From: Marchantia polymorpha subsp. ruderalis
Taxonomy: Eukaryota > Streptophyta > Marchantiopsida > Marchantiales > Marchantiaceae
Reading direction: 5' to 3'
DNA length: 64,000 bases
NCBI GenBank assembly: GCA_037833965.1
Contig: AP031352.1
Span: forward strand, 29,576,501-29,640,500
Shown piece after piece: positions 1 to 64,000 of this stretch (its first letter is position 1; each line of letters opens with the position of its first letter). The notes under the pieces were generated by a model. It searched no databases. It was not told where the DNA came from and was given only the letters and a program-made list of their open reading frames with translations. Position numbers and translations under genes: made by a program.

Positions 1-1755
1 GGCTAGGTAGAACAAAATTATTGGTCTTAGATCTGGATCGCGCTCCAATGCAGCCACAAACATATACTCTATACATTATCGCTTTGATGCAAGAGATGTT
101 AACATCAATCATACGGGCAAACTCAACTTGTCTAACCACAAAACAAAACAAAAAATAACACAAACATCAAACTTTACCAATCTTGAAACAATCAAAAGCA
201 AAAAATATAAAAGTACAAGTTTTCCAACCACAAAACATTAAAAAAATATATAGAATCATTAGAAACAAAAGCATCCGAATCAATTAGAAGATAGAAGAAG
301 CATCGGAGAATCAAGAAGATAAAAGTTGTTTTTCTCGTACTTCTGTGTACATTTGTCTTCTTTTTACTCTATCTCGTGCAGACGACTTCAAAGAAAAATA
401 GTTCAAACAGTCAATAAGAGAAACAAAGTCCTAAACAATTTACGAAATACATGTGATTTATCACATTTAATCTGATGAGTCGAACATGCTACTAGCGAAG
501 TTTTTTTTCTTGTTGCGACTTGGGGAGAAAGAACTTTGAGCTGACGCTATCTTTGTAATTGCAGCGCATGTGTTTTTTCAATCTCGCATTTTCAGGGGCA
601 TGGCCGATCCAATTATGTTACACATTTGAAATCATACTCATCCAGCGGTACACATGAAGAGTCTATCGTTGTTTCTAGCCGAACAACAACGACATCCATT
701 GTATAAAAGCAGAAGTCAAAATCCTTTACAAGTTGGGTTTGAAATCATCTTCATAGATTTCAAATTGGTGAAAGATTTCAATTCCAATAGATTCCAATCC
801 AATCACCTACCTGGACTGCTTCTTTGAACAGTAGGTGAACTACATAATTTTTTGCCAACATTGGGACAAGCACATTGTCTCGTCATCTGCTAATAAAACA
901 CAATATGACAAAAAGTAAAAAATTGGACAATCTTCTATAAATATTGTTTGGAGTAAATGATGAACTTCAAGATCCGTATTAGCTAGATGACGAGTCCAAA
1001 GAAGCCAATTTGAATGACATGGTTGCATTTGTGATGGATCACCAGCAAACGTTCAACGAGACATTTTGATCATTTTGCCGACGCCTCAATCCTCATCACT
1101 CCATGCCATTGCGGCAAACTCTAGCATGTTATTTATGTGATCATTATGAACGTTCATTGTTAAAATTTTGTTCATATATAGATCTTATCAAATGAACGAC
1201 TGCTATCACTTTGAATTGTTGATACTTTCGCGTGATGTGTGACTATTGGGTGATTATAGTTCATTAGATTGATCAAGGGTGAAAACTTCAATTTGTTATG
1301 GTGGAATTTTGCTTCTTTTCACCTTCACACAATCAACACCACTACGCCTGATTTGATTCTTTCTCTGATGAAAAATTTCAACATGTGGTTTAAGATCAAG
1401 ATCGTCAAATCCGACAGCGGCTAAGAGATGTCACCGGCCATGATCATTGTTTTCGAAGCTACTAATCCATATTCAATCTTGTGGTGAAAACAAAAATTCA
1501 ATGATTTTCTGACCTCATCCAGGATGGCCATTGACAAGTTGATGATACAAAGTACTTCTATGGTATTTGAATAGAGGTTTTCAAAGAAAAAGTGCTGGAT
1601 TTGTTTGTAAAGATGTATCTAAATTATTGAACAAAAACATCAAGATGAAATTGAAAAAATGAAACGGTTTATTTTGATAGCAAGCTACTCAAAATTAATA
1701 AAATTTGAACTACTTAACTTATTGTTTTTCCAAAAAATTTTGGACCTATTAAGTG
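1..1755. other. AT-rich intergenic region
   Basis: No gene is supported here. The stretch is AT-rich with frequent stops in all frames, and the one short open frame (840-1028, minus) has no recognisable composition or motif. Confidence 0.6.
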
Positions 1756-2080
1756 GTACACCTTTTTTTTTTTCTGAACTGTGGCCAAGCCTAACACCAT
1801 AACCATCAAAATGTATCGCATACAAGTTTCATTTATTGATGAAAATATACATCTAAATATAACAACTTTAAACTTACAAGCGTCATATCAAGATGATAAG
1901 ATAGTGTTAGCCAAGATAGTACACCTTATTTTTCTGGACTGTGGCCAAGCCTAACACCATAACCATCAAAATGTATCGCACACGAGTCTCATTTCTTGAT
2001 GAAAATATACATCTAAATATAACAACTTTAAACTTACAAGGGTCATATCAAGATGATAAGATAGTGTTAGCCAAGATAGT
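1756..2080. repeat. Tandem duplication, two units of about 162 bp
   Basis: Unit 1 (1756-1918) and unit 2 (1919-2080) are near-identical direct repeats that differ mainly in a T-run and a few substitutions. Both end in the same motif around GCCAAGATA. The junction is direct, as expected of a recent local duplication. Confidence 0.85.
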
Positions 2081-2130
2081 ACTGGAATGATGCAAAAGTG
2101 TTGCTAAGAATCATAACTAAAATGTATAAC

Positions 2131-2160
2131 GATCTGTAGAGTTCACGAACTCTACAGATC
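2131..2160. repeat. Perfect short inverted repeat (14-bp arms, 2-nt spacer)
   Basis: GATCTGTAGAGTTC is followed by AC and then its exact reverse complement. It lies about 390 bp upstream of the SF3B6 start codon. It could form a cruciform or hairpin; no function is assigned. Confidence 0.85.
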
Positions 2161-2401
2161 ATACATGAGTAGGATACGCATACTGTACATGTCCACACGA
2201 ACATACAAAAACAGAGCAACAGGTAGTATGAGTATGGAGAGAGAGAACGCGCGCTTCACGACGCACTGCTAAACTAGACGTCTCTAAATGCGGAACGAGT
2301 ACCTTTTCCTCGTCTTCGGAGGCCTACCAGACGTTTCCAAATTACGTTAGAGGATTCCGAATTGGCGAAGGCGTCCTCGTGATAGGACTCGACCTCAGCG
2401 C

Positions 2402-2409
2402 TAGGGTTT
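2402..2409 (+). promoter_or_regulatory. Telo-box-like motif upstream of SF3B6
   Basis: TAGGGTTT lies 144 bp upstream of the SF3B6 ATG. Telo-box motifs (AAACCCTA on either strand) are common in promoters and leaders of plant translation and RNA-processing genes. Its role here is inferred. Confidence 0.45.
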
Positions 2410-2552
2410 GGATTTGTCGCTCTTTCGTCGAGAAGGCGAGATCGTCCGCGACTGCCTTGCGGGACATTTTGCACTTCGTGTTTTTCGGGGGAGTTCAGAT
2501 TCGAGGATTAGTGCGCAGTGTTGATTGTTGACGAGGAAAGGGAAGAGGCAGG

Positions 2553-2930
2553 ATGGCCGCAGCTCTGAGCATCAGAAGAGGAAACGCACGTCTTCCCCCT
2601 GAAGTGAATCGGGTGCTGTACGTGAGAAATTTGCCGTTTAATATTTCGTCAGAGGAGATGTACGACATCTTTGGGAAGTATGGAGCCATTCGACAAATTC
2701 GTATCGGCGACAACAAGGACACCCGTGGAACGGCTTTCGTCGTGTATGAGGACATCTACGATGCGAAGAACGCCGTCGACCATCTTTCTGGTTTCAATGT
2801 CGCAAATCGTTATCTGATTGTTCTGTACTACCAGCAAGCGAAGATGTCGAAGAAGATCGATCAGCGGAAGAAGGAGGAGGAGCTGACAAAATTGCAGGAG
2901 AAATATGGTGTCTCGACCAAGGAAAAATAA
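2553..2930 (+). CDS. SF3B6: Splicing factor 3B subunit 6 (p14, branch-site protein)
   Basis: This encodes the 125-residue p14 subunit of the U2 snRNP SF3b complex, a nuclear protein that contacts the pre-mRNA branch-point region through its RRM while docked on SF3B1. The RRM spans about residues 20-95. RNP2 reads VLYVRNLPF (21-29, with the aromatic residue at 23) and RNP1 reads GTAFVVYE (59-66). The strongly conserved stretches [22 protein letters not shown] and HLSGFNV follow the family, and the tail is Lys/Glu-rich as expected. The length equals that of animal p14. The ATG at 2553 is the natural family start. The gene is intronless within the coding region and shows no defect. It stands alone, with a telo-box-like motif upstream. 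Confidence 0.97.
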
Positions 2931-5900
2931 GCATTCGGATCAGATTACATTTTGTAAGATAATTTAGCTTGAAGATCAAACTAGGCTCGACACAGGATAC
3001 TTTGACTTCGCCTCTTGGGACTAAGATAATGATCAAAGTAGTCCCTTTTAGGCCTTTCTAAATGAGGTTAGTTGTGAAGTAGCAGGGTGAAGAACAGAAG
3101 AGGGTGCGAATGTTTGCATGTACCATATGAATTTTTAGAGAACGCCTCGGACTAACTATAGCTTGTGAAATCATATAAGTGGCCAGAATGGACGATTATA
3201 TTGTCATGAGTACCTTCAGAGAAACCGCAAGATCTCTTTCCAGTTGTTTATGATTTCGTATGATTATGATTGTGATAGTAGACCCAACGTGTGGTATATT
3301 GAAACAGTTGTCTTAATTCGCAACACTGTCACTGTGGTGAATTTTTAGCCAATGAACATCGCTTCAGAAAATGTGGAAGAAATACTCGTCTTTTTTATGT
3401 GATGGAGAACGCATTGTAAAACCCAGTGTGTTTGTCACATTTACAAAAGTATGAACCGTTTTACTCGATTTGACTGTGTGTCCGTCTTACACTTGCAATA
3501 TCTATGGAGTTGCGTGACAAGCCTGTAAATGCAGAAGTTTAGACCCATTGCAGAAGCGGGTTGATGCAGTCACTTTCTAAGTTGACAACTGCAGCTCCTG
3601 ATTCATATCCAGAAGCAGGACAGACTACGCTTGCGTATTCCCTCCTGGGTTACTGTAACTGTACCTGTAAGCATTCCTCTCGCAGTCTGATAGTTTGTTC
3701 GCTGTAGTTGTGTCTTCGCTTCACCTGAAAATTTCATCCATAGATTTCGCCCTCGAATTGTTCAAATGTTCTTGAAGTTCCCAGGTGAATATGATTATTG
3801 AGTTTTATCTTGGCTGAGGTGTGTGGTTATCACCAAACGCAGTCGAAAGCTTAGGAAACAGAGTTCATTTACACCACATCAGTTCGGGATTGGGTGTCCT
3901 AAACTCAAGTGAATTGTGTTCACCTACAGGCAGTGGTGCTCTGAAGAGTACTATATCATTGTAATATCTTGCTTTTTGATATCTCTTCGCTTTCTCACGG
4001 TAGGAGTGTTAATTTTAGAGTCTGCAGAGATGCGTTCCTCTAGCAGGAGCTTGTACTTTGAAGCCCTAATGATATGATTAACGGGTAGGCCAAGTACACT
4101 GTACGGAAACTCTAATTCTGCACACATGTTGCCCATTCTGAATATTTTCAATTACAATGCGGTCTGATGTTCTCTATTTTTCACATTCATAGATTCTCGG
4201 TGTCACAGACCTATGTTGTACTGCATGTTATCAGTTTTCCCATCTTATGCTAATGAGCTTTTCGTAGGGTAATTTGTTTACTCTCAGTATTCCCGGTAGT
4301 GAACTTCCCTTGTGATTCATTCCAAACTGGCTTTATGGTTTTCGTTCAGAAAGTTTCAGAACTGTTAGCTTCTTTCCCAAGTGACAATTGTTTCGGATTG
4401 TGCTCAGTACTATTCTCCTGACACTTTGGAGCAGCTTATACGTTCTCCTGATATTCTGTTGCAACTCTTACTAATCGAAATATCTCTTCGTTGACGCTCT
4501 GGACAAACTCAAAATAATTTCTTGTTTGTATAGGAGATGTCTCACTCTTTCCTTCTCCACCGAAAATTTCGTTCTAGGCTTTCTAGAGCTCTTCTTCATC
4601 CCACTCGAACACCTCAAATTCAGAAGATGCTTTCTATAAAGAGCCAAGTATATGTTCATATCTGATGCTTTAGATTCAGGTGGGAAAACACTGTGACACA
4701 TCTCTGGGTCCCTGCCTTTGTTCCGACTTCCCTCATATCGCTATCAGCATGTGTTTTGATTTTAGAACCCGGTCAATTGCACGTAGATGGTATGGAGCTG
4801 TGTATGGTGTCTACCTTTGATCAGGACACTGAGCCACTTTCTTCGGCCACAACCCTGTTACCACATTGCCGCCACAAACCTCAAGACCCACCCCACACAG
4901 TCCCTGAACTGCCGATATTGTACCTGCTGACCTTACTGGGAACTTGGTACAAATCTTTCCTACAAGAATGTCATTGAGATGTCGTCAGGAAGTAGAGTTG
5001 AATAGATGATGTCGTATTTCGCAACATATCTGTGACTGTCGAGAGCGATCAGTTCTATCATGGTTTGTGTTCTTTTTTGCGTCATAAAACTTTGTATGAA
5101 TTCTAGTCACTTAAGCTGACCCCTACTTAAAAAATTCATTTTCTCACGCCCCAACTGTTTAGTCCTTGTACCAGGTGGCTGAATAGGGAGAAATCCTCTA
5201 AGACAAAGGTTCTGTGTAGTAAAACTTGAACCTGCTTGACCTGCTCGAGCTCAATGCACTTCTCACTACCAAGTGAAGAGTCATCCTCCCAATTTCAGAA
5301 GCACTCCTCCCATTTTCGGCTCCACCTACATTGCTTTTTCAGACTTGCACCAATCGATTTTCACCAGCAATCTGAAACATCGCCACCATCTATGTTTTCC
5401 CTTTTCGTGTGTCCGAAGCCGACTTGTAACACGCTTGCATGTAAGAACAGGAGAGAAGAAAGATGAAGAAAGTCCTAAGAGGTCTATTTCCATCTCATGG
5501 AATCGGAACAATATGAGGAAGGACAGGGAGGTCGTTTGAAAAGTGAGGAAGAGTAAATTTTTCTTTTAAAATGTTTACATAAGGAAACAAGCAGGGGATA
5601 TAATACCAGACCAGTAGATACTGGAAAGGAGGTGAGAAATTCCCATACAGTAGTTTTGTTTGAGCAGAACATGTGCATCAAAATTGTACGGGTGACTAAA
5701 GTCGAAAATATTTCGCGGATAAAATACGAGCGAAATGCGTGGAAGATGAAATGTTATGTATCTCAAGTTTGGTTCTGATTACATAGAATTTAATTTAATA
5801 ACCAAAATATCACAAGAAGTACTGTCAGATACAATACAAAAAAACTTAGTCTTTGCCAAAAAGCACTATAGTCTTGCTTAAATCGGAGTCGATTCTGACT

Positions 5901-7450
5901 TTGCTGGAAACGCAGAGACTGATCATTCACAAAAGAGGATTGGAATATAACCCATCTAATTTACATGGTAATTTTTCCTGACCCAAAGACATTTCTCCCC
6001 GTTAGTTTAAGTGATATGAAAGATTTCAAGTAAACGTCATAGAAGAATATAGGCAAGTTAAGAAATATCTTATATTCTTCTTTAGATTAGTCTCTTTAAA
6101 AGAGGGTTGTAAAATCGAAATATAAGATGATGGGAAGAAACATCAAGCCAAATAAGTAAGAAACCGCCAACTAAACAGAGTTTCATGATAAAAGTTTTAA
6201 GTCTTATGTTATATATGAAATTTGAATTACCTGTGATCAAACGTTTACATACATAGCACAAACAACAAATCCATCCCATATTGCATTATCAAAATGTGAT
6301 TGAATTCATGTGAAAACGTTGGCAAGTGATATTTGTAGAGCTATGATAGAACGTACACTAGATTAAACTGCACAATAAGTAGAGAAAGTGATATATTATT
6401 GCAGTAATGTATCATTGCACATTCACTCAAATATATATCGAAAAATATATTGAGAATTTCTGACAAATTTAATTTTGGAGTAACAAAGAGATTAATCATT
6501 GCCTAAATATTTTATTAATGAGTCCGTAGAGGATATGCGTTCTATTACTATTCTCTCAACATAGACTTGTCTAATACTAGCCATATCTTATGTTAGTTTC
6601 ATCCATAAGCTATGAATAAATGATGGAGATAACCACACAATCTTATATAAAGTCTTCATGTATACATCCGTCCTTTGGTTGTATTTTTTTTTGTTTCATG
6701 AGACCGAGGTGTAGCGGATCTTCCTTTTGAAGTCTTTACTATGAATGGTTTTGACTAATTACTAGTCTGAACCAGAACCAAAATTTTAACCACAATCCCC
6801 AAAAAATGTTTTTTTACTTCACGAGGTACTTTGGTCTCTTTATACCATATGGCTTACGGTAATCCACTTGTTTTCTTTAAGGTCTCATCACATTTCAGTA
6901 ATGCATGTACACATTCTGATTATAAATTCAGTATGATTCTAAAGTTGATAGTTGTTGCCATTTATATTCAAAACAATTGTAAGTTGTTGAGAAAGTATGA
7001 ATGCCAATGTAATGACATTATTAATAACTGCAATATGATCAAGTTCCTGTATTCAATATTTGTGTCTATTATGACATGTTGAAATTGATAGGTTGTAATA
7101 TCATCAGGCTTAAGATTAAGTTTTGCAAGATATAATCTTAACCACATAGATCAAAACCAAGAGACAGGTTCTCATGGACATAAGGTGGTAGCCTCAATCA
7201 GGCTCACTAGTCTTTCCTGCAGTCACAAGTCTTCACGTCCGAATGACGGAAGAGAGTCCCGCTCAATTTGAAGGAAGAGGGAGATAGACAGAAAGAAGTC
7301 TAGAATCGCCGCTAATTTAGCAGCGGTCCACGTGAGAGGATCGCCTCTAAAGTCGTAGCGAAGTTGGAGCACCGGTGCTGGGGTGCGTCGTGGGGCCGTC
7401 GGACTGTCGATTGCTCGTGGCAGGGCAGGGAGGGGGAATGGGAGGCCGTG
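2931..7450. other. Intergenic region, no gene recognised
   Basis: About 4.5 kb between SF3B6 and RPL11. The first few hundred bases are presumably the SF3B6 3' UTR. Open frames up to 94 codons occur, but none shows a domain, a signal peptide or a homologous copy elsewhere in the window. The stretch from about 5.7 to 7.1 kb is strongly AT-rich. Confidence 0.6.
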
Positions 7451-8132
<682 letters not shown>

Positions 8133-10820
8133 ATGGGCTGAGCATCAGGCATTTAGGCAGCGATGATTACAGTGGAAGTGCCAATTTTTTGTAAGTGTGG
8201 GTTCCTGCTTTAGGATGACGGGTATTGATTCGGGCTCCTGCACGTAGTAACCAGGCTATGGGGGGAAGTCCAGGTGAAATAGCAGGAAGTTATCTCGATC
8301 AAGTATTCTGTAATCTCTTGAGCTCATTACCAGCCACAACCAGTGGCAAGGTGAATGTAGGGTTTCTGCGGTCTTCTGCTAAATGTCTGGGCTGCAAAAA
8401 ATCTACGTGGAAAATTTTGATGAGTTCTCTGTCCAGTTTTTGGAGATTAATACAGTTGTTTTCCTTCCAGTCGAAATGTTATTCCAATGACTGCAAATTT
8501 ATTGCAAGATTGCAGCTCTTTGGTACCAATACACGTGATGTTTGACCCCGTATATTATCCAGACTTGTTGTGGCGGAAGATTCGCCTGCAAGAATTTGTG
8601 ATCAACGTATGAATGGATTGTAGATTTTTTTGGTCTCAGGGTGTGTAGTAAGTTAGACATCGAGTTGTAGTACGGCCTAAAGTTTTGAATGTAAATATGT
8701 GGCTGGATGCTTCATCAAATCTGCTTGGAGCATATTCTCGGAAAGAAAACGCTAGGGACTGATTGATATTGGAAGAGATTTCGTAATCAAAACATGTGAG
8801 AAGAGAATTTGCAGGAGCAGGGAATTGAGATGTTTCTTTTCACTCTCCAATGTCCTTTGTTTAGAACAGTATTGTATGCCCGGGCTGTCACATCCTCTGT
8901 TTCTCCTACTGTGGTCATCTCGTTTGCTCTCTTCGCCCACCGTGCGCAGCACGTTGTGAACGGTGTTATGTACTGGCGTGTTACTCCAGACTTCTCGACT
9001 TTGAAAGACTCTTGTATAAAAGTCTAGGCGCCAGTTTTTCGTCTCTGTGGAGTCACTAAAGACCCTAAATAATGAACCTGATCTTCACGAACGTTCTAGA
9101 AGAATTTTCTGGTTCTGCTTCTTTCTTCTGGGTTGACAATTATTGCCATCTCATTGACAGTAGCACAATCTATCCCAGAAGTACACTGGCTATATGTCTA
9201 TTAGGTAACATAGAATTAGCACAAGTGCGGTAAAGAATTAGCTCAAGTGCGGTAATCGAAGGTTTTCTTTAAGCAAGTAGACTGCAACTTTCGTGTTTAG
9301 ATTTGATCTATGTTATTCTGTACCATCTACACCAATTTGCCTAATTTGAAGTCGTTGTGAAAGTAGTCAAAAGCAATTCAATGTAGATTCACATGAGTTT
9401 GGCGGTGATTGATTCTTACACCCAACGTTCTTGGTAACCCTGGATACCTTGCAACTGACAGTTTGGAAATGACAGGTTTCTGCTTGTCTTACTTCATTGT
9501 TCTATTTTTACCAGAGCGTCAAGGATGCCAGTTGTTCTGTGTTCGAGCCACGCAGACATTCAGCATGGCCGTGTTCGTGTGAGTCTGTTCAAATCCTGGA
9601 TCACGTTCAACTGTTATGCTCCTCATTAGTAGGTGGTGTCTGCTCTCACTGATGTGTGCTTTTTCAATTCATACGGAGAGATGGGCGTTCAGTTATAACG
9701 GCTCCTGCAGTTTGCCAGGAGATGCCGAATCATTCGCGGGCTTATCTCAGGTTGATCGATAGGTACTCTGTGGTACCACCCTACTGTCCTCAACGACAAT
9801 GGAGTGTGGAAGTCTTCAGTCTTCAGTGTTTCGCTGTTCCCTCTCTGTGCATTCGGTGGCAAAACTTTTAGATTCAAAAGTTTCGTATGGGTTATGTGAC
9901 TTAATACAGGTTTCTGATTTCTTCACATTCTTCGTTATCTTAAACGCAAGACATGCGGTTGGGGCGAAATCTGCACAGGTTCCTGAAGTAAGATAGGCAT
10001 CTCTTTTTCCGAACGAGGGGAGGTCTTGGAAGGGAAGCTACAATTGCTTTTCCTTCTGAATGAAAACCTATTGTTTGTCTTGTGGACCAATCATTGTTTT
10101 TGCGTGTGAACATGCATCGATGTACTCTGCTATACAGCAAAAGCAAAACCATGTCAATCCCTTCAAAGGGATCGAGCACACGTATGTCTTTATTGCGATA
10201 GTGCAGATTGTGCGTTAAATTGCAGATTTGAGCCCAGCCTTTAACCATTCTCATCAGGCTTGTCGAACAAATCATGAAAACAGCATCGTAATGGCTTGGA
10301 AATTTCCCACTTTTCACGAAGCTTGCGTTCTAACAACGTTGTCAATGAAATTGCACTAATAGCACGTGACTCCGCTTCGCTCTCATACCATTTTTAATTC
10401 AAAACTCAAAAAATGCAGTAGGTTGCACCAAGAATCCGAAGATACATGAGATGACACAGAAAAGAAGTGGTTTACCAAAAGTGCGACGTAAACCAAAACT
10501 AACTTGTTATGTTAGTACACAAAAACTAGCTTGTTATGTAGGTGCAAACGCCAAATGTCTCTCACCTTCACATATATATATAGCTGGAAGCTAAGCCCTA
10601 GAGTTAAAGGTTGACTAGCAACTAACTTGAGTGAGTACAGATGAAAACTTATTCCTAACAAACTTGAGCGATTGCAAAAATATTATGAGATTTATTAGTT
10701 ATATATTTTGGTGGATAAAAAATATACAGTTTGAAATTCATGCTACATTGAGATTGAACTACATCTAATACATTACAAGCACAAATTAATCGTCGTAAGT
10801 TGATATAAAGTTGAAATTGC
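8133..10820. other. 3' flank of RPL11 and intergenic region
   Basis: No gene is recognised. The longest frame (9940-10317, minus, 125 codons) and the others carry no motif I know. The first 200-500 bp probably include the RPL11 3' UTR. Confidence 0.6.
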
Positions 10821-11871
10821 AAGATTCATCTTTATGTAACTAACTATGAGAAAGTTTATATGGTAGTGGTATGTTTTGTTACATATGGTTTCACTTAATG
10901 AATGCTGTGAAAGACAATCCTTAGAAGTGAGCACATATTTGTGTCAATTTTGGCTTGTTTGAAACAATAATTTAGAATTTTTGATGTGTTTGGTACTTTT
11001 GCAAAATCATCTTCTGATACAAATGAAGGATTGAAGAATTTTAGAATAGGATTCAAGACTAAAATTTGAAAGATTATGATTCAAGACTAAAAACTGAGAT
11101 GTATAAAAAAAATTCACAATTATACCTGAAGTATTATTTTGAACAGATAATCTGATTCAGAGTTGTTTAAAACCCTAAACCCTAATACGAAAGGAAAAGT
11201 CAAAAAGTACAGTTTACATAAAAAATCTCAAAGAGTATTATACAAGAAGACAATATGATAACTTCAAAGTATTCTGTACACCTGGATTTAGAAATGCCTG
11301 CATGGAAAATCCGCGCATAAAGTTGCTCTTCTTACTTTACGTACGCAATGTGAACGTGCGCAAAACTGAAAGTCTGCAAATGCTGATTAAAAAACATTTC
11401 TTAGAAGAGGTAAGATAACTTTATATAGCAGGAAAATATATCCCCGTGCTATAAAGTATTGCTGCTAGAACTATTCTACGCGGACAAATGATTTCTGCTA
11501 GAACTATACTACGCGGCCATATGATTTCTGCTAAAACTATTCTACGCAGCTATATGATTTCTGTTTAGAGGAGAGGCAGCGATCAGAGTCGAGCATGGCG
11601 AGCTGTGGTGCCGGGAACGAGGAGATCGTCTTCAGAGACAAATTCCGCAACAAATGCTCGAAGTTCCTGGAAGACATGTGCTTCAAGAACACCGAAGAAT
11701 GCGCAAGTCATGAACTGTTGGATCAGATTTACGACGCTGTGTGCAGCCTGCGAAAATTGCAATCAACAAGAGTCGATATGATCAGAGAATGCTGTGCATA
11801 TGCGGACTTCACGTGTAGGCACCATACGTTCGAGCACAAAGTCAAAGTTGCCCATATTATCATATTACCAT
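10820..11871 (+). repeat. Terpene synthase tandem array, unit 1
   Basis: This unit runs from a sequence around GAAATTGCAAGATT through a conserved AT-rich promoter, a TATA box (CTATAAAG near 11450) and a leader, into about 87 codons of the terpene synthase. The same order recurs in units 2 and 3. A double telomere-like motif (AAACCCTAAACCCTAA, 11170-11185) is present only in this unit. Boundaries are by eye. Confidence 0.8.
11464..11562 (+). repeat. 33-bp leader repeat, three copies
   Basis: Three consecutive 33-bp units, each starting GCTA(G/A)AACTAT and ending ATGATTTCT, lie between the TATA box and the ATG of fragment 1. The equivalent position has two copies in unit 2 and one in unit 3. 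Confidence 0.9.
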
Positions 11872-11876
11872 TGTGA
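11595..11876 (+). pseudogene. TRI5-like terpene synthase, 5' fragment (copy 1)
   Basis: The first 87 codons match the full gene at 14169 almost residue for residue (MASCGAGNEEIVFRDKF, then differences such as E for K and T for A). Similarity breaks off just after KVKVAH, where the sequence runs into six unrelated codons (93 residues in all), a stop and the beginning of the next repeat unit. The catalytic half, including the NSE metal-binding motif, is missing, so this cannot be an active synthase. It keeps its own TATA box and leader, so it may still be transcribed. I read it as a by-product of unequal tandem duplication. Confidence 0.88.
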
Positions 11877-12597
11877 AATTGCAAGATTTCAACGTTATGT
11901 AACTAACTATGAGAAAGTTAATATGGTAGTGATATGTTCTGTTACATATACTTTCACTTAATGAAAGCTGTGGAAGACAATTGTTAGAAGTGAGCACATA
12001 TTTGTGTTAAGTTTGGCTTGTTTGAAGCAATGATTTAGAATTTTTTGTACTTTTGCAAATCATCTTGTGATACATTTGAAGGATTGAAGAATTTTAGAAT
12101 AGGATTCAGGACTTAATTTTATAGATTATGATTTAAGACTAAAAATATGAGATGTATAAAAAAATTCACAAATATACCTGAAGTATTATTTTGATCAGAT
12201 AATCTGATTCAGAGTTGTTTAAAAATTTGTGGTTATTTCAATCAGCTGAAGTTGATGAGACGAAAGGAAAAGTCATAAAGTACAGTTTATATAAAAAATC
12301 TCAAAGAGTATTACACAAGAAGACAATGTGATAACTTCAAAGTATTCTGTACACCTGGATTTAGAAATATCTGCATGGAATATCCAAAATCTCATCACAA
12401 CCTTGAGATTTCTAAAAAACCCTGTACTACAGCCACTAGTTTGTTCGCACATGAAGTTGCTCTTCTTACGTCATGTACGCAATGTGAACGTGCGCAAAAC
12501 TGAAAGTCTGCAAATGCTGATAAAAAAACATTTTCTAGAAGAGGTAAGATAACTTTATATAGCAGGAAAATATATCCCCGTGCTATAAAGTATTGCT

Positions 12598-12663
12598 GCT
12601 AGAACTATTCTACGCGGCCATATGATTTTTGCTAGAACTATACTACGCGGCTATATGATTTCT
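12598..12663 (+). repeat. 33-bp leader repeat, two copies
   Basis: Two consecutive 33-bp units equivalent to those at 11464-11562, located between the TATA box (near 12580) and the ATG at 12696. Confidence 0.9.
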
Positions 12664-12695
12664 GTTTAGAGGAGAGGCAGCGATCAGCGTCGAGC

Positions 12696-13750
12696 ATGGT
12701 GAGCTGTGGTGCCGGGACCGAGGAGATCGTCTTCAGAGACAAGTTCCGCCACAGATGCTCGAAGTTCCTGGAAGACATGTGTTTCAAGAACACCAAAGAA
12801 TGTGCAAGTCATGAACTGTTGGATCAGATTTACGACGCTGTGTGCAGCCTGCGAAAATTGCAATCAACAAGAGTCGATATGATCAGAGTATGCTGTGAAT
12901 AAGCCTCGGCAAGGTAAGTTAACCCTTTAGGGTTACTGGTAAAAATGTAAAAGGTAAGGGTAAAAGTAATACGTTTGGCTATAGGGTAACGTAAAGTAAA
13001 GGTAGAGTTTATTTACCGGGTAATCCGCGAAGAAAAAAATCGTGGACGTTCTTCTGCAAAGACTAAACGCTTCTTACGACAAACCTCGTACATTGAAAAG
13101 CAAAAACGTGGACGAGGCTTAGTCGAGAGTTCGAGACTCTCTCGCACCACCTTTTTGTGTCCATCACAACAAGCTATGTGAAACTCCGTGGCAATGAGCG
13201 ATACAAGAACCAATCTACAATTGAGAGAAAGTCTTGCCAAAGTACAATAAGATTGCAGTAGAAAAGTTGTAATTTTTGTAACCTTAATTGCCAACTTTCA
13301 GTAATTGTTGCAGATTGGAGAACATTGCGAGATATTGACGTTTCTCTTGAGTACAGCAAAGAAACTAGAATGGGATCTCGCAGTCAGGTGCTCATGCCAT
13401 GCTATCGAAAAACTCTGCTATTTCCTCCACACCCAACCTAACTGTTGCTGTCACATCCCCTATTAAGCTATGACTACCAAACTAGTATAGGTAGATTTAC
13501 CAAGTAACACTAATAGGTTAACGTTAAGACTAATTTTTAAATCCTTACGAGATAATCGGGTAATTACCCTGAGGTAGAGTTAAAAGTTAAAGGTAGACCA
13601 TAGCGCTACATGTAACGTAAAAGGTAGAGGCCCATGCGTTACCCGGTTACCTTTTACGTTACCTTGCCGATGGTTAGCTGTGCATATGCGGACTTCACGT
13701 GTAGGCATCATACGTTCGAGCACAAAGTCAAAATTGCCCATGTTATCATA
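12696..13750 (+). pseudogene. TRI5-like terpene synthase, 5' fragment (copy 2), transposon-disrupted
   Basis: The reading frame opens at 12696 (MVSCGAGTEEIVFRDKF) and runs 66 codons parallel to copies 1 and 3 before a transposon insertion at 12900 ends it. Similarity to the other copies resumes at 13677 and continues to the same truncation point used in copy 1 (about 13750). The fragment is therefore dead twice, by 3' truncation shared with copy 1 and by the later insertion. No NSE motif or C-terminal half is present. Confidence 0.88.
12900..13676. mobile_element. Non-autonomous hAT-like DNA transposon (777 bp)
   Basis: The insertion is defined by comparison with copies 1 and 3. Its ends are inverted repeats, TAAGCCTCGGCAAGG at the left and TAACCATCGGCAAGG (reverse complement) at the right, 13 of 15 identical. 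It is flanked by GCTGTGAA (12892-12899) and GCTGTGCA (13677-13684), an 8-bp target duplication with one mismatch. Eight-bp duplications are characteristic of hAT elements. No transposase frame is visible. Sub-terminal GGTAA/TTACC-rich motifs recur inside. Assignment to hAT is inference. Confidence 0.72.
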
Positions 13751-14089
13751 TTACCATTATGAAATTGCATGATTTCAACGTTATGAAACTAACTATGAGA
13801 AAGTTAATATGGTAGTGATATGTTTTGTTACATATAGTTTCACTTAATGAATGCTATGAAAGACATTTTTTAGAAATGAGCAAATATTTGTGTTAAGCAA
13901 AGAGTATTATACAATAAGACGCTATGATATACAAAGTATTCTGTATACCTGGATTTAGAAATGCCTGCATGGACTATCTGTGCATGAAGTTGCTTTTCTT
14001 ACTTACTGAAAGTCTGCAGATGCTGATAAAAAACATTTCTGAGAAGAGGTAAGATAACTTCATAGAGCAGGGGATATCTATCCCCGTGC

Positions 14090-14096
14090 TATAAAG
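14090..14096 (+). promoter_or_regulatory. TATA box of the terpene synthase gene
   Basis: TATAAAG lies 79 bp upstream of the ATG at 14169 and just after a GGGGATATCTATCCCC near-palindrome. The same TATA sits at the matching place in units 1 and 2. Confidence 0.7.
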
Positions 14097-14103
14097 TGGT
14101 GCT

Positions 14104-14136
14104 GCTTGAACTATACTACCCGGCCATTTGATTTCT
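14104..14136 (+). repeat. 33-bp leader repeat, single copy
   Basis: One unit corresponding to the triplicated and duplicated repeats in array units 1 and 2. Confidence 0.85.
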
Positions 14137-14168
14137 GTTTAGAGGAGAGGCAGCGATCAGAGTCGAGC

Positions 14169-15242
14169 ATGGCGAGCTGTGGTGCCGGGAACGAGGAGAT
14201 CGTCTTCAGAGACAAGTTCCGCAACAAATGCTCGAAGTTCCTGGAAGACATGTGCTTCAAGAACACCAAAGAATGTGCAAGTCATGAACTGTTGGATCAG
14301 ATTTACGACGCTGTGTGCAGCCTGCGAAAATTGCAATCAGCAAGAGTCGATATGATCAGAGGATGCTGTGCATATGCGGACTTCACGTGTAGGCACCATA
14401 CGTTCGAGCACAAAGTCAAAGTTGCCCATTTCACCATTGTGGCCACAGAGATTGACAATCTGTTTCGCAGTGCTACCATGCGCTCGATGCCTGATGGTGG
14501 AGCTCGCACGAAAGAAGACTGTGAATTATTTCATCTCAAGCTCCTCAATCCTGAATTGTACAAGAAACTACATCCGACTCGTGGACCTTTGCACCCTCTT
14601 TTCGAGGAAATGATCGTGATCCTGCTGACAGACCTGAATCCATTTTTTCCATCGCAGCCACGACATCACAAGACGCTTGTGGCAGGAACCCTGCAATTCC
14701 TTGAAGCGTGTCAGTTGGAGTACGAGTACAGCGAGAGTGGGTTTGAGATCCAGGCTGACACGCCTCACCTTCCTCTATTTCTACGACAAAAATCTGGAGG
14801 GTCTGAAGTGTTTGTTCTCTTCGTCCTTGTTGGGCCTCATCTGGTTCCAGAAAACTATGCTTCCGAAGATGGAAGCTCAGATCGCCTATTCTTCTACAAC
14901 AAGATGTATCCGATGCTCCCAGAGCTGATTACAGTCTCCGACCACCTCAACGATGTTCTGTCTTTTTACAAGGAGTACGAGGAGGAATACGTGGGTTACG
15001 TTTTCACCGTTGCCAAAGCTGAGAACATCACCCTATTCGAAGTCCTCGATGGTCTCATGAACCAGATGGTGGAGATCCGGAAGAATGTAATGGCCACAGC
15101 GGAGAGGACGAATTCTCTCGAGGTCAAGAGAACCGTTGCTCAGTACATTCAAGGCTATATTTCCTGGCACTTGTCTTGGGAGAAGCGTTATAGGCTTGGG
15201 GAGGTCTTTGGTGACGGCTGGTTCCAAGGTCATGTCATTTAA
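14169..15242 (+). CDS. TRI5-like (microbial-type) terpene synthase
   Basis: The 357-residue protein resembles the trichodiene synthase (TRI5) family of class I terpene cyclases, which ionise farnesyl diphosphate. The NSE metal-binding motif is clear: N261-D262-V-L-S265-F-Y-K-E269. Downstream, residues 330-343 (GYISWHLSWEKRYR) carry the Arg-Tyr pair usual near the end of these enzymes, and FLEACQLEY (177-185) and FLR (204-206) fit the family's middle. The first Asp-rich motif (DDxxD/E) is not recognisable: where it should lie (about 90-100) I see only E94-x-D96. The ATG at 14169 is shared with both upstream fragments; the open frame upstream (to a TTG at 14106) is leader. There is no intron. 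This is the only complete copy in the array. Product and activity cannot be told from sequence. Confidence 0.85.
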   Translation: MASCGAGNEEIVFRDKFRNKCSKFLEDMCFKNTKECASHELLDQIYDAVCSLRKLQSARVDMIRGCCAYADFTCRHHTFEHKVKVAHFTIVATEIDNLFRSATMRSMPDGGARTKEDCELFHLKLLNPELYKKLHPTRGPLHPLFEEMIVILLTDLNPFFPSQPRHHKTLVAGTLQFLEACQLEYEYSESGFEIQADTPHLPLFLRQKSGGSEVFVLFVLVGPHLVPENYASEDGSSDRLFFYNKMYPMLPELITVSDHLNDVLSFYKEYEEEYVGYVFTVAKAENITLFEVLDGLMNQMVEIRKNVMATAERTNSLEVKRTVAQYIQGYISWHLSWEKRYRLGEVFGDGWFQGHVI

Positions 15243-17449
15243 TGCGGGCCCATTCGCATGACGTTCTACGATATGTTGGACGTAAACAGTTGCCACTTCG
15301 TGAACGGCAACATGCAGTTAGCAATTCTGTAGCAAGATGCGTGTTGTAATAGATTAGCCAGAGAGTTATATTCAGTGTGTCAGGCTTCAAAAGCATAATC
15401 ACTGCAGATTTTACTCTGTCTACCTCTCACACTCACATAGACAAGAAGACAAATCCATCATCATTGGATTCCACATTATCAGTCACTTGATACTACACGC
15501 TTTACCGTCAAATCATTCCTGTTTACTTATCCGAGAACAAGTCGTGAAACGCTTTGTAATCGAATTGTATCGTAAATAAGTTATTGTGATCGATGAGCAC
15601 GAGTTATATAGTAGGATCAGCTCACCATCTTGGAAGCCCACCTTCTTCGCTTTGATTGCATGTGGATTTCTGGATTTTGTTATCAGATTCTTAACACTGT
15701 TACCTTCAGAGTGTTAAAAATGGAGGGCATGTTTCCGATGGCATTGGTTGCACGGGCACGTATTCAAGTCGACAAGTTTCTCTTCAAAGCATGTGGGCTA
15801 ACGAGTCCGCACTCATCCCTGTAGCTTACACAAAGTAGTACCATCTAACGTGGATGACAGCAACCTGAACAACACTACTAGGATGGCCATGTGTATCATC
15901 GTTTCACTTTAAACAATCACGACGAAACGTAACGCAGGTGTTTCTTGAGGCTGCAACTGATAATGAGACTCGTCTCTCTCGTGTTACTGTTTAAAAGGAA
16001 AACTCTTTGATGAGGCTTTTGAAAGTTCCTGATGTGCTCATGACGAAGACGACTGTGAATGCTCATAAGTTCCTATCTATAATAAACAATCCACTTTTGC
16101 TCGTGAAGTGAATTCGTTTGGAGCATGATTCTAGAGAGGAACGGGCATATAGAAGAAGAAGTCCTCTGCAGGTGATTGTGGTACATGAAAGAGCATGGAT
16201 TATACTGCATGATTCGGTTGAGACCTTTTGTACATGTTTATCTAAGCATTCGCATGCTTTGCATGTAGAAGATCAGAAAGCTATTAAGATATTCTCTTAT
16301 CTTTGAGATAGCCATCTACACTGTGCACGAATTTCACACTGAGTACATGTTTGCATACGCAATAAAATTGTTCCTGCAGTTAAGGTTTATCTTATTTGTT
16401 TGTTGTGGGTTGGAAACCGACTCCCGCCAAAACACGAAACCAAAACTGTGTGGAACAAAGCAAAGGTTTTGATTCTTTATCCCCTATCGGGGGTTCCTTC
16501 ATGCAAATGAAAGTATCACCCCTATGACTTAAATGTATCACCAGCTACTTTTCTTCATAGATGAATGGAATAACACAATTTGCCATCACTACAGGAGAAT
16601 GGAACTTCATGCATATAATATGGTAGGCTTTGGCGCGATCTCATGAACATGTTCAATATTAACATCTAGATTTATACAGTTTAAAAGTATAATATATATA
16701 TATCTTAGACTACAAGAACAAAGTATTAAAATGTGTGCATATAATAGTTTAGCAACTTCACCGCTGGAGCCATTCTTGGACTTACACTTTTAAAGCACAT
16801 AACATTTCTAGTAAATTATAATAAGAAGTGGATTTCTGAATATCAGCTTTTTTGGAAGATTTGTTTGGAAGTATAAGTTTATACTCGCAAACCAAGTTAT
16901 GAAAGTTTAAATTTGACTTATTACCAAGACGCACTATCCAGCATATTATCAATTTACTCAAAATTCAATCTGTCGTATAAAACTTTTGCTAGTTGTTAGA
17001 TACAGTGATATTTCACCTAGTCTAGTTTACCAAAATCGTTCAAACTAAAATAAAGCAAGCTCAAAACACAAAACTCAAAAACATATTCCCCGTGGTTCAT
17101 TTCTTGAGAGATATATATTCTATAGAATGAATGATTATTTCATGACAAATTCTAAAATGAAATCTAACATAGATAATTATGTGAACAACAATGAATTAGA
17201 ACAAAGTCACAACAAAGTCATGTATATACTTACCTCCCATAAACAGGAACGAGGAAGGGTGAATACCTGTTGGTCCAACTGTAATTCCAATGTGATTTGC
17301 TCAAATTTGGTTGTGGAGCTCCATCTAAGTCAGTTCAATTTTCCTATACACAGAAGAATGTGCTGCTTTACTCAAATCGAAAATGGTGACCCTACTGAGC
17401 TTCTCAAGCTTGTTCAGCGTATGGTTTTAATCATTTTTACTGGATTTCC

Positions 17450-17450
<1 letters not shown>
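15243..17450. other. Intergenic region, no gene recognised
   Basis: Begins with the presumed 3' UTR of the terpene synthase. Frames at 15630-15824 and 16118-16306 are short and unrecognised. The part from 16.6 to 17.2 kb is AT-rich. Confidence 0.6.
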
Positions 17451-17980
<530 letters not shown>

Positions 17981-18064
17981 GATTCATCAGCGTTCATCTT
18001 CAATCATATTTTTATAATATAGTTGACAACTTCAATCATGCTTAAATTGCAAGAGACTTGTAAA

Positions 18065-18101
18065 TTGCATCGTGTCAGAATTATCTTCTGACACGATGCA
18101 A
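18065..18101. repeat. Perfect hairpin (16-bp arms, 5-nt loop)
   Basis: TTGCATCGTGTCAGAA, loop TTATC, then the exact reverse complement. No gene context explains it. It could be a remnant of a small inverted-repeat transposon or a small-RNA hairpin. Confidence 0.85.
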
Positions 18102-19574
18102 TGCATGCAAGGACGGTACACTGCAAGAAAACTTGGGACTCATACTATCTCACGGACCTACCTCCACTTGTCTTTTCAAATTGACATCAGCTTGCTCTGG
18201 AAAAATGGCATAGAATTTTTTCTAAGTACACACATGTAGCCCATCAGTTCTCACTTGAATGGGATCAGATCATTCTACATGAATCTGAATATTTCGAATG
18301 AGTGAATCATTACAATGTCCTACTTCTCTCAGTTCTGCAATTGGTCATAAACCGTTCCTGCATTAGACGTTTACGTATCCACTAGAAAACACATTAGCAG
18401 AAACAAAGAGCAAAACAACGAAATGATAGAATCGTGAGTTTGAACTTCATCCCTGATACCACCATAATTGTTCAAGCTGAATGCGTTGATCGTTGGCAGT
18501 CATACCACTCAAGGCAACTGCGTAGTCAGAACTGTAAATTCAGAAACTAAACATCGACCATTGAAACCTCAGAAAATTAGATGGAAAGATTTTATACGTC
18601 TCCAACGCTTCACAGAAACTGAATTGCATCTGATATGCAATTTACTTACGACGTTAAAACTGCTATTAGAAACTGTTCCTTGTTCTTAAATAAATATGTA
18701 ACACTAAACATCTGATACGCAATTAAAAAGTGGCCTCACTATTCAACTACATTGATTTGTTCACTGGTCGTTTTAATTTTGATATTCTTGTCACTGGAAT
18801 CGGAGTGTATCGATTTGCAAGATTCAGTGCTTCTGCTACCAGTTAAATGGGCCACTTTTCCGTTAAGAGATGAGGAGATTTCTTGTCGCTTCAACCACAA
18901 TACAGCTATGGAGTGCTTCAGTCTAGAAATTCAACGTTCACTGCACAAGACTCGAATGGAATCGACAAGAGTGTATACAGCATGTACGAACATCAGAAGG
19001 AATTCCAAAAAACATTGTGGCCTTTATTGCTTGATAAAATATGGTACCGGACAGTTCATACTTTTCTTCAGAGGACATATTATTTCATTTTCACTTATTA
19101 CAAATTTGCAGGCACATGGTGTTGCACTCTTTGTCTGCAAAGGACTGAAGTTTGCCTCTGACCAAGTCCCGAGAGGTAGAGTAGGCGCTGGTCTACATCC
19201 TGCTAACACGAGTGTCGGCAATGTGCAGCGTGCTTCGAATACATTGCATGCTGGGTGCCTCGAACGAGCAGTGAAATGTGTAGGACACATATTGCAGTGG
19301 GATACATCGGCACGTGAAACAAAACCCCCAAATCATTGTCGTCCTAGAGTCTCTCCATGGAAACGGCAGGTGTTGGAGACGGCAGGCACTTTTGTGTTCG
19401 AAGCGAGCAGTCCACGAGAAACTAAACGGACGAAGATGGTGTCCAAAGGCTATGAAGTAGATATTGTTGCAGTAAAACCAGAAGACAGGTAGATCACCCC
19501 TTGCTGAAAGATGGCGGTGTGTCCCAATGTTGTTTGACCGTGCCAAGAGTCTACTGGTGAGAGTTTAATTCAGA

Positions 19575-20042
19575 CTAAGATGAATGAGCTGGAGACGGTG
19601 ATTTAGAGTGAGGAGGAGAAGAGGACATAGAATGAAGAGGAGATGGCGCTGAGCCATGGAAAGGAACATGGGGAAACGGAGGAGGCTTTGGGAGATTAGA
19701 AAGAACAGTGGAGAGAGGAGGAAGGCTCGGAAGATGGGCTGGGAGAGGTGGCAGCGTTGGAAGATGAGTAGGAGGAAGAGTGGGCAGAGGTGGCAGGCTT
19801 GGAAGAGGCGGCAGCGTCGGGAGATGAGTTGGAAGAGGAGGCAACGAAGGAAGATGAACGGAAAGAGTTGGGAGAGGAGGCAGCGATGGAAATCGAGTAG
19901 GAAGCGATGGGAGAGGCGGCAGCGATGGAAGGAAAGGACGACCTCCCAGCACTGAAGGTAAACATATCGCCGATAAGAACATGAAACTTAGCAACTTCGC
20001 TGGCAACGCCATCACAGATGGATGCTTCGTCATTCTCTTCAC
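19575..20042 (-). CDS. Secreted Pro/Leu-rich repeat protein A
   Basis: The 155-residue product starts with a hydrophobic segment (AKLLSFMFLSAICLPSVLGG, about residues 14-33) that looks like a signal peptide. The mature part is dominated by repeats of PPLPSLPPLPT and LPTHLPTLPPLP. The last 35 residues are Ser/Pro/His-rich (SPxHS motifs). Cysteine is absent after the signal. Composition suggests a cell-wall or extracellular hydroxyproline-rich protein. It lacks canonical extensin SPPPP blocks, PPVYK repeats and an eight-cysteine domain. Paralogues at 22624 and 30677 keep the signal peptide and repeats but differ in repeat number. A TATA box lies about 119 bp upstream. Function unknown. Confidence 0.75.
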   Translation of the reverse strand: MKRMTKHPSVMALPAKLLSFMFLSAICLPSVLGGRPFLPSLPPLPSLPTRFPSLPPLPTLSVHLPSLPPLPTHLPTLPPLPSLPPLPTLPPTHLPTLPPLPAHLPSLPPLSTVLSNLPKPPPFPHVPFHGSAPSPLHSMSSSPPHSKSPSPAHSS

Positions 20043-20160
20043 AGTATGCTGAACTGGATCTGTCCTTTCTAATGAACTTCTGCTTTGTTTCCAGCTGCTT
20101 CGTGCTCTTCAAGTTGATTCTTGCCCTTCGATGCCGATGACGCATATGGTGAAAGTACGA

Positions 20161-20168
20161 TATTTATA
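20161..20168 (-). promoter_or_regulatory. TATA box of Pro/Leu-rich gene A
   Basis: TATAAATA on the minus strand, 119 bp upstream of the ATG at 20042. The motif and spacing are conserved in genes B and C. Confidence 0.7.
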
Positions 20169-20710
20169 AGGGCCCGATTAGGATTCAGATCGACGAGTAC
20201 AACGGGCAGGCGTGATCTGAGACTCAGGGCTGGTTGGCAGTTCGGGAGTAAGTGAGAGTATGATGGTGAGTGTGACCTGAGTGTCAGGCTGGGTTGGCAG
20301 TTCGGTAGTGATCACATTTACCCATTTTCATGTGCTCTGTTCAATGATATTTGGTTCCTCAGGAAATCTAGTGCTTGAGTCTGCAGACCAAAGGAATGAT
20401 CATTTGGAGTCGTACTGGATTATTGTTTCTATATTGCTCCATGGACATGCAGTCTTTTCCATCAATTGTTGCTGGATGAAATCAAATCATCGACTCTCTT
20501 TGTCAAAGTCAAATGTCAATAATGACGTAAGAGTGTATTTTCATCATATCATCATATGTTCCATGGTGAATTATAGTCAGCTCATCTCTAGAAGACAAAA
20601 TTCCGTCAATAGAGGCTTCAGTGGCCAACCGCACAGGAATGATCCAGAAACTCACAAACGTGCGATATCCATGCACGTTAGAGAAGACGAGCTTGAAATA
20701 TTTTGAAATC

Positions 20711-21789
20711 TGAGAAAGACATAGAGCGCGTTTTTGAAGGGTCAGTCAAGCTGGTGATGGATCATGTATTAGTTGTAGCTGGCTCTATGACAGATTTTCA
20801 GACTGAAGTCGATTCCGTTTCATTCATCTGGTCCAATAGGATGCCATATCTGAGGACGATGCTGGTTGGTTTTATGGCCTGGGACAAAAAGGGAGACCGC
20901 ATGTAAAAGATTTCCCCTTTCTCACGTCCAAACGAAGATTAGACTCAAACCTGGACATTCGTCGTACTCTTACTGTGCAGATTATTTTGTCCGCAGGACC
21001 CTTCACAGAGACCAGCCGGCCATCTTGACGGTTCATTTACAACGACGAGTTCTACGTCACCATTAATGAAAGACAATAGGACGAAACCATGCGTGGATGT
21101 CATGAGAATTGATTAATTTTTTTATGGGTAAAAACCTATATGGTATTTTCAGTGTCATGGATGATTCTAAAAACTGTTGATGATATTCCGTTTTGATACG
21201 AAGGTATGAGTTTTGGATATTTGTATTACCATTTCAACTCTAGAAATTTTTATATACTTGGTGAAATGAGGTCATTTTTTAAAATAGAAATATAGTTTAT
21301 GAGCCCGACAAAGAGATTAGAGTTTCTTGAGCTTTTAACTCTCTGTGCCCAATTGAGAAAACTCTTATGATAATTTGAACAGAAGAATCTGAAATTCCAG
21401 TGGACAAATAGTTGAATGCCTTGATTCATCAGTGGCACATTTTACTCAATTATCTTATGGCTTATCAAACAAGGAGTTGAGAGAAGATAGAAGGACACTG
21501 CTAATTTTTAAAAATTATCCATGTCCAGATGATATTTTTATCATGCCAAGCATTAGTGAAGTAGTGTCATCTGCTGGATGAATCATTAGATTGTTCATAT
21601 ATAAAACGAAAACAATCGGTGGATCGCCTAATACATGAAGGTGGGACCGAGTCTTGTGCTAATGGGAGAAATTACACCACTCTCAATTTCCTATCCTGTA
21701 GAAATTGGCAATTGTGTTGCAATCTAGCGTATGAGTTCTCATACGCTAACCACTTAAAAAAGGCAATGTACGGTTCAATGCTCATTTCT
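20711..21789. other. Intergenic region
   Basis: No gene recognised. It holds a short inverted repeat (AGCGTATGAG, TT, CTCATACGCT) near 21725-21746. Confidence 0.55.
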
Positions 21790-22623
21790 CGTATTCATAT
21801 CGATGTCACTGGAAATGGAATGGATCGATTAGTAGCTCTCAGATCTTACAGTTCCAGTGCAAAACGTACTGTACCAAAAAAGAGTTCAAGTGATCTTCTT
21901 CAGAGTGAAAATTTCCAGACGATCTTCTTGCTTCATCCTCAAACCAGTTATGCGGTGTGCTTCAGTCAAGAAATTTAGCTAAACGCACAACAGCATGTAG
22001 AAAATCAATAGAAATTTCAAAGTACAATGTGGTCTTTATTATTTGATCTAAAAAACAATGGCAACCTCCGCTTTGTACTCTTCTCCGTATTGTTTGCTGC
22101 TTCACTTCGCCCTTAGATTTATTATACTTATGCAGGCACATGATGTCGCAGTGTTTGTTGGAGATTATGTGAGGTTTGCCTCGGATCAGGTCCATAAGTA
22201 GAGTAAGCGAAGCGCAGGATGTACATTCTGCGACACGGGTGTTCGCACGATGTACAGCCAGCTTCGAATGCACTCCATGCTGGATGCCTTGAACGACCAG
22301 TGATAAGTGTAGTGCCTATACACGTGCAGAAGTGGAAATATATCAGCACATGAATGAAATTCCCAGAGTGATAGTATTGTCTTCCCAGAGTCCTTCCAGA
22401 GAAACGTTCATTGTTGGAGACGGCTGACACTTCCTATTCGAAGAGAGCAATCCACGGCAGACGAGATTGACCAAGATGGCTGCGAGAAGTTATCAAGTGG
22501 AATTTGTTCCTGTAAAATCAGAAGGTAGGGAGGATCACCGGTTGACAGTTGCCGGAAGGTGAGCGATGAGTCTTAGTATTGTCTGACCCTGCCAAGAGTA
22601 GAACGGCTGAAGCTCGACTCAAA

Positions 22624-23106
22624 TCAAGATGAATGAGCTGGAGACGGTGCTTTAGAGTCAGGAGCAGAAGGGGAAATCGAATGAGAAGGAGATGGCGCTG
22701 AGCCATGGGAAGGAACATGGGGGAACGGAGGAGGCTTTGGGATATCAGAGAGAACAGTGGAGAGAGGAGGAAGGCTCGGAAGATGGGCTGGGAGAGGTGG
22801 TAGCGTTGGAAGATGAGTGGGCAGAGTGGGCAGAGGTGGCAGGCTTGGAAGAGGTGGCAGCGTCGGGAGATGAGTTGGAAGAGGCGGCAGCGTCGGGAGA
22901 TGAGTTGGAAGAGGCGGCAACGAAGGAAGATGAACGGAAAGAGTTGGGAGAGGAGGCAGCGATGGAAGAGATGGGACAGGCGGCAGCGATTGAAGGAACG
23001 AACGACCTCCGAGCACCGAAGGTAAACATATCGCCGATAAGAACATGAAACTCAGCAACTTCGCTGGAAACGACATCACAGATGGATGCTTCGTCATTCT
23101 CTTCAA
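22624..23106 (-). CDS. Secreted Pro/Leu-rich repeat protein B
   Basis: This 160-residue paralogue of protein A has the same first 11 residues (MKRMTKHPSVM) and the same probable signal peptide ending LPSVLGG. Then follow LPPLP-type repeats, with one LPTHLPTLPPLP unit duplicated in tandem, and a Ser/Pro/His/Ala tail ending SPAHSS. The start is fixed by identity with paralogues. Repeat-number differences between A, B and C are in-frame multiples, which supports a maintained coding frame. Same orientation and promoter layout as A. Confidence 0.75.
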   Translation of the reverse strand: MKRMTKHPSVMSFPAKLLSFMFLSAICLPSVLGGRSFLQSLPPVPSLPSLPPLPTLSVHLPSLPPLPTHLPTLPPLPTHLPTLPPLPSLPPLPTLPTHLPTLPPLPAHLPSLPPLSTVLSDIPKPPPFPHVPSHGSAPSPSHSISPSAPDSKAPSPAHSS

Positions 23107-23218
23107 ACAATGCTCAACTGGATCTGTCCTTTGTAATAAACTTATGCGTTGTTTCCAGCTGCTTCCTGCTGTTCAAGTTGATTCTTGCTCTTCGATGATG
23201 CATATGGTGAAAGTACGA

Positions 23219-23226
23219 TATTTATA
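23219..23226 (-). promoter_or_regulatory. TATA box of Pro/Leu-rich gene B
   Basis: TATAAATA on the minus strand, 113 bp upstream of the ATG at 23106, in a context matching gene A. Confidence 0.7.
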
Positions 23227-23880
23227 AGGGCCCGAATAGGACTCAGATGGACAAGAGTACATCGGTAGGCGTGGTCTGAGACTGAAGGCAGTTGAGAGTC
23301 AGGGTTGGCAGTCCGGGAGTAAGTGAGAGTATTATGGTGAGTGTGACCTTAGAGTCAGGGTGGGTTGACAATTCGGTAGTTATTTCATTTTCTTCACCAC
23401 ACTAGACCAATTACGCTTCATGATGACACTCGGTCCTGGAGGACTAGTAGTGCCTGATGCGTGGACCAAGAAATTGTGCTGGGTTGTCGATCTTATATTG
23501 CTCAAGATTCATGCAGTCAATCACTAACTCTCTACGTGAAAGTCTAATGACAATGATCACGTTAGAGACAATGATCACACCATCCTATGTTGTCATATAA
23601 CAGTCTGTTCATTTACAAAGACAATATCCTGCTTCTTTAGCCTTCGTATGACCAATCCCACAGGGTTATCCGAAGATGATCCAGATTTTCATAAATCTGC
23701 CATATCTCTGCACTGTGTAGAGAATGACCTTGAAATCTGTTGAGTTCTGAGAGCTTTGTGAGCGAATTTTTGAGAGCTCACTTGAACTGGAGAGAGAATT
23801 TCGTACGGTATTAGTCTGCATATGCAAACTTCCAGTTGAAACTTCTTTATAAAAAAAAGTGCGTGGTGCAATACTCATAT

Positions 23881-24793
23881 CAAGTTATTGCTAAATTTGG
23901 ATAAAGCATAGATGTTCAGCTTCAAATATTTTCAACTTTTATAGAAATTGGTGATTTCAGATGGTGACGTGTGAAGTTCCAAACTTATTAAATGCATTTG
24001 AAAATATTTATTAAAAAACAGGGTAAAAAATGACCATATTGTCCAGAGGTTTTGCAAGTTTTTTGCAAGATCATGTTATTTGGAAAAAACATGTTAATCC
24101 ATTTTTCCATTAGAAAATTTAATATAATACTAATAATAATACTAACAATAATAATACTTCAAAGTCATATATTAATTTTCATTAATATATGACTTTGAAG
24201 TATATGAAGCCTGTTTTGCTTTGTGATATATTTATCACATGATTTCCTTTCACATTTTACTCTGCTATTTATATTCACATGTTTATGATAAGTCTGAACC
24301 TAAGAATGGTATCCCGAAAATATATAATGAATCCATCTCACATTCTACGAAAAAAAAGTAAAATATTATTGCATAATTTTCACATAATTTTGATATTATT
24401 TAATTTAAATTCTAAAATATGTTATAGTAATTACCTGATTCTATTTCGATAACATGACCAACTTCGTGTTAGCAATCATTATCATAAATCATCAACTCAT
24501 ATTTCTGATTTATTCCAAAATCTAAGAGAAAATTCTCTATCGATTCGACCAGATATTGCATAAAGTTATTGTATAAAGATATTTTATAATATGTTTTTCA
24601 TGTGACTATTTGACAACAAAAATGACTATCTGTACATCAATATCTGACGATTGATTGAATCCTCCAGTATTAAATATGTAAACTCACTTTTAGTTATCAC
24701 ATTGTATTTTAACACACATTGTTTTAATTCTATATAACAGTTCGAGCCATACATCATCATTTGATTTGATTGTTGATGATATTTCTTCCTCCA
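23881..24793. other. AT-rich spacer
   Basis: No gene. Very AT-rich, with short trinucleotide-like runs (TAATAA). Contains the long hairpin at 24154-24203. Confidence 0.6.
24154..24203. repeat. Perfect hairpin (23-bp arms, 4-nt loop)
   Basis: The left arm 24154-24176 (ATACTTCAAAGTCATATATT onward) is the exact reverse complement of 24181-24203, with loop TTTC. AT-rich and close to other repeats. Confidence 0.85.
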
Positions 24794-25270
24794 CTTTTTC
24801 TCCTCCACAGGTAGCTACCCCTTCGGAACTTTTCGAGGGCTGCCTCTCTTCTTTGTACAGGGACAGAATTCCATGCCTTGCTCTGGAGCATCTCTTTGAG
24901 AGTCGCGACAGTCAGTTTCTTCGTCAAAACTTTAGCCCGCCCCATCAGGTGACCCCCGTCAGCAACAGAACACACCATGGCAATCTTAAGACCTCCGACA
25001 TTACACAGCAACTCAGAAAACAGACGCAGGCAATCAATCCTCAAGTCAACCACAACGATAATGATATGCAAGCGCTCTAAAACACGAAGCAGCGTTAATA
25101 GCCCACCAACCCGAAAGAATGAGGAGTTTGTGAGCAGGAGAAATGTGATTCTCTATCACACCCAAGCTGTCCACGCGACACCCGCTGATAATCGTCCCCT
25201 CTCAGCAGCACGTCCGCTCTTGCCAGGCAGGAATCTAGACGCGTCCGAGAGATCACCTTGCGCCCGTGGG

Positions 25271-25400
25271 GACGGTCTGCATTCAGTCAGAGTTCGAGAC
25301 ACCGTGAGAAGCGCGATCCCTTGCGCTCGACGGGAATCTACAGGAGTTCGGTGGACGGTCTGCACTCAATCAGGGTTCGAGACACCGTGAGAAGCGCGTC
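25271..25400. repeat. Direct repeat of about 80-bp period
   Basis: A block starting GACGGTCTGCA and running through GTTCGAGACACCGTGAGAAG occurs twice, about 80 bp apart, straddling the inner end of the left inverted-repeat arm. Confidence 0.7.
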
Positions 25401-25470
25401 CCCTCGCGAGCCGAGAAATAGGTGCCGAGGAATGCGCCAGATAACTCTACCCAAAACTATGATAGGCGGC

Positions 25471-25754
25471 TGGAACTTGAAACTCTGCACTCAACCCTGA
25501 AGATAACATGCCTTTCCTCAATCAGTAGATTTCAGGTTTTTCCTTCAAATAAATAATGTAAAATAAAATCAAAAAATATATTTAAACTACTAATAATAAT
25601 AACTATTGGCTGCTGAGATTAGAACTCTGCACTCAACCCTGAAGATAACATGTCTTTCCTCAATCAGTAGATTTCAGGTTTTTCCTTCAAATAAATAATG
25701 TAAAACAAAATCAAAAATAAATTTAAACTACTAATGATAATAACTATTGGCCGC
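25471..25754. repeat. Tandem duplication, two units of about 142 bp
   Basis: A unit including CTCTGCACTCAACCCTGAAG and an AT-rich tail with AAATAAATAATGTAAAA is repeated once in tandem inside the spacer of the inverted-repeat element. Confidence 0.8.
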
Positions 25755-27077
25755 TGAGATTAGGCGCGAAGATCTGAGAGGGTTAAGAGAGAATTAGGTT
25801 AGCGTTACGAGCTGCTGAAAAATAGTGCTGGCGCTTGCATGTAATGGCTGATGGGTTTGACAGTATGACACTGCGCCTGCTTTTCTTTGAAAATTCTCTG
25901 TAATGAACCTCACGTTCTGTGTTGATCAAGTACGTGGTCTGTCGTGATCAACGTCTGCTATTTGGGGTAGCTCTGGCACAAGGCAGGGTCCGTGCGCAGC
26001 AGGCTCGGCCTTTGGTAGTTCAGGCAGAGCGGGCGGCAATCATGCGCCATTCTCGTTTATTCTCGCCATTCTCGCCATTTCTTGATTAATGAAAACATCC
26101 TTGGCCATTGTTGTGACTGCATTTTGCTGCTGCGTTGGCTTTGCTTACGGTTTGTTATGTTGAACGCGTATCACAGCTCAAGCCTGAGACTGTGAAGAAG
26201 ATTGAGGAGAACATCGGCAATGATTGACCCGCAAAATGAAAACTGTCCCGTCCATGTGCTCCATCCGAAGGCCCAGCTCGAACGTCTTTGCAGGGAATGT
26301 CGATCCTCCCCGCTCGGCCATGTACTGCGGAGCTTGAGCACGTTGACCAAGCTACTCATCAGCTGTCCGTCCTGTGTTGATCAGCTATGTTGTCTGCATC
26401 GTGAATATGTCGATGATTTTTAACTTCGATGTCACGATGGTGGCAGCCGGTGTTGGGCTAGGCGAGAATGACGGGCAGCTGATGAGAAGCTTGTTGAACC
26501 TGCTGTGGACTCGTCCGTGCCCCTGGCTCGCTAGCGCCCTTCTCGAAGGACGGGGTCCTAGGCGACCGTGCGTGCGGCCCCGCTGACTGACTGCAGACCG
26601 TTCCCATGGGGGCAAGGCAATCGCTCGTACGCGTCTGGGTTCCTGCCGGGCGCGAGCGGACGCGCTGCTGAGAGGGGACGATTATCAGCGGGTGTCGCGT
26701 GGTGGACAGCTTGGGTGCGATAGAGAATCAAATTTCTCCTGCTCATAAACTCCTCATTCTTTCGGGTTGTTGGGGTGTTCACGCTGCTTCGTGTTGTAAG
26801 GCGCTTGCATACCATTATCGTTGTGGTTGACTCGAGGACTGAGTGCCTGCGTTTGTTTTCTGAGTTGTTTTGTAATGTCCGAGGTCTTAAGATTGCCATG
26901 GTGTGTTGTTAACGTGGGTCACCAGATGGGGCGGGCTAAAGTTTTGACGAAGAAACTGCCTGTCGCGAGTCTCAAAGAGGTGCTCGAGAGCTCGGCGTGG
27001 AATCCTGTCCCTGTACAAAGAAAGAGAGGACAGCCTCGAACAGGTGCGAAGGAGGAGCTACCTGTGGAGGAGAAAAA

Positions 27078-27545
27078 AATAGAGAACAAAACATTCCAGC
27101 TTGGAAAGAAGCGCAAGAGTACGAGAAAGCTCGGCGAATCAACAGAGTTAGGGCCCGAAACCAATGGATGAGCATGAAGTTTGTCGAAGAGACCGCCGTT
27201 TACTTACTAATTTTTTTTTAGTTTTAATCAAACTTCTAAAAACAATTTATTTAATTGTGGAACATCAGCAGTTTTTTAAACATCCGTGAGACCTTACATT
27301 GATATTATCTTCAACTTTATATGAATCTTCAAAATCATATATGAGTATACTTTGTCATCATATATGAAAGTTCCGATAAGATAAAAGCACAATAAGAACA
27401 AATCCGAAACAATCAGTAATCAAAGACATAGTAAATCGCTCAATGAAGAAATTTTTTCTAAATCACTTTATTTATATTGACAAAAAATTTGAGAAATTTA
27501 TAATTATATAACATAATTCAAATGGTGTAAACCGTAATCATCTGG
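27078..27545. other. AT-rich spacer before tRNA-Ser
   Basis: No gene recognised. The part from about 27370 onward resembles the flank of the second tRNA-Ser gene (from about 32480). Confidence 0.55.
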
Positions 27546-27627
27546 GACGCTTTGGCCGAGTGGTTAAGGCGTGTGCCTGCTAAGTACATGGGGTCTCCCC
27601 GCGAGAGTTCGAATTTCTCAGGCGTCG
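27546..27627 (+). tRNA. tRNA-Ser(GCU), copy 1
   Basis: The 82-nt type II tRNA has acceptor strands GACGCTT and AGGCGTC pairing over 7 bp (one G-T), discriminator G, A-box-like TGGCCGAGTGG, anticodon GCT at 27579-27581 in loop CTGCTAA, a variable arm with GGGG/CCCC, and T-loop TTCGAAT (B box GTTCGAAT). The T stem has one G-T pair. It sits in a segment duplicated around copy 2. Confidence 0.95.
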
Positions 27628-29579
27628 TCCAAGCCTGTGGCTAGATGTTGCTAGATTAAGATTCTTTTTATATTAGGTACATAGTTAGTTCAAGTGCTTT
27701 TGGCACTAGAAAGAATTTTCAACCTTTTTGACCTTTTGATTCTCACGGGGTTAATCCATGTACCATTCTTTCTATCTTGAACTACTGCAAGTTTGCTCAA
27801 TTTATGTACTTGAAAAAGGTTGTGAATTTTTAGAGACAAACCTTATAACTATTTGAAATATAAGCTCCTATGTCTTTATCATTTAAGAAAGAAAATTGAG
27901 ACAAAATTACTTCGTATTATAAACAGACATTCATGTTCCTTTGTCAAATCTTGATCATGTATAAGAATTAGTGGAAAATATCCATCTAATTTCTTTTTCT
28001 TAGCTCTAAATTTATCGTAATCTCCTTGTGGAGTCCTTTCCATCCTCAGTTTATGTTTATTGCTCCTGTGCCTCTAAATCTAAAGGGCATATGTTTATAT
28101 TTCGACATATACATTTGAGCTATAACACATAATCATATGAGCAATCAGATGTATCAATAAAAATAAAATATCATTAAGATCAATCATACCTCCTTAACCA
28201 ATCTTCCTCTTAATTTCACATTTCTTTTGGACACAAGAATCTTAATTTACGGAAGTAAAAGTTATAAATTTGAGATAGTGAAACGAGAAAATTAATGCAC
28301 ACCGAAGTGCAATATGGACATCTTTCAACCAACTCATCCCAACGAAAGCTGGTGGACAACATGAATGTCCTTATGAATTATCATTTGAATAAATTTTACC
28401 GGGAAGAATGATTCATATCGAGCTATTCTCAAATGGAAAACACAACGAGAGTCCGGTCCGTGTGTCAGAATCAATCTCCATGTATTGTTGCAGTGCGTTG
28501 CATGCACATCGGATTATGTCTGATGATCATGTCTGATGATCCGAAAGTAGAAGAAAGATGAAAATATATGCAAATATAAAGCCATAAAGTAGATTGAGTA
28601 TTTACAATTCCACTTCCTAATTGTATTATTGACATTGACGCTTATTCGAAGCACGCACGCGTTTCAGACAAACTTTATAACCAGCTAGATACTATCTTTT
28701 GATCAACCAATGAAAACCACGTTGACAATCGGAAATTATTTAAAATATGTGAACCTTATTTAAGTATTGTTTCTCTCTTCGGTGTGTTTTGTTCACCATT
28801 CCACATATAATTTAAAATAAAGAGCTGGGTCTTAGGAGTTTCAACTCTCTCGTGAGTGGATTGCACTTGAGGTACAATTAAGATTTTGTGTACCGTTAGA
28901 AACTTTGAAAACCCTTTCGTTTTATGCTTATGAGGCTTGGTTGTTTGAAGAATAGCTTGAAAAATCAGATTTCTGTGTATGGAGTTGCCATGAGTCTGTA
29001 ATGTTGACTGGTAAAATTTGATTATTATTTATTGAGGAGGGTGGTCTATAACGTGCGGTATCTTCTTCATAACATCAGGGATAAGGTTGAAAGTCAAGAC
29101 CTGTGTTTTTAATTGTTGTCCTCTTTGGCTTTGTTTCTTACATGAATTTTTCACTTCTGTTTTTATTTGGAGACTCAAAGGACTAATGTGGTGAATTCTT
29201 ATTAGAGATTATAGAACTGACGCAGTCTGTTTGCTCGTTGATTAACTGGTTTGACATACGTGGTATATGTTGTCTAATCTGGAGCTGCTGACGCAAACAT
29301 GGAATCCTCAGATGAATAAAGGCAAGAATCGGAATCGTTCGTAGAATAAAACAACGCAACGCATATTGGGCGGTTGTTATGTTTAAATAATCCGGAAAAA
29401 CTGCACAAATACCAAGAAACGCATTTCTTCAAGCACAGCGTAGAAAGAGAGGGTGTTTCAGATATTGCAGCAATATTTCTCTCTTCTGATCATTCTATAG
29501 TATCCTCTAGATATGAGTTTTACAGCTCCGAAGGTTATAGCATCGTGTGCTTTGAACTATTTGAAATCATGTTTCTGTC
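27628..29579. other. tRNA 3' flank and AT-rich intergenic region
   Basis: From about 27370 to 28995 the sequence is duplicated around the second tRNA-Ser (32480-33868, resuming at 41205-41624 after retrotransposon insertions). No protein gene is supported. Confidence 0.65.
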
Positions 29580-30676
29580 ATACCACTCTAGGCAACTGTG
29601 TAGTCAGGTCTCTCATTTCAGAAACTAAAATTTGAGCATTCGAACCTTAGAAAAATAGATGGAAGATTTATACAGTCTCCAACGCTTTAGAGAATCTGAA
29701 ATGCATCTGATATGCAATTTAGAACAGTTATATGTCCTTAAATAAAATATGCAAGACGATACACTTGATACGCAATAATAAAGGGGCACCACTATTAATT
29801 GGCAGTAATTTGTTCATTGCTCGTTTAAAATTTATATTCTTGCCACCGGAATCGGAATGTATCGATTTGTAAGTTTCAGTGCTTCTCGTACGAGTTAAAT
29901 GGGCCACTTTTCCATAAAAAGTTGAGGAGATTTATTGTCGCTTCAACCTCAAAACAGCTATGGATTGCTTCAGTCCCGAAATTCAACACTCACCGCACAA
30001 AAGACTCGAATGGAATCGACGACAGTGTATACAGCATGTACGAACATCAGAAGGAATTGTAAAGAACATTGTGGTCTTTATTGCTTGATCAAAATTCGTA
30101 CCGAACAGTTTATATTTTTCTTCGGGAGACATATTATTTCATTTTCACTTATGACAAATTTGCAGTCACATGTTTTTGCACTCTTTTTCTGCAAAGAACT
30201 GAAGTTTGCCTCTGACCAAGTCCCGAGAGGTAGGGTAGGCGCCGATCTACATCCTGCTACACGAGTGTCGGCAATGTACAGCGTGCTTCGAATACATTGC
30301 ATGCTGGGTGCCTTGAAAGAGCAGTAAATTGTGTAGGACACATATTGCAGTGGGATACATCGGCACATGAAACAAATCCCCAAATTATTGTCGTCCTAGA
30401 GTCCCTCCATAGAAACGGCAGGTGTTGGAGACGGCTGGCACTTTTATGTTCGAAGCGAGCAGTCCACGATGGACGAGACTGAAGAAGATGGCATCCAAAG
30501 GCTGTGAAATAGAAATTGTTGCTGTAAAACCAGAAGACAGGTAGATCACCCGTTGCTGAAAAATGGAGTGTGTCCCAATGTTGTTTGACCATGCCAAGAG
30601 TCTATTGGCGAAAGTTCGACTCAAATCAAGAGGAATGAGCTAGAGACGGTGCTTTAGATTGAGGAGGAGGAGGAGT

Positions 30677-31192
30677 TTAAGAAGCCGCAGGAGTAGGAGA
30701 ACTGGAGATAGAATGAAGAGGAGATGGCGCTGAACCATGGGAAGGAACATGGGGGAACGGAGGAGGCTTTGGGAGATGAGAAAGAACAGTGGAAAGAGGA
30801 GGAAGGCTCGGAAGATGGGCGGGGAGAGGTGGCAGAGTTGGAAGATGAGTGGGCAGAGTGGGCAGAGGTGGCAGGCTTGGAAGATGGGCTGGGAGAGGTG
30901 GCAGCGTCGGGAGATGAGTAGGAGGAAGAGTGGGCAGAGGTGGCAGGCTCGGAAGAGGCGGCAGCGTCGGGAGATGAGTTGGAAGAGGAGGCAACGAAGG
31001 AAGATGAATGGAAAGAGTTGGGAGAGGAGGCAGCGATGGAAGACGAGTAGGAAGCGATGGGAGAGGCGGCAGCGATGGAAGGAAGAAACGACCTCCCAGC
31101 ACCGAAGGTAAGCATATCGCTGATAAGAACATGAAACTCAGCAACTTCGCTGGAACCTCCATCACTGATGGATGCTTCGTCATTCTCTTCAC
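30677..31192 (-). CDS. Secreted Pro/Leu-rich repeat protein C
   Basis: At 171 residues this is the longest of the three paralogues. It has the same start MKRMTKHPSVM and probable signal peptide ending SVLGG, then the most LPPLP repeats. The block LPTLPPLPAHLPSLPPLPT is present twice. The C-terminus differs from A and B: after HSISSS an insertion shifts the reading frame to end TPAAS instead of SPAHSS. Whether this tail is functional is unknown. The promoter TATA is at 31311-31318. Confidence 0.73.
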   Translation of the reverse strand: MKRMTKHPSVMEVPAKLLSFMFLSAICLPSVLGGRFFLPSLPPLPSLPTRLPSLPPLPTLSIHLPSLPPLPTHLPTLPPLPSLPPLPTLPPTHLPTLPPLPAHLPSLPPLPTLPTHLPTLPPLPAHLPSLPPLSTVLSHLPKPPPFPHVPSHGSAPSPLHSISSSPTPAAS

Positions 31193-31310
31193 AGTATGCT
31201 CAACTGGATCTGTCCTTCCTTAAAAACTTCTGCTTTGTTTCCAGCCGCTTCGTGCTATTCAAGTTGATTCTTGCCCTTCGATGCTGATGACGAATATGGT
31301 GAAAGTACGA

Positions 31311-31318
31311 TGCTTATA
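31311..31318 (-). promoter_or_regulatory. TATA-like box of Pro/Leu-rich gene C
   Basis: TATAAGCA in a TTTATAAG context on the minus strand, 119 bp upstream of the ATG at 31192. It has changed from TATAAATA in genes A and B. Confidence 0.6.
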
Positions 31319-31960
31319 AAGGCTCGAGTAGGATTCAGATGGACGAGAGTACAACGGTAGGCGTGGTCTGAGACTGAAGGCAGTTGAGAGTCAGGGTTGG
31401 CAGTCCCGGAGTAAGTGAGAGTATTATGGTGAGTGTGACCTCAGAGTCAGGGTGGGTTGACAATTCGGTAGTTATTTCAATTTCTTCACCACACTAGACC
31501 AATTACGCTTCATAATGACACTCGGTCCTGGAGGACTAGTAGTGCCTGATTTGTGGACCAAAGGAATTGTGCTGGGTTGTCGATCGTATATTGCTCAAGA
31601 TTCATGCAGTCAATCACTAACTCTCTCCGTGAAAGTCTAATGACAATGATCACGTTAGAGACAATGATCACACCATCACATGTTGTCATATAACAGTCAG
31701 CTCATTTACAACAGACAATATCCTGCTTCTATAGCCTTCGTATGACCAATCCCACCGGGTTATCCGAGGATGATCCAGATTTTCATAAATCTGCCGTGTC
31801 TCTGCGCTGTATAGAGACTGAGCTTGAAATCTGTTGAGTTTTGTGAGCGAACTTTGGAGAGGTCAACTTTTGAGCGAACTGGAATTAGAATTTCGTACTG
31901 TATTAGTCTGCATACGCAAACTTCCAGTTTAAACTTCTTTATGAAAGAAGTGCGTGCAAT

Positions 31961-32644
31961 ACTCAGATCAATTTATTGCTAACTTTGGATTAAGCACAGC
32001 AGTTCAGCTTCAAATATTTTCAAATTGAAGGAATGAGGTGATTTCATATGATGTGTGAGATTCTAAACATATCAATCTAGTGCATCTCAAAATATTTAAC
32101 AAAAGCTAGGGTAAATATGATAGATCGTGTTATTTGAAATACCATCATGTTACTTAATATAACATGATCTTGCAAAAAACCATCCAAAATATGCTCATTT
32201 TTACCCTAGCTATCAACAAACAAGATCTTGTTATTTGAAAATGCATTCCCTAACACAGAGCATTACAATCAGCAAACAATTTTATACGTTGTTATACGTC
32301 ATGTTTAAGCTTTGAGAAAGTTCAAGATAACACCTATTTAAGTTTTTATAATATCCAAATTACTTTAAATAGCTTATCCAATTGTAGAGAATCAACCGTC
32401 TTGTAAAAAATCTGTGATACCCTTAGATAGATATTATCTTCTACTTGATATATACTTAATAATAATATCTTATACTTAATAATATTTCAAAGTTACGGTA
32501 AGATAAAACTATAACAATATCAAAACCAAAATACCCTGTAACCAGAGTATTAATTTCATCAAAATTATTTTATATTTATTGAATTTAATAATTATGAGAA
32601 ATAATATATATCAAAAATTGAACGGTACAAATCATTATGACTTG
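31961..32644. other. AT-rich spacer between block C and tRNA-Ser copy 2
   Basis: No gene. Contains inverted segments around AGCTAGGGTAAA and TTTACCCTAGCT (about 32104 and 32200). Related to the AT-rich sequence after block B. Confidence 0.55.
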
Positions 32645-32726
32645 GACGCTTTGGCCGAGTGATTAAGGCGTGTGCCTGCTAAGTACATGGGGTCTCCCCG
32701 CGAGAGTTCGAATCTCTCAGGCGTCG
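32645..32726 (+). tRNA. tRNA-Ser(GCU), copy 2
   Basis: 82 nt, differing from copy 1 at only two positions that I can see: GATTAAG instead of GGTTAAG in the D-loop region, and a fully paired T stem where copy 1 has G-T. Anticodon GCT; the acceptor stem is the same. Flanks are duplicated from copy 1. Confidence 0.95.
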
Positions 32727-34100
32727 TCCCAGCCCGCTAAAATTTCCTTTTGATTTATGTTATTATATTAGGTATATATTTAGTCATCTTTCTAGTGCTC
32801 TTGATACTATCTGGGTTGATTTTTTCACTTGTCAGTAAATTTTTGACGTGCATTGTGTTTTTCAAAAAGGTTTAAAAACACAATTCAGGTTTCAACCTTT
32901 TTGACCTTTTGGTTTCCACGGGGTTGATCTAATTACCATCTACCAGTCTTTTTACTGATGCAAGATTACAGTACTTAATTTATGCATTTGAAAGAGATTG
33001 TGATTTTTTGGAGACAAACCTAAATTATTGGAAATATGAGCATCTATTTCTTTATCATTTAAGCAAGAAAAATTTAGCTAAAAAAATCTTATATTATAAA
33101 TAGACTTTCTTGGACTTTTGTCAAATTTCAACCAAGTATAAGCTATAGTGAATGATATCCGTCTAGTTTCTTTTGCTAAGCACTGAAGTTATGGGAAGAA
33201 AGAACGAAATCTCCTTGTAAATTTCTTTCCATCCTCAAAGTTTTATGTTTATAGCTCCTATGCATCTAAATCTAAACTAACAAAGAGATAAACTACGGGC
33301 ACATGTTTATATTTCGAGATATATATTTTAGCTATAATACATATATGTATGAGCAATCAGAATGTATCAAGAAAAAAGGAAATATAAATGAGGATTTATC
33401 ATACCTTCTTGACTATCCTTTATCTTGATTTCACATTTCTTTTAGACACAAGAATCTTATATTACGGAAGTAAAAGTTATAAATCTCCTATAGTGAAACG
33501 AGGAAATTAAATGCACGCCGTAGTGCAATATGGGCATCTTTCAACCATCTCATGCAAACACGAGCTGGTGGACAACATGAATGTCCTTATGATTTATCAT
33601 TTTAATAATTTTTACCGGGAAGAATGATTCATAGCGAGCTATTCTTAAATGGAAAACACAACGAGAGACCGGTCCGTAAGACAGAATGAATCTCCAAGTT
33701 TTGTTGCAGTGCGTTGTATGCACCGGATCTCAACATCATCTCACATTGTGTCAGATGATCATGTCTGATGATCAGAAAGTAGAAGAAAGATCTTATATAT
33801 GCAAATAAGAAACCATAAAGTAGATTCAATTTGCAATCCACTTGCTAATTGTATGATTGACGTTGGATACTTACAATATAAATTTTTTTAATGTAAAGTT
33901 AGCGCTAGCCAAAATTGTAAAAATTAAGATATATTCATAAGCTTTTATTTTATAGCAAACAGAATCTCGTTGGTAAAAAAAAAAATATTTTTTATATTTA
34001 AATAACCACTGAGGAGCCGTATGAAATGAAAATTTCATGTACGGTTTTGATTGATCTACGATTGAATAATATAAGAAAAAATCTTGCTCTGATTGGCAGA
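32727..34100. other. tRNA-Ser copy 2 flank, then unassigned AT-rich sequence
   Basis: The part up to about 33868 is homologous to the flank of tRNA copy 1. After that the homology is interrupted until about 41205 by the retrotransposon-rich insertion. No gene is supported. Confidence 0.6.
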
Positions 34101-34200
34101 AAATTAAGCGTAGCTTATGACTGCCCTGCCAACCCATCCTGACTCTCACATGATTCTCACCATGCTACTCTCAAAGGGATCTGAGCTTAAATCAAGCCAG

Positions 34201-34207
34201 TATATAT
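34201..34207 (+). promoter_or_regulatory. TATA box upstream of the short Pro/Leu-rich relative
   Basis: TATATAT, 128 bp before the ATG at 34335, within about 140 bp that match the promoter of the degenerate relative near 17.8 kb. Confidence 0.5.
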
Positions 34208-34334
34208 GAATACGCGTCCAACATATCTGTCATCCAAATGTAGAGCAAGAATCGGCTTCCAGAGAAAGAGGTAGCTGCAAGTATACCGGACCTCATTACA
34301 AATCGTTGAGCTAGTTGAGCACACTCTAAATCTA

Positions 34335-34484
34335 ATGACAACGTGTCGATATTTGATGGAATGTCCAATGAAACTGATGTGTTTCATGTCCTTCACAGCA
34401 ATATGTTCCCCTTCGGTACAGGGAACTCGTACGATTGTTGATCTTCCTGCTCTTTCACTGCTCCCGATTCTTCCTTCGTCTTAG
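34335..34484 (+). pseudogene. Truncated relative of the Pro/Leu-rich protein genes
   Basis: The 49-codon frame contains MSFTAICSPSVQGT, which parallels the signal-peptide end of proteins A-C (SAICLPSVLGG). It then reads LPALSLLPILPSS before a stop. It keeps a TATA box and the common upstream region (34100-34240, matching 17780-17960). The repeat domain is missing, so it is most likely a truncated relic. It lies next to an old LTR, on the opposite strand to the other family members. Confidence 0.5.
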
Positions 34485-34739
34485 TCTTATTCCAAATTTT
34501 GCCCAGCACTGCCGCTCCGCTGTATAAACATTTGGGGCATATTGATCATCTTCGTGCAGCTCGCATAGGGCTATTCTATGTGTCTTGAGCTCTTGCGGGA
34601 GTTATTTATATCCCCTTGTCATTTTCTCCATCAATCGAAGGTGGGCTGTGCGCCTGTGATTAACAAGGTTCCTGCCGTCTCCTACACCTTAAGCTTCTGT
34701 AGACGAACTTAGATTTAGGTCGTAAGTTAGAGGGGAAGG

Positions 34740-34844
34740 CAGCCGCCGACTCTCAAGTGTAGGATCTGTTCGCGGCTTGCACCGTAGCAGATGAAGCTTA
34801 GAGTAGAGTGTTCCGTAGTTAGGATTGTAGAGTGTATAAAGTAG
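34740..34844 (+). mobile_element. Old LTR fragment, left part up to its TATA box
   Basis: The sequence ending GTATAAAGTAG parallels the promoter of the other LTRs here (for example GTATAAAATAG at 48696). It is interrupted by the solo LTR at 34845 and continues at 40181. The 5' limit is not resolved. TATA at 34835-34840. Confidence 0.6.
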
Positions 34845-35808
34845 TGTAATAACCCACTAAAGGCTAAAACTGCAATATAGTGGTAGAAAGGTCGAACCCA
34901 CAGGGACAGGGGAACACACAGGGTACAAAGTGTCACGTTTAACAGATTATTGAGGAGTTTGAATTCTCAGGCGACTGTCACTCCCAGAAATACTGCAAGT
35001 GCCCACTCGGAGCGCACTCGGAGGTCGCACAGTGCAGCGTAACACACACACACACACACCTGAAACTACAGAAACACAACCCAGAGATCCGTTAGGACCT
35101 CTACTTCAAGATTTCAGGGGGGAAAGTCTCTCAAGAGTACACTCTGCGAAGCTGCGGGTAGTGACTTCCAACTCCGGCTTTTACAACACTTCCACTAGCT
35201 TGCTGCTAGTGTAGGAAACCCGGTTTGGACTGCCTACTTCGGATCGAAGTCACTCAGACGCGGTGAACAACACTCTCAACTCACAAAACGCGTAGAGAAC
35301 ACAGGTCCGCACTGAAGGACTCACTGAGAAACATTCCAGTAACACAACAACAGTCTATTGAAGAGTTTGAATTCTCAGGCACTTGTCATTCCCAGAAATA
35401 CTACAGGGGTTACCCTCAAGGCACCTGCTGCAGCGTAACCTGAATTTACAACCAAGGCTTTCAAGAAGTAGCAAAACTTCACTTTGGCATTCAGGGGAAA
35501 AATCCCAAGGAGTACAATCAGAAAGAAACACTCGAAGGGGTAGGGGCGAAACTGTTCAAGTATCTAACTAGTCACTGGCTCTAAGCATCGGCAGTCACCC
35601 GCAGGTGCAAATCCGAACTACTCAAGTCTCTAACCAATGTACTAGCTCTGAACATTCGGCCGAAGGCCTTCAGCTACAAAATGCGGAACGCTAAGTTGTA
35701 ACTCCTCGTGCGTGGTGACAGAACTCAAGGACACAAACACGCAAAGGAAATGGGTTCCTGATCAGCACTTCTGATGGGAAAGAACCCAAGGCAAAACGCC
35801 TTGAACTA

Positions 35809-35815
35809 TTTTATA
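35809..35815 (-). promoter_or_regulatory. TATA box of the solo LTR
   Basis: TATAAAA on the minus strand, just downstream of the ORF3 stop. It has the same position relative to ORF3 as in elements II and III. Confidence 0.7.
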
Positions 35816-35851
35816 CCTTCTAAGTCCTAACTAGCACTACACTGCACTACG

Positions 35852-38726
35852 CTACACGCTTGCACGGAACCACGCTACACTACACTCCGCGGAACCTGTG
35901 CTACGTCTCCTGCGCGACGGACTGCCGCGCACTAACTCCCTACCCTGCCAGTCTTCCGCTCGACTTCGCAGTCCTAATCGCTGCAACGCCGGGGACACCT
36001 CCACTTCGAGGGCGGACATGGTATCCCGCGCCTTCGACAGAAAAGCGTCGAGCTTCTTTGCTACCTTCCGCCGACTCCTGCTGTCGCCTGACAACAACCC
36101 GGCCGCGCGAAGTTCAAACTCACGCAGTGTGAGTTTCTCCTGCGCCGCCACTTCCCAGTGGGCGTAGCCCTTGAGACAGTGGGCGACACGCCTCGCCGTC
36201 TCCACCTTTGTGCGATCTGCCTCCTTCCTGCGATCCTCTTCAATTACCACTAATTGCGATTCGGCCTCAGCACGTTGCGCTCTCAATTCGCCACACTCTG
36301 ACTGTAGCCTGCGGATTACATCCTCATCCGCCTGTCGTGCGAGCTGACACTGTTTCTAACAACCGCGTCTATCGCACGAGCTCCTCTGACAAAATCTGAT
36401 TCTGGGCCTGCTTAGAAATTAGTGCTTCCGTGACCTTCACCTGCTCCTTGGTGAGCTCTTCCAGTTTCCCATCCCTCACCTTCTCGGAGTACTTGTAGAA
36501 TTTCTGATTGAGTTTATACTGACCCCACAAGCATTCATGCTTCTCCTTCAATTCCCTCAACTCCTGGTCCACTCTAGCTAGTAGCTTGCTGGTGTGGACT
36601 TTAGTGCGAGTCCGCCTGCGCACTAACTCAATGTAAGATCCCGGCTGAAGTGGGTCGGCGTATTTATCGACTTTGCGATCCAAGTACCTCAGCAACGGAA
36701 TCACCTGCTCAGAGAGCGCCGCCGCCGGCGCTCCAACAATTTCCTCCTCCTCCTCCTCGGTGTCCCCTGCTCCTGACATTTCTTCGGTGGAGCCTCCGTC
36801 GTCATCATCCGAGTGGAAAATTTCAGTCGCCATTGATTGCGTTGGCGACTGACCCGAGTGGGGCTGCATGTCGTCGACGTGTGCTGCCTGTGAAGGCACG
36901 GCTGCAGCCTCGCTGCTCTTCGCCAAAATGTCTAAGGCGGTAGGCGAATGTGCACGTGCTGCATCCCCGCCGCCCGCTTGTTGGTCGTCTACCGTATCCT
37001 CTCTGCCGTCGACGTCCGCCGCCGAAGGCGATCGAGCGGAGGGTGGCTGCGCGGGGTTTGATTGCGCATCGCGCACCGAAATTTCATCCCGCGGACAGTC
37101 ACTCCGCTCCTCCGCCTGTTGCTGCTCCCTTGATCGGTCCGCGGGGGCTGTGCTTGGCCTGTGCGCAGGCGCAAATGCCGGCGCCTTGTCCGCCGCAGGC
37201 GTAGCGCCGCGGACGTCCGTCGCCAAAGGCGACATGGCCGGGGGCCGCTCGCCCGATGTCCCTTGGCCCTGAGGCCCTACCGCCGAAGGCGCATCTACCG
37301 GCGGATTACCCGCCGATGGTGCGGCCTCCGCACGCTCCCTGCTCGTATCTCCTCGGCTCGAAGGCCCTGGCGCCGAAGGCGCGAATCGCGGCGCGTTGTG
37401 CGCCGGAGGGTCTGGCCCCGAAGGCCGGTGTCTCGTAGGCGGCTCTTCCGCCGGCTCCTTCCCCTTCCTACGTTGGGACGGGGGTGATTCTTGCCTGTGC
37501 ACAGGCGGCACGTGTGGAGGTGACTTGTGCACAGGCGGACTGCTTCTTCCCACGCGTAGGCGTAGGTCTACGTCTGCTTGTGATCGTCTGTCCGCGGAGT
37601 CTCGTCCGTCCGCGGAGGCTCGTCCGTCCGCGGAGGCTCGCCTGTGCGCAAACGGAACACCTGTCCGCAACGCACGTGGTAACTCCGGAGGCCCTTGGCC
37701 TGTAGGCGGCCTCTCGCCCGTCGAGGCTGCAGCGTGGTCCGTTGCTCCTGCGGACGTCCGCGCTTCCTCATTCTTCTCTGGCGACGCACTTCCTTTCTCC
37801 GTCGCAATCGTCGCCATGTCCGCACTGTTGGCTGGTAACACCAGTCTGCGTGCCTTCTGCTTCGGCCGGCTGTATGACTCGTACAACGGCCGCGGTCGAA
37901 TGGGAGCAGAGGGTTCTTGATGCTGCTCCTCTTCGGACTCCTCTCTCCATCGCCGCTTCTGCGGCGCTCGTGCTCCAGGAGTGTTCCTCCCTTCGTCCCT
38001 CCGCCTTGACGGAGTAGAAGTCGGTGACTCCTCTGCGTCAGTGTCGACCTCATTCTCCCGCACATACTTCCCGGGATGGTCGACGGACAACGGCGGAAAA
38101 CGCGCAAGCTCCGCCGCTGTCAAACAATTCCGCTGTCGATAAAAATTGATGAGGAAAGGAGAGAGATGGTTTAGAGTTCCCCCCTTCTCCTCAAAAGCAT
38201 GCTGTCGCATCACCCTGTGCAGGATGCTCGCCCAGTGAATTGGAGTTCCCTCGATGACGCACTCCACAAAAGAGACTTGCCACAATGTGACGTAGCAGGC
38301 GCGGTGTGGCTGCAGTAATTGCATCAGCGCCGCGGACAAAGTCCGGCGGAATCGATCCTTGTAATCGCGGGTCCTGTACCCATTCTTGGTAGACCTCCCG
38401 GTCTTGAACAGCTCCACAAATTGCGCCTCTTCATGCTTGGTCACCTTGATGCTCTCACTGTCGAAGAGGAGATGCCCTGGCATGCCCGCACATCTTCCCA
38501 ATGCATGCGCCCAATCTTGGACTGTCCACCGATCAACATGCGGACGCAATCCGCGCGAGGGTGGTCCCTGTGGCTCTAACCACTCGCGCACCATATCCGC
38601 ACAGATGTAGTTCCATCCCCATAGCAAGAAATCGAGCTTTCTTGCTATCAAGCGCTCCTCGAAAGCGCGCAGCCCGTTCTGTGGTAGACGAAGCGGCAGC
38701 ATCCGCAATCGGCCCGGTCTCGTCAT
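35852..38726 (-). pseudogene. LTR-internal ORF3 (solo LTR copy), broken once by a stop and once by a frameshift
   Basis: From the ATG at 38726 the frame runs 785 codons to a TAG at 36369-36371. Compared with the copy at 47278-48660, this TAG replaces a CAG codon (C to T), and a single extra base follows within about 20 nt. The remaining coding region continues in another frame to 35852. Layout: an N-terminal globular domain (about residues 1-210 from this start, with LDFLLWGWN and GTLNHLSPFLI), a long Arg/Pro/Ser/Ala-rich middle, an acidic patch, then a coiled-coil C-terminus ending before the TATA box. The family is not recognised. Confidence 0.85.
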
Positions 38727-39299
38727 TGCGTTCTTGGAGTTCGCTCGCCCGCTCATTGTACTTCCGCACCGCTCGAGCTCCTTTCTTCCTCGGCAAACTC
38801 TAATCGCCCTCAATTCCAAATCACGCGCACTCACTTCTCCCTCAATCACCAAGAAATCCTCTGCGCGGCAATGTCGAGAAGGCTTAGTAGCCACCAGATG
38901 GACGCGCGCAGCTCGCACTAAAGAATGGAATCGCAAATTCCAAAATGGGACGCTCTCCGCCGCCCGGTCGAAGGTCATGGTCAGCTCTTGCTCGTGGAGG
39001 ACGTCTCAATTGATGGCCGCGCCGGCTCTACGCTGAAACGGTCTCCGCTCTCACGCGCGGCTTCACGCTCCGCCGTCGCCGATTAAACTCTCACGCTCGA
39101 ATTGGCGGATTTGAACTCCGCGAGCGTACTACACCGCGGACATGGGTGCGCAGCGCCGAAGGCGAGTTTTCCGCCTTGCGCGGTACACTCGTCGTACCGC
39201 TCCTCAGCCAATCCCCTTCTGCCTCGACGCGTGTGTCCGCATGTCGGACAAAAGTTCAACTCCCGCCTGCGCGCAGGCAGACTCCTCGGCGGATTCTCC

Positions 39300-39765
39300 G
39301 CCGGCGCGGAACTTCATCCTCCTGTGCACAGGCGCTCGCCTGTGCGCAGGCGAAATCCGTCCGCGGCGACGCGCTGGCGCGGAAGGCGTTGACCGCGGTC
39401 AGCCGTCTCCGTCCAGACTGTCCGTTCCTTGTCTCTTCGTCGGCGCTTCCGCCGCCGCAACTCCGTCCGTCCAAGAGCGCATCCATCCGTCCCGTCCGTA
39501 CGGTCCGTACGGATTTGACTATTCTGGCGGCTCCTTGCTCGCCCGCGGCGCTGCGCTGGCGCAGAAGGCGTCGTACACTTTCTACCTCACAAGGCGCATT
39601 TCTAGGGCCCAAGGCGGATTTCCCGCCGACGCCGAAGCGCCTGTGCACAGGCGGACGCCTGTGCGTAGGCGAACTTCGCGCCTACCTCAAACCCTATTTT
39701 GCCTGTGCACAGGCGAACTTCCTTCGTCCGCGCATAGGACAAAACTTCTCCGCCTGTGCGTAGGC
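39300..39765. repeat. Cluster of 16-bp palindromes CGCCTGTGCACAGGCG
   Basis: Several exact or near copies of this perfect palindrome lie in the non-coding U3 of the solo LTR, and related copies occur within ORF3 (37490-37640) and in the LTR of element II (47055-47135). Confidence 0.75.
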
Positions 39766-40180
39766 GAAGAGTTGAGTATCTTACAACCTTCATAACTCCC
39801 GGAGTCTTTATCCGCTATTGGCGTTCTTGAGCTCGTTGGAATCAGTGCGTCGAGCTCTTTCCAACGAGACCCTAGCTAAGTCAAGGCGTCCGGGGGTTGA
39901 CCTAAATATGAAGGATTTCCCTACCGCCGCGGACGCAGCTCCGAAGGCGGGTTTTGCGCCTTGCGCCGTAGGGATCCTAACTGCAGAGCTCGCAGGGAGG
40001 GTGGTGCCCGTCCTTACTGCTGCACCCAACTTCTAGATTCTACGAGATCCCTTGAGAATCTCCGCTATCTTCCGAATTCACTCTGTTTTGATGCACCGAA
40101 GGCTATTTACATTGCTGCCAGGGTACAGTTTTCCAAAAATGTTTTAATTTCCTCAAAATTACCAAAAGTGGGGTACCACA

Positions 40181-41117
40181 AGTAGTTCAAGGCGTTTTGC
40201 CTTGGGGATTTTCCAATTTCAGAAGTGCAGTTCAGGAACTCATTTTCTCTGCGCGTTTGTGTCCTTTGTTCTGACACCGCGCAAGAGTAGCTATAGCTTG
40301 TCGAAGTTACCGCATTTTGTAGTTGAAGGCCTTCGGCTGAATGTTCTGAGCTAGCAGATAGTATAGTCAAGATCTTCAAATTCAGACTTACCCCTTTGGA
40401 GGTTTTTCCTGTTTTTATTCCTTTGGGATTTTTCCCCCTAAATGCCAAAGTGAAGTTTTGTTAACTTCGGAGTAAACCTTGGTTGAAATTCAAGTTGTGT
40501 GTGTTACGCTGCTTGAGGTGCCTTCGAGGGTAGCCTCCGCAGTATTTCTGGGAATGACTAGTGCCTGAGAATTCAAATTCGTCAATAGACTGTTAAGTTG
40601 TGACACTGGATCTTTTCTCAATTGAGTTTCTCAATTCGTATTCTTGTAGTCTCTGCGCGTTTTGTGAGTTGAGTGTGTTGTTCACCGTGTGAGAGTGACT
40701 TCGGTTTGACGAAGATACCGCATCTGAAGTAGGAAGTCCAACCCGAATGCTCTGCACTAGCAGTGACTAGTAGCGGAGTTGTAAATGCGGAGTTGGGGGT
40801 TACTACCTGCAGATCCTCTTAGTGTACTCTTGGGAAACTTTCCCCTAAATCTTAAGTAGAGGTCCTAATCGACCTCTGAGTTGTGCTTTTCCAGTTTCAG
40901 GTGTGTGTTGGGGTGAACTACGCTGCACTGTGTGTCCTCCGAGTGACCTCCGAGTTGAGCACTTGCAATATTTCTGGGAGTGAAAGTAGCTTGAGAATTC
41001 AAATTCCTCAATAGTCTGTTAATACGTGACACTTTGTACTCTGTGTGTTGCCTCTGTACCTGTGGGTTCGACCTTTTGCCGTTATACTGCAAAATTAGCC
41101 TTTGGTGGGTTATTACA
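40181..41117 (+). mobile_element. Old LTR fragment, right part (R/U5 to LTR end)
   Basis: Continuation of the LTR split by the solo LTR. It starts AGTAGTTCAAGGCG, carries the same R/U5 repeats as the other LTRs in plus orientation and ends TTATTACA at 41117. Because the inserted solo LTR is inverted, this piece and the solo LTR's own end look like 0.95-kb terminal inverted repeats. Confidence 0.82.
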
Positions 41118-41624
41118 CCGATCAGCGAGGCCTTAATGTTCCTACGACCAAACACATGTAAGAAAATAACAATTGATAAAATTGTGTATCAATCATGATA
41201 TAAATTTTCATAAAAACTTTATAACCAGCTAGATACCATCTTCTGATCTTCTAGAAATATAAACCACGTTGATGTTCAGTTAATTTTTAAAAGATTGTAT
41301 CTTATATTGGTATTGTTTCTTTGTTGGGTATGTTTTGTTCACCATTCCACATATAATTTAAAATGAAGAACTGGGTATGTTTTGTTCACCATTCCACATA
41401 TAATTTAAAATGAAGAATTGGGTATGTTTTGTTCACCATTCCACATATAATTTAAAATGAAGAACTGGGTCTGAGAGGATTTTCGACCCTCTCATAAGTG
41501 GATTGCACTTCAGGTGCAATTCAGATTCAGTGTACCGTTAGAAATTTTTCGTTTTATGTTTATAAGGCTTAAATGTCTACAGAGTAGTTTGAAAAATAGA
41601 TTTCTTTGTATGGAGTTGCCATGA
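41118..41624. other. Resumed tRNA-Ser segment flank
   Basis: From about 41205 the sequence again matches the flank of tRNA-Ser copy 1 (28680-28990), up to CCATGA at 41624 where the next LTR begins. Confidence 0.7.
41331..41470. repeat. Tandem repeat, three units of about 48 bp
   Basis: The unit GGGTATGTTTTGTTCACCAT onward occurs three times here, but once at the homologous place near tRNA copy 1 (about 28785). Confidence 0.85.
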
Positions 41625-41860
41625 TGTGAGCGCAAAACTGTGCTCGCATGTTTTTTTACCCTTATGAGAGTTAAAATTTTGGATTTTAGCTCTTGCAAAT
41701 TTATGCTTGGGGTTTTCTGAAAGATTCTGCAAGATTAGGAGTTGGTGTGATGGTTAGGGAGCAAGAGGTGCGGAAGGAGGCCTTCGGGGCAAGGTCTTCG
41801 GCGAAATGCCTCCAGTGAAGTCCCTTCGGAAAAAGGCCTTCGGCAAAGAAGTGAAACTCT

Positions 41861-42743
41861 CATAACGTTTTCAGTGTGTGACTCCTTGACTCAGTTAGGG
41901 TCTTGTTGGAAAGAACTCGCGACGTTCGTTCCAACAAGACCAAGAACTATTGAAACGGATAAGGCATCACCGAGTTAGGAGCGGCGGAAGTTTCTGATAT
42001 GGAGGGCCTTCGGCGGGTTGCGCGTAGGCGGCATGCGCATAGGCAAACGCCTTCGGCGGAAGGGTAAAACCGTGATAACGTTTTGAATTCTTAACGGTTT
42101 GCGTTGCTTAAGGTGTCGTTGGAAAGGGCTCAACACGCTCGTTCTAACAAGCCCAAGAACACCTGGAACGGATAAGAATTTAGGGAGTTATGACTATCGG
42201 AAAATACCTAGACGTTCGACTTCGGCGGAAGGAGTTTGCCTCCGGCGGGAAATCCGCCTTCGACTCTAGATGTTCGCTTTCGGGGGAAAGGCCTTCGGCG
42301 GTTGCAGGCCTTCGGCGAAGCAGTAAAACCGGCATATCTTTTTCAATTCTTAGCGGTTTGATTTGATTTGGGTCTCATTGGAAAGAACTCGACGCGCTGG
42401 TTTCAACGATACCAATATCTCTTGAAACAGATCAGTTATCATTGAGTTATGAGCGTCGAAAGCGGCTGTCATGGTTAGGCGAGAGGCCTTCGGCGTTAAC
42501 AGTTAGAGGGGCCTTCGGCCCAAGGCGGCCTGCGCGTAGGCGGCCTGCGTGTAGGACGGGTTGCGTGTAGGACGCTTGTGCATAGGCAAATGCCTTCGGC
42601 AGAAGAGTAAAACCGTCATAACTTTTTCAATTCTTATCGGTTTGACTTAGTTAGGGGCTCGTTGGAAAGAGCACAACACGCTTGTTTCAATGAGCTCAAG
42701 AACGTTTCAAACGAAACAGGGATCCATGAGTTATGGGCGTCGG
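41861..42743 (+). repeat. Four-fold repeat of a hairpin-forming LTR module
   Basis: Copies of about 130 nt lie at about 41861-41987, 42072-42200, 42331-42460 and 42617-42743. Each runs from a CATAAC-like start through TTGGAAAGA(A/G)CTC to GAGTTATG-like and GTCGG ends. Single copies occur at about 43807-43934, 46823-46952, 39787-39912 (minus) and 57338-57465 (minus). Confidence 0.8.
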
Positions 42744-43186
42744 GGTGATTGTTATAGATAGGCAAAGGTGCGGAAGAGTGTCTTCAGCGGGGGAGCTTTC
42801 GGCGGTGCGCGGAAGAAGATTTCGGACGGCGGATGTTGACGTGGTCATAAATAAAGACTGCATAGGTGTGGCAGTGGCGGCGGCGTGAAGTCAGGCGTGG
42901 AAATAGGACGGCGGGGCATGAAGTCGCACATGGGAATCAGGCCGTTGCCCATCATCACGGGAATAGTATTTACGCGGGTTGTGGGTGACTCGGCCCTTGA
43001 ACATTGGAGAGGATTATTTCGGCCTGCGAGCTGGGATTGTGTGGTGTGCCATTGTGTGGAGACGCTGGTGGGATAGGTAGGAGGAATAGAGTGTGGACGT
43101 GAGTGATTTTTTGCAGTGAAGTGGTGAGGATTAGGAGGGGAGTGTGGAGAGTTCGAAGGAGGAGGAAGCAACCTCTCGTGGGTGGA

Positions 43187-43439
43187 GAGTCGTATCTGAA
43201 GTGAAATCCGTGAGTGAGATCTGAGATTGAAGTGTAATCTGTGAGTGGGATCTGAGATTGAAGTGAAATCCGTGAGTGGGATCTGAGATTGAAGTGAGAT
43301 CCGTGAGTGGGATCTGAGATTGAAGTGTAATCCGTGAGTGGGATCTGAGATTGAAGTGTAATCTGTGAGTGGGATCTGAGATTGAAGTGTAATCTGAGAT
43401 TGGGATCTGAGATAGGGGTGCGAAATCCGTGAGTGGGAT
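43187..43439. repeat. Minisatellite, unit about 30 bp
   Basis: About eight to nine units of GTGAGTGGGATCTGAGATTG plus an AAGTG(A/T)AATC(C/T) tail. LTR fragment A is inserted at its right edge. Confidence 0.9.
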
Positions 43440-46400
43440 TGTGGTAACACACTTTTTGTTTTTTTTTGCAGAATTTAAACAATTTTAGAAAACTAGTACC
43501 GAAGCAATGTTTGTAGTTAGAAAAGAGTACGTTAAACAGAGTGGATTGAGGAGATCGTCACGAGGTCACGAAGAATCGCGTAGTCGGATGTACCAACGCC
43601 AATGTCTTCGGCGCCTTCGGCAAAAGCTCCTTTTCTGAGGTGTCTCTGCTCACGCGCTTCCAGCGTTTAAGGAAGCTACGCTTCCGGCGCAGACACCTCA
43701 GGAGGAGATTTTGCTAAAGACGTCAGAAGAACGGCACGGACCTCTGAAGGCTTCCGACCATGAGTGCGCCTTCGGCGATGCGCCGCTAGCGCGGAAAGGG
43801 AAACCTTCATAACGATCGGAATACACGGTAGTTCTAGTTGGTTGAAGTTGCATTGGAAAGAGCTCAGGACGCTTGTTCTAACGAGCCCAAGGGCGTTGGA
43901 GATGGATCAGGGACGAAGAAGTTATGAGCGTCGGAAAACTCGTAGCCGGACATGCGCCGTTCGCGCTAGGGTTCACAGTCGGAAAGGACTCCCGTACGTC
44001 TTCGGCGATGCGCCTTTGGCGGAATCACGCGCTCATGGGAGGAAATCAACTTAGAGTCGGAAGCGCCTTTGGCGGCTGCGCAACGGAAGAAACGCGCCGG
44101 CCGGATGTACGCCTCCGACGTGGCGCTAATAGCCGGATGCGCTGGCATGATATGCGCTGGCATGATTTGCGCTGGTATGACTTGCGCCGGCGGGATATGC
44201 GCCGTCAGCAATGGACGAGGCAGAATGGACAAAATAAGTGGTACGAATACGCGCCGGCGTAATTCGCGCCGACTGGATGTGCACCTCTAGCAAGGCGCCG
44301 ACGGATAAGGAACACGCCAGCGGCGACACACCTCCGGTGATGGTCGGGTTAGGAAAAGACAACATAGCCGACGTATACACTGCGGCGAACTCGAGTCTGG
44401 AAGACGGTGGCGGCGGGAGAATTCAATATTCACGCATGCGAATGCGCGCAGTGCGGAGACGTGAATTCGAGCATGCAAGGGCAAACCGTTAGGCCGTATA
44501 GCTGGCTGCGTAAATTGTAACCAGTAAGAACGTTGGACGTTCTTGAATTCAGAGAAGAAAAGACTGCTCTCCAGTCTCATTCTCTCATTCTTGATTTTGC
44601 GATTCCCAGCTTCCAAGATTACGCGCAAGGGCGGAGAGACCTGCAGAGAGAGGAGAGAGTGCGGAGGTGAGTTGCGCAAAGATCTTGACAGAACTTGGAG
44701 AGAATTGCGAATAGCGAACTTGAGCGCGAGAGGAGAGCGAGTGACAGCAGTCATTGCTTGAGCGGCCGACGCGCAAGGGCGATTATGAGAGAGCGAGCGA
44801 AAGGGAGAATGTTTGTGTGTGCAGGAAACGCAATGTCAAAGGTCCCCCAACTGCGAGTGTCTCCACTCAGGGTGCCGCAGATCGGTCTACGCGCATTTCA
44901 AGATGTGCTGATGGGGCTGAAGCTCGATTTCCTCCTATGGGGGTGGAACTGGACATGTCCGGAGATGGTGCGCGAGTATCTGCAGGAGAGACACAAGCCC
45001 TCACGCGGATTCCGTCCACATCCACAAAGATGGGACATTTGTGACTGGGCGCAGGTGTTGGGCAGGTGTGCCGGCGAGGAAGGGTATCTTCTCTTCGAGG
45101 CCGATAGCGTGAAGGTGTCGCAGGAGGAAGAAATCTCCTACAATGAGCTTTTCAAAGTTGCCAGGCATCCCAAGAACGGTTTCCGGACACGGGATTACAA
45201 AGATCGATTGCGGAGAAATGTCGCGACTGCATTGTTGCAGATATTGCAGCCGACCAAGACCGCTTACATGCATGGTTGGCAGGTAGAATTTGTGGAGCTA
45301 GTGTTGTCAGGTGCTCCAGTACATTGGGCACGGCTCCTGTGGAAGGTGACGCGCCAACATGCGCAAGAAGAGAGAGGAGGAACCCTCAATCATCTTTCGC
45401 CTTACCTGATTGTGTTTTATCGGGCGATGGGATGTTTGACAAATTCAGAGCGGACACGATTTCCGCTGCTGACACGGAGCTATCCAGGTAGATACTCACG
45501 GGAGGCCGAAGTAGACACGGATCCGGACGAGGAACCTGCCAGTCCGCCTCCGGCTCCGGCCCCAGCAAGAGCAGCAGAAGAACGTCGAAGTGAGCGCATT
45601 CCGCGAAAGCGGAAGTGGGATGAGAGACCTGAGGACAGGCAGCCGGAAGTGCCAGCTGCGCCGACTCGTAGTCGGCCCACCCACGAGCCTCACAGTCGAC
45701 CAAAACAGAGGGCACGCAAAATGCCAACTAGTACTGAGAAGACCGGGCGTACTCCGGTCCGGCGGAATCCCACGCAGGAGGAGATAATCGCGCAGATTCT
45801 GGAGAAATCGACAAATACCTCTGCGCAGAAGGCACCAATGCCTTCGAAAGAAGATGGACGGACTGACAGTCGGCCGACTACGAGTCGGGCGACTGAAGGT
45901 CGACAAACGGAAGGAAGGCCGACTGAGCGGCGCGTCGAACCGGACAGCAGGCCAGAAGCAGAAGGGAGTTTGGCTGACGAGCCAACAACCCTCAGAGGGT
46001 CGTCTTCGGCGGAAGGCACTTCTCGGAAAACGCCGCCAGCAAGCAGGCCAAGTGGAGTAAAGACGCGCAGGGTGTATCCGACTGCCAGTCGGACAACTGC
46101 TAGTCGGCCGACTGCGAGTCGGTCAACAGAGAGTCGGCCGGATTCGCCGACTGCGAGACGGACAGGGCCGGCGACCAGTGTGCGGACGCCTTCGGCAGAC
46201 GCACCTTCAGCGAAGACACCTTCCGCGCAGATTGCGCCGGAAGGGCAGGCAGCAGAAGCGGGCGGTGCAAAGGTGACAAAAGTCACTGCGGCGTCGACCC
46301 CTTTGGAAACTGAAGATCGAGTCGGAACAGGGGCTCAAGCAGTGGGATCCCCCACTGCCTTGGATATTTTAGCAGGCAGTGGAGCGGCAGTCGCAGCGGA

Positions 46401-46552
46401 AGCTACTGCGCGCCACAGTTCCAGGGAGTCGCCAAGGGATTCGGTGGCGACTGAAATCCTCGAAACGGAGGATAAGACGAGCTCTGAAGAGCAGGAAGCG
46501 GATTCTGTGCAGAAAACGCCAACAGGGGTGTTGTGCGAGCAGATAGTCCCAC
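43440..46552 (+). mobile_element. LTR fragment A (second layer), 5' part with ORF3
   Basis: It starts TGTGGTAACACACTTTTTG, the same LTR start as element III (57825, minus), and is similar to that LTR throughout. It is cut at 46552 inside ORF3 by element II. Contains a conserved stem (CTGAGGTGTCT with AGACACCTCAG, about 43637-43715), the hairpin module, short GCGCTGGCATGAT tandem repeats (44138-44205) and the inverted repeat AAGAACGT/ACGTTCTT near 44527-44545. Its 3' part is beyond the window. Confidence 0.85.
44833..46552 (+). pseudogene. LTR-internal ORF3 (LTR fragment A copy), interrupted by element II
   Basis: The ATG at 44833 (MSKVPQLRVSPLRVPQ) is preceded by TTTGTGTGTGCAGG, a possible 3' splice site just upstream. 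The frame follows the intact copy of element III closely for about 573 codons, ending at the insertion point in GVLCEQIVPL. It then runs artificially into element II's LTR for about 24 codons. It retains the N-terminal domain with LDFLLWGWNWTCPEMV and GTLNHLSPYLIVFYRAMG, and the Arg/Thr/Ser-rich middle with palindromic GACTGCGAGTC-type repeats. The coiled coil is missing from this part. No stop or shift is seen before the break. Confidence 0.88.
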
Positions 46553-47277
46553 TGTGGTACCCCACTTTTGGCAATTTTGAGGAAATTAAAACATTTTTGG
46601 AAAACTGTACCCTGGCAGCATTGTAAATAGCCTTCGGTACATCAAAACAGAGTGAATCCGGAAGATCGCGGGGATTCTCGAGGGATCTTGTAGAATCTGG
46701 GATTTGGGGTGCAGCAGTAAGGACAGGCACCACCCTCCCTGCGAGCTCTGCAGTTAGGATCTCTACGGCGCAAGGCGCAAAACCCGCCTTCGGAGGTTGC
46801 GTCCGCGGCTGTAGGGAAACCCTCCATAATTAGGTCAACCCTCAGGCGCCTTGACCAAGTTAGGATCCCGTTGGAAAGAGCTCGACGCACTGATTCCAAC
46901 GAGCCCAAGAACGCTTGGAACAGATGAGGACTTAGGGAGTTATCGCTATTGGAAGAAACGGAGGCGGTCGCCTACGGCGGAAAGAGTTCGCCACCGGCGC
47001 GAATTCCGCCTACGCGGAAGGGGGAATCAAGTTTTGTCCTATGCGCGGACGAAGGCGTTCGCCTGTGCACAGGCGAAGTAGGGTTAGGGGAGGCGCGAAG
47101 TCCGCCTACGCACAGGCGCTCGCCTGTGCACAGGCGCTTCGGCGTCGGCGGAAAATCCGCCTTGGGCCCTAGAAATGCGCCTTGTGAGGTAGAAAGTGTA
47201 CGGCGCCTTCCGCGCCAGCGCGGCGCCGCGTACATCGGGCGTGCGGCCAAGGAACATCGGGCGTGCGGCCCCCGGCC

Positions 47278-48660
47278 ATGTCGCCTTCGGCGATAGATGT
47301 CCGCGGCGCTACGCTTGCGGCGGACAAGGCGCCGGCAAATGCGCCTGCGCACGGGCCGGGCACAGCCCCCACGGACCGATCAAGGGAGCAGCAACAGACG
47401 GAGGAGCGGAGTGACTGTCCGCGGGATGAAATCTCGATGCGCGATGCGCAATCAAACCCCGCGCAGTCACCCTCCGCTCGATCGCCTTCGGCGGCGGACG
47501 ACGGCGGCAGAGAGGATGCGGTAGACAATCAACAAGCAAGCGACGGGGATGCCGCACGGGTACATTCGCCTTCCGCCTTAGACATTTTGGCGACGAGCAG
47601 CGAGGCTGCAGCCGTGCCTTCGCAGGCAGCACACGTCGATGACGTGCAGCCCCACTCGGGGCAGTCGCCGACGCAATCAATTGCGACTGAAATTCTCCAC
47701 TCGGATGATGACGACGGAGGCTCCACGGAAGAAATGTCAGGAGCAGAAGACACCGAGGAGGAGGAGGAGGAAATTGTTGGAGCGCCGGCGGCGGCGCTCT
47801 CTGAGCAGGTGATTCCGTTGCTGCGGTACTTGGATCGCAAGGTCGATAAATACGCCGACCCACTCCAGCCGGGATCTTACATCGAGTTAGTGCGCAGGCG
47901 GACTCGCACTAAAGTCCACACCAGCAAGCTATTAGCTAGAGTGGACCAGGAGTTGAAGGAATTGAAGGAGAAGCATGCGTGCTTGTGGGGTCAGTACAAG
48001 CTTAATCAGAAATTCTACAAGCACTCCGAGAAGATGAAGGATGAGAAACTGGACGAGCTCACCAAGGAGCAGGTGAAGGTCAAGGAAGCACTCATTTCTG
48101 AGCAGGCCCAGAATCGGATTTTGTCAGAGGAGCTCGTGCGACAGACGCGGTTGTTGGAACAATGTCAGCTCGCACGGCAGGCGGATGAAGAGTTAATCCG
48201 CAGGTTACAGTCAGAGTGTGGCGAATTGAGAGCGCAACGTGCTGAAGCCGAATCGCAATTAGTGATAATTGAAGAGGATCGCAGGAAGGAGGCGGATCGC
48301 ACGAAGGTGGAGACGGCGAGGCGAGTCGCCCACTGTCTCAAGGGCTACGCTCACTGGGAAGTGAAGGCGCAGGAGAAACTCACACTGCGTGAGTTTGAAT
48401 TGCGCGCAGCCGGGTTGTTGTCAGGCGACAGTAGGAGTCGGCGGAAGGTAGCAAAGAAGCTCGATGCCTTTCTGTCGAAGGCACAGGATACCATGTCCGC
48501 CCTCGAAGGGGAGGTGTCCGCGGCGTTGCAGCGGTTGGGACTGCGCAGTCGAGCGGAAGATTGGCAGGGTAGGGAGTTAGTGCGCGGCAGTCGGCCGCGC
48601 AGGAGACGTAGTACAGGTTCCGCGGAGTGTAGTGTAGCGTGGTTCCGTGCAGGCGTGTAG
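47278..48660 (+). pseudogene. LTR-internal ORF3 (element II copy), N-terminally deleted
   Basis: About 460 codons from an in-frame ATG, corresponding to the middle and C-terminal parts of ORF3. It starts in the low-complexity region (MSPSAIDVRGAT), passes an acidic patch (DTEEEEEEIVG) and LSEQVIPLLRYLDRKVDKYADP, then a long coiled coil rich in Glu, Lys, Leu and Gln (about residues 200-370), and ends SRAEDWQGREL, then RRRRSTGSAEC. The N-terminal globular domain was lost in the LTR deletion. The preserved 3' half is intact, unlike the solo LTR copy. Confidence 0.82.
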
Positions 48661-48696
48661 CGTAGTGCAGTGTAGTGCTAGGTAGGACTTAGAAGG

Positions 48697-48703
48697 TATA
48701 AAA
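48697..48703 (+). promoter_or_regulatory. TATA box of element II 5' LTR
   Basis: TATAAAA, 37 bp after the ORF3 stop. It implies transcription starts near 48730 and gives an R/U5 of about 0.95 kb. Confidence 0.7.
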
Positions 48704-49456
48704 TAGTTCCAGGCGTTTTGCCTGGGGTTCTTTCCCAAACTCAGAAGTATAGATCAGGAACCCATTTCCTTTGCGTGTTTGTGTCCTTGAGTTCTGTCAC
48801 CACGCATGAGGAGTTACAACTTAGCGTTCCGCATTTTGTAGCTGAAGGCCTTCGGCCGAATGTTCAGAGCTAGTACAGTGGTTAGAGACTTGAGTAGTTC
48901 GGATCTGCACCTGCGGGTGACTGCCGATGCTCAGAGCCAGTGACTAGTTAGATACTTGAACAGTTTCGCCCCTACACCTTCGAGTGTTTCTTTCTGATTG
49001 TACTCCTTTGGGATTTTTCCCCTGAATGCCAAAGTGAAGTTTTGCTACTTCGTGTAAGCCTTGGTTGTAAATTCAGGTTACGCTGCAGCAGGTGCCTTGA
49101 GGGTAACCCCTGTAGTATTTCTGGGAATGACAAGTGCCTGAGAATTCAAACTCTTCAATAGACTGTTGTTGTGTTACTGGAATGTTTCACAGTGAGTCCT
49201 TCAGTGCGGACCTGTGTTCTCTGCGCGTTTTGTGAGTTGAGAGTGTTGTTCACCGCGTATGAGTGACTTCGATCCGAAGTAGGCAGTCCAAACTGGGTTT
49301 CCTACGCTAGCAGCAAGCTAGTGGAAGCGTTGTAAAAGCCGGAGTTGGAAGTCACTACCCGCAGCTTTGCCGAGTGTGCTCGCGAGAGACTTTCCCCCCC
49401 TGAAATCTTGAGTAGAGGTCCTAACGGATCTCTGAGTTGTGTTTCTGTAGTTTCAG

Positions 49457-49480
49457 GTGTGTGTGTGTGTGTGTGTGTGT
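49457..49480. repeat. (GT)n microsatellite in LTR
   Basis: A run of GT dinucleotides inside U5. Matching (CA)n runs occur in the inverted LTRs near 35043, 53198 and 63837. Confidence 0.85.
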
Positions 49481-49700
49481 TACGCTGCACTGTGCGACCT
49501 CCGAGTGCGCTCCGAGTGGACACTTGCAGTATTTCTGGGAGTGACAGTTGCCTGAGAATTCAAACTCCTCAATAGTCTGTTAAAACGTGACACTTTGTAC
49601 CCTGTGTGTTCCTCTGTCCCTGTGGGTTCGACCTTTCTACCACTATATTGCAGTTTTAGCCTTTAGTGGGTTATTACATAAGAAGCCGACAACTTCTTTT

Positions 49701-49718
49701 TGGCGCCGCTGCCGGGGA
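49701..49718 (+). promoter_or_regulatory. Primer-binding site (tRNA-Asp), element II
   Basis: TGGCGCCGCTGCCGGGGA is complementary to the 3' end of plant tRNA-Asp with one mismatch (C for T at position 9). It lies 22 nt after the LTR end, a gap also present in element III. Confidence 0.8.
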
Positions 49719-49764
49719 CAGTTGCGTCAACACCGGGGTTTTTACGAGCAGCCATGCTCGGTGA

Positions 49765-52596
49765 ATGTCGACTGGGGCTAGCGGGAGCAACCTAAGTGCT
49801 AGAGCTGTCCGCAAGTTCCGACGAGATTCAGAGAAGGCCGTGGAAGAGACACGGCGTCAAAACAAGAAAACACCAAAAAGAGTACCTAAGCCTAGTTCGG
49901 CCGACATCCTTGGGGATTCTACCCCCGGCGACTCGGAACCAAACTTGGTGCTTACAGTTCTACTAGATATTCCTTGCACGGACCCGCCTCGTGAAGTAGA
50001 ACCGACCGCCCGAGAACCGTCGACAGACACACCGATGGCGGACGGACAAGCCAATGTGCGGCTACCTCAGCCGATTACTAAACATTCCTACCCGAAGTAC
50101 AAAGGGAGTGGGGATGACGACGATGCAGATTCATACATCAAGTTGTTCGAATCGGTGTCTATTGCCAATCGCGAGATCGCAGACGACGACCGACTAAGGA
50201 TCTTTCCAAGCCTTCTGCGGAAGAAAGCGAGGAGTTGGTACAATCACGAGAGCATCGATCCGACTGGGTTGACAACATGGGCCTAGCTGAAGGAGAAGTT
50301 CCTCCGCCGCTTCCGCGAGCTCGGCTACGACAGCCGGGTTTTGACAAAGTTACGTAATTTGCAGCGAGAGAAGAAGGAGAGTCTGCGTGACTACACTGAG
50401 AGATTTCTGGACCTCCTTGACAGAATACCGAAAACAGGACCAGGGTCCCCTTTCTCGGTACAACAAGCTGTGGATTGGTACGTGACCGGTTTAACTCGGG
50501 AGATGGAGACTTTTTGCCGACGCAGCAAGTGCGACACTATTGAGGATGTGATTGCATCGGCAGAAGCCTTCGAAACTTCCACTCTCAACCGAAGAGGGAG
50601 AGAGAGACGGGAGTCGAAGGAGCGAAAACCGAAGGGAGGGCGAAGACGACGTAGAGGTACAACTCCGTCATCGGAGGAATCGTCTTCGGACGAGAACCGT
50701 TCCTCATCCGAAGAAGAGGAAACCTCATCGTCGGAGGAGGAGAAGAAGAGGAAGAAGCATGGGTCAGCGAAGAAAAAGGGCACCCGACGAGTGACTACGG
50801 ACAGAGCGCCGGGAGACATAGCCTCGAAGATGGAGACCCTTGTGAAGGACTTCGCCGATCTCAAGGTTCAAGTGGTAGGCGGGCATGATCGCCGAAAATC
50901 ACCCGGGAGAGTGCGAGCGAACTTATGGTGTACTACGTGCGGGGCGGTGGGACATGCAAACACCGAGTGCCTTACCACCCGTCCGTCATATCCAGTCAAC
51001 GCAGTAGAGTGGGCACAACCGTACTATGGAGAGCACCCTCAGTACTATGGAGAGGCTAGCGAAGAGACAGCCTACGCCGTCCAGTCGGTTCCTACCCCTC
51101 CTGCAGTTTCAGCAATGCAAGTCCCACGATATATTCCGGTGGATCGGGCCACTACAGTACCCGTGAGGCGGAGAGCACCTCCAGGGACGTTTGACCCACC
51201 GCCACCGCGAGCTTGTTATAATTGCGGGGAAGTTGGGCACTTCTCACCGCAGTGTCCCCATCCAAAAAGGCGAAACGATTATGCTCCGACATGTAGTAAT
51301 TGCAAGAAGATCGGGCATACTGCGCCAGAGTGTGATCAGCCACCAGTCCCTCGGCCAGCGGTACGATTTGTGAACACTCCTGCCAAGGAGGACGTCCAAG
51401 TTAACCAGGTCGAAGTAGGTTCAGACGGGGATGACGAAGACGAAGAATGGCCGGCTGAAGAGGTTATGTGCGCACGGGTCGAAACTCGTAGTTCCAAGAA
51501 ATCGAAGGAGCAAGAGCGTGACACTCGCAAGCACGAACGGAGAACCGACGACCGGACGGGAAAAGGGAAGGAGAAGACATCCAGCAAGTCCGACTTGCGA
51601 CCTGCTCGGAAGTCTTCGGCTACGCGAGAGGCACCAGCAGTGCGCCCCCAGACAGCAGTCGAGGACGAGACAGTGCGCCTACTGAAACGGGACTATGCTC
51701 CGGATATCCGCAACGAGGTAACCAACCTGTTGAAGGAAGCGATCCGCACTCAAAAGGACCCACCGCGGCCAGACTTGACATCCTCCCTTGGGGCGAAGTT
51801 GGCAGCCACCGTGGAACCTCGCAGAGCGTCGCCGACCCCGGCGACCCAACGCGCCCACTATGACTTGGTCGAAGATCTCGGGAGTCGAAAAGTGAACATC
51901 ACGTTCAAGCAGCTCTTGGAGGACAATAAGACGTATCGGAGAATGTTGATGCTTTCGCTACGGCATCCGCGGAAGCCGCGCGCATCCACATCCTCTCAAG
52001 TATATCAAGTGAAGAGCGAAGACCAAGGGCCACCAGAGATCGATGTGGAAATAGCAGGGTGTTGTGTACGCAGGGTGCCAATCGACTCTGGATCAGGAGT
52101 CAACATAATGACGGAGGATACAGCGAGAGCCTTGGGGTTCAGTCAATACGAACCCTCAAAGCGTGTGTTGAGATTAGCGGATCAGACGCGGAGAATGCCT
52201 GCAGGTATGCTGCGCAATGTCAAGACAATCATCGGGGGTGCGGACTTTCGGTTGACGTATATCATCCTTCAACCGATGATGAAGCAGGGCTATGACGTTC
52301 TGCTCGGGCGACCATGGCTATATGGTGCACAAGTCAGATGTGATTGGCGAAGACATCGCCTTAAGTTTCCTCATCCTTCGGAACCGACCAAAACCATTAC
52401 GGTGCCCTGGAATAGGGTCAGACACGAAGGAGAGACCCCATCGACAAGTGCAGGTTACACATCGGGCGAGGACAGTGAGTCGACCGCGCGATCGGATTCC
52501 AGTGGTACCGAATCCGATTATTTCGTGGGATTCGTTGCCTGCTGTTCGGTGGGAGAAGAAGAAGAGCCGGAAGCTATTCAGCCGGAAGACGAATAG
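49765..52596 (+). pseudogene. Element II Gag-protease, one internal nonsense codon
   Basis: The frame runs from the ATG at 49765 to a TAG at 52594-52596 and is continuous except for a TAG at 50284-50286, where element III has a CAG (TWAQLKEKF). The parts are the Ty3/gypsy Gag capsid region (SYIKLFESVSIANRE through WYNHESIDPTG to VDWYVTGLTREMETF), a Ser/Glu/Lys-rich linker, three CCHC zinc knuckles (CTTCGAVGHANTEC, CYNCGEVGHFSPQC, CSNCKKIGHTAPEC) and a retropepsin domain with VPIDSGSGVNIM. The internal stop makes this copy non-functional. The terminal stop is in a leaky context (see 52594). Confidence 0.9.
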
Positions 52597-52602
52597 CAAT
52601 TA
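52594..52602 (+). promoter_or_regulatory. Leaky stop context between gag-pro and pol, element II
   Basis: TAG CAA TTA. Pol follows in the same frame with no further stop. UAG-CAA-UUA is the classical type I readthrough context (UAG-CAR-YYA) known from tobamoviruses. Confidence 0.75.
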
Positions 52603-52976
52603 ACTGTGGGACTGGGAAGGAGTGAGACGAGTCACACCGAGGGCATTGTCGACCCTAGTGACTGTCACGAAGTACAACTCAGTCCCGGCAAGCGCTTGAA
52701 GGTATCAAGCGCAGTGAGAGGAGATGAGCTAAGGAAAGTACAGGCATTCCTTAGCCATTATGTCGACGTCTTCGCCTGGAAGATCGAAGACATGAAGGGG
52801 ATACCTGCACGGTATGGGGAACACCGTATCGATTTACTGGACGACTCAGTACCCATACGACAGCGCCAGTATCGCCTCAACCCAAAATACTCCTTGCTAG
52901 TTAAAGAGGAGATAGATAAGTACTTGAGCGCTGGTATTATTTACCCTGTGCTCAGCAGTGAGTGGGTGTCGCCGAT
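52597..52976 (+). pseudogene. Element II pol, N-terminal fragment
   Basis: In frame with gag-protease after the leaky stop. It covers the linker and the beginning of reverse transcriptase (VFAWKIEDMKGIPARYGEHRI, quoted only to 20 residues here, then LSAGIIYPVLSSEWVSPIVI), up to where element III is inserted. There is no catalytic motif left. The open frame extends to 53088 only because it runs into the LTR of element III. Confidence 0.9.
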
Positions 52977-53880
52977 TGTAATAACCCACCAAAGGCTAAA
53001 ACTGCAGTATGGTGGTAAAAAGATCGAACCCACAGGGACAGAGGCAACACACAGAGTAAAAGTGTCACATTTAACAGACTTTTGGTAGAGTTTGAATTCT
53101 AGGCGACTGTCACTCCCAGAAATACTGCAGTGCTCGACTCGGAGGAGGATCTCAACTCGGAGGATGCTCGGAGGATGCACGGTACAGCTTGGTCACTCAA
53201 CACACACACACACACCTGAAACTGGCAAAAAGCACAACTCGGAGGTCGGTCAGGACCTCCGCTTCGGATTTCAGGAGGAAAGTGTCTCGCAAGTTCACTC
53301 AGAGGTTCTGCAGGAAGTGCCTCCCACTCCGGCTTTTACTGCCCTTCCGCCAGGAACTAGCGGGGGTACCCGGACTGGACTTCTCACTTCGGAACGAAGC
53401 CTCTACGTACGCCGTGGACGTCACCCTCGACTATCACACAAAACGCAGGGAGTGCAGACCCGACTGAGAACTTACTGAAAACACGATCCAGTAACACACA
53501 CACAACCTGAATTACAAACCAAGGTTTACACGAAGTAATGAAACTTCACATTGGCATTCAGGGGAAACTTCCCGTAGGAGTACAATCAGGATATGTCACT
53601 CGAAGGAGTAAGGGGGAACTGTTCACGTATCTAACTCGCAGCCGGCTCTGAGTATCAGAAATCACCCGCAGGTGCAGATCCGCACTACTCAAGTCTCTAA
53701 CCGGGTACTAGCTCTGAACATTCAGCCGAAGGCCTTCAACTACAACATACGGTAACTTCGCTATGCTGCAGCTTCTCTACGTGGTGCCAGGACCAAAATG
53801 CACAAACACGCCAAGAAAGTGAGTTCCTGATCTGCACTTCCGAAACTGGAAGAGTCCCAAGGCAAAACGCCTTGATCTAC

Positions 53881-53886
53881 TTTATA
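53881..53886 (-). promoter_or_regulatory. TATA box of element III LTR
   Basis: TATAAA (context GGGTATAAAGTAG) on the minus strand, 34 bp after the ORF3 stop codon. It marks the boundary of U3 with R/U5, so ORF3 lies wholly within U3. Confidence 0.72.
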
Positions 53887-53919
53887 CCCTCAAAAGATCC
53901 TAACTAGCACTACGCTATC

Positions 53920-56469
53920 CTATCTACCACTCGCAGTATCTGCGCGAAACCAAACTACTCTACTGCACTCAGCAGATCCGGTGCTGCGCCTCCTGCGCGC
54001 CGGACTGCTCCGCGTACTATCTCTACCTTGCCAGTCTTCCGACCGGCGGCGTAACCCCAGGCGTCGGAGCGCTGTGGTGACTTCCGACTGCAAGTGCGCC
54101 ATAGTGTCGCGCGCACCCGACAAGAAGGTTTCTAATTTTCTCGCCACTCGCCGCCGACTCCGACTGTCACCTTCCGTCAATGCCGCCGCCCGAAGCTCGA
54201 ACTCCCTGAGTGTGATCCTCTCTTGGGCTGCCACCTCCCAATGGGTGTATCCTTTTAGACAACGAGTCACCCGTGCCGCCAACTCTCCTCGTGCCCTGCA
54301 GCTGCTCTCCACCTCTGCCAGCTGCATTTCTAATCCCGCACGTTGTGCCCTTAAATCCGAGCACTCGGATTGCAAGTTGCACAACAGCTCCTCATCCTCC
54401 TTGCGGGCTCTTTGACTTTCTTCTAAGGCGCGCGTCTGGCGCGCAAGCTCGGCTGCTAGGACTTTGTTCTGTCTCCGCTCCTCCTGCAGTTCCAACTCGA
54501 TCTTTGCCCGTATTAGTTCGGCATCCGCCTGACTTTTCGTCGCCGCATCCTCCTTCTGCTGCTGCAAGGCTTGGTATAGCTTCTGGGTGACCGCCAGGTG
54601 TTGTTTGAGGGCGGTGTTCCTTTCCACATATACTTGGCAACTAGAGGCCCACTTTGCCACCTTGATCCTCGTCCTTCGCCTGATAGTCTCCACATAAGAC
54701 TGCGGTTTTAAGGCACTTCCGTATTTGGATGTCTTGCGATCCAGATATCGCAGGAGTGGAACTATCTGTTCGCACAGCACCCCTGTTGGCGTTTTCTGCA
54801 CCGAATCTGCTTCCTGCTCTTCCGAGCTCGTATCATCCTCAGTCTCGAGGATTTCAGTCGCCACCGAATCCCTTGGCGACTCCCTGGAACTGTGGCGCGC
54901 AGCAGCTTCTGCTGCGACTGCTGCTCCACTGCCTGCTAAAATATCCAGGGCAGTGGGAGATCCCACTGCTTGAGCCCCTGTTCCGGCTCGATCTTCGGTT
55001 TGTGAAGGGGTCGACGCCGCAGTGACTTTTGTCACTCTTGCACCGCCCGCTTCTGCTGCCTGTCCTTCCGGCGCCATCTGCGCGGAAGGTGTCCTTGCTG
55101 AAGGTGCGTCCGCCGAAGGCGTCCGCACACTGGTCGTTGGCCCCATCCGTCTCGCAGTCGGCGAATCCGGCTGACTCTCTGTTGTCCGACTCGCAGTCGG
55201 CCGACCAGCAGTTGTCCGACTGGGAGTCGGATACACCCTGCGCGTCTTGACTCCACTTGGCCTGCTTGTTGGGGGCGTTCTTCCAGAAGTGCCTTCCGCC
55301 GAAGACGACCCTTTGAGGATTGTTGGCTCGTCAGCCAAACTCTCTTCTGCTTCCGGCCTGCTGTCCGGTTCAACGCGCCGTTCAGTTGGCCTTCCTTCCG
55401 CTTGTCGACCTTCAGTCATCCGACTCGCAGTCGGCCGGCTGTCAGTCCGTCCATCTCCTCCCGAAGGCCGTGGTGCCTTCTGTGCAGAGGTATCTGCCGT
55501 CTTCCCTAGAATCTGAGCGATTATCTCTTCCTGTGTGAGATTCCGCCGGGTCGGAGTTCGCCTGGTCTCCTCAGTAACAGTTGGCATTTTGCGTGCCCTC
55601 TGTTTTGGTCGACTGTGAGGCTCGGGGGTGGGCCGACCACGAGTCGGCGCAGCTGGTACTTCCGGCTGCCTGTCCTCAGGTCTCTCATCCCACTTCCGCT
55701 TTCGCGGAATGCGCTCACTTCGACGTTCTTCTGCTGCTCTTGCTGGAGCCGGAGGCGTACTGGCAGGTTCCTCGTCCGGATCCGTGTCTACTTCGGCCTC
55801 CCTCGAATATCTACCTGGATAAGCCCGGGTCAGCTGCGGAAACCGAGTCTTCTCAGCATTCGTCAAACATCCCATCGCCCGGTAAAACACGATTAAGTAA
55901 GGCGATAGATGATTGAGGGTTCCTCCCTTCTCTTCTTGCGCATGTTGGCGCGTCACCTTCCACAGGAGCCGTGCCCAATGCACCGGAGCTCCTGACAGCA
56001 CTAGCTCCACGAACTCTACCTGCCAACCATGCATGTAAGCGGTCTTGGTCGGCTGCAATATCTGCAGCAATGCCGTCGCGACATTTCTCCGCAATCGATC
56101 CTTGTAATCCCGTGTCCGGAAACCGTTCTTGGGATGTCTGGCCACTTTGAAGAGCTCATTGTAAGAGACTTCTTCCTCCTGGGACACCTTCACGCTATCG
56201 GCCTCGAAGAGGAGATCCCCTTCCTCGCCGGCACACCTGCCCAACACCTGCGCCCAATTGCAAATGTCCCATCTCTCTGGGTGTGGGCGAAATCCGCGAG
56301 AAGGCTTGTGTCTCTCTTGCAGATACTCGCGCACCATCTCCGGACATGTCCAATTCCACCCCCATAGGAGAAAATCGAGCTTCAGTCTCAACAGCACATC
56401 TTGAAATGCGCGTAGACCGATCTGCGGCACCCTGAGTGGAGACACTCGCAGCTGGGGAACCTTCGACAT
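53920..56469 (-). CDS. LTR-internal ORF3, intact (849 residues), function unknown
   Basis: I chose the ATG at 56469 (MSKVPQLRVSPLRVPQIGL), shared with the LTR A copy; the upstream open frame begins only at a TTG. Residues about 1-215 form a conserved domain rich in Trp, Arg and aromatics (LDFLLWGWN, WDICNWAQVLGRC, GFRTRDYKDRLRRN, GTLNHLSPYLIVFYR). About 215-575 is low-complexity, Arg/Thr/Ser/Pro-rich with many RPTxSR-type repeats. LCEQIVPLLRYLDRK introduces a coiled coil of roughly 200 residues, and the end is basic (ARRRRSTGSAEC). No transmembrane helix or signal peptide is evident, so it is not a typical env. A TGTGTGTGTGCAG just before the ATG could be a splice acceptor. Domain family not recognised. 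Confidence 0.85.
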   Translation of the reverse strand: MSKVPQLRVSPLRVPQIGLRAFQDVLLRLKLDFLLWGWNWTCPEMVREYLQERHKPSRGFRPHPERWDICNWAQVLGRCAGEEGDLLFEADSVKVSQEEEVSYNELFKVARHPKNGFRTRDYKDRLRRNVATALLQILQPTKTAYMHGWQVEFVELVLSGAPVHWARLLWKVTRQHAQEEKGGTLNHLSPYLIVFYRAMGCLTNAEKTRFPQLTRAYPGRYSREAEVDTDPDEEPASTPPAPARAAEERRSERIPRKRKWDERPEDRQPEVPAAPTRGRPTPEPHSRPKQRARKMPTVTEETRRTPTRRNLTQEEIIAQILGKTADTSAQKAPRPSGGDGRTDSRPTASRMTEGRQAEGRPTERRVEPDSRPEAEESLADEPTILKGSSSAEGTSGRTPPTSRPSGVKTRRVYPTPSRTTAGRPTASRTTESQPDSPTARRMGPTTSVRTPSADAPSARTPSAQMAPEGQAAEAGGARVTKVTAASTPSQTEDRAGTGAQAVGSPTALDILAGSGAAVAAEAAARHSSRESPRDSVATEILETEDDTSSEEQEADSVQKTPTGVLCEQIVPLLRYLDRKTSKYGSALKPQSYVETIRRRTRIKVAKWASSCQVYVERNTALKQHLAVTQKLYQALQQQKEDAATKSQADAELIRAKIELELQEERRQNKVLAAELARQTRALEESQRARKEDEELLCNLQSECSDLRAQRAGLEMQLAEVESSCRARGELAARVTRCLKGYTHWEVAAQERITLREFELRAAALTEGDSRSRRRVARKLETFLSGARDTMAHLQSEVTTALRRLGLRRRSEDWQGRDSTRSSPARRRRSTGSAECSRVVWFRADTASGR

Positions 56470-57825
56470 TGCGGTGCCTGCACACACACAAACGTTCTCC
56501 CTTTCGCTCGCTCTCTCACAATCGCCACTGTGCGTCGGCCACTCAAGCACTGACTGCTCACTCTCTCTGCGCTCGTTCAAGATCGCTACTCACAATTCTT
56601 TCAAGGTCCGCCAAGATCCTTGCGCAACTCGTCTCCGCACTCTCTACTCTCACTGCAGGTCGCTCCGCCCTTGCGCGTAATCTTGGAACTGGAAATCGCA
56701 AAGTCAAGAATGGGAGAATGAGACTGGAGCGCAGTCTTTTCTTCTCCGATTTCAAGAACGTCCAACGTTCTTACTGGTTGCAACGTACGCAGCCGGCTAT
56801 ACGGCTTAACGGTTCGCCCTTTGCATGCGCGAATTCACGTCTCCGCATTGCGCGCATTCGCATGCTTAAACGTTGAATTCTCCCGCCGCCGCCACCTTCC
56901 GGACTCGAGTCCGCTGCAGGGTATACGTCGGCCCTGTTGTCTTTTCCTAACCCGCCCTTCCCCGGAGGCGTGTCGCCGCTGATGCGGTCATTATCCGTCG
57001 GCGCCTTGCTGGAGGCGCACATCCAGCCGGAGCGAATTACGCCGGCGCGCAGTCGTACCGCCTATTTTGTCCTTTATGCCTCGTCCGTTGCTGCCAGCGC
57101 ATATCCGTCAGCGCAACTCATGCCAGCGCATCCGGCCGTCAGCGCCACGTCGGAGGCGTACATCCGACCGGCGCTTTCCTTCCATGAACAGCCGCCAAGG
57201 GCGCTTCCGACTCTGAGTTGGTTTCCTCCTGTGAGCGCGTGATTCCGCCGAAGGCGCATCGCCGAGGGCGTACGGGAATCCTTTCCGGCTGTGAACCCTA
57301 GCGCGAACGGCGCATGTCCGGCTACGAGTTTTCCGACGCTCATAACTTCTCCATTCCTGATCCATCTCCGGCGCTCTTGGACTCGTTAGAACGAGCGTCC
57401 CGAGCTCTTTCTAATGCAACTTCAACCAACTGGATCTACCGTGTATCCCGATTGTTATGAAGGTTTTCCCTTTCCGCGCTAGCGGCGCTTCGCCGAAGGC
57501 GCACTCATGGTCGGATGCCTTTAGAGGTCCGGGCCCTTCTCCTGACGTCTTTAGCAAAACCTCCTCCTGAGGTGTCTGCGCCGGAAGCGTAGCTTCCTTA
57601 TACGCTAGAGGCGCGTGAGTAGAGACACCTCAAAAAGGAGCTTTTGCCGAAGGCGCCGAAGACGTTGGCGTTGGTACATCCGACTACGTGATTCTTTGTG
57701 CCCTCGTGACGATCTCATCAATCCACTCTATTTAGCGTACCCTTCTCTAGCTACAAACACTGCTTTGGTACTAGTTTTCTAAAATTGTTTAAATTCTGCA
57801 AAAAAACAAAAAGTGTGTTACCACA

Positions 57826-57838
57826 TGCCCCCCTCCTC
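57826..57838 (-). promoter_or_regulatory. Polypurine tract of element III
   Basis: GAGGAGGGGGGCA on the minus strand directly abuts the LTR start TGTGGTAAC. It primes plus-strand DNA synthesis and fixes the LTR boundary, which proves ORF3 is inside the LTR. Confidence 0.85.
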
Positions 57839-57862
57839 AATTGTGAGCGCCCACGCGAACAT

Positions 57863-60703
57863 TTACACGTGGTATTTCTTCAGACGCCATCCGTTCACGC
57901 GGGTGCCTAACCATTCTCCCGTCAGTTCTGCGAGTTGGATGGATCCATTTGGGAAAACTTCTATCACCTTGTAAGGTCCCATCCACCTCAAGTGGAGCTT
58001 GCCTGGAAATCTAGCATGTCTGCTATCGTATAGCAGAGCCAAGTCGCCCTTCTCCAGCAGTACTGGTTTGAGCCTTCGATCGTACTTCTCCTTCCGCCTG
58101 AGTTGTAATTGCTTTGTCCGATTTTCGGCCTCTTGACGTCTTTCCTCCAGTGCCATTACCTCTTGCAGTCGATATGCCTGACTTTCTTCCGCGTCCAGCC
58201 TTCTCTGATCTAAGGTCCTCTTGGTAGGTATCTCGAATTCGATGGGTAAGATCGGATGCTGCCCATAAACTAGGAAGTAAGGTGTTTGCCTGGTGGTGAC
58301 TTTTTCTGCCGTTCTATATGCCCATAAGGCGGCCGGTAGCTTGGTGTCCCAGTCATGAGCATGGTTTACAGTCACTTTGAGGAGTATCTTACAGAGTAAT
58401 CCATTGGACTTCTCTGTCAGACCATTTGCCTTGGGGTTGTATGGAGTAGTCTTCCGATGCTTAATCTGGAAGTGCCGCGTCAAACTTTCTATCACCTGAT
58501 TCAGAAAGTGCGTTCCTCTGTCACTGACTATTTCTAGGGGGCACCCGTAGCGTGTGATGATGGATTCGAATAGGAACCGTGCTACTGCGGCTGCGTCGTC
58601 GTGCCTTGTGGCTTCTGCCTCCACCATCTTGGTCGCATAGTCTGTTGCTACCAATATGTAGCGCCTGCGCGTGCCTTTAGTGACAGGTTGTATTGGTCCC
58701 ACGAAGTCGATCCCCCATTTTTCAAATGGTGCCAATGGCATGATTGGTGTAAGAGGCCATCTCGTGGTCGGAGTCGGCCTTCCCGTCCTCTGGCAGCTGT
58801 CGCATTTGCGAACGTAGTCGTGTACATCTTTGAACATCGTCGGCCACCAGTATCCTGCATTCACAATTTTGGTCACTGTATTTCTGGTGGCGTAGTGACC
58901 ACCAGCGTCTTCTGTGTGCATGGCTTTTACAACTCGCGGGACTTCAGACTCCTCTAGACATCTGCACAGCCTGTCGTCTGCCATTTTCTTGAACAAGACC
59001 CCTTGTTGGAGCTGGTAAGGTCCCGCTTTATGTACGAAGACTGTGCGCTGCTCTGCATCCAATCCTTCCGGACATTGGAGTGTGAGCAGGAACCTGTATA
59101 AGTCCGCGTACCTGGACTCATGGCTGGCGGACAACTGAAAAAGTTGTTCGTCGGGAAAATCATCCACTACTTCCTCTTCTATGGGTTCGGTCCATAGTCG
59201 GGAGAGGTAGTCCGCGTTCTCATGGTGAACGCCTTTCCGTGTCTGTACAGTATAGGTGAATTCTTGCAGCAGTAGTACCCACCTGGCAATTCGTCCGGAC
59301 AGATCCGCCTTCTTCACCAGGTGCTGTAAGGCGTAATGATCTACATGAAACACGAACTCATAGCAGATCAAATAATGTCGGAACTTCTTGCAGGAGTACA
59401 CCATTCCTAACGCCTCCCTCTCAGTTGTCGTGTACTTCTTCTCTGCTGCTGACAACTGACGACTCGCGAAGTAAATCGGGTAGTCTTTCTTGTTGTCATC
59501 CTTCTGACTGAGAACCACCCCGATTGCAAACGCCGACGTGTCTACATAGACATGGAAAGGTCTGTTCCAATCCGGACTTCTCAGAACCGGAGCAGTCGTC
59601 AGTTTGGCTTTGAGCGTTTCAAAGGCCAGCTGTTGCTCCTTGCCCCACACATAGGGTTCATCCTTCTTAAGCAGCTTCGTCAGATCGGCTGCCAAGATGG
59701 CATACATATTTATGAACCTTCTGTAATAACCTACATGGCCAAGGAAGGCCCTCAACTCACGCAGATTCGTTGGCGGCTGCAGTTCAAGAATAATCTTCAC
59801 CTTCTCTACATCCACTGCAATGCCATCGGACGAAACTCGGTGCCCCAGCAGGATTCCGCTGGTCATGAAGAAGAAACATTTCTCAGGGTGTAAGGACAAG
59901 CTGCTCTCCCTACATCTGTCGAACGTTTGCCGAAGATGGTTAAGGTGCTCCGACCTCTTACCGAAGACACAAAAGTCGTCGATGAAAATTTCTAGGAACT
60001 TCCTCAGGTGCTCTTGGAAAATGTTTGTCATCATCCGCTGGAACGTCGCTGGCGCGTTGCACAGACCGAACGGCATCTTGTGATAAGCATAGGTTCCCCA
60101 GTCGGTCGTGAAGGTTGTTTTGTCCTTGTCCTGTTCCCTGATGGACACCTGGTTGTAGCCGGAGAATCCGTCTAGGAAACTGTAGCATTCATGCCCTGCT
60201 ACATGGTCTAAAATAGAGTCCGTGAAAGGAAGAGGGTGATGGTCCTTCCTCGTTGCTGCGTTCAGCTTTCGGAAGTCCTGGCACACCCGAATCTTACCCG
60301 TCAATTTCTTGGGCACGATCACGATAGGCGACACCCACTCGCTACTGAGTACCGGGTAGATGATTCCTGCGCTCAGGTACTTATCGATTTCGTCCTTCAC
60401 CAATAATGAATATTTTGGGTTGAGCCTGTATTGGCGTTGGCGAACCGGAACTGCCTCGTCCAACAAGTCGATCCTGTGCTCTCCATACCTTGCAGGTATG
60501 CCTTTCATGTCTTCAATCTTCCATGCGAAGACATCCTCATACTGGCGAAGAAACGCCTGTACCCTGTTCAACTCTTCTCCTTGTACCTGGCTTGACACCT
60601 TCAAGCCTTTACCTGGACTGAGCTGCAGTTCGCAGCAATCACTCGGGTCAACAATCCCCTCTGTGTGACTGATCTCGCTTCTGCCCAGTCCGGCTGCTAG
60701 TTG
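57863..60703 (-). CDS. pol: Element III Pol: reverse transcriptase, RNase H, integrase
   Basis: In frame with gag-protease and continuing from its UAG without an ATG; the first 33 codons after the stop are open, so it is made as a Gag-Pol readthrough product. Numbering from the TTG at 60604: RT has SPIVIVPKK (92-100), DGFSGYNQ (145-152), MPFGLCNAPATFQ (177-189) and the active site FIDDF (207-211). RNase H has D355 (VYVDTSAFAIG), E397 and D465. Integrase has the zinc motif H563, H570, C601, C604 and catalytic D633, D695, E731 (D-x35-E). The C-terminus (WMGPYKV onward) has no chromodomain. No internal stop is present and catalytic residues are all there. Stop at 57863-57865. Confidence 0.95.
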   Translation of the reverse strand, partial: QLAAGLGRSEISHTEGIVDPSDCCELQLSPGKGLKVSSQVQGEELNRVQAFLRQYEDVFAWKIEDMKGIPARYGEHRIDLLDEAVPVRQRQYRLNPKYSLLVKDEIDKYLSAGIIYPVLSSEWVSPIVIVPKKLTGKIRVCQDFRKLNAATRKDHHPLPFTDSILDHVAGHECYSFLDGFSGYNQVSIREQDKDKTTFTTDWGTYAYHKMPFGLCNAPATFQRMMTNIFQEHLRKFLEIFIDDFCVFGKRSEHLNHLRQTFDRCRESSLSLHPEKCFFFMTSGILLGHRVSSDGIAVDVEKVKIILELQPPTNLRELRAFLGHVGYYRRFINMYAILAADLTKLLKKDEPYVWGKEQQLAFETLKAKLTTAPVLRSPDWNRPFHVYVDTSAFAIGVVLSQKDDNKKDYPIYFASRQLSAAEKKYTTTEREALGMVYSCKKFRHYLICYEFVFHVDHYALQHLVKKADLSGRIARWVLLLQEFTYTVQTRKGVHHENADYLSRLWTEPIEEEVVDDFPDEQLFQLSASHESRYADLYRFLLTLQCPEGLDAEQRTVFVHKAGPYQLQQGVLFKKMADDRLCRCLEESEVPRVVKAMHTEDAGGHYATRNTVTKIVNAGYWWPTMFKDVHDYVRKCDSCQRTGRPTPTTRWPLTPIMPLAPFEKWGIDFVGPIQPVTKGTRRRYILVATDYATKMVEAEATRHDDAAAVARFLFESIITRYGCPLEIVSDRGTHFLNQVIESLTRHFQIKHRKTTPYNPKANGLTEKSNGLLCKILLKVTVNHAHDWDTKLPAALWAYRTAEKVTTRQTPYFLVYGQHPILPIEFEIPTKRTLDQRRLDAEESQAYRLQEVMALEERRQEAENRTKQLQLRRKEKYDRRLKPVLLEKGDLALLYDSRHARFPGKLHLRWMGPYKVIEVFPNGSIQLAELTGEWLGTRVNGWRLKKYHV

Positions 60704-60706
60704 CTA
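60698..60706 (-). promoter_or_regulatory. Leaky stop context between gag-pro and pol, element III
   Basis: TAG CAA CTA on the minus strand. It matches UAG-CAR-YYA and occupies the same place as TAG CAA TTA in element II although flanking codons have diverged. Pol is in the same frame. Confidence 0.78.
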
Positions 60707-63532
60707 TTCTTCATCCGGATACACCTCGTCTCCTTCCTCCTCAATGGAGCAGCAAGTGACGTAGCCCACAAATTCTTCCGACGTTTCGGTCTCTGAAGTG
60801 CAAGATGAGCTGGTCTCCCCTCCGGTTGTGTAACCGGAGGTGGTGGAAGGTGTTTCGCCCTCATGGGGTACCTTGGTCCACGGTACGGTAATGACAGTCG
60901 GAGGGTCAGCAGGGCTACGGAACTGTAATCTCTTCCTACTCCAGTCACACCTTGCTTTGGCATCGTATAGCCACGGTCTGCCAAGCAGCACATCATAACC
61001 TTTCTTCATCAGAGGTTGCAGTATTATGTAGGACAGTTGAAAGTCCACTCCTCCAATGTTGGTTCTCACATTGCTCAACATTCCTAGTGGCATTCTGCGT
61101 GTTTGATCGGCCAGTCGCAATACTCGGGATGTAGGTTCGAAGGTCTGGAACCCCAAGGAGTTCGCTGTCTCCTCGGTCATGATATTCACGCCCGAGCCGG
61201 AGTCCACTGGTACCTTCTGTATGACGCAGCCTCCGATCTCTACTTCGATCTCTGGAGGTCCCAGGTCTCCTCCTTCCACTCTGTACACAGCCGGAAGTTT
61301 CTCTTTTCGGGGTTTGCGTGGTCGGCGCAACGAAAGCATCAGCATCTTTCTGTACGTCTTATTGTCTTCCAACAACTGGTGGAAGGAAATATTTGCCCTC
61401 TGGCTCCCTATGTCTTCCACTATGTCGTAGGGAGTGTTGGAAGTCACAGCCGGAAGTTTTCCTGTACTCGCGGTCGGAAGTGGTGTAGGGGGCCTAACCG
61501 CCTTCCGGACGTCGGATGTCATTCCGTCGCCCAGTGCTTCCTTGATGAGGTGACTCACCTCATCTTTGATGTCCGGAAGGTAATCTCGAGTCCGGAACTC
61601 TTCTGAATACCTGTCCGCTTTTTCTGAGTTCTGCTCCGGATGGGTGTTTCTCATAGCCGGAGGTGTACCCGGCCTTCTCCTCGGGCCTTCTCTAACTTCT
61701 TTAGACTTCCTCCTCTCTTCCCTACGCTCGAGGCGGCGAGTGTCCTCGTGGCCTTCTCCTCTCCTCTTCGAACTTCGGGTTTCTACCCGGCCGCACATTA
61801 CTTCTTCCTCTGGCCATACTTCGTTTTCTTCAGCTGGGTCCAGACTCAGTTCTACCTGGTTGACCTGCACCTCTTCCTTGCCAGGTGTCGATACGAAACG
61901 CACGGCTGGCCTAGGGAGTTGTGGCTGGTCACATTCGGCTGCTGTATGTCCAGACTTCTTGCAATTGCTGCACAACGGTGCATACCCCATTGGCTTCCTC
62001 GGGTGGGGACAGCTTGGCGCGTAATGCCCCATGTCTCCGCAGTTGTAGCAACCATCGAATTGTGGTCGAGGTCGGTTGTGATTGCCTGGAGGTGCCATGC
62101 GTCTTGGTGGGAGTGTACCCGCCATTTCCCTCGGAACAAAGCGCGGTATATGCACCGGTGGGTTCGGAGTTGTAGCTGGAGCTGTCTGTACCGAGTAGGC
62201 GGTGTCCTCAACCTGCTCAGCATAATACATAGGCGGCTCAGCATAATACATGGGGTTCTCCCACTGTGGTGCCCATTCGACCGCATTCACTGGGTAAGAT
62301 GGCCTCGCGGACATGCACTCCGTGTTGGCATGTCCCACCTGTCCGCACGTAGTACACCAGAGATTCGCTCGTTGTCTCGCAGGTGATTTACGTCGGTCTT
62401 GGCCTCTCACTACATGAACTTTCAGGTCCGCAAAATTCTTCACCAGGTTGTCTACCTTGGCTGCGATGTCCCCTTGAGTCTTCACTGGGATTCCCTTACC
62501 TCGATCCTTCTTCTTGATCGCACTGCGTTTCTTCTTCCGTCTTTCTTCTTCTGAAGATGACGAGTCCTCTTCCTCTTCCGAGGAAGAACTTGATTCGGAG
62601 GAGCTTGATTCTTCTGTCGAGGAAGGCGAGTTCCTTCTCTTCCGACGTCCGCCTTGCGACTTCTTCTTCGTCGACCGTCGGTCGCGTCTTCGAGTGTCAA
62701 GGGTTGACGTCTCAAAGGTCTCCGCGGAAGCTATCACATCTTGGATTGTGTCAGTCTTGCCTCTCCTACAGAAGGTCTCCATTTCTCTTGAGAGCCCTGT
62801 CACATACCAATCCACTGCCTGTTGTACCGAATACGGTTCTCCCGGGCCTGTCTTCGGAATTCGATCTAGGAGGTCTTGGAATCTCTCAGTGTAGTCTCGA
62901 AGATTCTCCTTCCGCTCGCGTCGAAGATTTCGAAGCCGGGTCAGAACTCGACTGTCATATCCGAGTTCGCGGAACCGCCTCAGAAACTTTTCCTTGAGCT
63001 GAGCCCAGGTCCGGATGCCAGTGGGGTCGGTGCTCTCATGGTTGTACCAGCTACGCGCTCGTCTGCGTAGCAGGCTAGGAAAGATTCGTAATCTGTCTTC
63101 ATCACTGGTCTCACGATTGGCGATGGAGACAGACTCGAAGAGCTTTATGTATGAATCTGCATCATCGTCGTCGCCCGTTCCCGTGTATCTTGGATACGAA
63201 TGTTTGGTGGTAGGTTGGGAAAACGCCTGGCGGAGATTGGCTTGATGTTCTGCCATCGGTGATCCTGTCGACGGACTGATCCTAGGTTGGCCAAACTCAG
63301 GAAGAGTTCCTGTCGGAGGGATGTCCAATAGAACTGTTAGCTCAATGCTCTCGGTAGGTGAACTGGAACGCCTTTGTCTTCCAGTAGTCGGTGATGGCGA
63401 TCTTTCTGCAGAGTCCTCACCGGGAGTCTTCTTTTTAGTTCGCCGTTTTGTTTCCACGGCTTTTTCTGAATCTCGACGGAGTTTCCGTGTGGCTCTCGCA
63501 CTCAGGTTTCCCACACTATCGCTCGTCGACAT
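60704..63532 (-). CDS. gag: Element III Gag-protease polyprotein
   Basis: The 942-residue frame from the ATG at 63532 is intact. The Retrotrans_gag-type capsid region is at about 137-285 (SYIKLFESVSIANRE to METFCRRGKTDTIQDV). An acidic/basic Ser-rich linker spans about 290-360. Three CCHC zinc knuckles follow: C393-C396-H401-C406, C495-C498-H503-C508 and C521-C524-H529-C534. The aspartic protease has its catalytic triplet at D777-S-G. The protein ends in the leaky UAG. It should form the virus-like particle and process itself. Three knuckles is more than the usual one or two. Confidence 0.95.
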   Translation of the reverse strand: MSTSDSVGNLSARATRKLRRDSEKAVETKRRTKKKTPGEDSAERSPSPTTGRQRRSSSPTESIELTVLLDIPPTGTLPEFGQPRISPSTGSPMAEHQANLRQAFSQPTTKHSYPRYTGTGDDDDADSYIKLFESVSIANRETSDEDRLRIFPSLLRRRARSWYNHESTDPTGIRTWAQLKEKFLRRFRELGYDSRVLTRLRNLRRERKENLRDYTERFQDLLDRIPKTGPGEPYSVQQAVDWYVTGLSREMETFCRRGKTDTIQDVIASAETFETSTLDTRRRDRRSTKKKSQGGRRKRRNSPSSTEESSSSESSSSSEEEEDSSSSEEERRKKKRSAIKKKDRGKGIPVKTQGDIAAKVDNLVKNFADLKVHVVRGQDRRKSPARQRANLWCTTCGQVGHANTECMSARPSYPVNAVEWAPQWENPMYYAEPPMYYAEQVEDTAYSVQTAPATTPNPPVHIPRFVPREMAGTLPPRRMAPPGNHNRPRPQFDGCYNCGDMGHYAPSCPHPRKPMGYAPLCSNCKKSGHTAAECDQPQLPRPAVRFVSTPGKEEVQVNQVELSLDPAEENEVWPEEEVMCGRVETRSSKRRGEGHEDTRRLERREERRKSKEVREGPRRRPGTPPAMRNTHPEQNSEKADRYSEEFRTRDYLPDIKDEVSHLIKEALGDGMTSDVRKAVRPPTPLPTASTGKLPAVTSNTPYDIVEDIGSQRANISFHQLLEDNKTYRKMLMLSLRRPRKPRKEKLPAVYRVEGGDLGPPEIEVEIGGCVIQKVPVDSGSGVNIMTEETANSLGFQTFEPTSRVLRLADQTRRMPLGMLSNVRTNIGGVDFQLSYIILQPLMKKGYDVLLGRPWLYDAKARCDWSRKRLQFRSPADPPTVITVPWTKVPHEGETPSTTSGYTTGGETSSSCTSETETSEEFVGYVTCCSIEEEGDEVYPDEE

Positions 63533-63575
63533 TCACCGAGCATTGCTGCTCAAGGTTTTTGGTGTTGACGTACTG

Positions 63576-63593
63576 TCCCCGGCAGCGGCGCCA
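63576..63593 (-). promoter_or_regulatory. Primer-binding site (tRNA-Asp), element III
   Basis: TGGCGCCGCTGCCGGGGA on the minus strand, identical to element II and one mismatch from full complementarity to plant tRNA-Asp. It lies 22 nt from the LTR end at 63616. Confidence 0.8.
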
Positions 63594-63615
63594 AAAAGAA
63601 GTTGTCGGCTCCTTA

Positions 63616-64000
63616 TGTAATAACCCACCAAAGGCTAAAACTGCAGTATGGTGGTAAAAAGATCGAACCCACAGGGACAGAGGCAACACACAGAGTAAAA
63701 GTGTCACATTTAACAGACTTTTGGTAGAGTTTGAATTCTAGGCGACTGTCACTCCCAGAAATACTGCAGTGCTCGACTCGGAGGAGGATCTCAACTCGGA
63801 GGATGCTCGGAGGATGCACGGTACAGCTTGGTCACTCAACACACACACACACACCTGAAACTGGCAAAAAGCACAACTCGGAGGTCGGTCAGGACCTCCG
63901 CTTCGGATTTCAGGAGGAAAGTGTCTCGCAAGTTCACTCAGAGGTTCTGCAGGAAGTGCCTCCCACTCCGGCTTTTACTGCCCTTCCGCCAGGAACTAGC
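63616..64000 (-). repeat. Element III 5' LTR, partial (R/U5 end only)
   Basis: The last 385 bp of the 5' LTR before the window ends. No difference from 52977-53361 was found by eye. Confidence 0.92.

What the first reader, a model, noticed from the sequence alone, without database searches (positions are those of the whole stretch)
52977..57825. An intact 849-codon ORF lies entirely inside the LTR of a Ty3/gypsy element
Seen: the LTR start is fixed by an adjacent polypurine tract (57826) and the LTR end by identity with the 5' LTR start next to the PBS (63616). The ORF (56469-53920) lies between them, in sense, ending 34 bp before the LTR TATA box. The same ORF, diverged, sits in the same place in a solo LTR (34845-40180), in LTR fragment A and, shortened, in element II. 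Known: coding genes wholly within U3 are rare; mouse mammary tumour virus Sag is the classic case. Inference: these elements would carry two copies of the gene, keep it in solo LTRs after internal loss, and may express it from the 3' end of genomic RNA or a U3 promoter.
Basis: partly seen in the sequence, partly recalled or inferred. Interest (0 to 1): 0.9.

Follow-up and report, generated by a model that had tools for sequence, protein, structure and literature searches.

The report
Retrotransposon gene inside its terminal repeats
A liverwort jumping element keeps a complete protein gene inside its end repeats instead of its middle, so an intact insertion carries two copies and the gene can survive when the rest of the element is lost; natural selection has preserved the protein, but its job is unknown.

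Summary
Confirmed and extended. The window lies in a 241-Mb genome whose ORF3 proteins match Marchantia polymorpha. The 849-codon ORF3 lies wholly inside the 4,849-bp LTR of a Ty3/gypsy element (III). Two further LTRs in the window are solo LTRs with perfect duplications, and both hold ORF3. Of the 53 element-III-type copies scored (top of 13,271 candidates), 53 have no stop and 42 form pairs 8.4-10.7 kb apart. Of 22 other copies whose LTR ends were read, 13 are solo LTRs. ORF3 is under purifying selection: pN/pS in its N-terminal region is 0.084 between III and solo LTR A, against 0.73 expected neutrally. Short-LTR derivatives without ORF3 also lack pol and most of gag, so ORF3 probably acts in trans. 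No Pfam, NCBIfam or PDB relative was found. Function is inferred only: most likely a nuclear accessory protein. Structure prediction never ran; expression could not be tested. MMTV Sag (recalled) is the analogue in position; a sequence relation was not shown.

The parts
52977..57825 (-). 3' LTR of element III (4,849 bp, TG..CA ends); 5-bp target duplication CCGAT at 52972-52976
53920..56469 (-). ORF3, 849 codons, LTR positions 1357-3906: conserved N-terminal region (about 1-235), S/T/P/R/A-rich middle with basic cluster PRKRKW, basic charged C-terminal third
53881..53886 (-). TATA box (LTR position 3940), 33 bp after the ORF3 stop; also present in the solo LTR, in element II's 5' LTR and in an older LTR, so ORF3 lies in U3
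57826..57838 (-). polypurine tract GAGGAGGGGGGCA next to the 3' LTR
57863..60604 (-). pol of element III, uninterrupted: RT, RNase H, integrase
60704..63532 (-). gag-protease ORF of element III, uninterrupted, ending in UAG-CAA-CUA; pol continues in the same frame
63576..63593 (-). primer binding site TGGCGCCGCTGCCGGGGA, 22 nt from the LTR end (tRNA-Asp type by recall)
63616..64000 (-). visible part of the 5' LTR of element III; continues to G000:C3:29644964 and carries an uninterrupted ORF3
34845..40180 (-). solo LTR, second subfamily (5,336 bp), perfect duplication AGTAG at 34840-34844 / 40181-40185
36369..38978 (-). ORF3 of the solo LTR, 869 codons; family start codon at 38726; C-terminal part broken (premature stop and 1-base indel), homology continues to 35861
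43440..46552 (+). solo LTR A, 5' part; 3' part ends at L010:9248; duplication GGGAT
44833..46554 (+). ORF3 of A, first 572 codons of the family alignment, no stop; the rest is open to its own stop in L010
46553..49678 (+). 5' LTR of element II, with a 2,277-bp deletion that removes the N-terminal part of ORF3; 3' LTR at L010:2068-7468 keeps an open ORF3
47245..48660 (+). remaining open C-terminal part of ORF3 in element II's 5' LTR
49701..49718 (+). primer binding site of element II
49765..52596 (+). gag-protease of element II (1 stop inside, ending in UAG-CAA-UUA); element III is inserted downstream in pol at 52976/52977

Best explanation
ORF3 is an accessory gene of a Marchantia Ty3/gypsy lineage that resides entirely in the U3 part of the LTR. 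Shown: both LTRs of an element carry it; solo LTRs keep it; selection has maintained the protein. Follows from established LTR replication: the U3 of the 3' LTR is copied to both ends at each reverse transcription, so the two copies start identical. Inferred: because ORF3 lies between the purine tract and the TATA box, it is the last cistron of genomic RNA, expressed from a spliced or subgenomic RNA or from a promoter in the first 1.35 kb of U3. Inferred: the protein acts in trans as a nuclear accessory factor (regulation of LTR chromatin or transcription, or nuclear entry), since it has no strongly hydrophobic segment, has conserved basic clusters, and short-LTR derivatives lack it together with pol and most of gag.
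For: Two solo LTRs with perfect duplications in the window and 13 of 22 further LTRs whose ends were read. Complete 5' LTR of III with ORF3. 53 of 53 scored copies uninterrupted, 42 of 53 in pairs. Selection: III vs A dN/dS 0.203 (0.141-0.282) over 572 codons and 0.068 (0.030-0.114) in the N-terminal region. Against a neutral model with the noncoding LTR spectrum: 0.231 vs 0.772 and 0.084 vs 0.731 (0 of 500 simulations as low in each); second subfamily 0.414 vs 0.841 (0 of 200). One coding indel (6 bases) vs 10 noncoding indels, none a multiple of 3; 0 stops in A where neutral drift gives 4.5 (P 0.005). Two array units without ORF3 share the LTR from ORF3's last base onward at 97%, keep primer site and purine tract, and lack pol and all but about 106 codons of gag. 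Maximum hydropathy 1.22 over 19 residues.
Against: No transcript or protein evidence was available. The nuclear role rests on basic clusters only. A crude heptad test did not support a coiled coil. The splice-acceptor-like CAG before the ATG is shared by III and A but not by the second subfamily. Selection is weaker in the middle of ORF3 (0.511) and between solo LTR and element II (0.426, 0.254-0.750). Many copies carry stops: 26 of 52 in the second subfamily, and most older ones. Counts come from best-scoring lists, not a census. LTRs without ORF3 exist. In the second subfamily an in-frame stretch before the start codon also shows low pN/pS (0.435 vs 0.952), so it is coding there or the test is biased.
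Confidence: 0.72

Rival explanations
1. ORF3 is an ordinary extra ORF between pol and a short 3' LTR, and the LTR start was misplaced.
For: This is the usual place of sense extra ORFs in plant elements (PMC7264820). Pol's stop is only 37 bp from the LTR start.
Against: The 5' LTR of III holds the same 4,849 bp; solo LTRs that include ORF3 are flanked by 5-bp duplications.
Confidence: 0.01
2. The ORF3 stretch is kept for a cis role (U3 DNA or RNA signal) and its open frame is a by-product.
For: U3 normally holds cis signals; CCTTCGGC occurs 5 times in LTR III, all on one strand, against 0.1 expected.
Against: Codon-position pattern and the single in-frame indel point to protein selection. Array units lacking ORF3 have normal LTR ends, PBS and PPT.
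Confidence: 0.04
3. ORF3 encodes a VANC-like sequence-specific anti-silencing protein that binds motif clusters in its own LTRs.
For: VANC21 binds short motifs arrayed in one orientation in noncoding parts of its own transposon (PMC5735166, passages). CCTTCGGC: 24 of 24 sites in five LTR stretches lie on one strand, 17 of them outside ORF3; 0 in the internal regions of III and II and 0 in window 1-33000. Basic clusters recur in the family.
Against: The sites are partly homologous between LTRs or in tandem units, and 7 of 24 lie in ORF3, so they are not independent. No DNA-binding domain was recognised. VANC is from a DNA transposon.
Confidence: 0.2
4. ORF3 is an env-like or cell-exit protein.
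For: Its RNA position, last cistron after pol, is that of env.
Against: No strongly hydrophobic segment (maximum 1.22 over 19 residues, and 0.99 at the N-terminus); no env-related Pfam hit.
Confidence: 0.04
5. ORF3 is a captured host gene carried passively without use to the element.
For: No relative of known function; the 43 named hits of 48 are all M. polymorpha.
Against: Selection, and presence in at least two subfamilies with 43% ORF3 identity and 60-63% gag identity. The one candidate for a stand-alone host copy that I looked at, P0020, reads as an LTR relic.
Confidence: 0.03

Closest known systems
Mouse mammary tumour virus Sag (recalled; superantigen papers seen only as a search listing)
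   Same: A protein gene wholly inside U3, duplicated in both LTRs, sense strand.
   Different: Animal retrovirus, superantigen (recalled). No sequence relation was shown. Here the host is a liverwort, the LTR is 4.8-5.4 kb and the protein about 850-960 aa.
Extra ORFs of plant Ty3/gypsy elements (Athila ORF1, Retand Transposase_28, Ogre plant mobile domain; PMC6317226 passages, PMC7264820 text)
   Same: Long extra ORF without a known role; some products are nuclear (Grande gene23).
   Different: The review places them between pol and the 3' LTR or otherwise in the internal region. The survey records only 5' or 3' part of the element, so it does not exclude LTR-resident cases. ORF3 does not match the three Pfam models named there.
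Retrosat2 / RIRE3 / RIRE8 ORF0 (PMC3485330, passages)
   Same: Unusually long LTRs (about 3 kb or more) plus an extra ORF of unknown role, found in one plant group.
   Different: ORF0 is described upstream of gag-pol; no passage I saw places it in the LTR.
[not shown]
   Same: Ty3/gypsy, same genus, no additional RNase H; Pfam shows none in element III either.
   Different: Identity with element III was not tested; the passages do not mention a gene in the LTR.
VANC anti-silencing proteins of VANDAL elements (PMC5735166, passages)
   Same: Element-encoded accessory protein; motif clusters in one orientation in the element's noncoding DNA.
   Different: DNA transposon with an internal gene; ORF3 binding untested and no sequence link seen.

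Membership tests
Ty3/gypsy LTR retrotransposon (element III) | Pol order RT, RNase H, integrase, with Ty3-type gag | tested here: met
   Pfam order in P0003 and Retrotrans_gag in P0004; best PDB match Ty3 Gag-Pol, E 2e-85
Ty3/gypsy LTR retrotransposon (element III) | Two LTRs, PBS, PPT, 5-bp target duplication | tested here: met
U3-resident gene of MMTV Sag type | Whole coding sequence between PPT and promoter, in both LTRs | tested here: met
   promoter inferred from a TATA box only
U3-resident gene of MMTV Sag type | Sequence relation to Sag | tested here: inconclusive
   No Pfam match of note (E up to 10) and no PDB match (E up to 1); Sag itself was not fetched or compared
U3-resident gene of MMTV Sag type | Expressed from spliced or U3-initiated RNA | not testable with these tools
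   no RNA data
Plant extra-ORF families PF10536, PF04195, PF03078 | Match to the Pfam model | tested here: not met
   none of the three among hits of 16 members and 7 proteins at E up to 10; HMMER filters drop most matches above 0.1
env-like ORF | Internal position between pol and 3' LTR | tested here: not met
env-like ORF | Transmembrane segment | tested here: not met
   hydropathy only
VANC-like anti-silencing protein | Clustered one-orientation motif in own noncoding DNA | tested here: inconclusive
   enriched and one-stranded, but sites are not independent
VANC-like anti-silencing protein | Sequence-specific DNA binding and loss of methylation | not testable with these tools
   bench test needed
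Tat clade | Placement by RT phylogeny | not tested
   no reference set was at hand

The most novel reading that the evidence does not exclude
The LTR works as a stand-alone gene cassette. Because the trans-acting accessory gene sits in U3, the host's usual way of disabling elements, recombination to a solo LTR, leaves it intact. The genome then carries many free-standing ORF3 genes that can keep serving the full-length elements and their ORF3-less derivatives, possibly as a nuclear anti-silencing factor that binds the CCTTCGGC sites of the LTRs.
Probability: 0.25. Interest if true: 0.92.

Novelty: new variant of a known kind. Interest (0 to 1): 0.82.

Why it matters
LTRs are treated as regulatory DNA, and solo LTRs as empty remains. 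Here a gene family of about 850-960 codons, shaped by selection, is inherited through the LTR. That makes some solo LTRs coding loci, explains dozens of 'hypothetical proteins' annotated in a model plant as pieces of one element gene, and offers an experimental case (Marchantia) of what has been known mainly from MMTV (recalled). It also makes it testable whether placing a gene in the LTR protects it from host removal.

Tried and rejected
Sequence relatives outside Marchantia: three protein searches. Of 48 hits, 43 are named, each M. polymorpha, and 5 come from an unnamed source; scored candidates were capped at 8,000. Viral contigs: 8 pattern matches, none a relative. Pfam, NCBIfam and PDB: only weak or low-complexity hits below the curated cut-offs, best Extensin-like 1.9e-4 in the low-complexity part of P0008 and CENP-K 0.0018 in P0010.

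Host domestication: P0020 looked like one open copy among broken relatives. Its longest open run is 296 codons; a degraded R-U5 lies nearby and no gag or pol was found in 12.5 kb, so I read it as an LTR relic.

Coiled coil: weak hits to coiled-coil models, but a heptad test equalled shuffles; not claimed. Spliced mRNA: acceptor-like site not shared by both subfamilies. The noncoding divergence used for the second subfamily (12.6%, as many transversions as transitions) probably contains alignment errors. Rows dropped: one search used 12 second-subfamily copies of 52; one search used 10 for the noncoding spectrum and the 8 of equal length for codons; III-type tests used 8 of 53. Loci L037-L048 were fetched and not analysed. 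In the ORF3-less units the only ORF3 matches are antisense and low in complexity (26-43%).

Papers: no report of a gene inside a plant LTR appeared in the listings (titles and abstract openings); subscription journals are mostly not held, and one likely survey is not held.
Full report
1. Where it is. Protein relatives of ORF3 that bear names are M. polymorpha (16 of 16 hits; 43 of 48, the other 5 unnamed). The window is G000:C3:29576501-29640500 of a 241,466,482-bp, 9-contig genome. The species name is an inference from matching proteins.

2. The observation. Element III (minus strand) has an uninterrupted gag-protease (942 codons) and pol (913 codons; RT, RNase H, integrase) and an LTR of 4,849 bp. 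ORF3 occupies LTR positions 1357-3906; the TATA box is at 3940. The complete 5' LTR, outside the window, was fetched: 5 mismatches in 4,849, ORF3 open, one amino-acid change, and CCGAT on both outer flanks.

3. Independent proof that the LTR includes ORF3. Solo LTR 34845-40180 is flanked by AGTAG on both sides. Solo LTR A is flanked by GGGAT on both sides and is split by element II. In the genome, 53 element-III-type copies were scored of 13,271 first-look candidates; all 53 cover residues 1-848 or 1-849 without a stop, and 42 of 53 lie in 22 adjacent pairs 8.4-10.7 kb apart, about the span of one LTR plus the internal region. For the 11 unpaired ones both ends were read: 5 are solo LTRs with perfect duplications, 4 are 5' LTRs (primer-site side follows) and 2 are 3' LTRs (purine tract precedes). 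Of the second subfamily, 52 copies were scored of 12,531 candidates, only 2 of 52 in a pair, and 26 of 52 have no stop in the span searched, which leaves out the last part of the gene. Ends were sought for 11 of them: 8 are solo LTRs with perfect duplications (two pairs share flanks, so 6 distinct insertions), 1 is a 3' LTR and 2 could not be resolved at the 5' end. These lists hold the best-scoring copies; counts are lower bounds and biased to intact copies.

4. Selection. III vs A: dN/dS 0.203 (0.141-0.282) over 572 codons; 0.068 (0.030-0.114) for residues 1-235; 0.511 (0.307-0.831) for 236-540. Solo LTR vs element II, 299 codons: 0.426 (0.254-0.750). Comparisons between subfamilies are saturated at synonymous sites. 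With a neutral model that uses the substitution spectrum of the noncoding LTR, including CpG: III vs A 0.231 vs 0.772 and, for residues 1-235, 0.084 vs 0.731, 0 of 500 simulations as low in each. Eight III-type copies: 0.169 vs 1.038, 0.7% of 300 simulations as low, on few changes. Second subfamily, 8 copies: 0.414 vs 0.841, 0 of 200. Amino-acid identity of III and A (0.914) exceeds all 1,000 simulations without selection (maximum 0.864), and no stop occurs where 4.5 are expected. Second-subfamily copies are largely dead solo LTRs, so values near 0.4 are what past selection followed by decay would give. Older subfamilies, at about 45-90% identity to their queries, mostly carry stops: 73 of the 82 main matches (my count by eye) have at least one stop in the span; several partial matches have none. 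The family is thus old in this genome, with two younger waves.

5. What the protein is. No family match above a curated cut-off and none in PDB. It has a conserved N-terminal region of about 235 residues, a variable S/T/P/R/A-rich middle with a cluster such as PRKRKW in 26 of the 50 sequences scanned (many are fragments that do not reach it), and a strongly basic last third. There is no strongly hydrophobic segment. Structure prediction was requested 20 times and the machine was busy each time.

6. How it probably works. ORF3 begins 1.35 kb after the purine tract and ends 33 bp before the TATA box, so it belongs to U3. In genomic RNA it would be the last cistron; each reverse transcription copies that one U3 to both LTRs (established replication scheme). 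A short-LTR derivative, of which I read two tandem-array units, shares the LTR from the last base of ORF3 onward at 97%, keeps primer site and purine tract, has about 106 codons of gag, and lacks pol and ORF3 (L093, L094). Lacking ORF3 together with gag and pol suggests that ORF3 is a protein supplied in trans and that LTR ends, primer site and purine tract do not need it in cis. How the gene came into the LTR is unknown; a shift of the purine tract from behind ORF3 to just behind pol (pol's stop is 37 bp from the LTR start) would do it, and is inference only.

7. Comparison. The review of additional ORFs (PMC7264820, text parts 1 and 2 of 3) describes them in the internal region, mostly between pol and the 3' LTR. 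The large survey (PMC6317226, passages) sorts them only by 5' or 3' part of the element, does not mention Marchantia in its main text, and names three common domains, none of which matches ORF3. The passages I saw of two Marchantia papers, PMC9985172 and PMC5784723, do not mention a gene in the LTR. MMTV Sag is the positional analogue (recalled). I call it a new variant of a known kind: an LTR-resident gene is known from MMTV; the plant case, the protein and its spread through solo LTRs did not appear in the listings searched.

Re-reading the calls changed the following: pol's stop lies 37 bp, not 24, from the LTR start; 7 of 24 motif sites, not two or three, lie in ORF3; A's second half and II's 3' ORF3 were checked for stops; the relation to Sag is now 'inconclusive'.

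Noticed in passing
60704-60706 (-) and 52594-52596 (+): Gag ends in UAG-CAA-CUA (III) and UAG-CAA-UUA (II), the TMV-type readthrough context (recalled). Pol continues in the same frame, and the 33 codons after the stop are conserved without a start codon: stop-codon readthrough likely makes Gag-Pol.
   Followed up: partly
63594-63615 (-), 49679-49700 (+), L010:7469-7484: A conserved 22-nt spacer separates the 5' LTR end from the primer binding site. Element II's right end carries 14-16 nt of that spacer beyond the LTR, as if integration used an untrimmed cDNA end; its duplication is imperfect (CCCAC / CTCAC).
   Followed up: partly
L093, L094 (G000:C5:13296058-13299137, C3:30630693-30633732): Non-autonomous derivative with 2.4-kb LTR, no ORF3, no pol, stub of gag, in tandem arrays of 3,080 and 3,040 bp.
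   Followed up: partly
34785-34844 and 40181-41117: The solo LTR is inserted at the TATA box of an older LTR, in which no ORF3 was recognised upstream.
   Followed up: partly
G000:C2:15265396-15289240 and C6:21294472-21318344: Three ORF3 copies at equal steps of 10,649 and 10,660 bp: probably LTR-internal-LTR-internal-LTR tandems.
   Followed up: no
LTRs in window; 41750-43439: CCTTCGGC is enriched in LTR stretches, all 24 sites on one strand, absent from the internal regions of III and II and from window 1-33000.
   Followed up: partly
44833-46554 vs 54754-56469: Synonymous divergence between III and A is uneven (0.35 in residues 1-235, 0.13 in 236-540), which suggests mosaic exchange between LTR lineages.
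   Followed up: no
G000:C5:27072140 / 27190861 and C6:9705080 / 9870873; C1:2524093, 2551453, 2917536, 3275474: Copies with identical flanks or scores, which suggests segmental duplications, several on the small 5.6-Mb contig C1.
   Followed up: no
14106-15242: Trichodiene-synthase-like (TRI5, E 2e-13) terpene synthase ORF.
   Followed up: no
7458-8132: Ribosomal protein L5 family ORF.
   Followed up: no
43197-43439: 31-bp tandem array (7.8 copies) that is the target of solo LTR A.
   Followed up: no
27546-27627 and 32645-32726: Two tRNA-Ser(GCT) genes about 5 kb apart.
   Followed up: no
P0019 (MARPO_0006s0274): An annotated gene model fuses an ORF3 piece, a K/E/R/D-rich stretch and gag, as expected if annotation runs from a 5' LTR into the element.
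   Followed up: no
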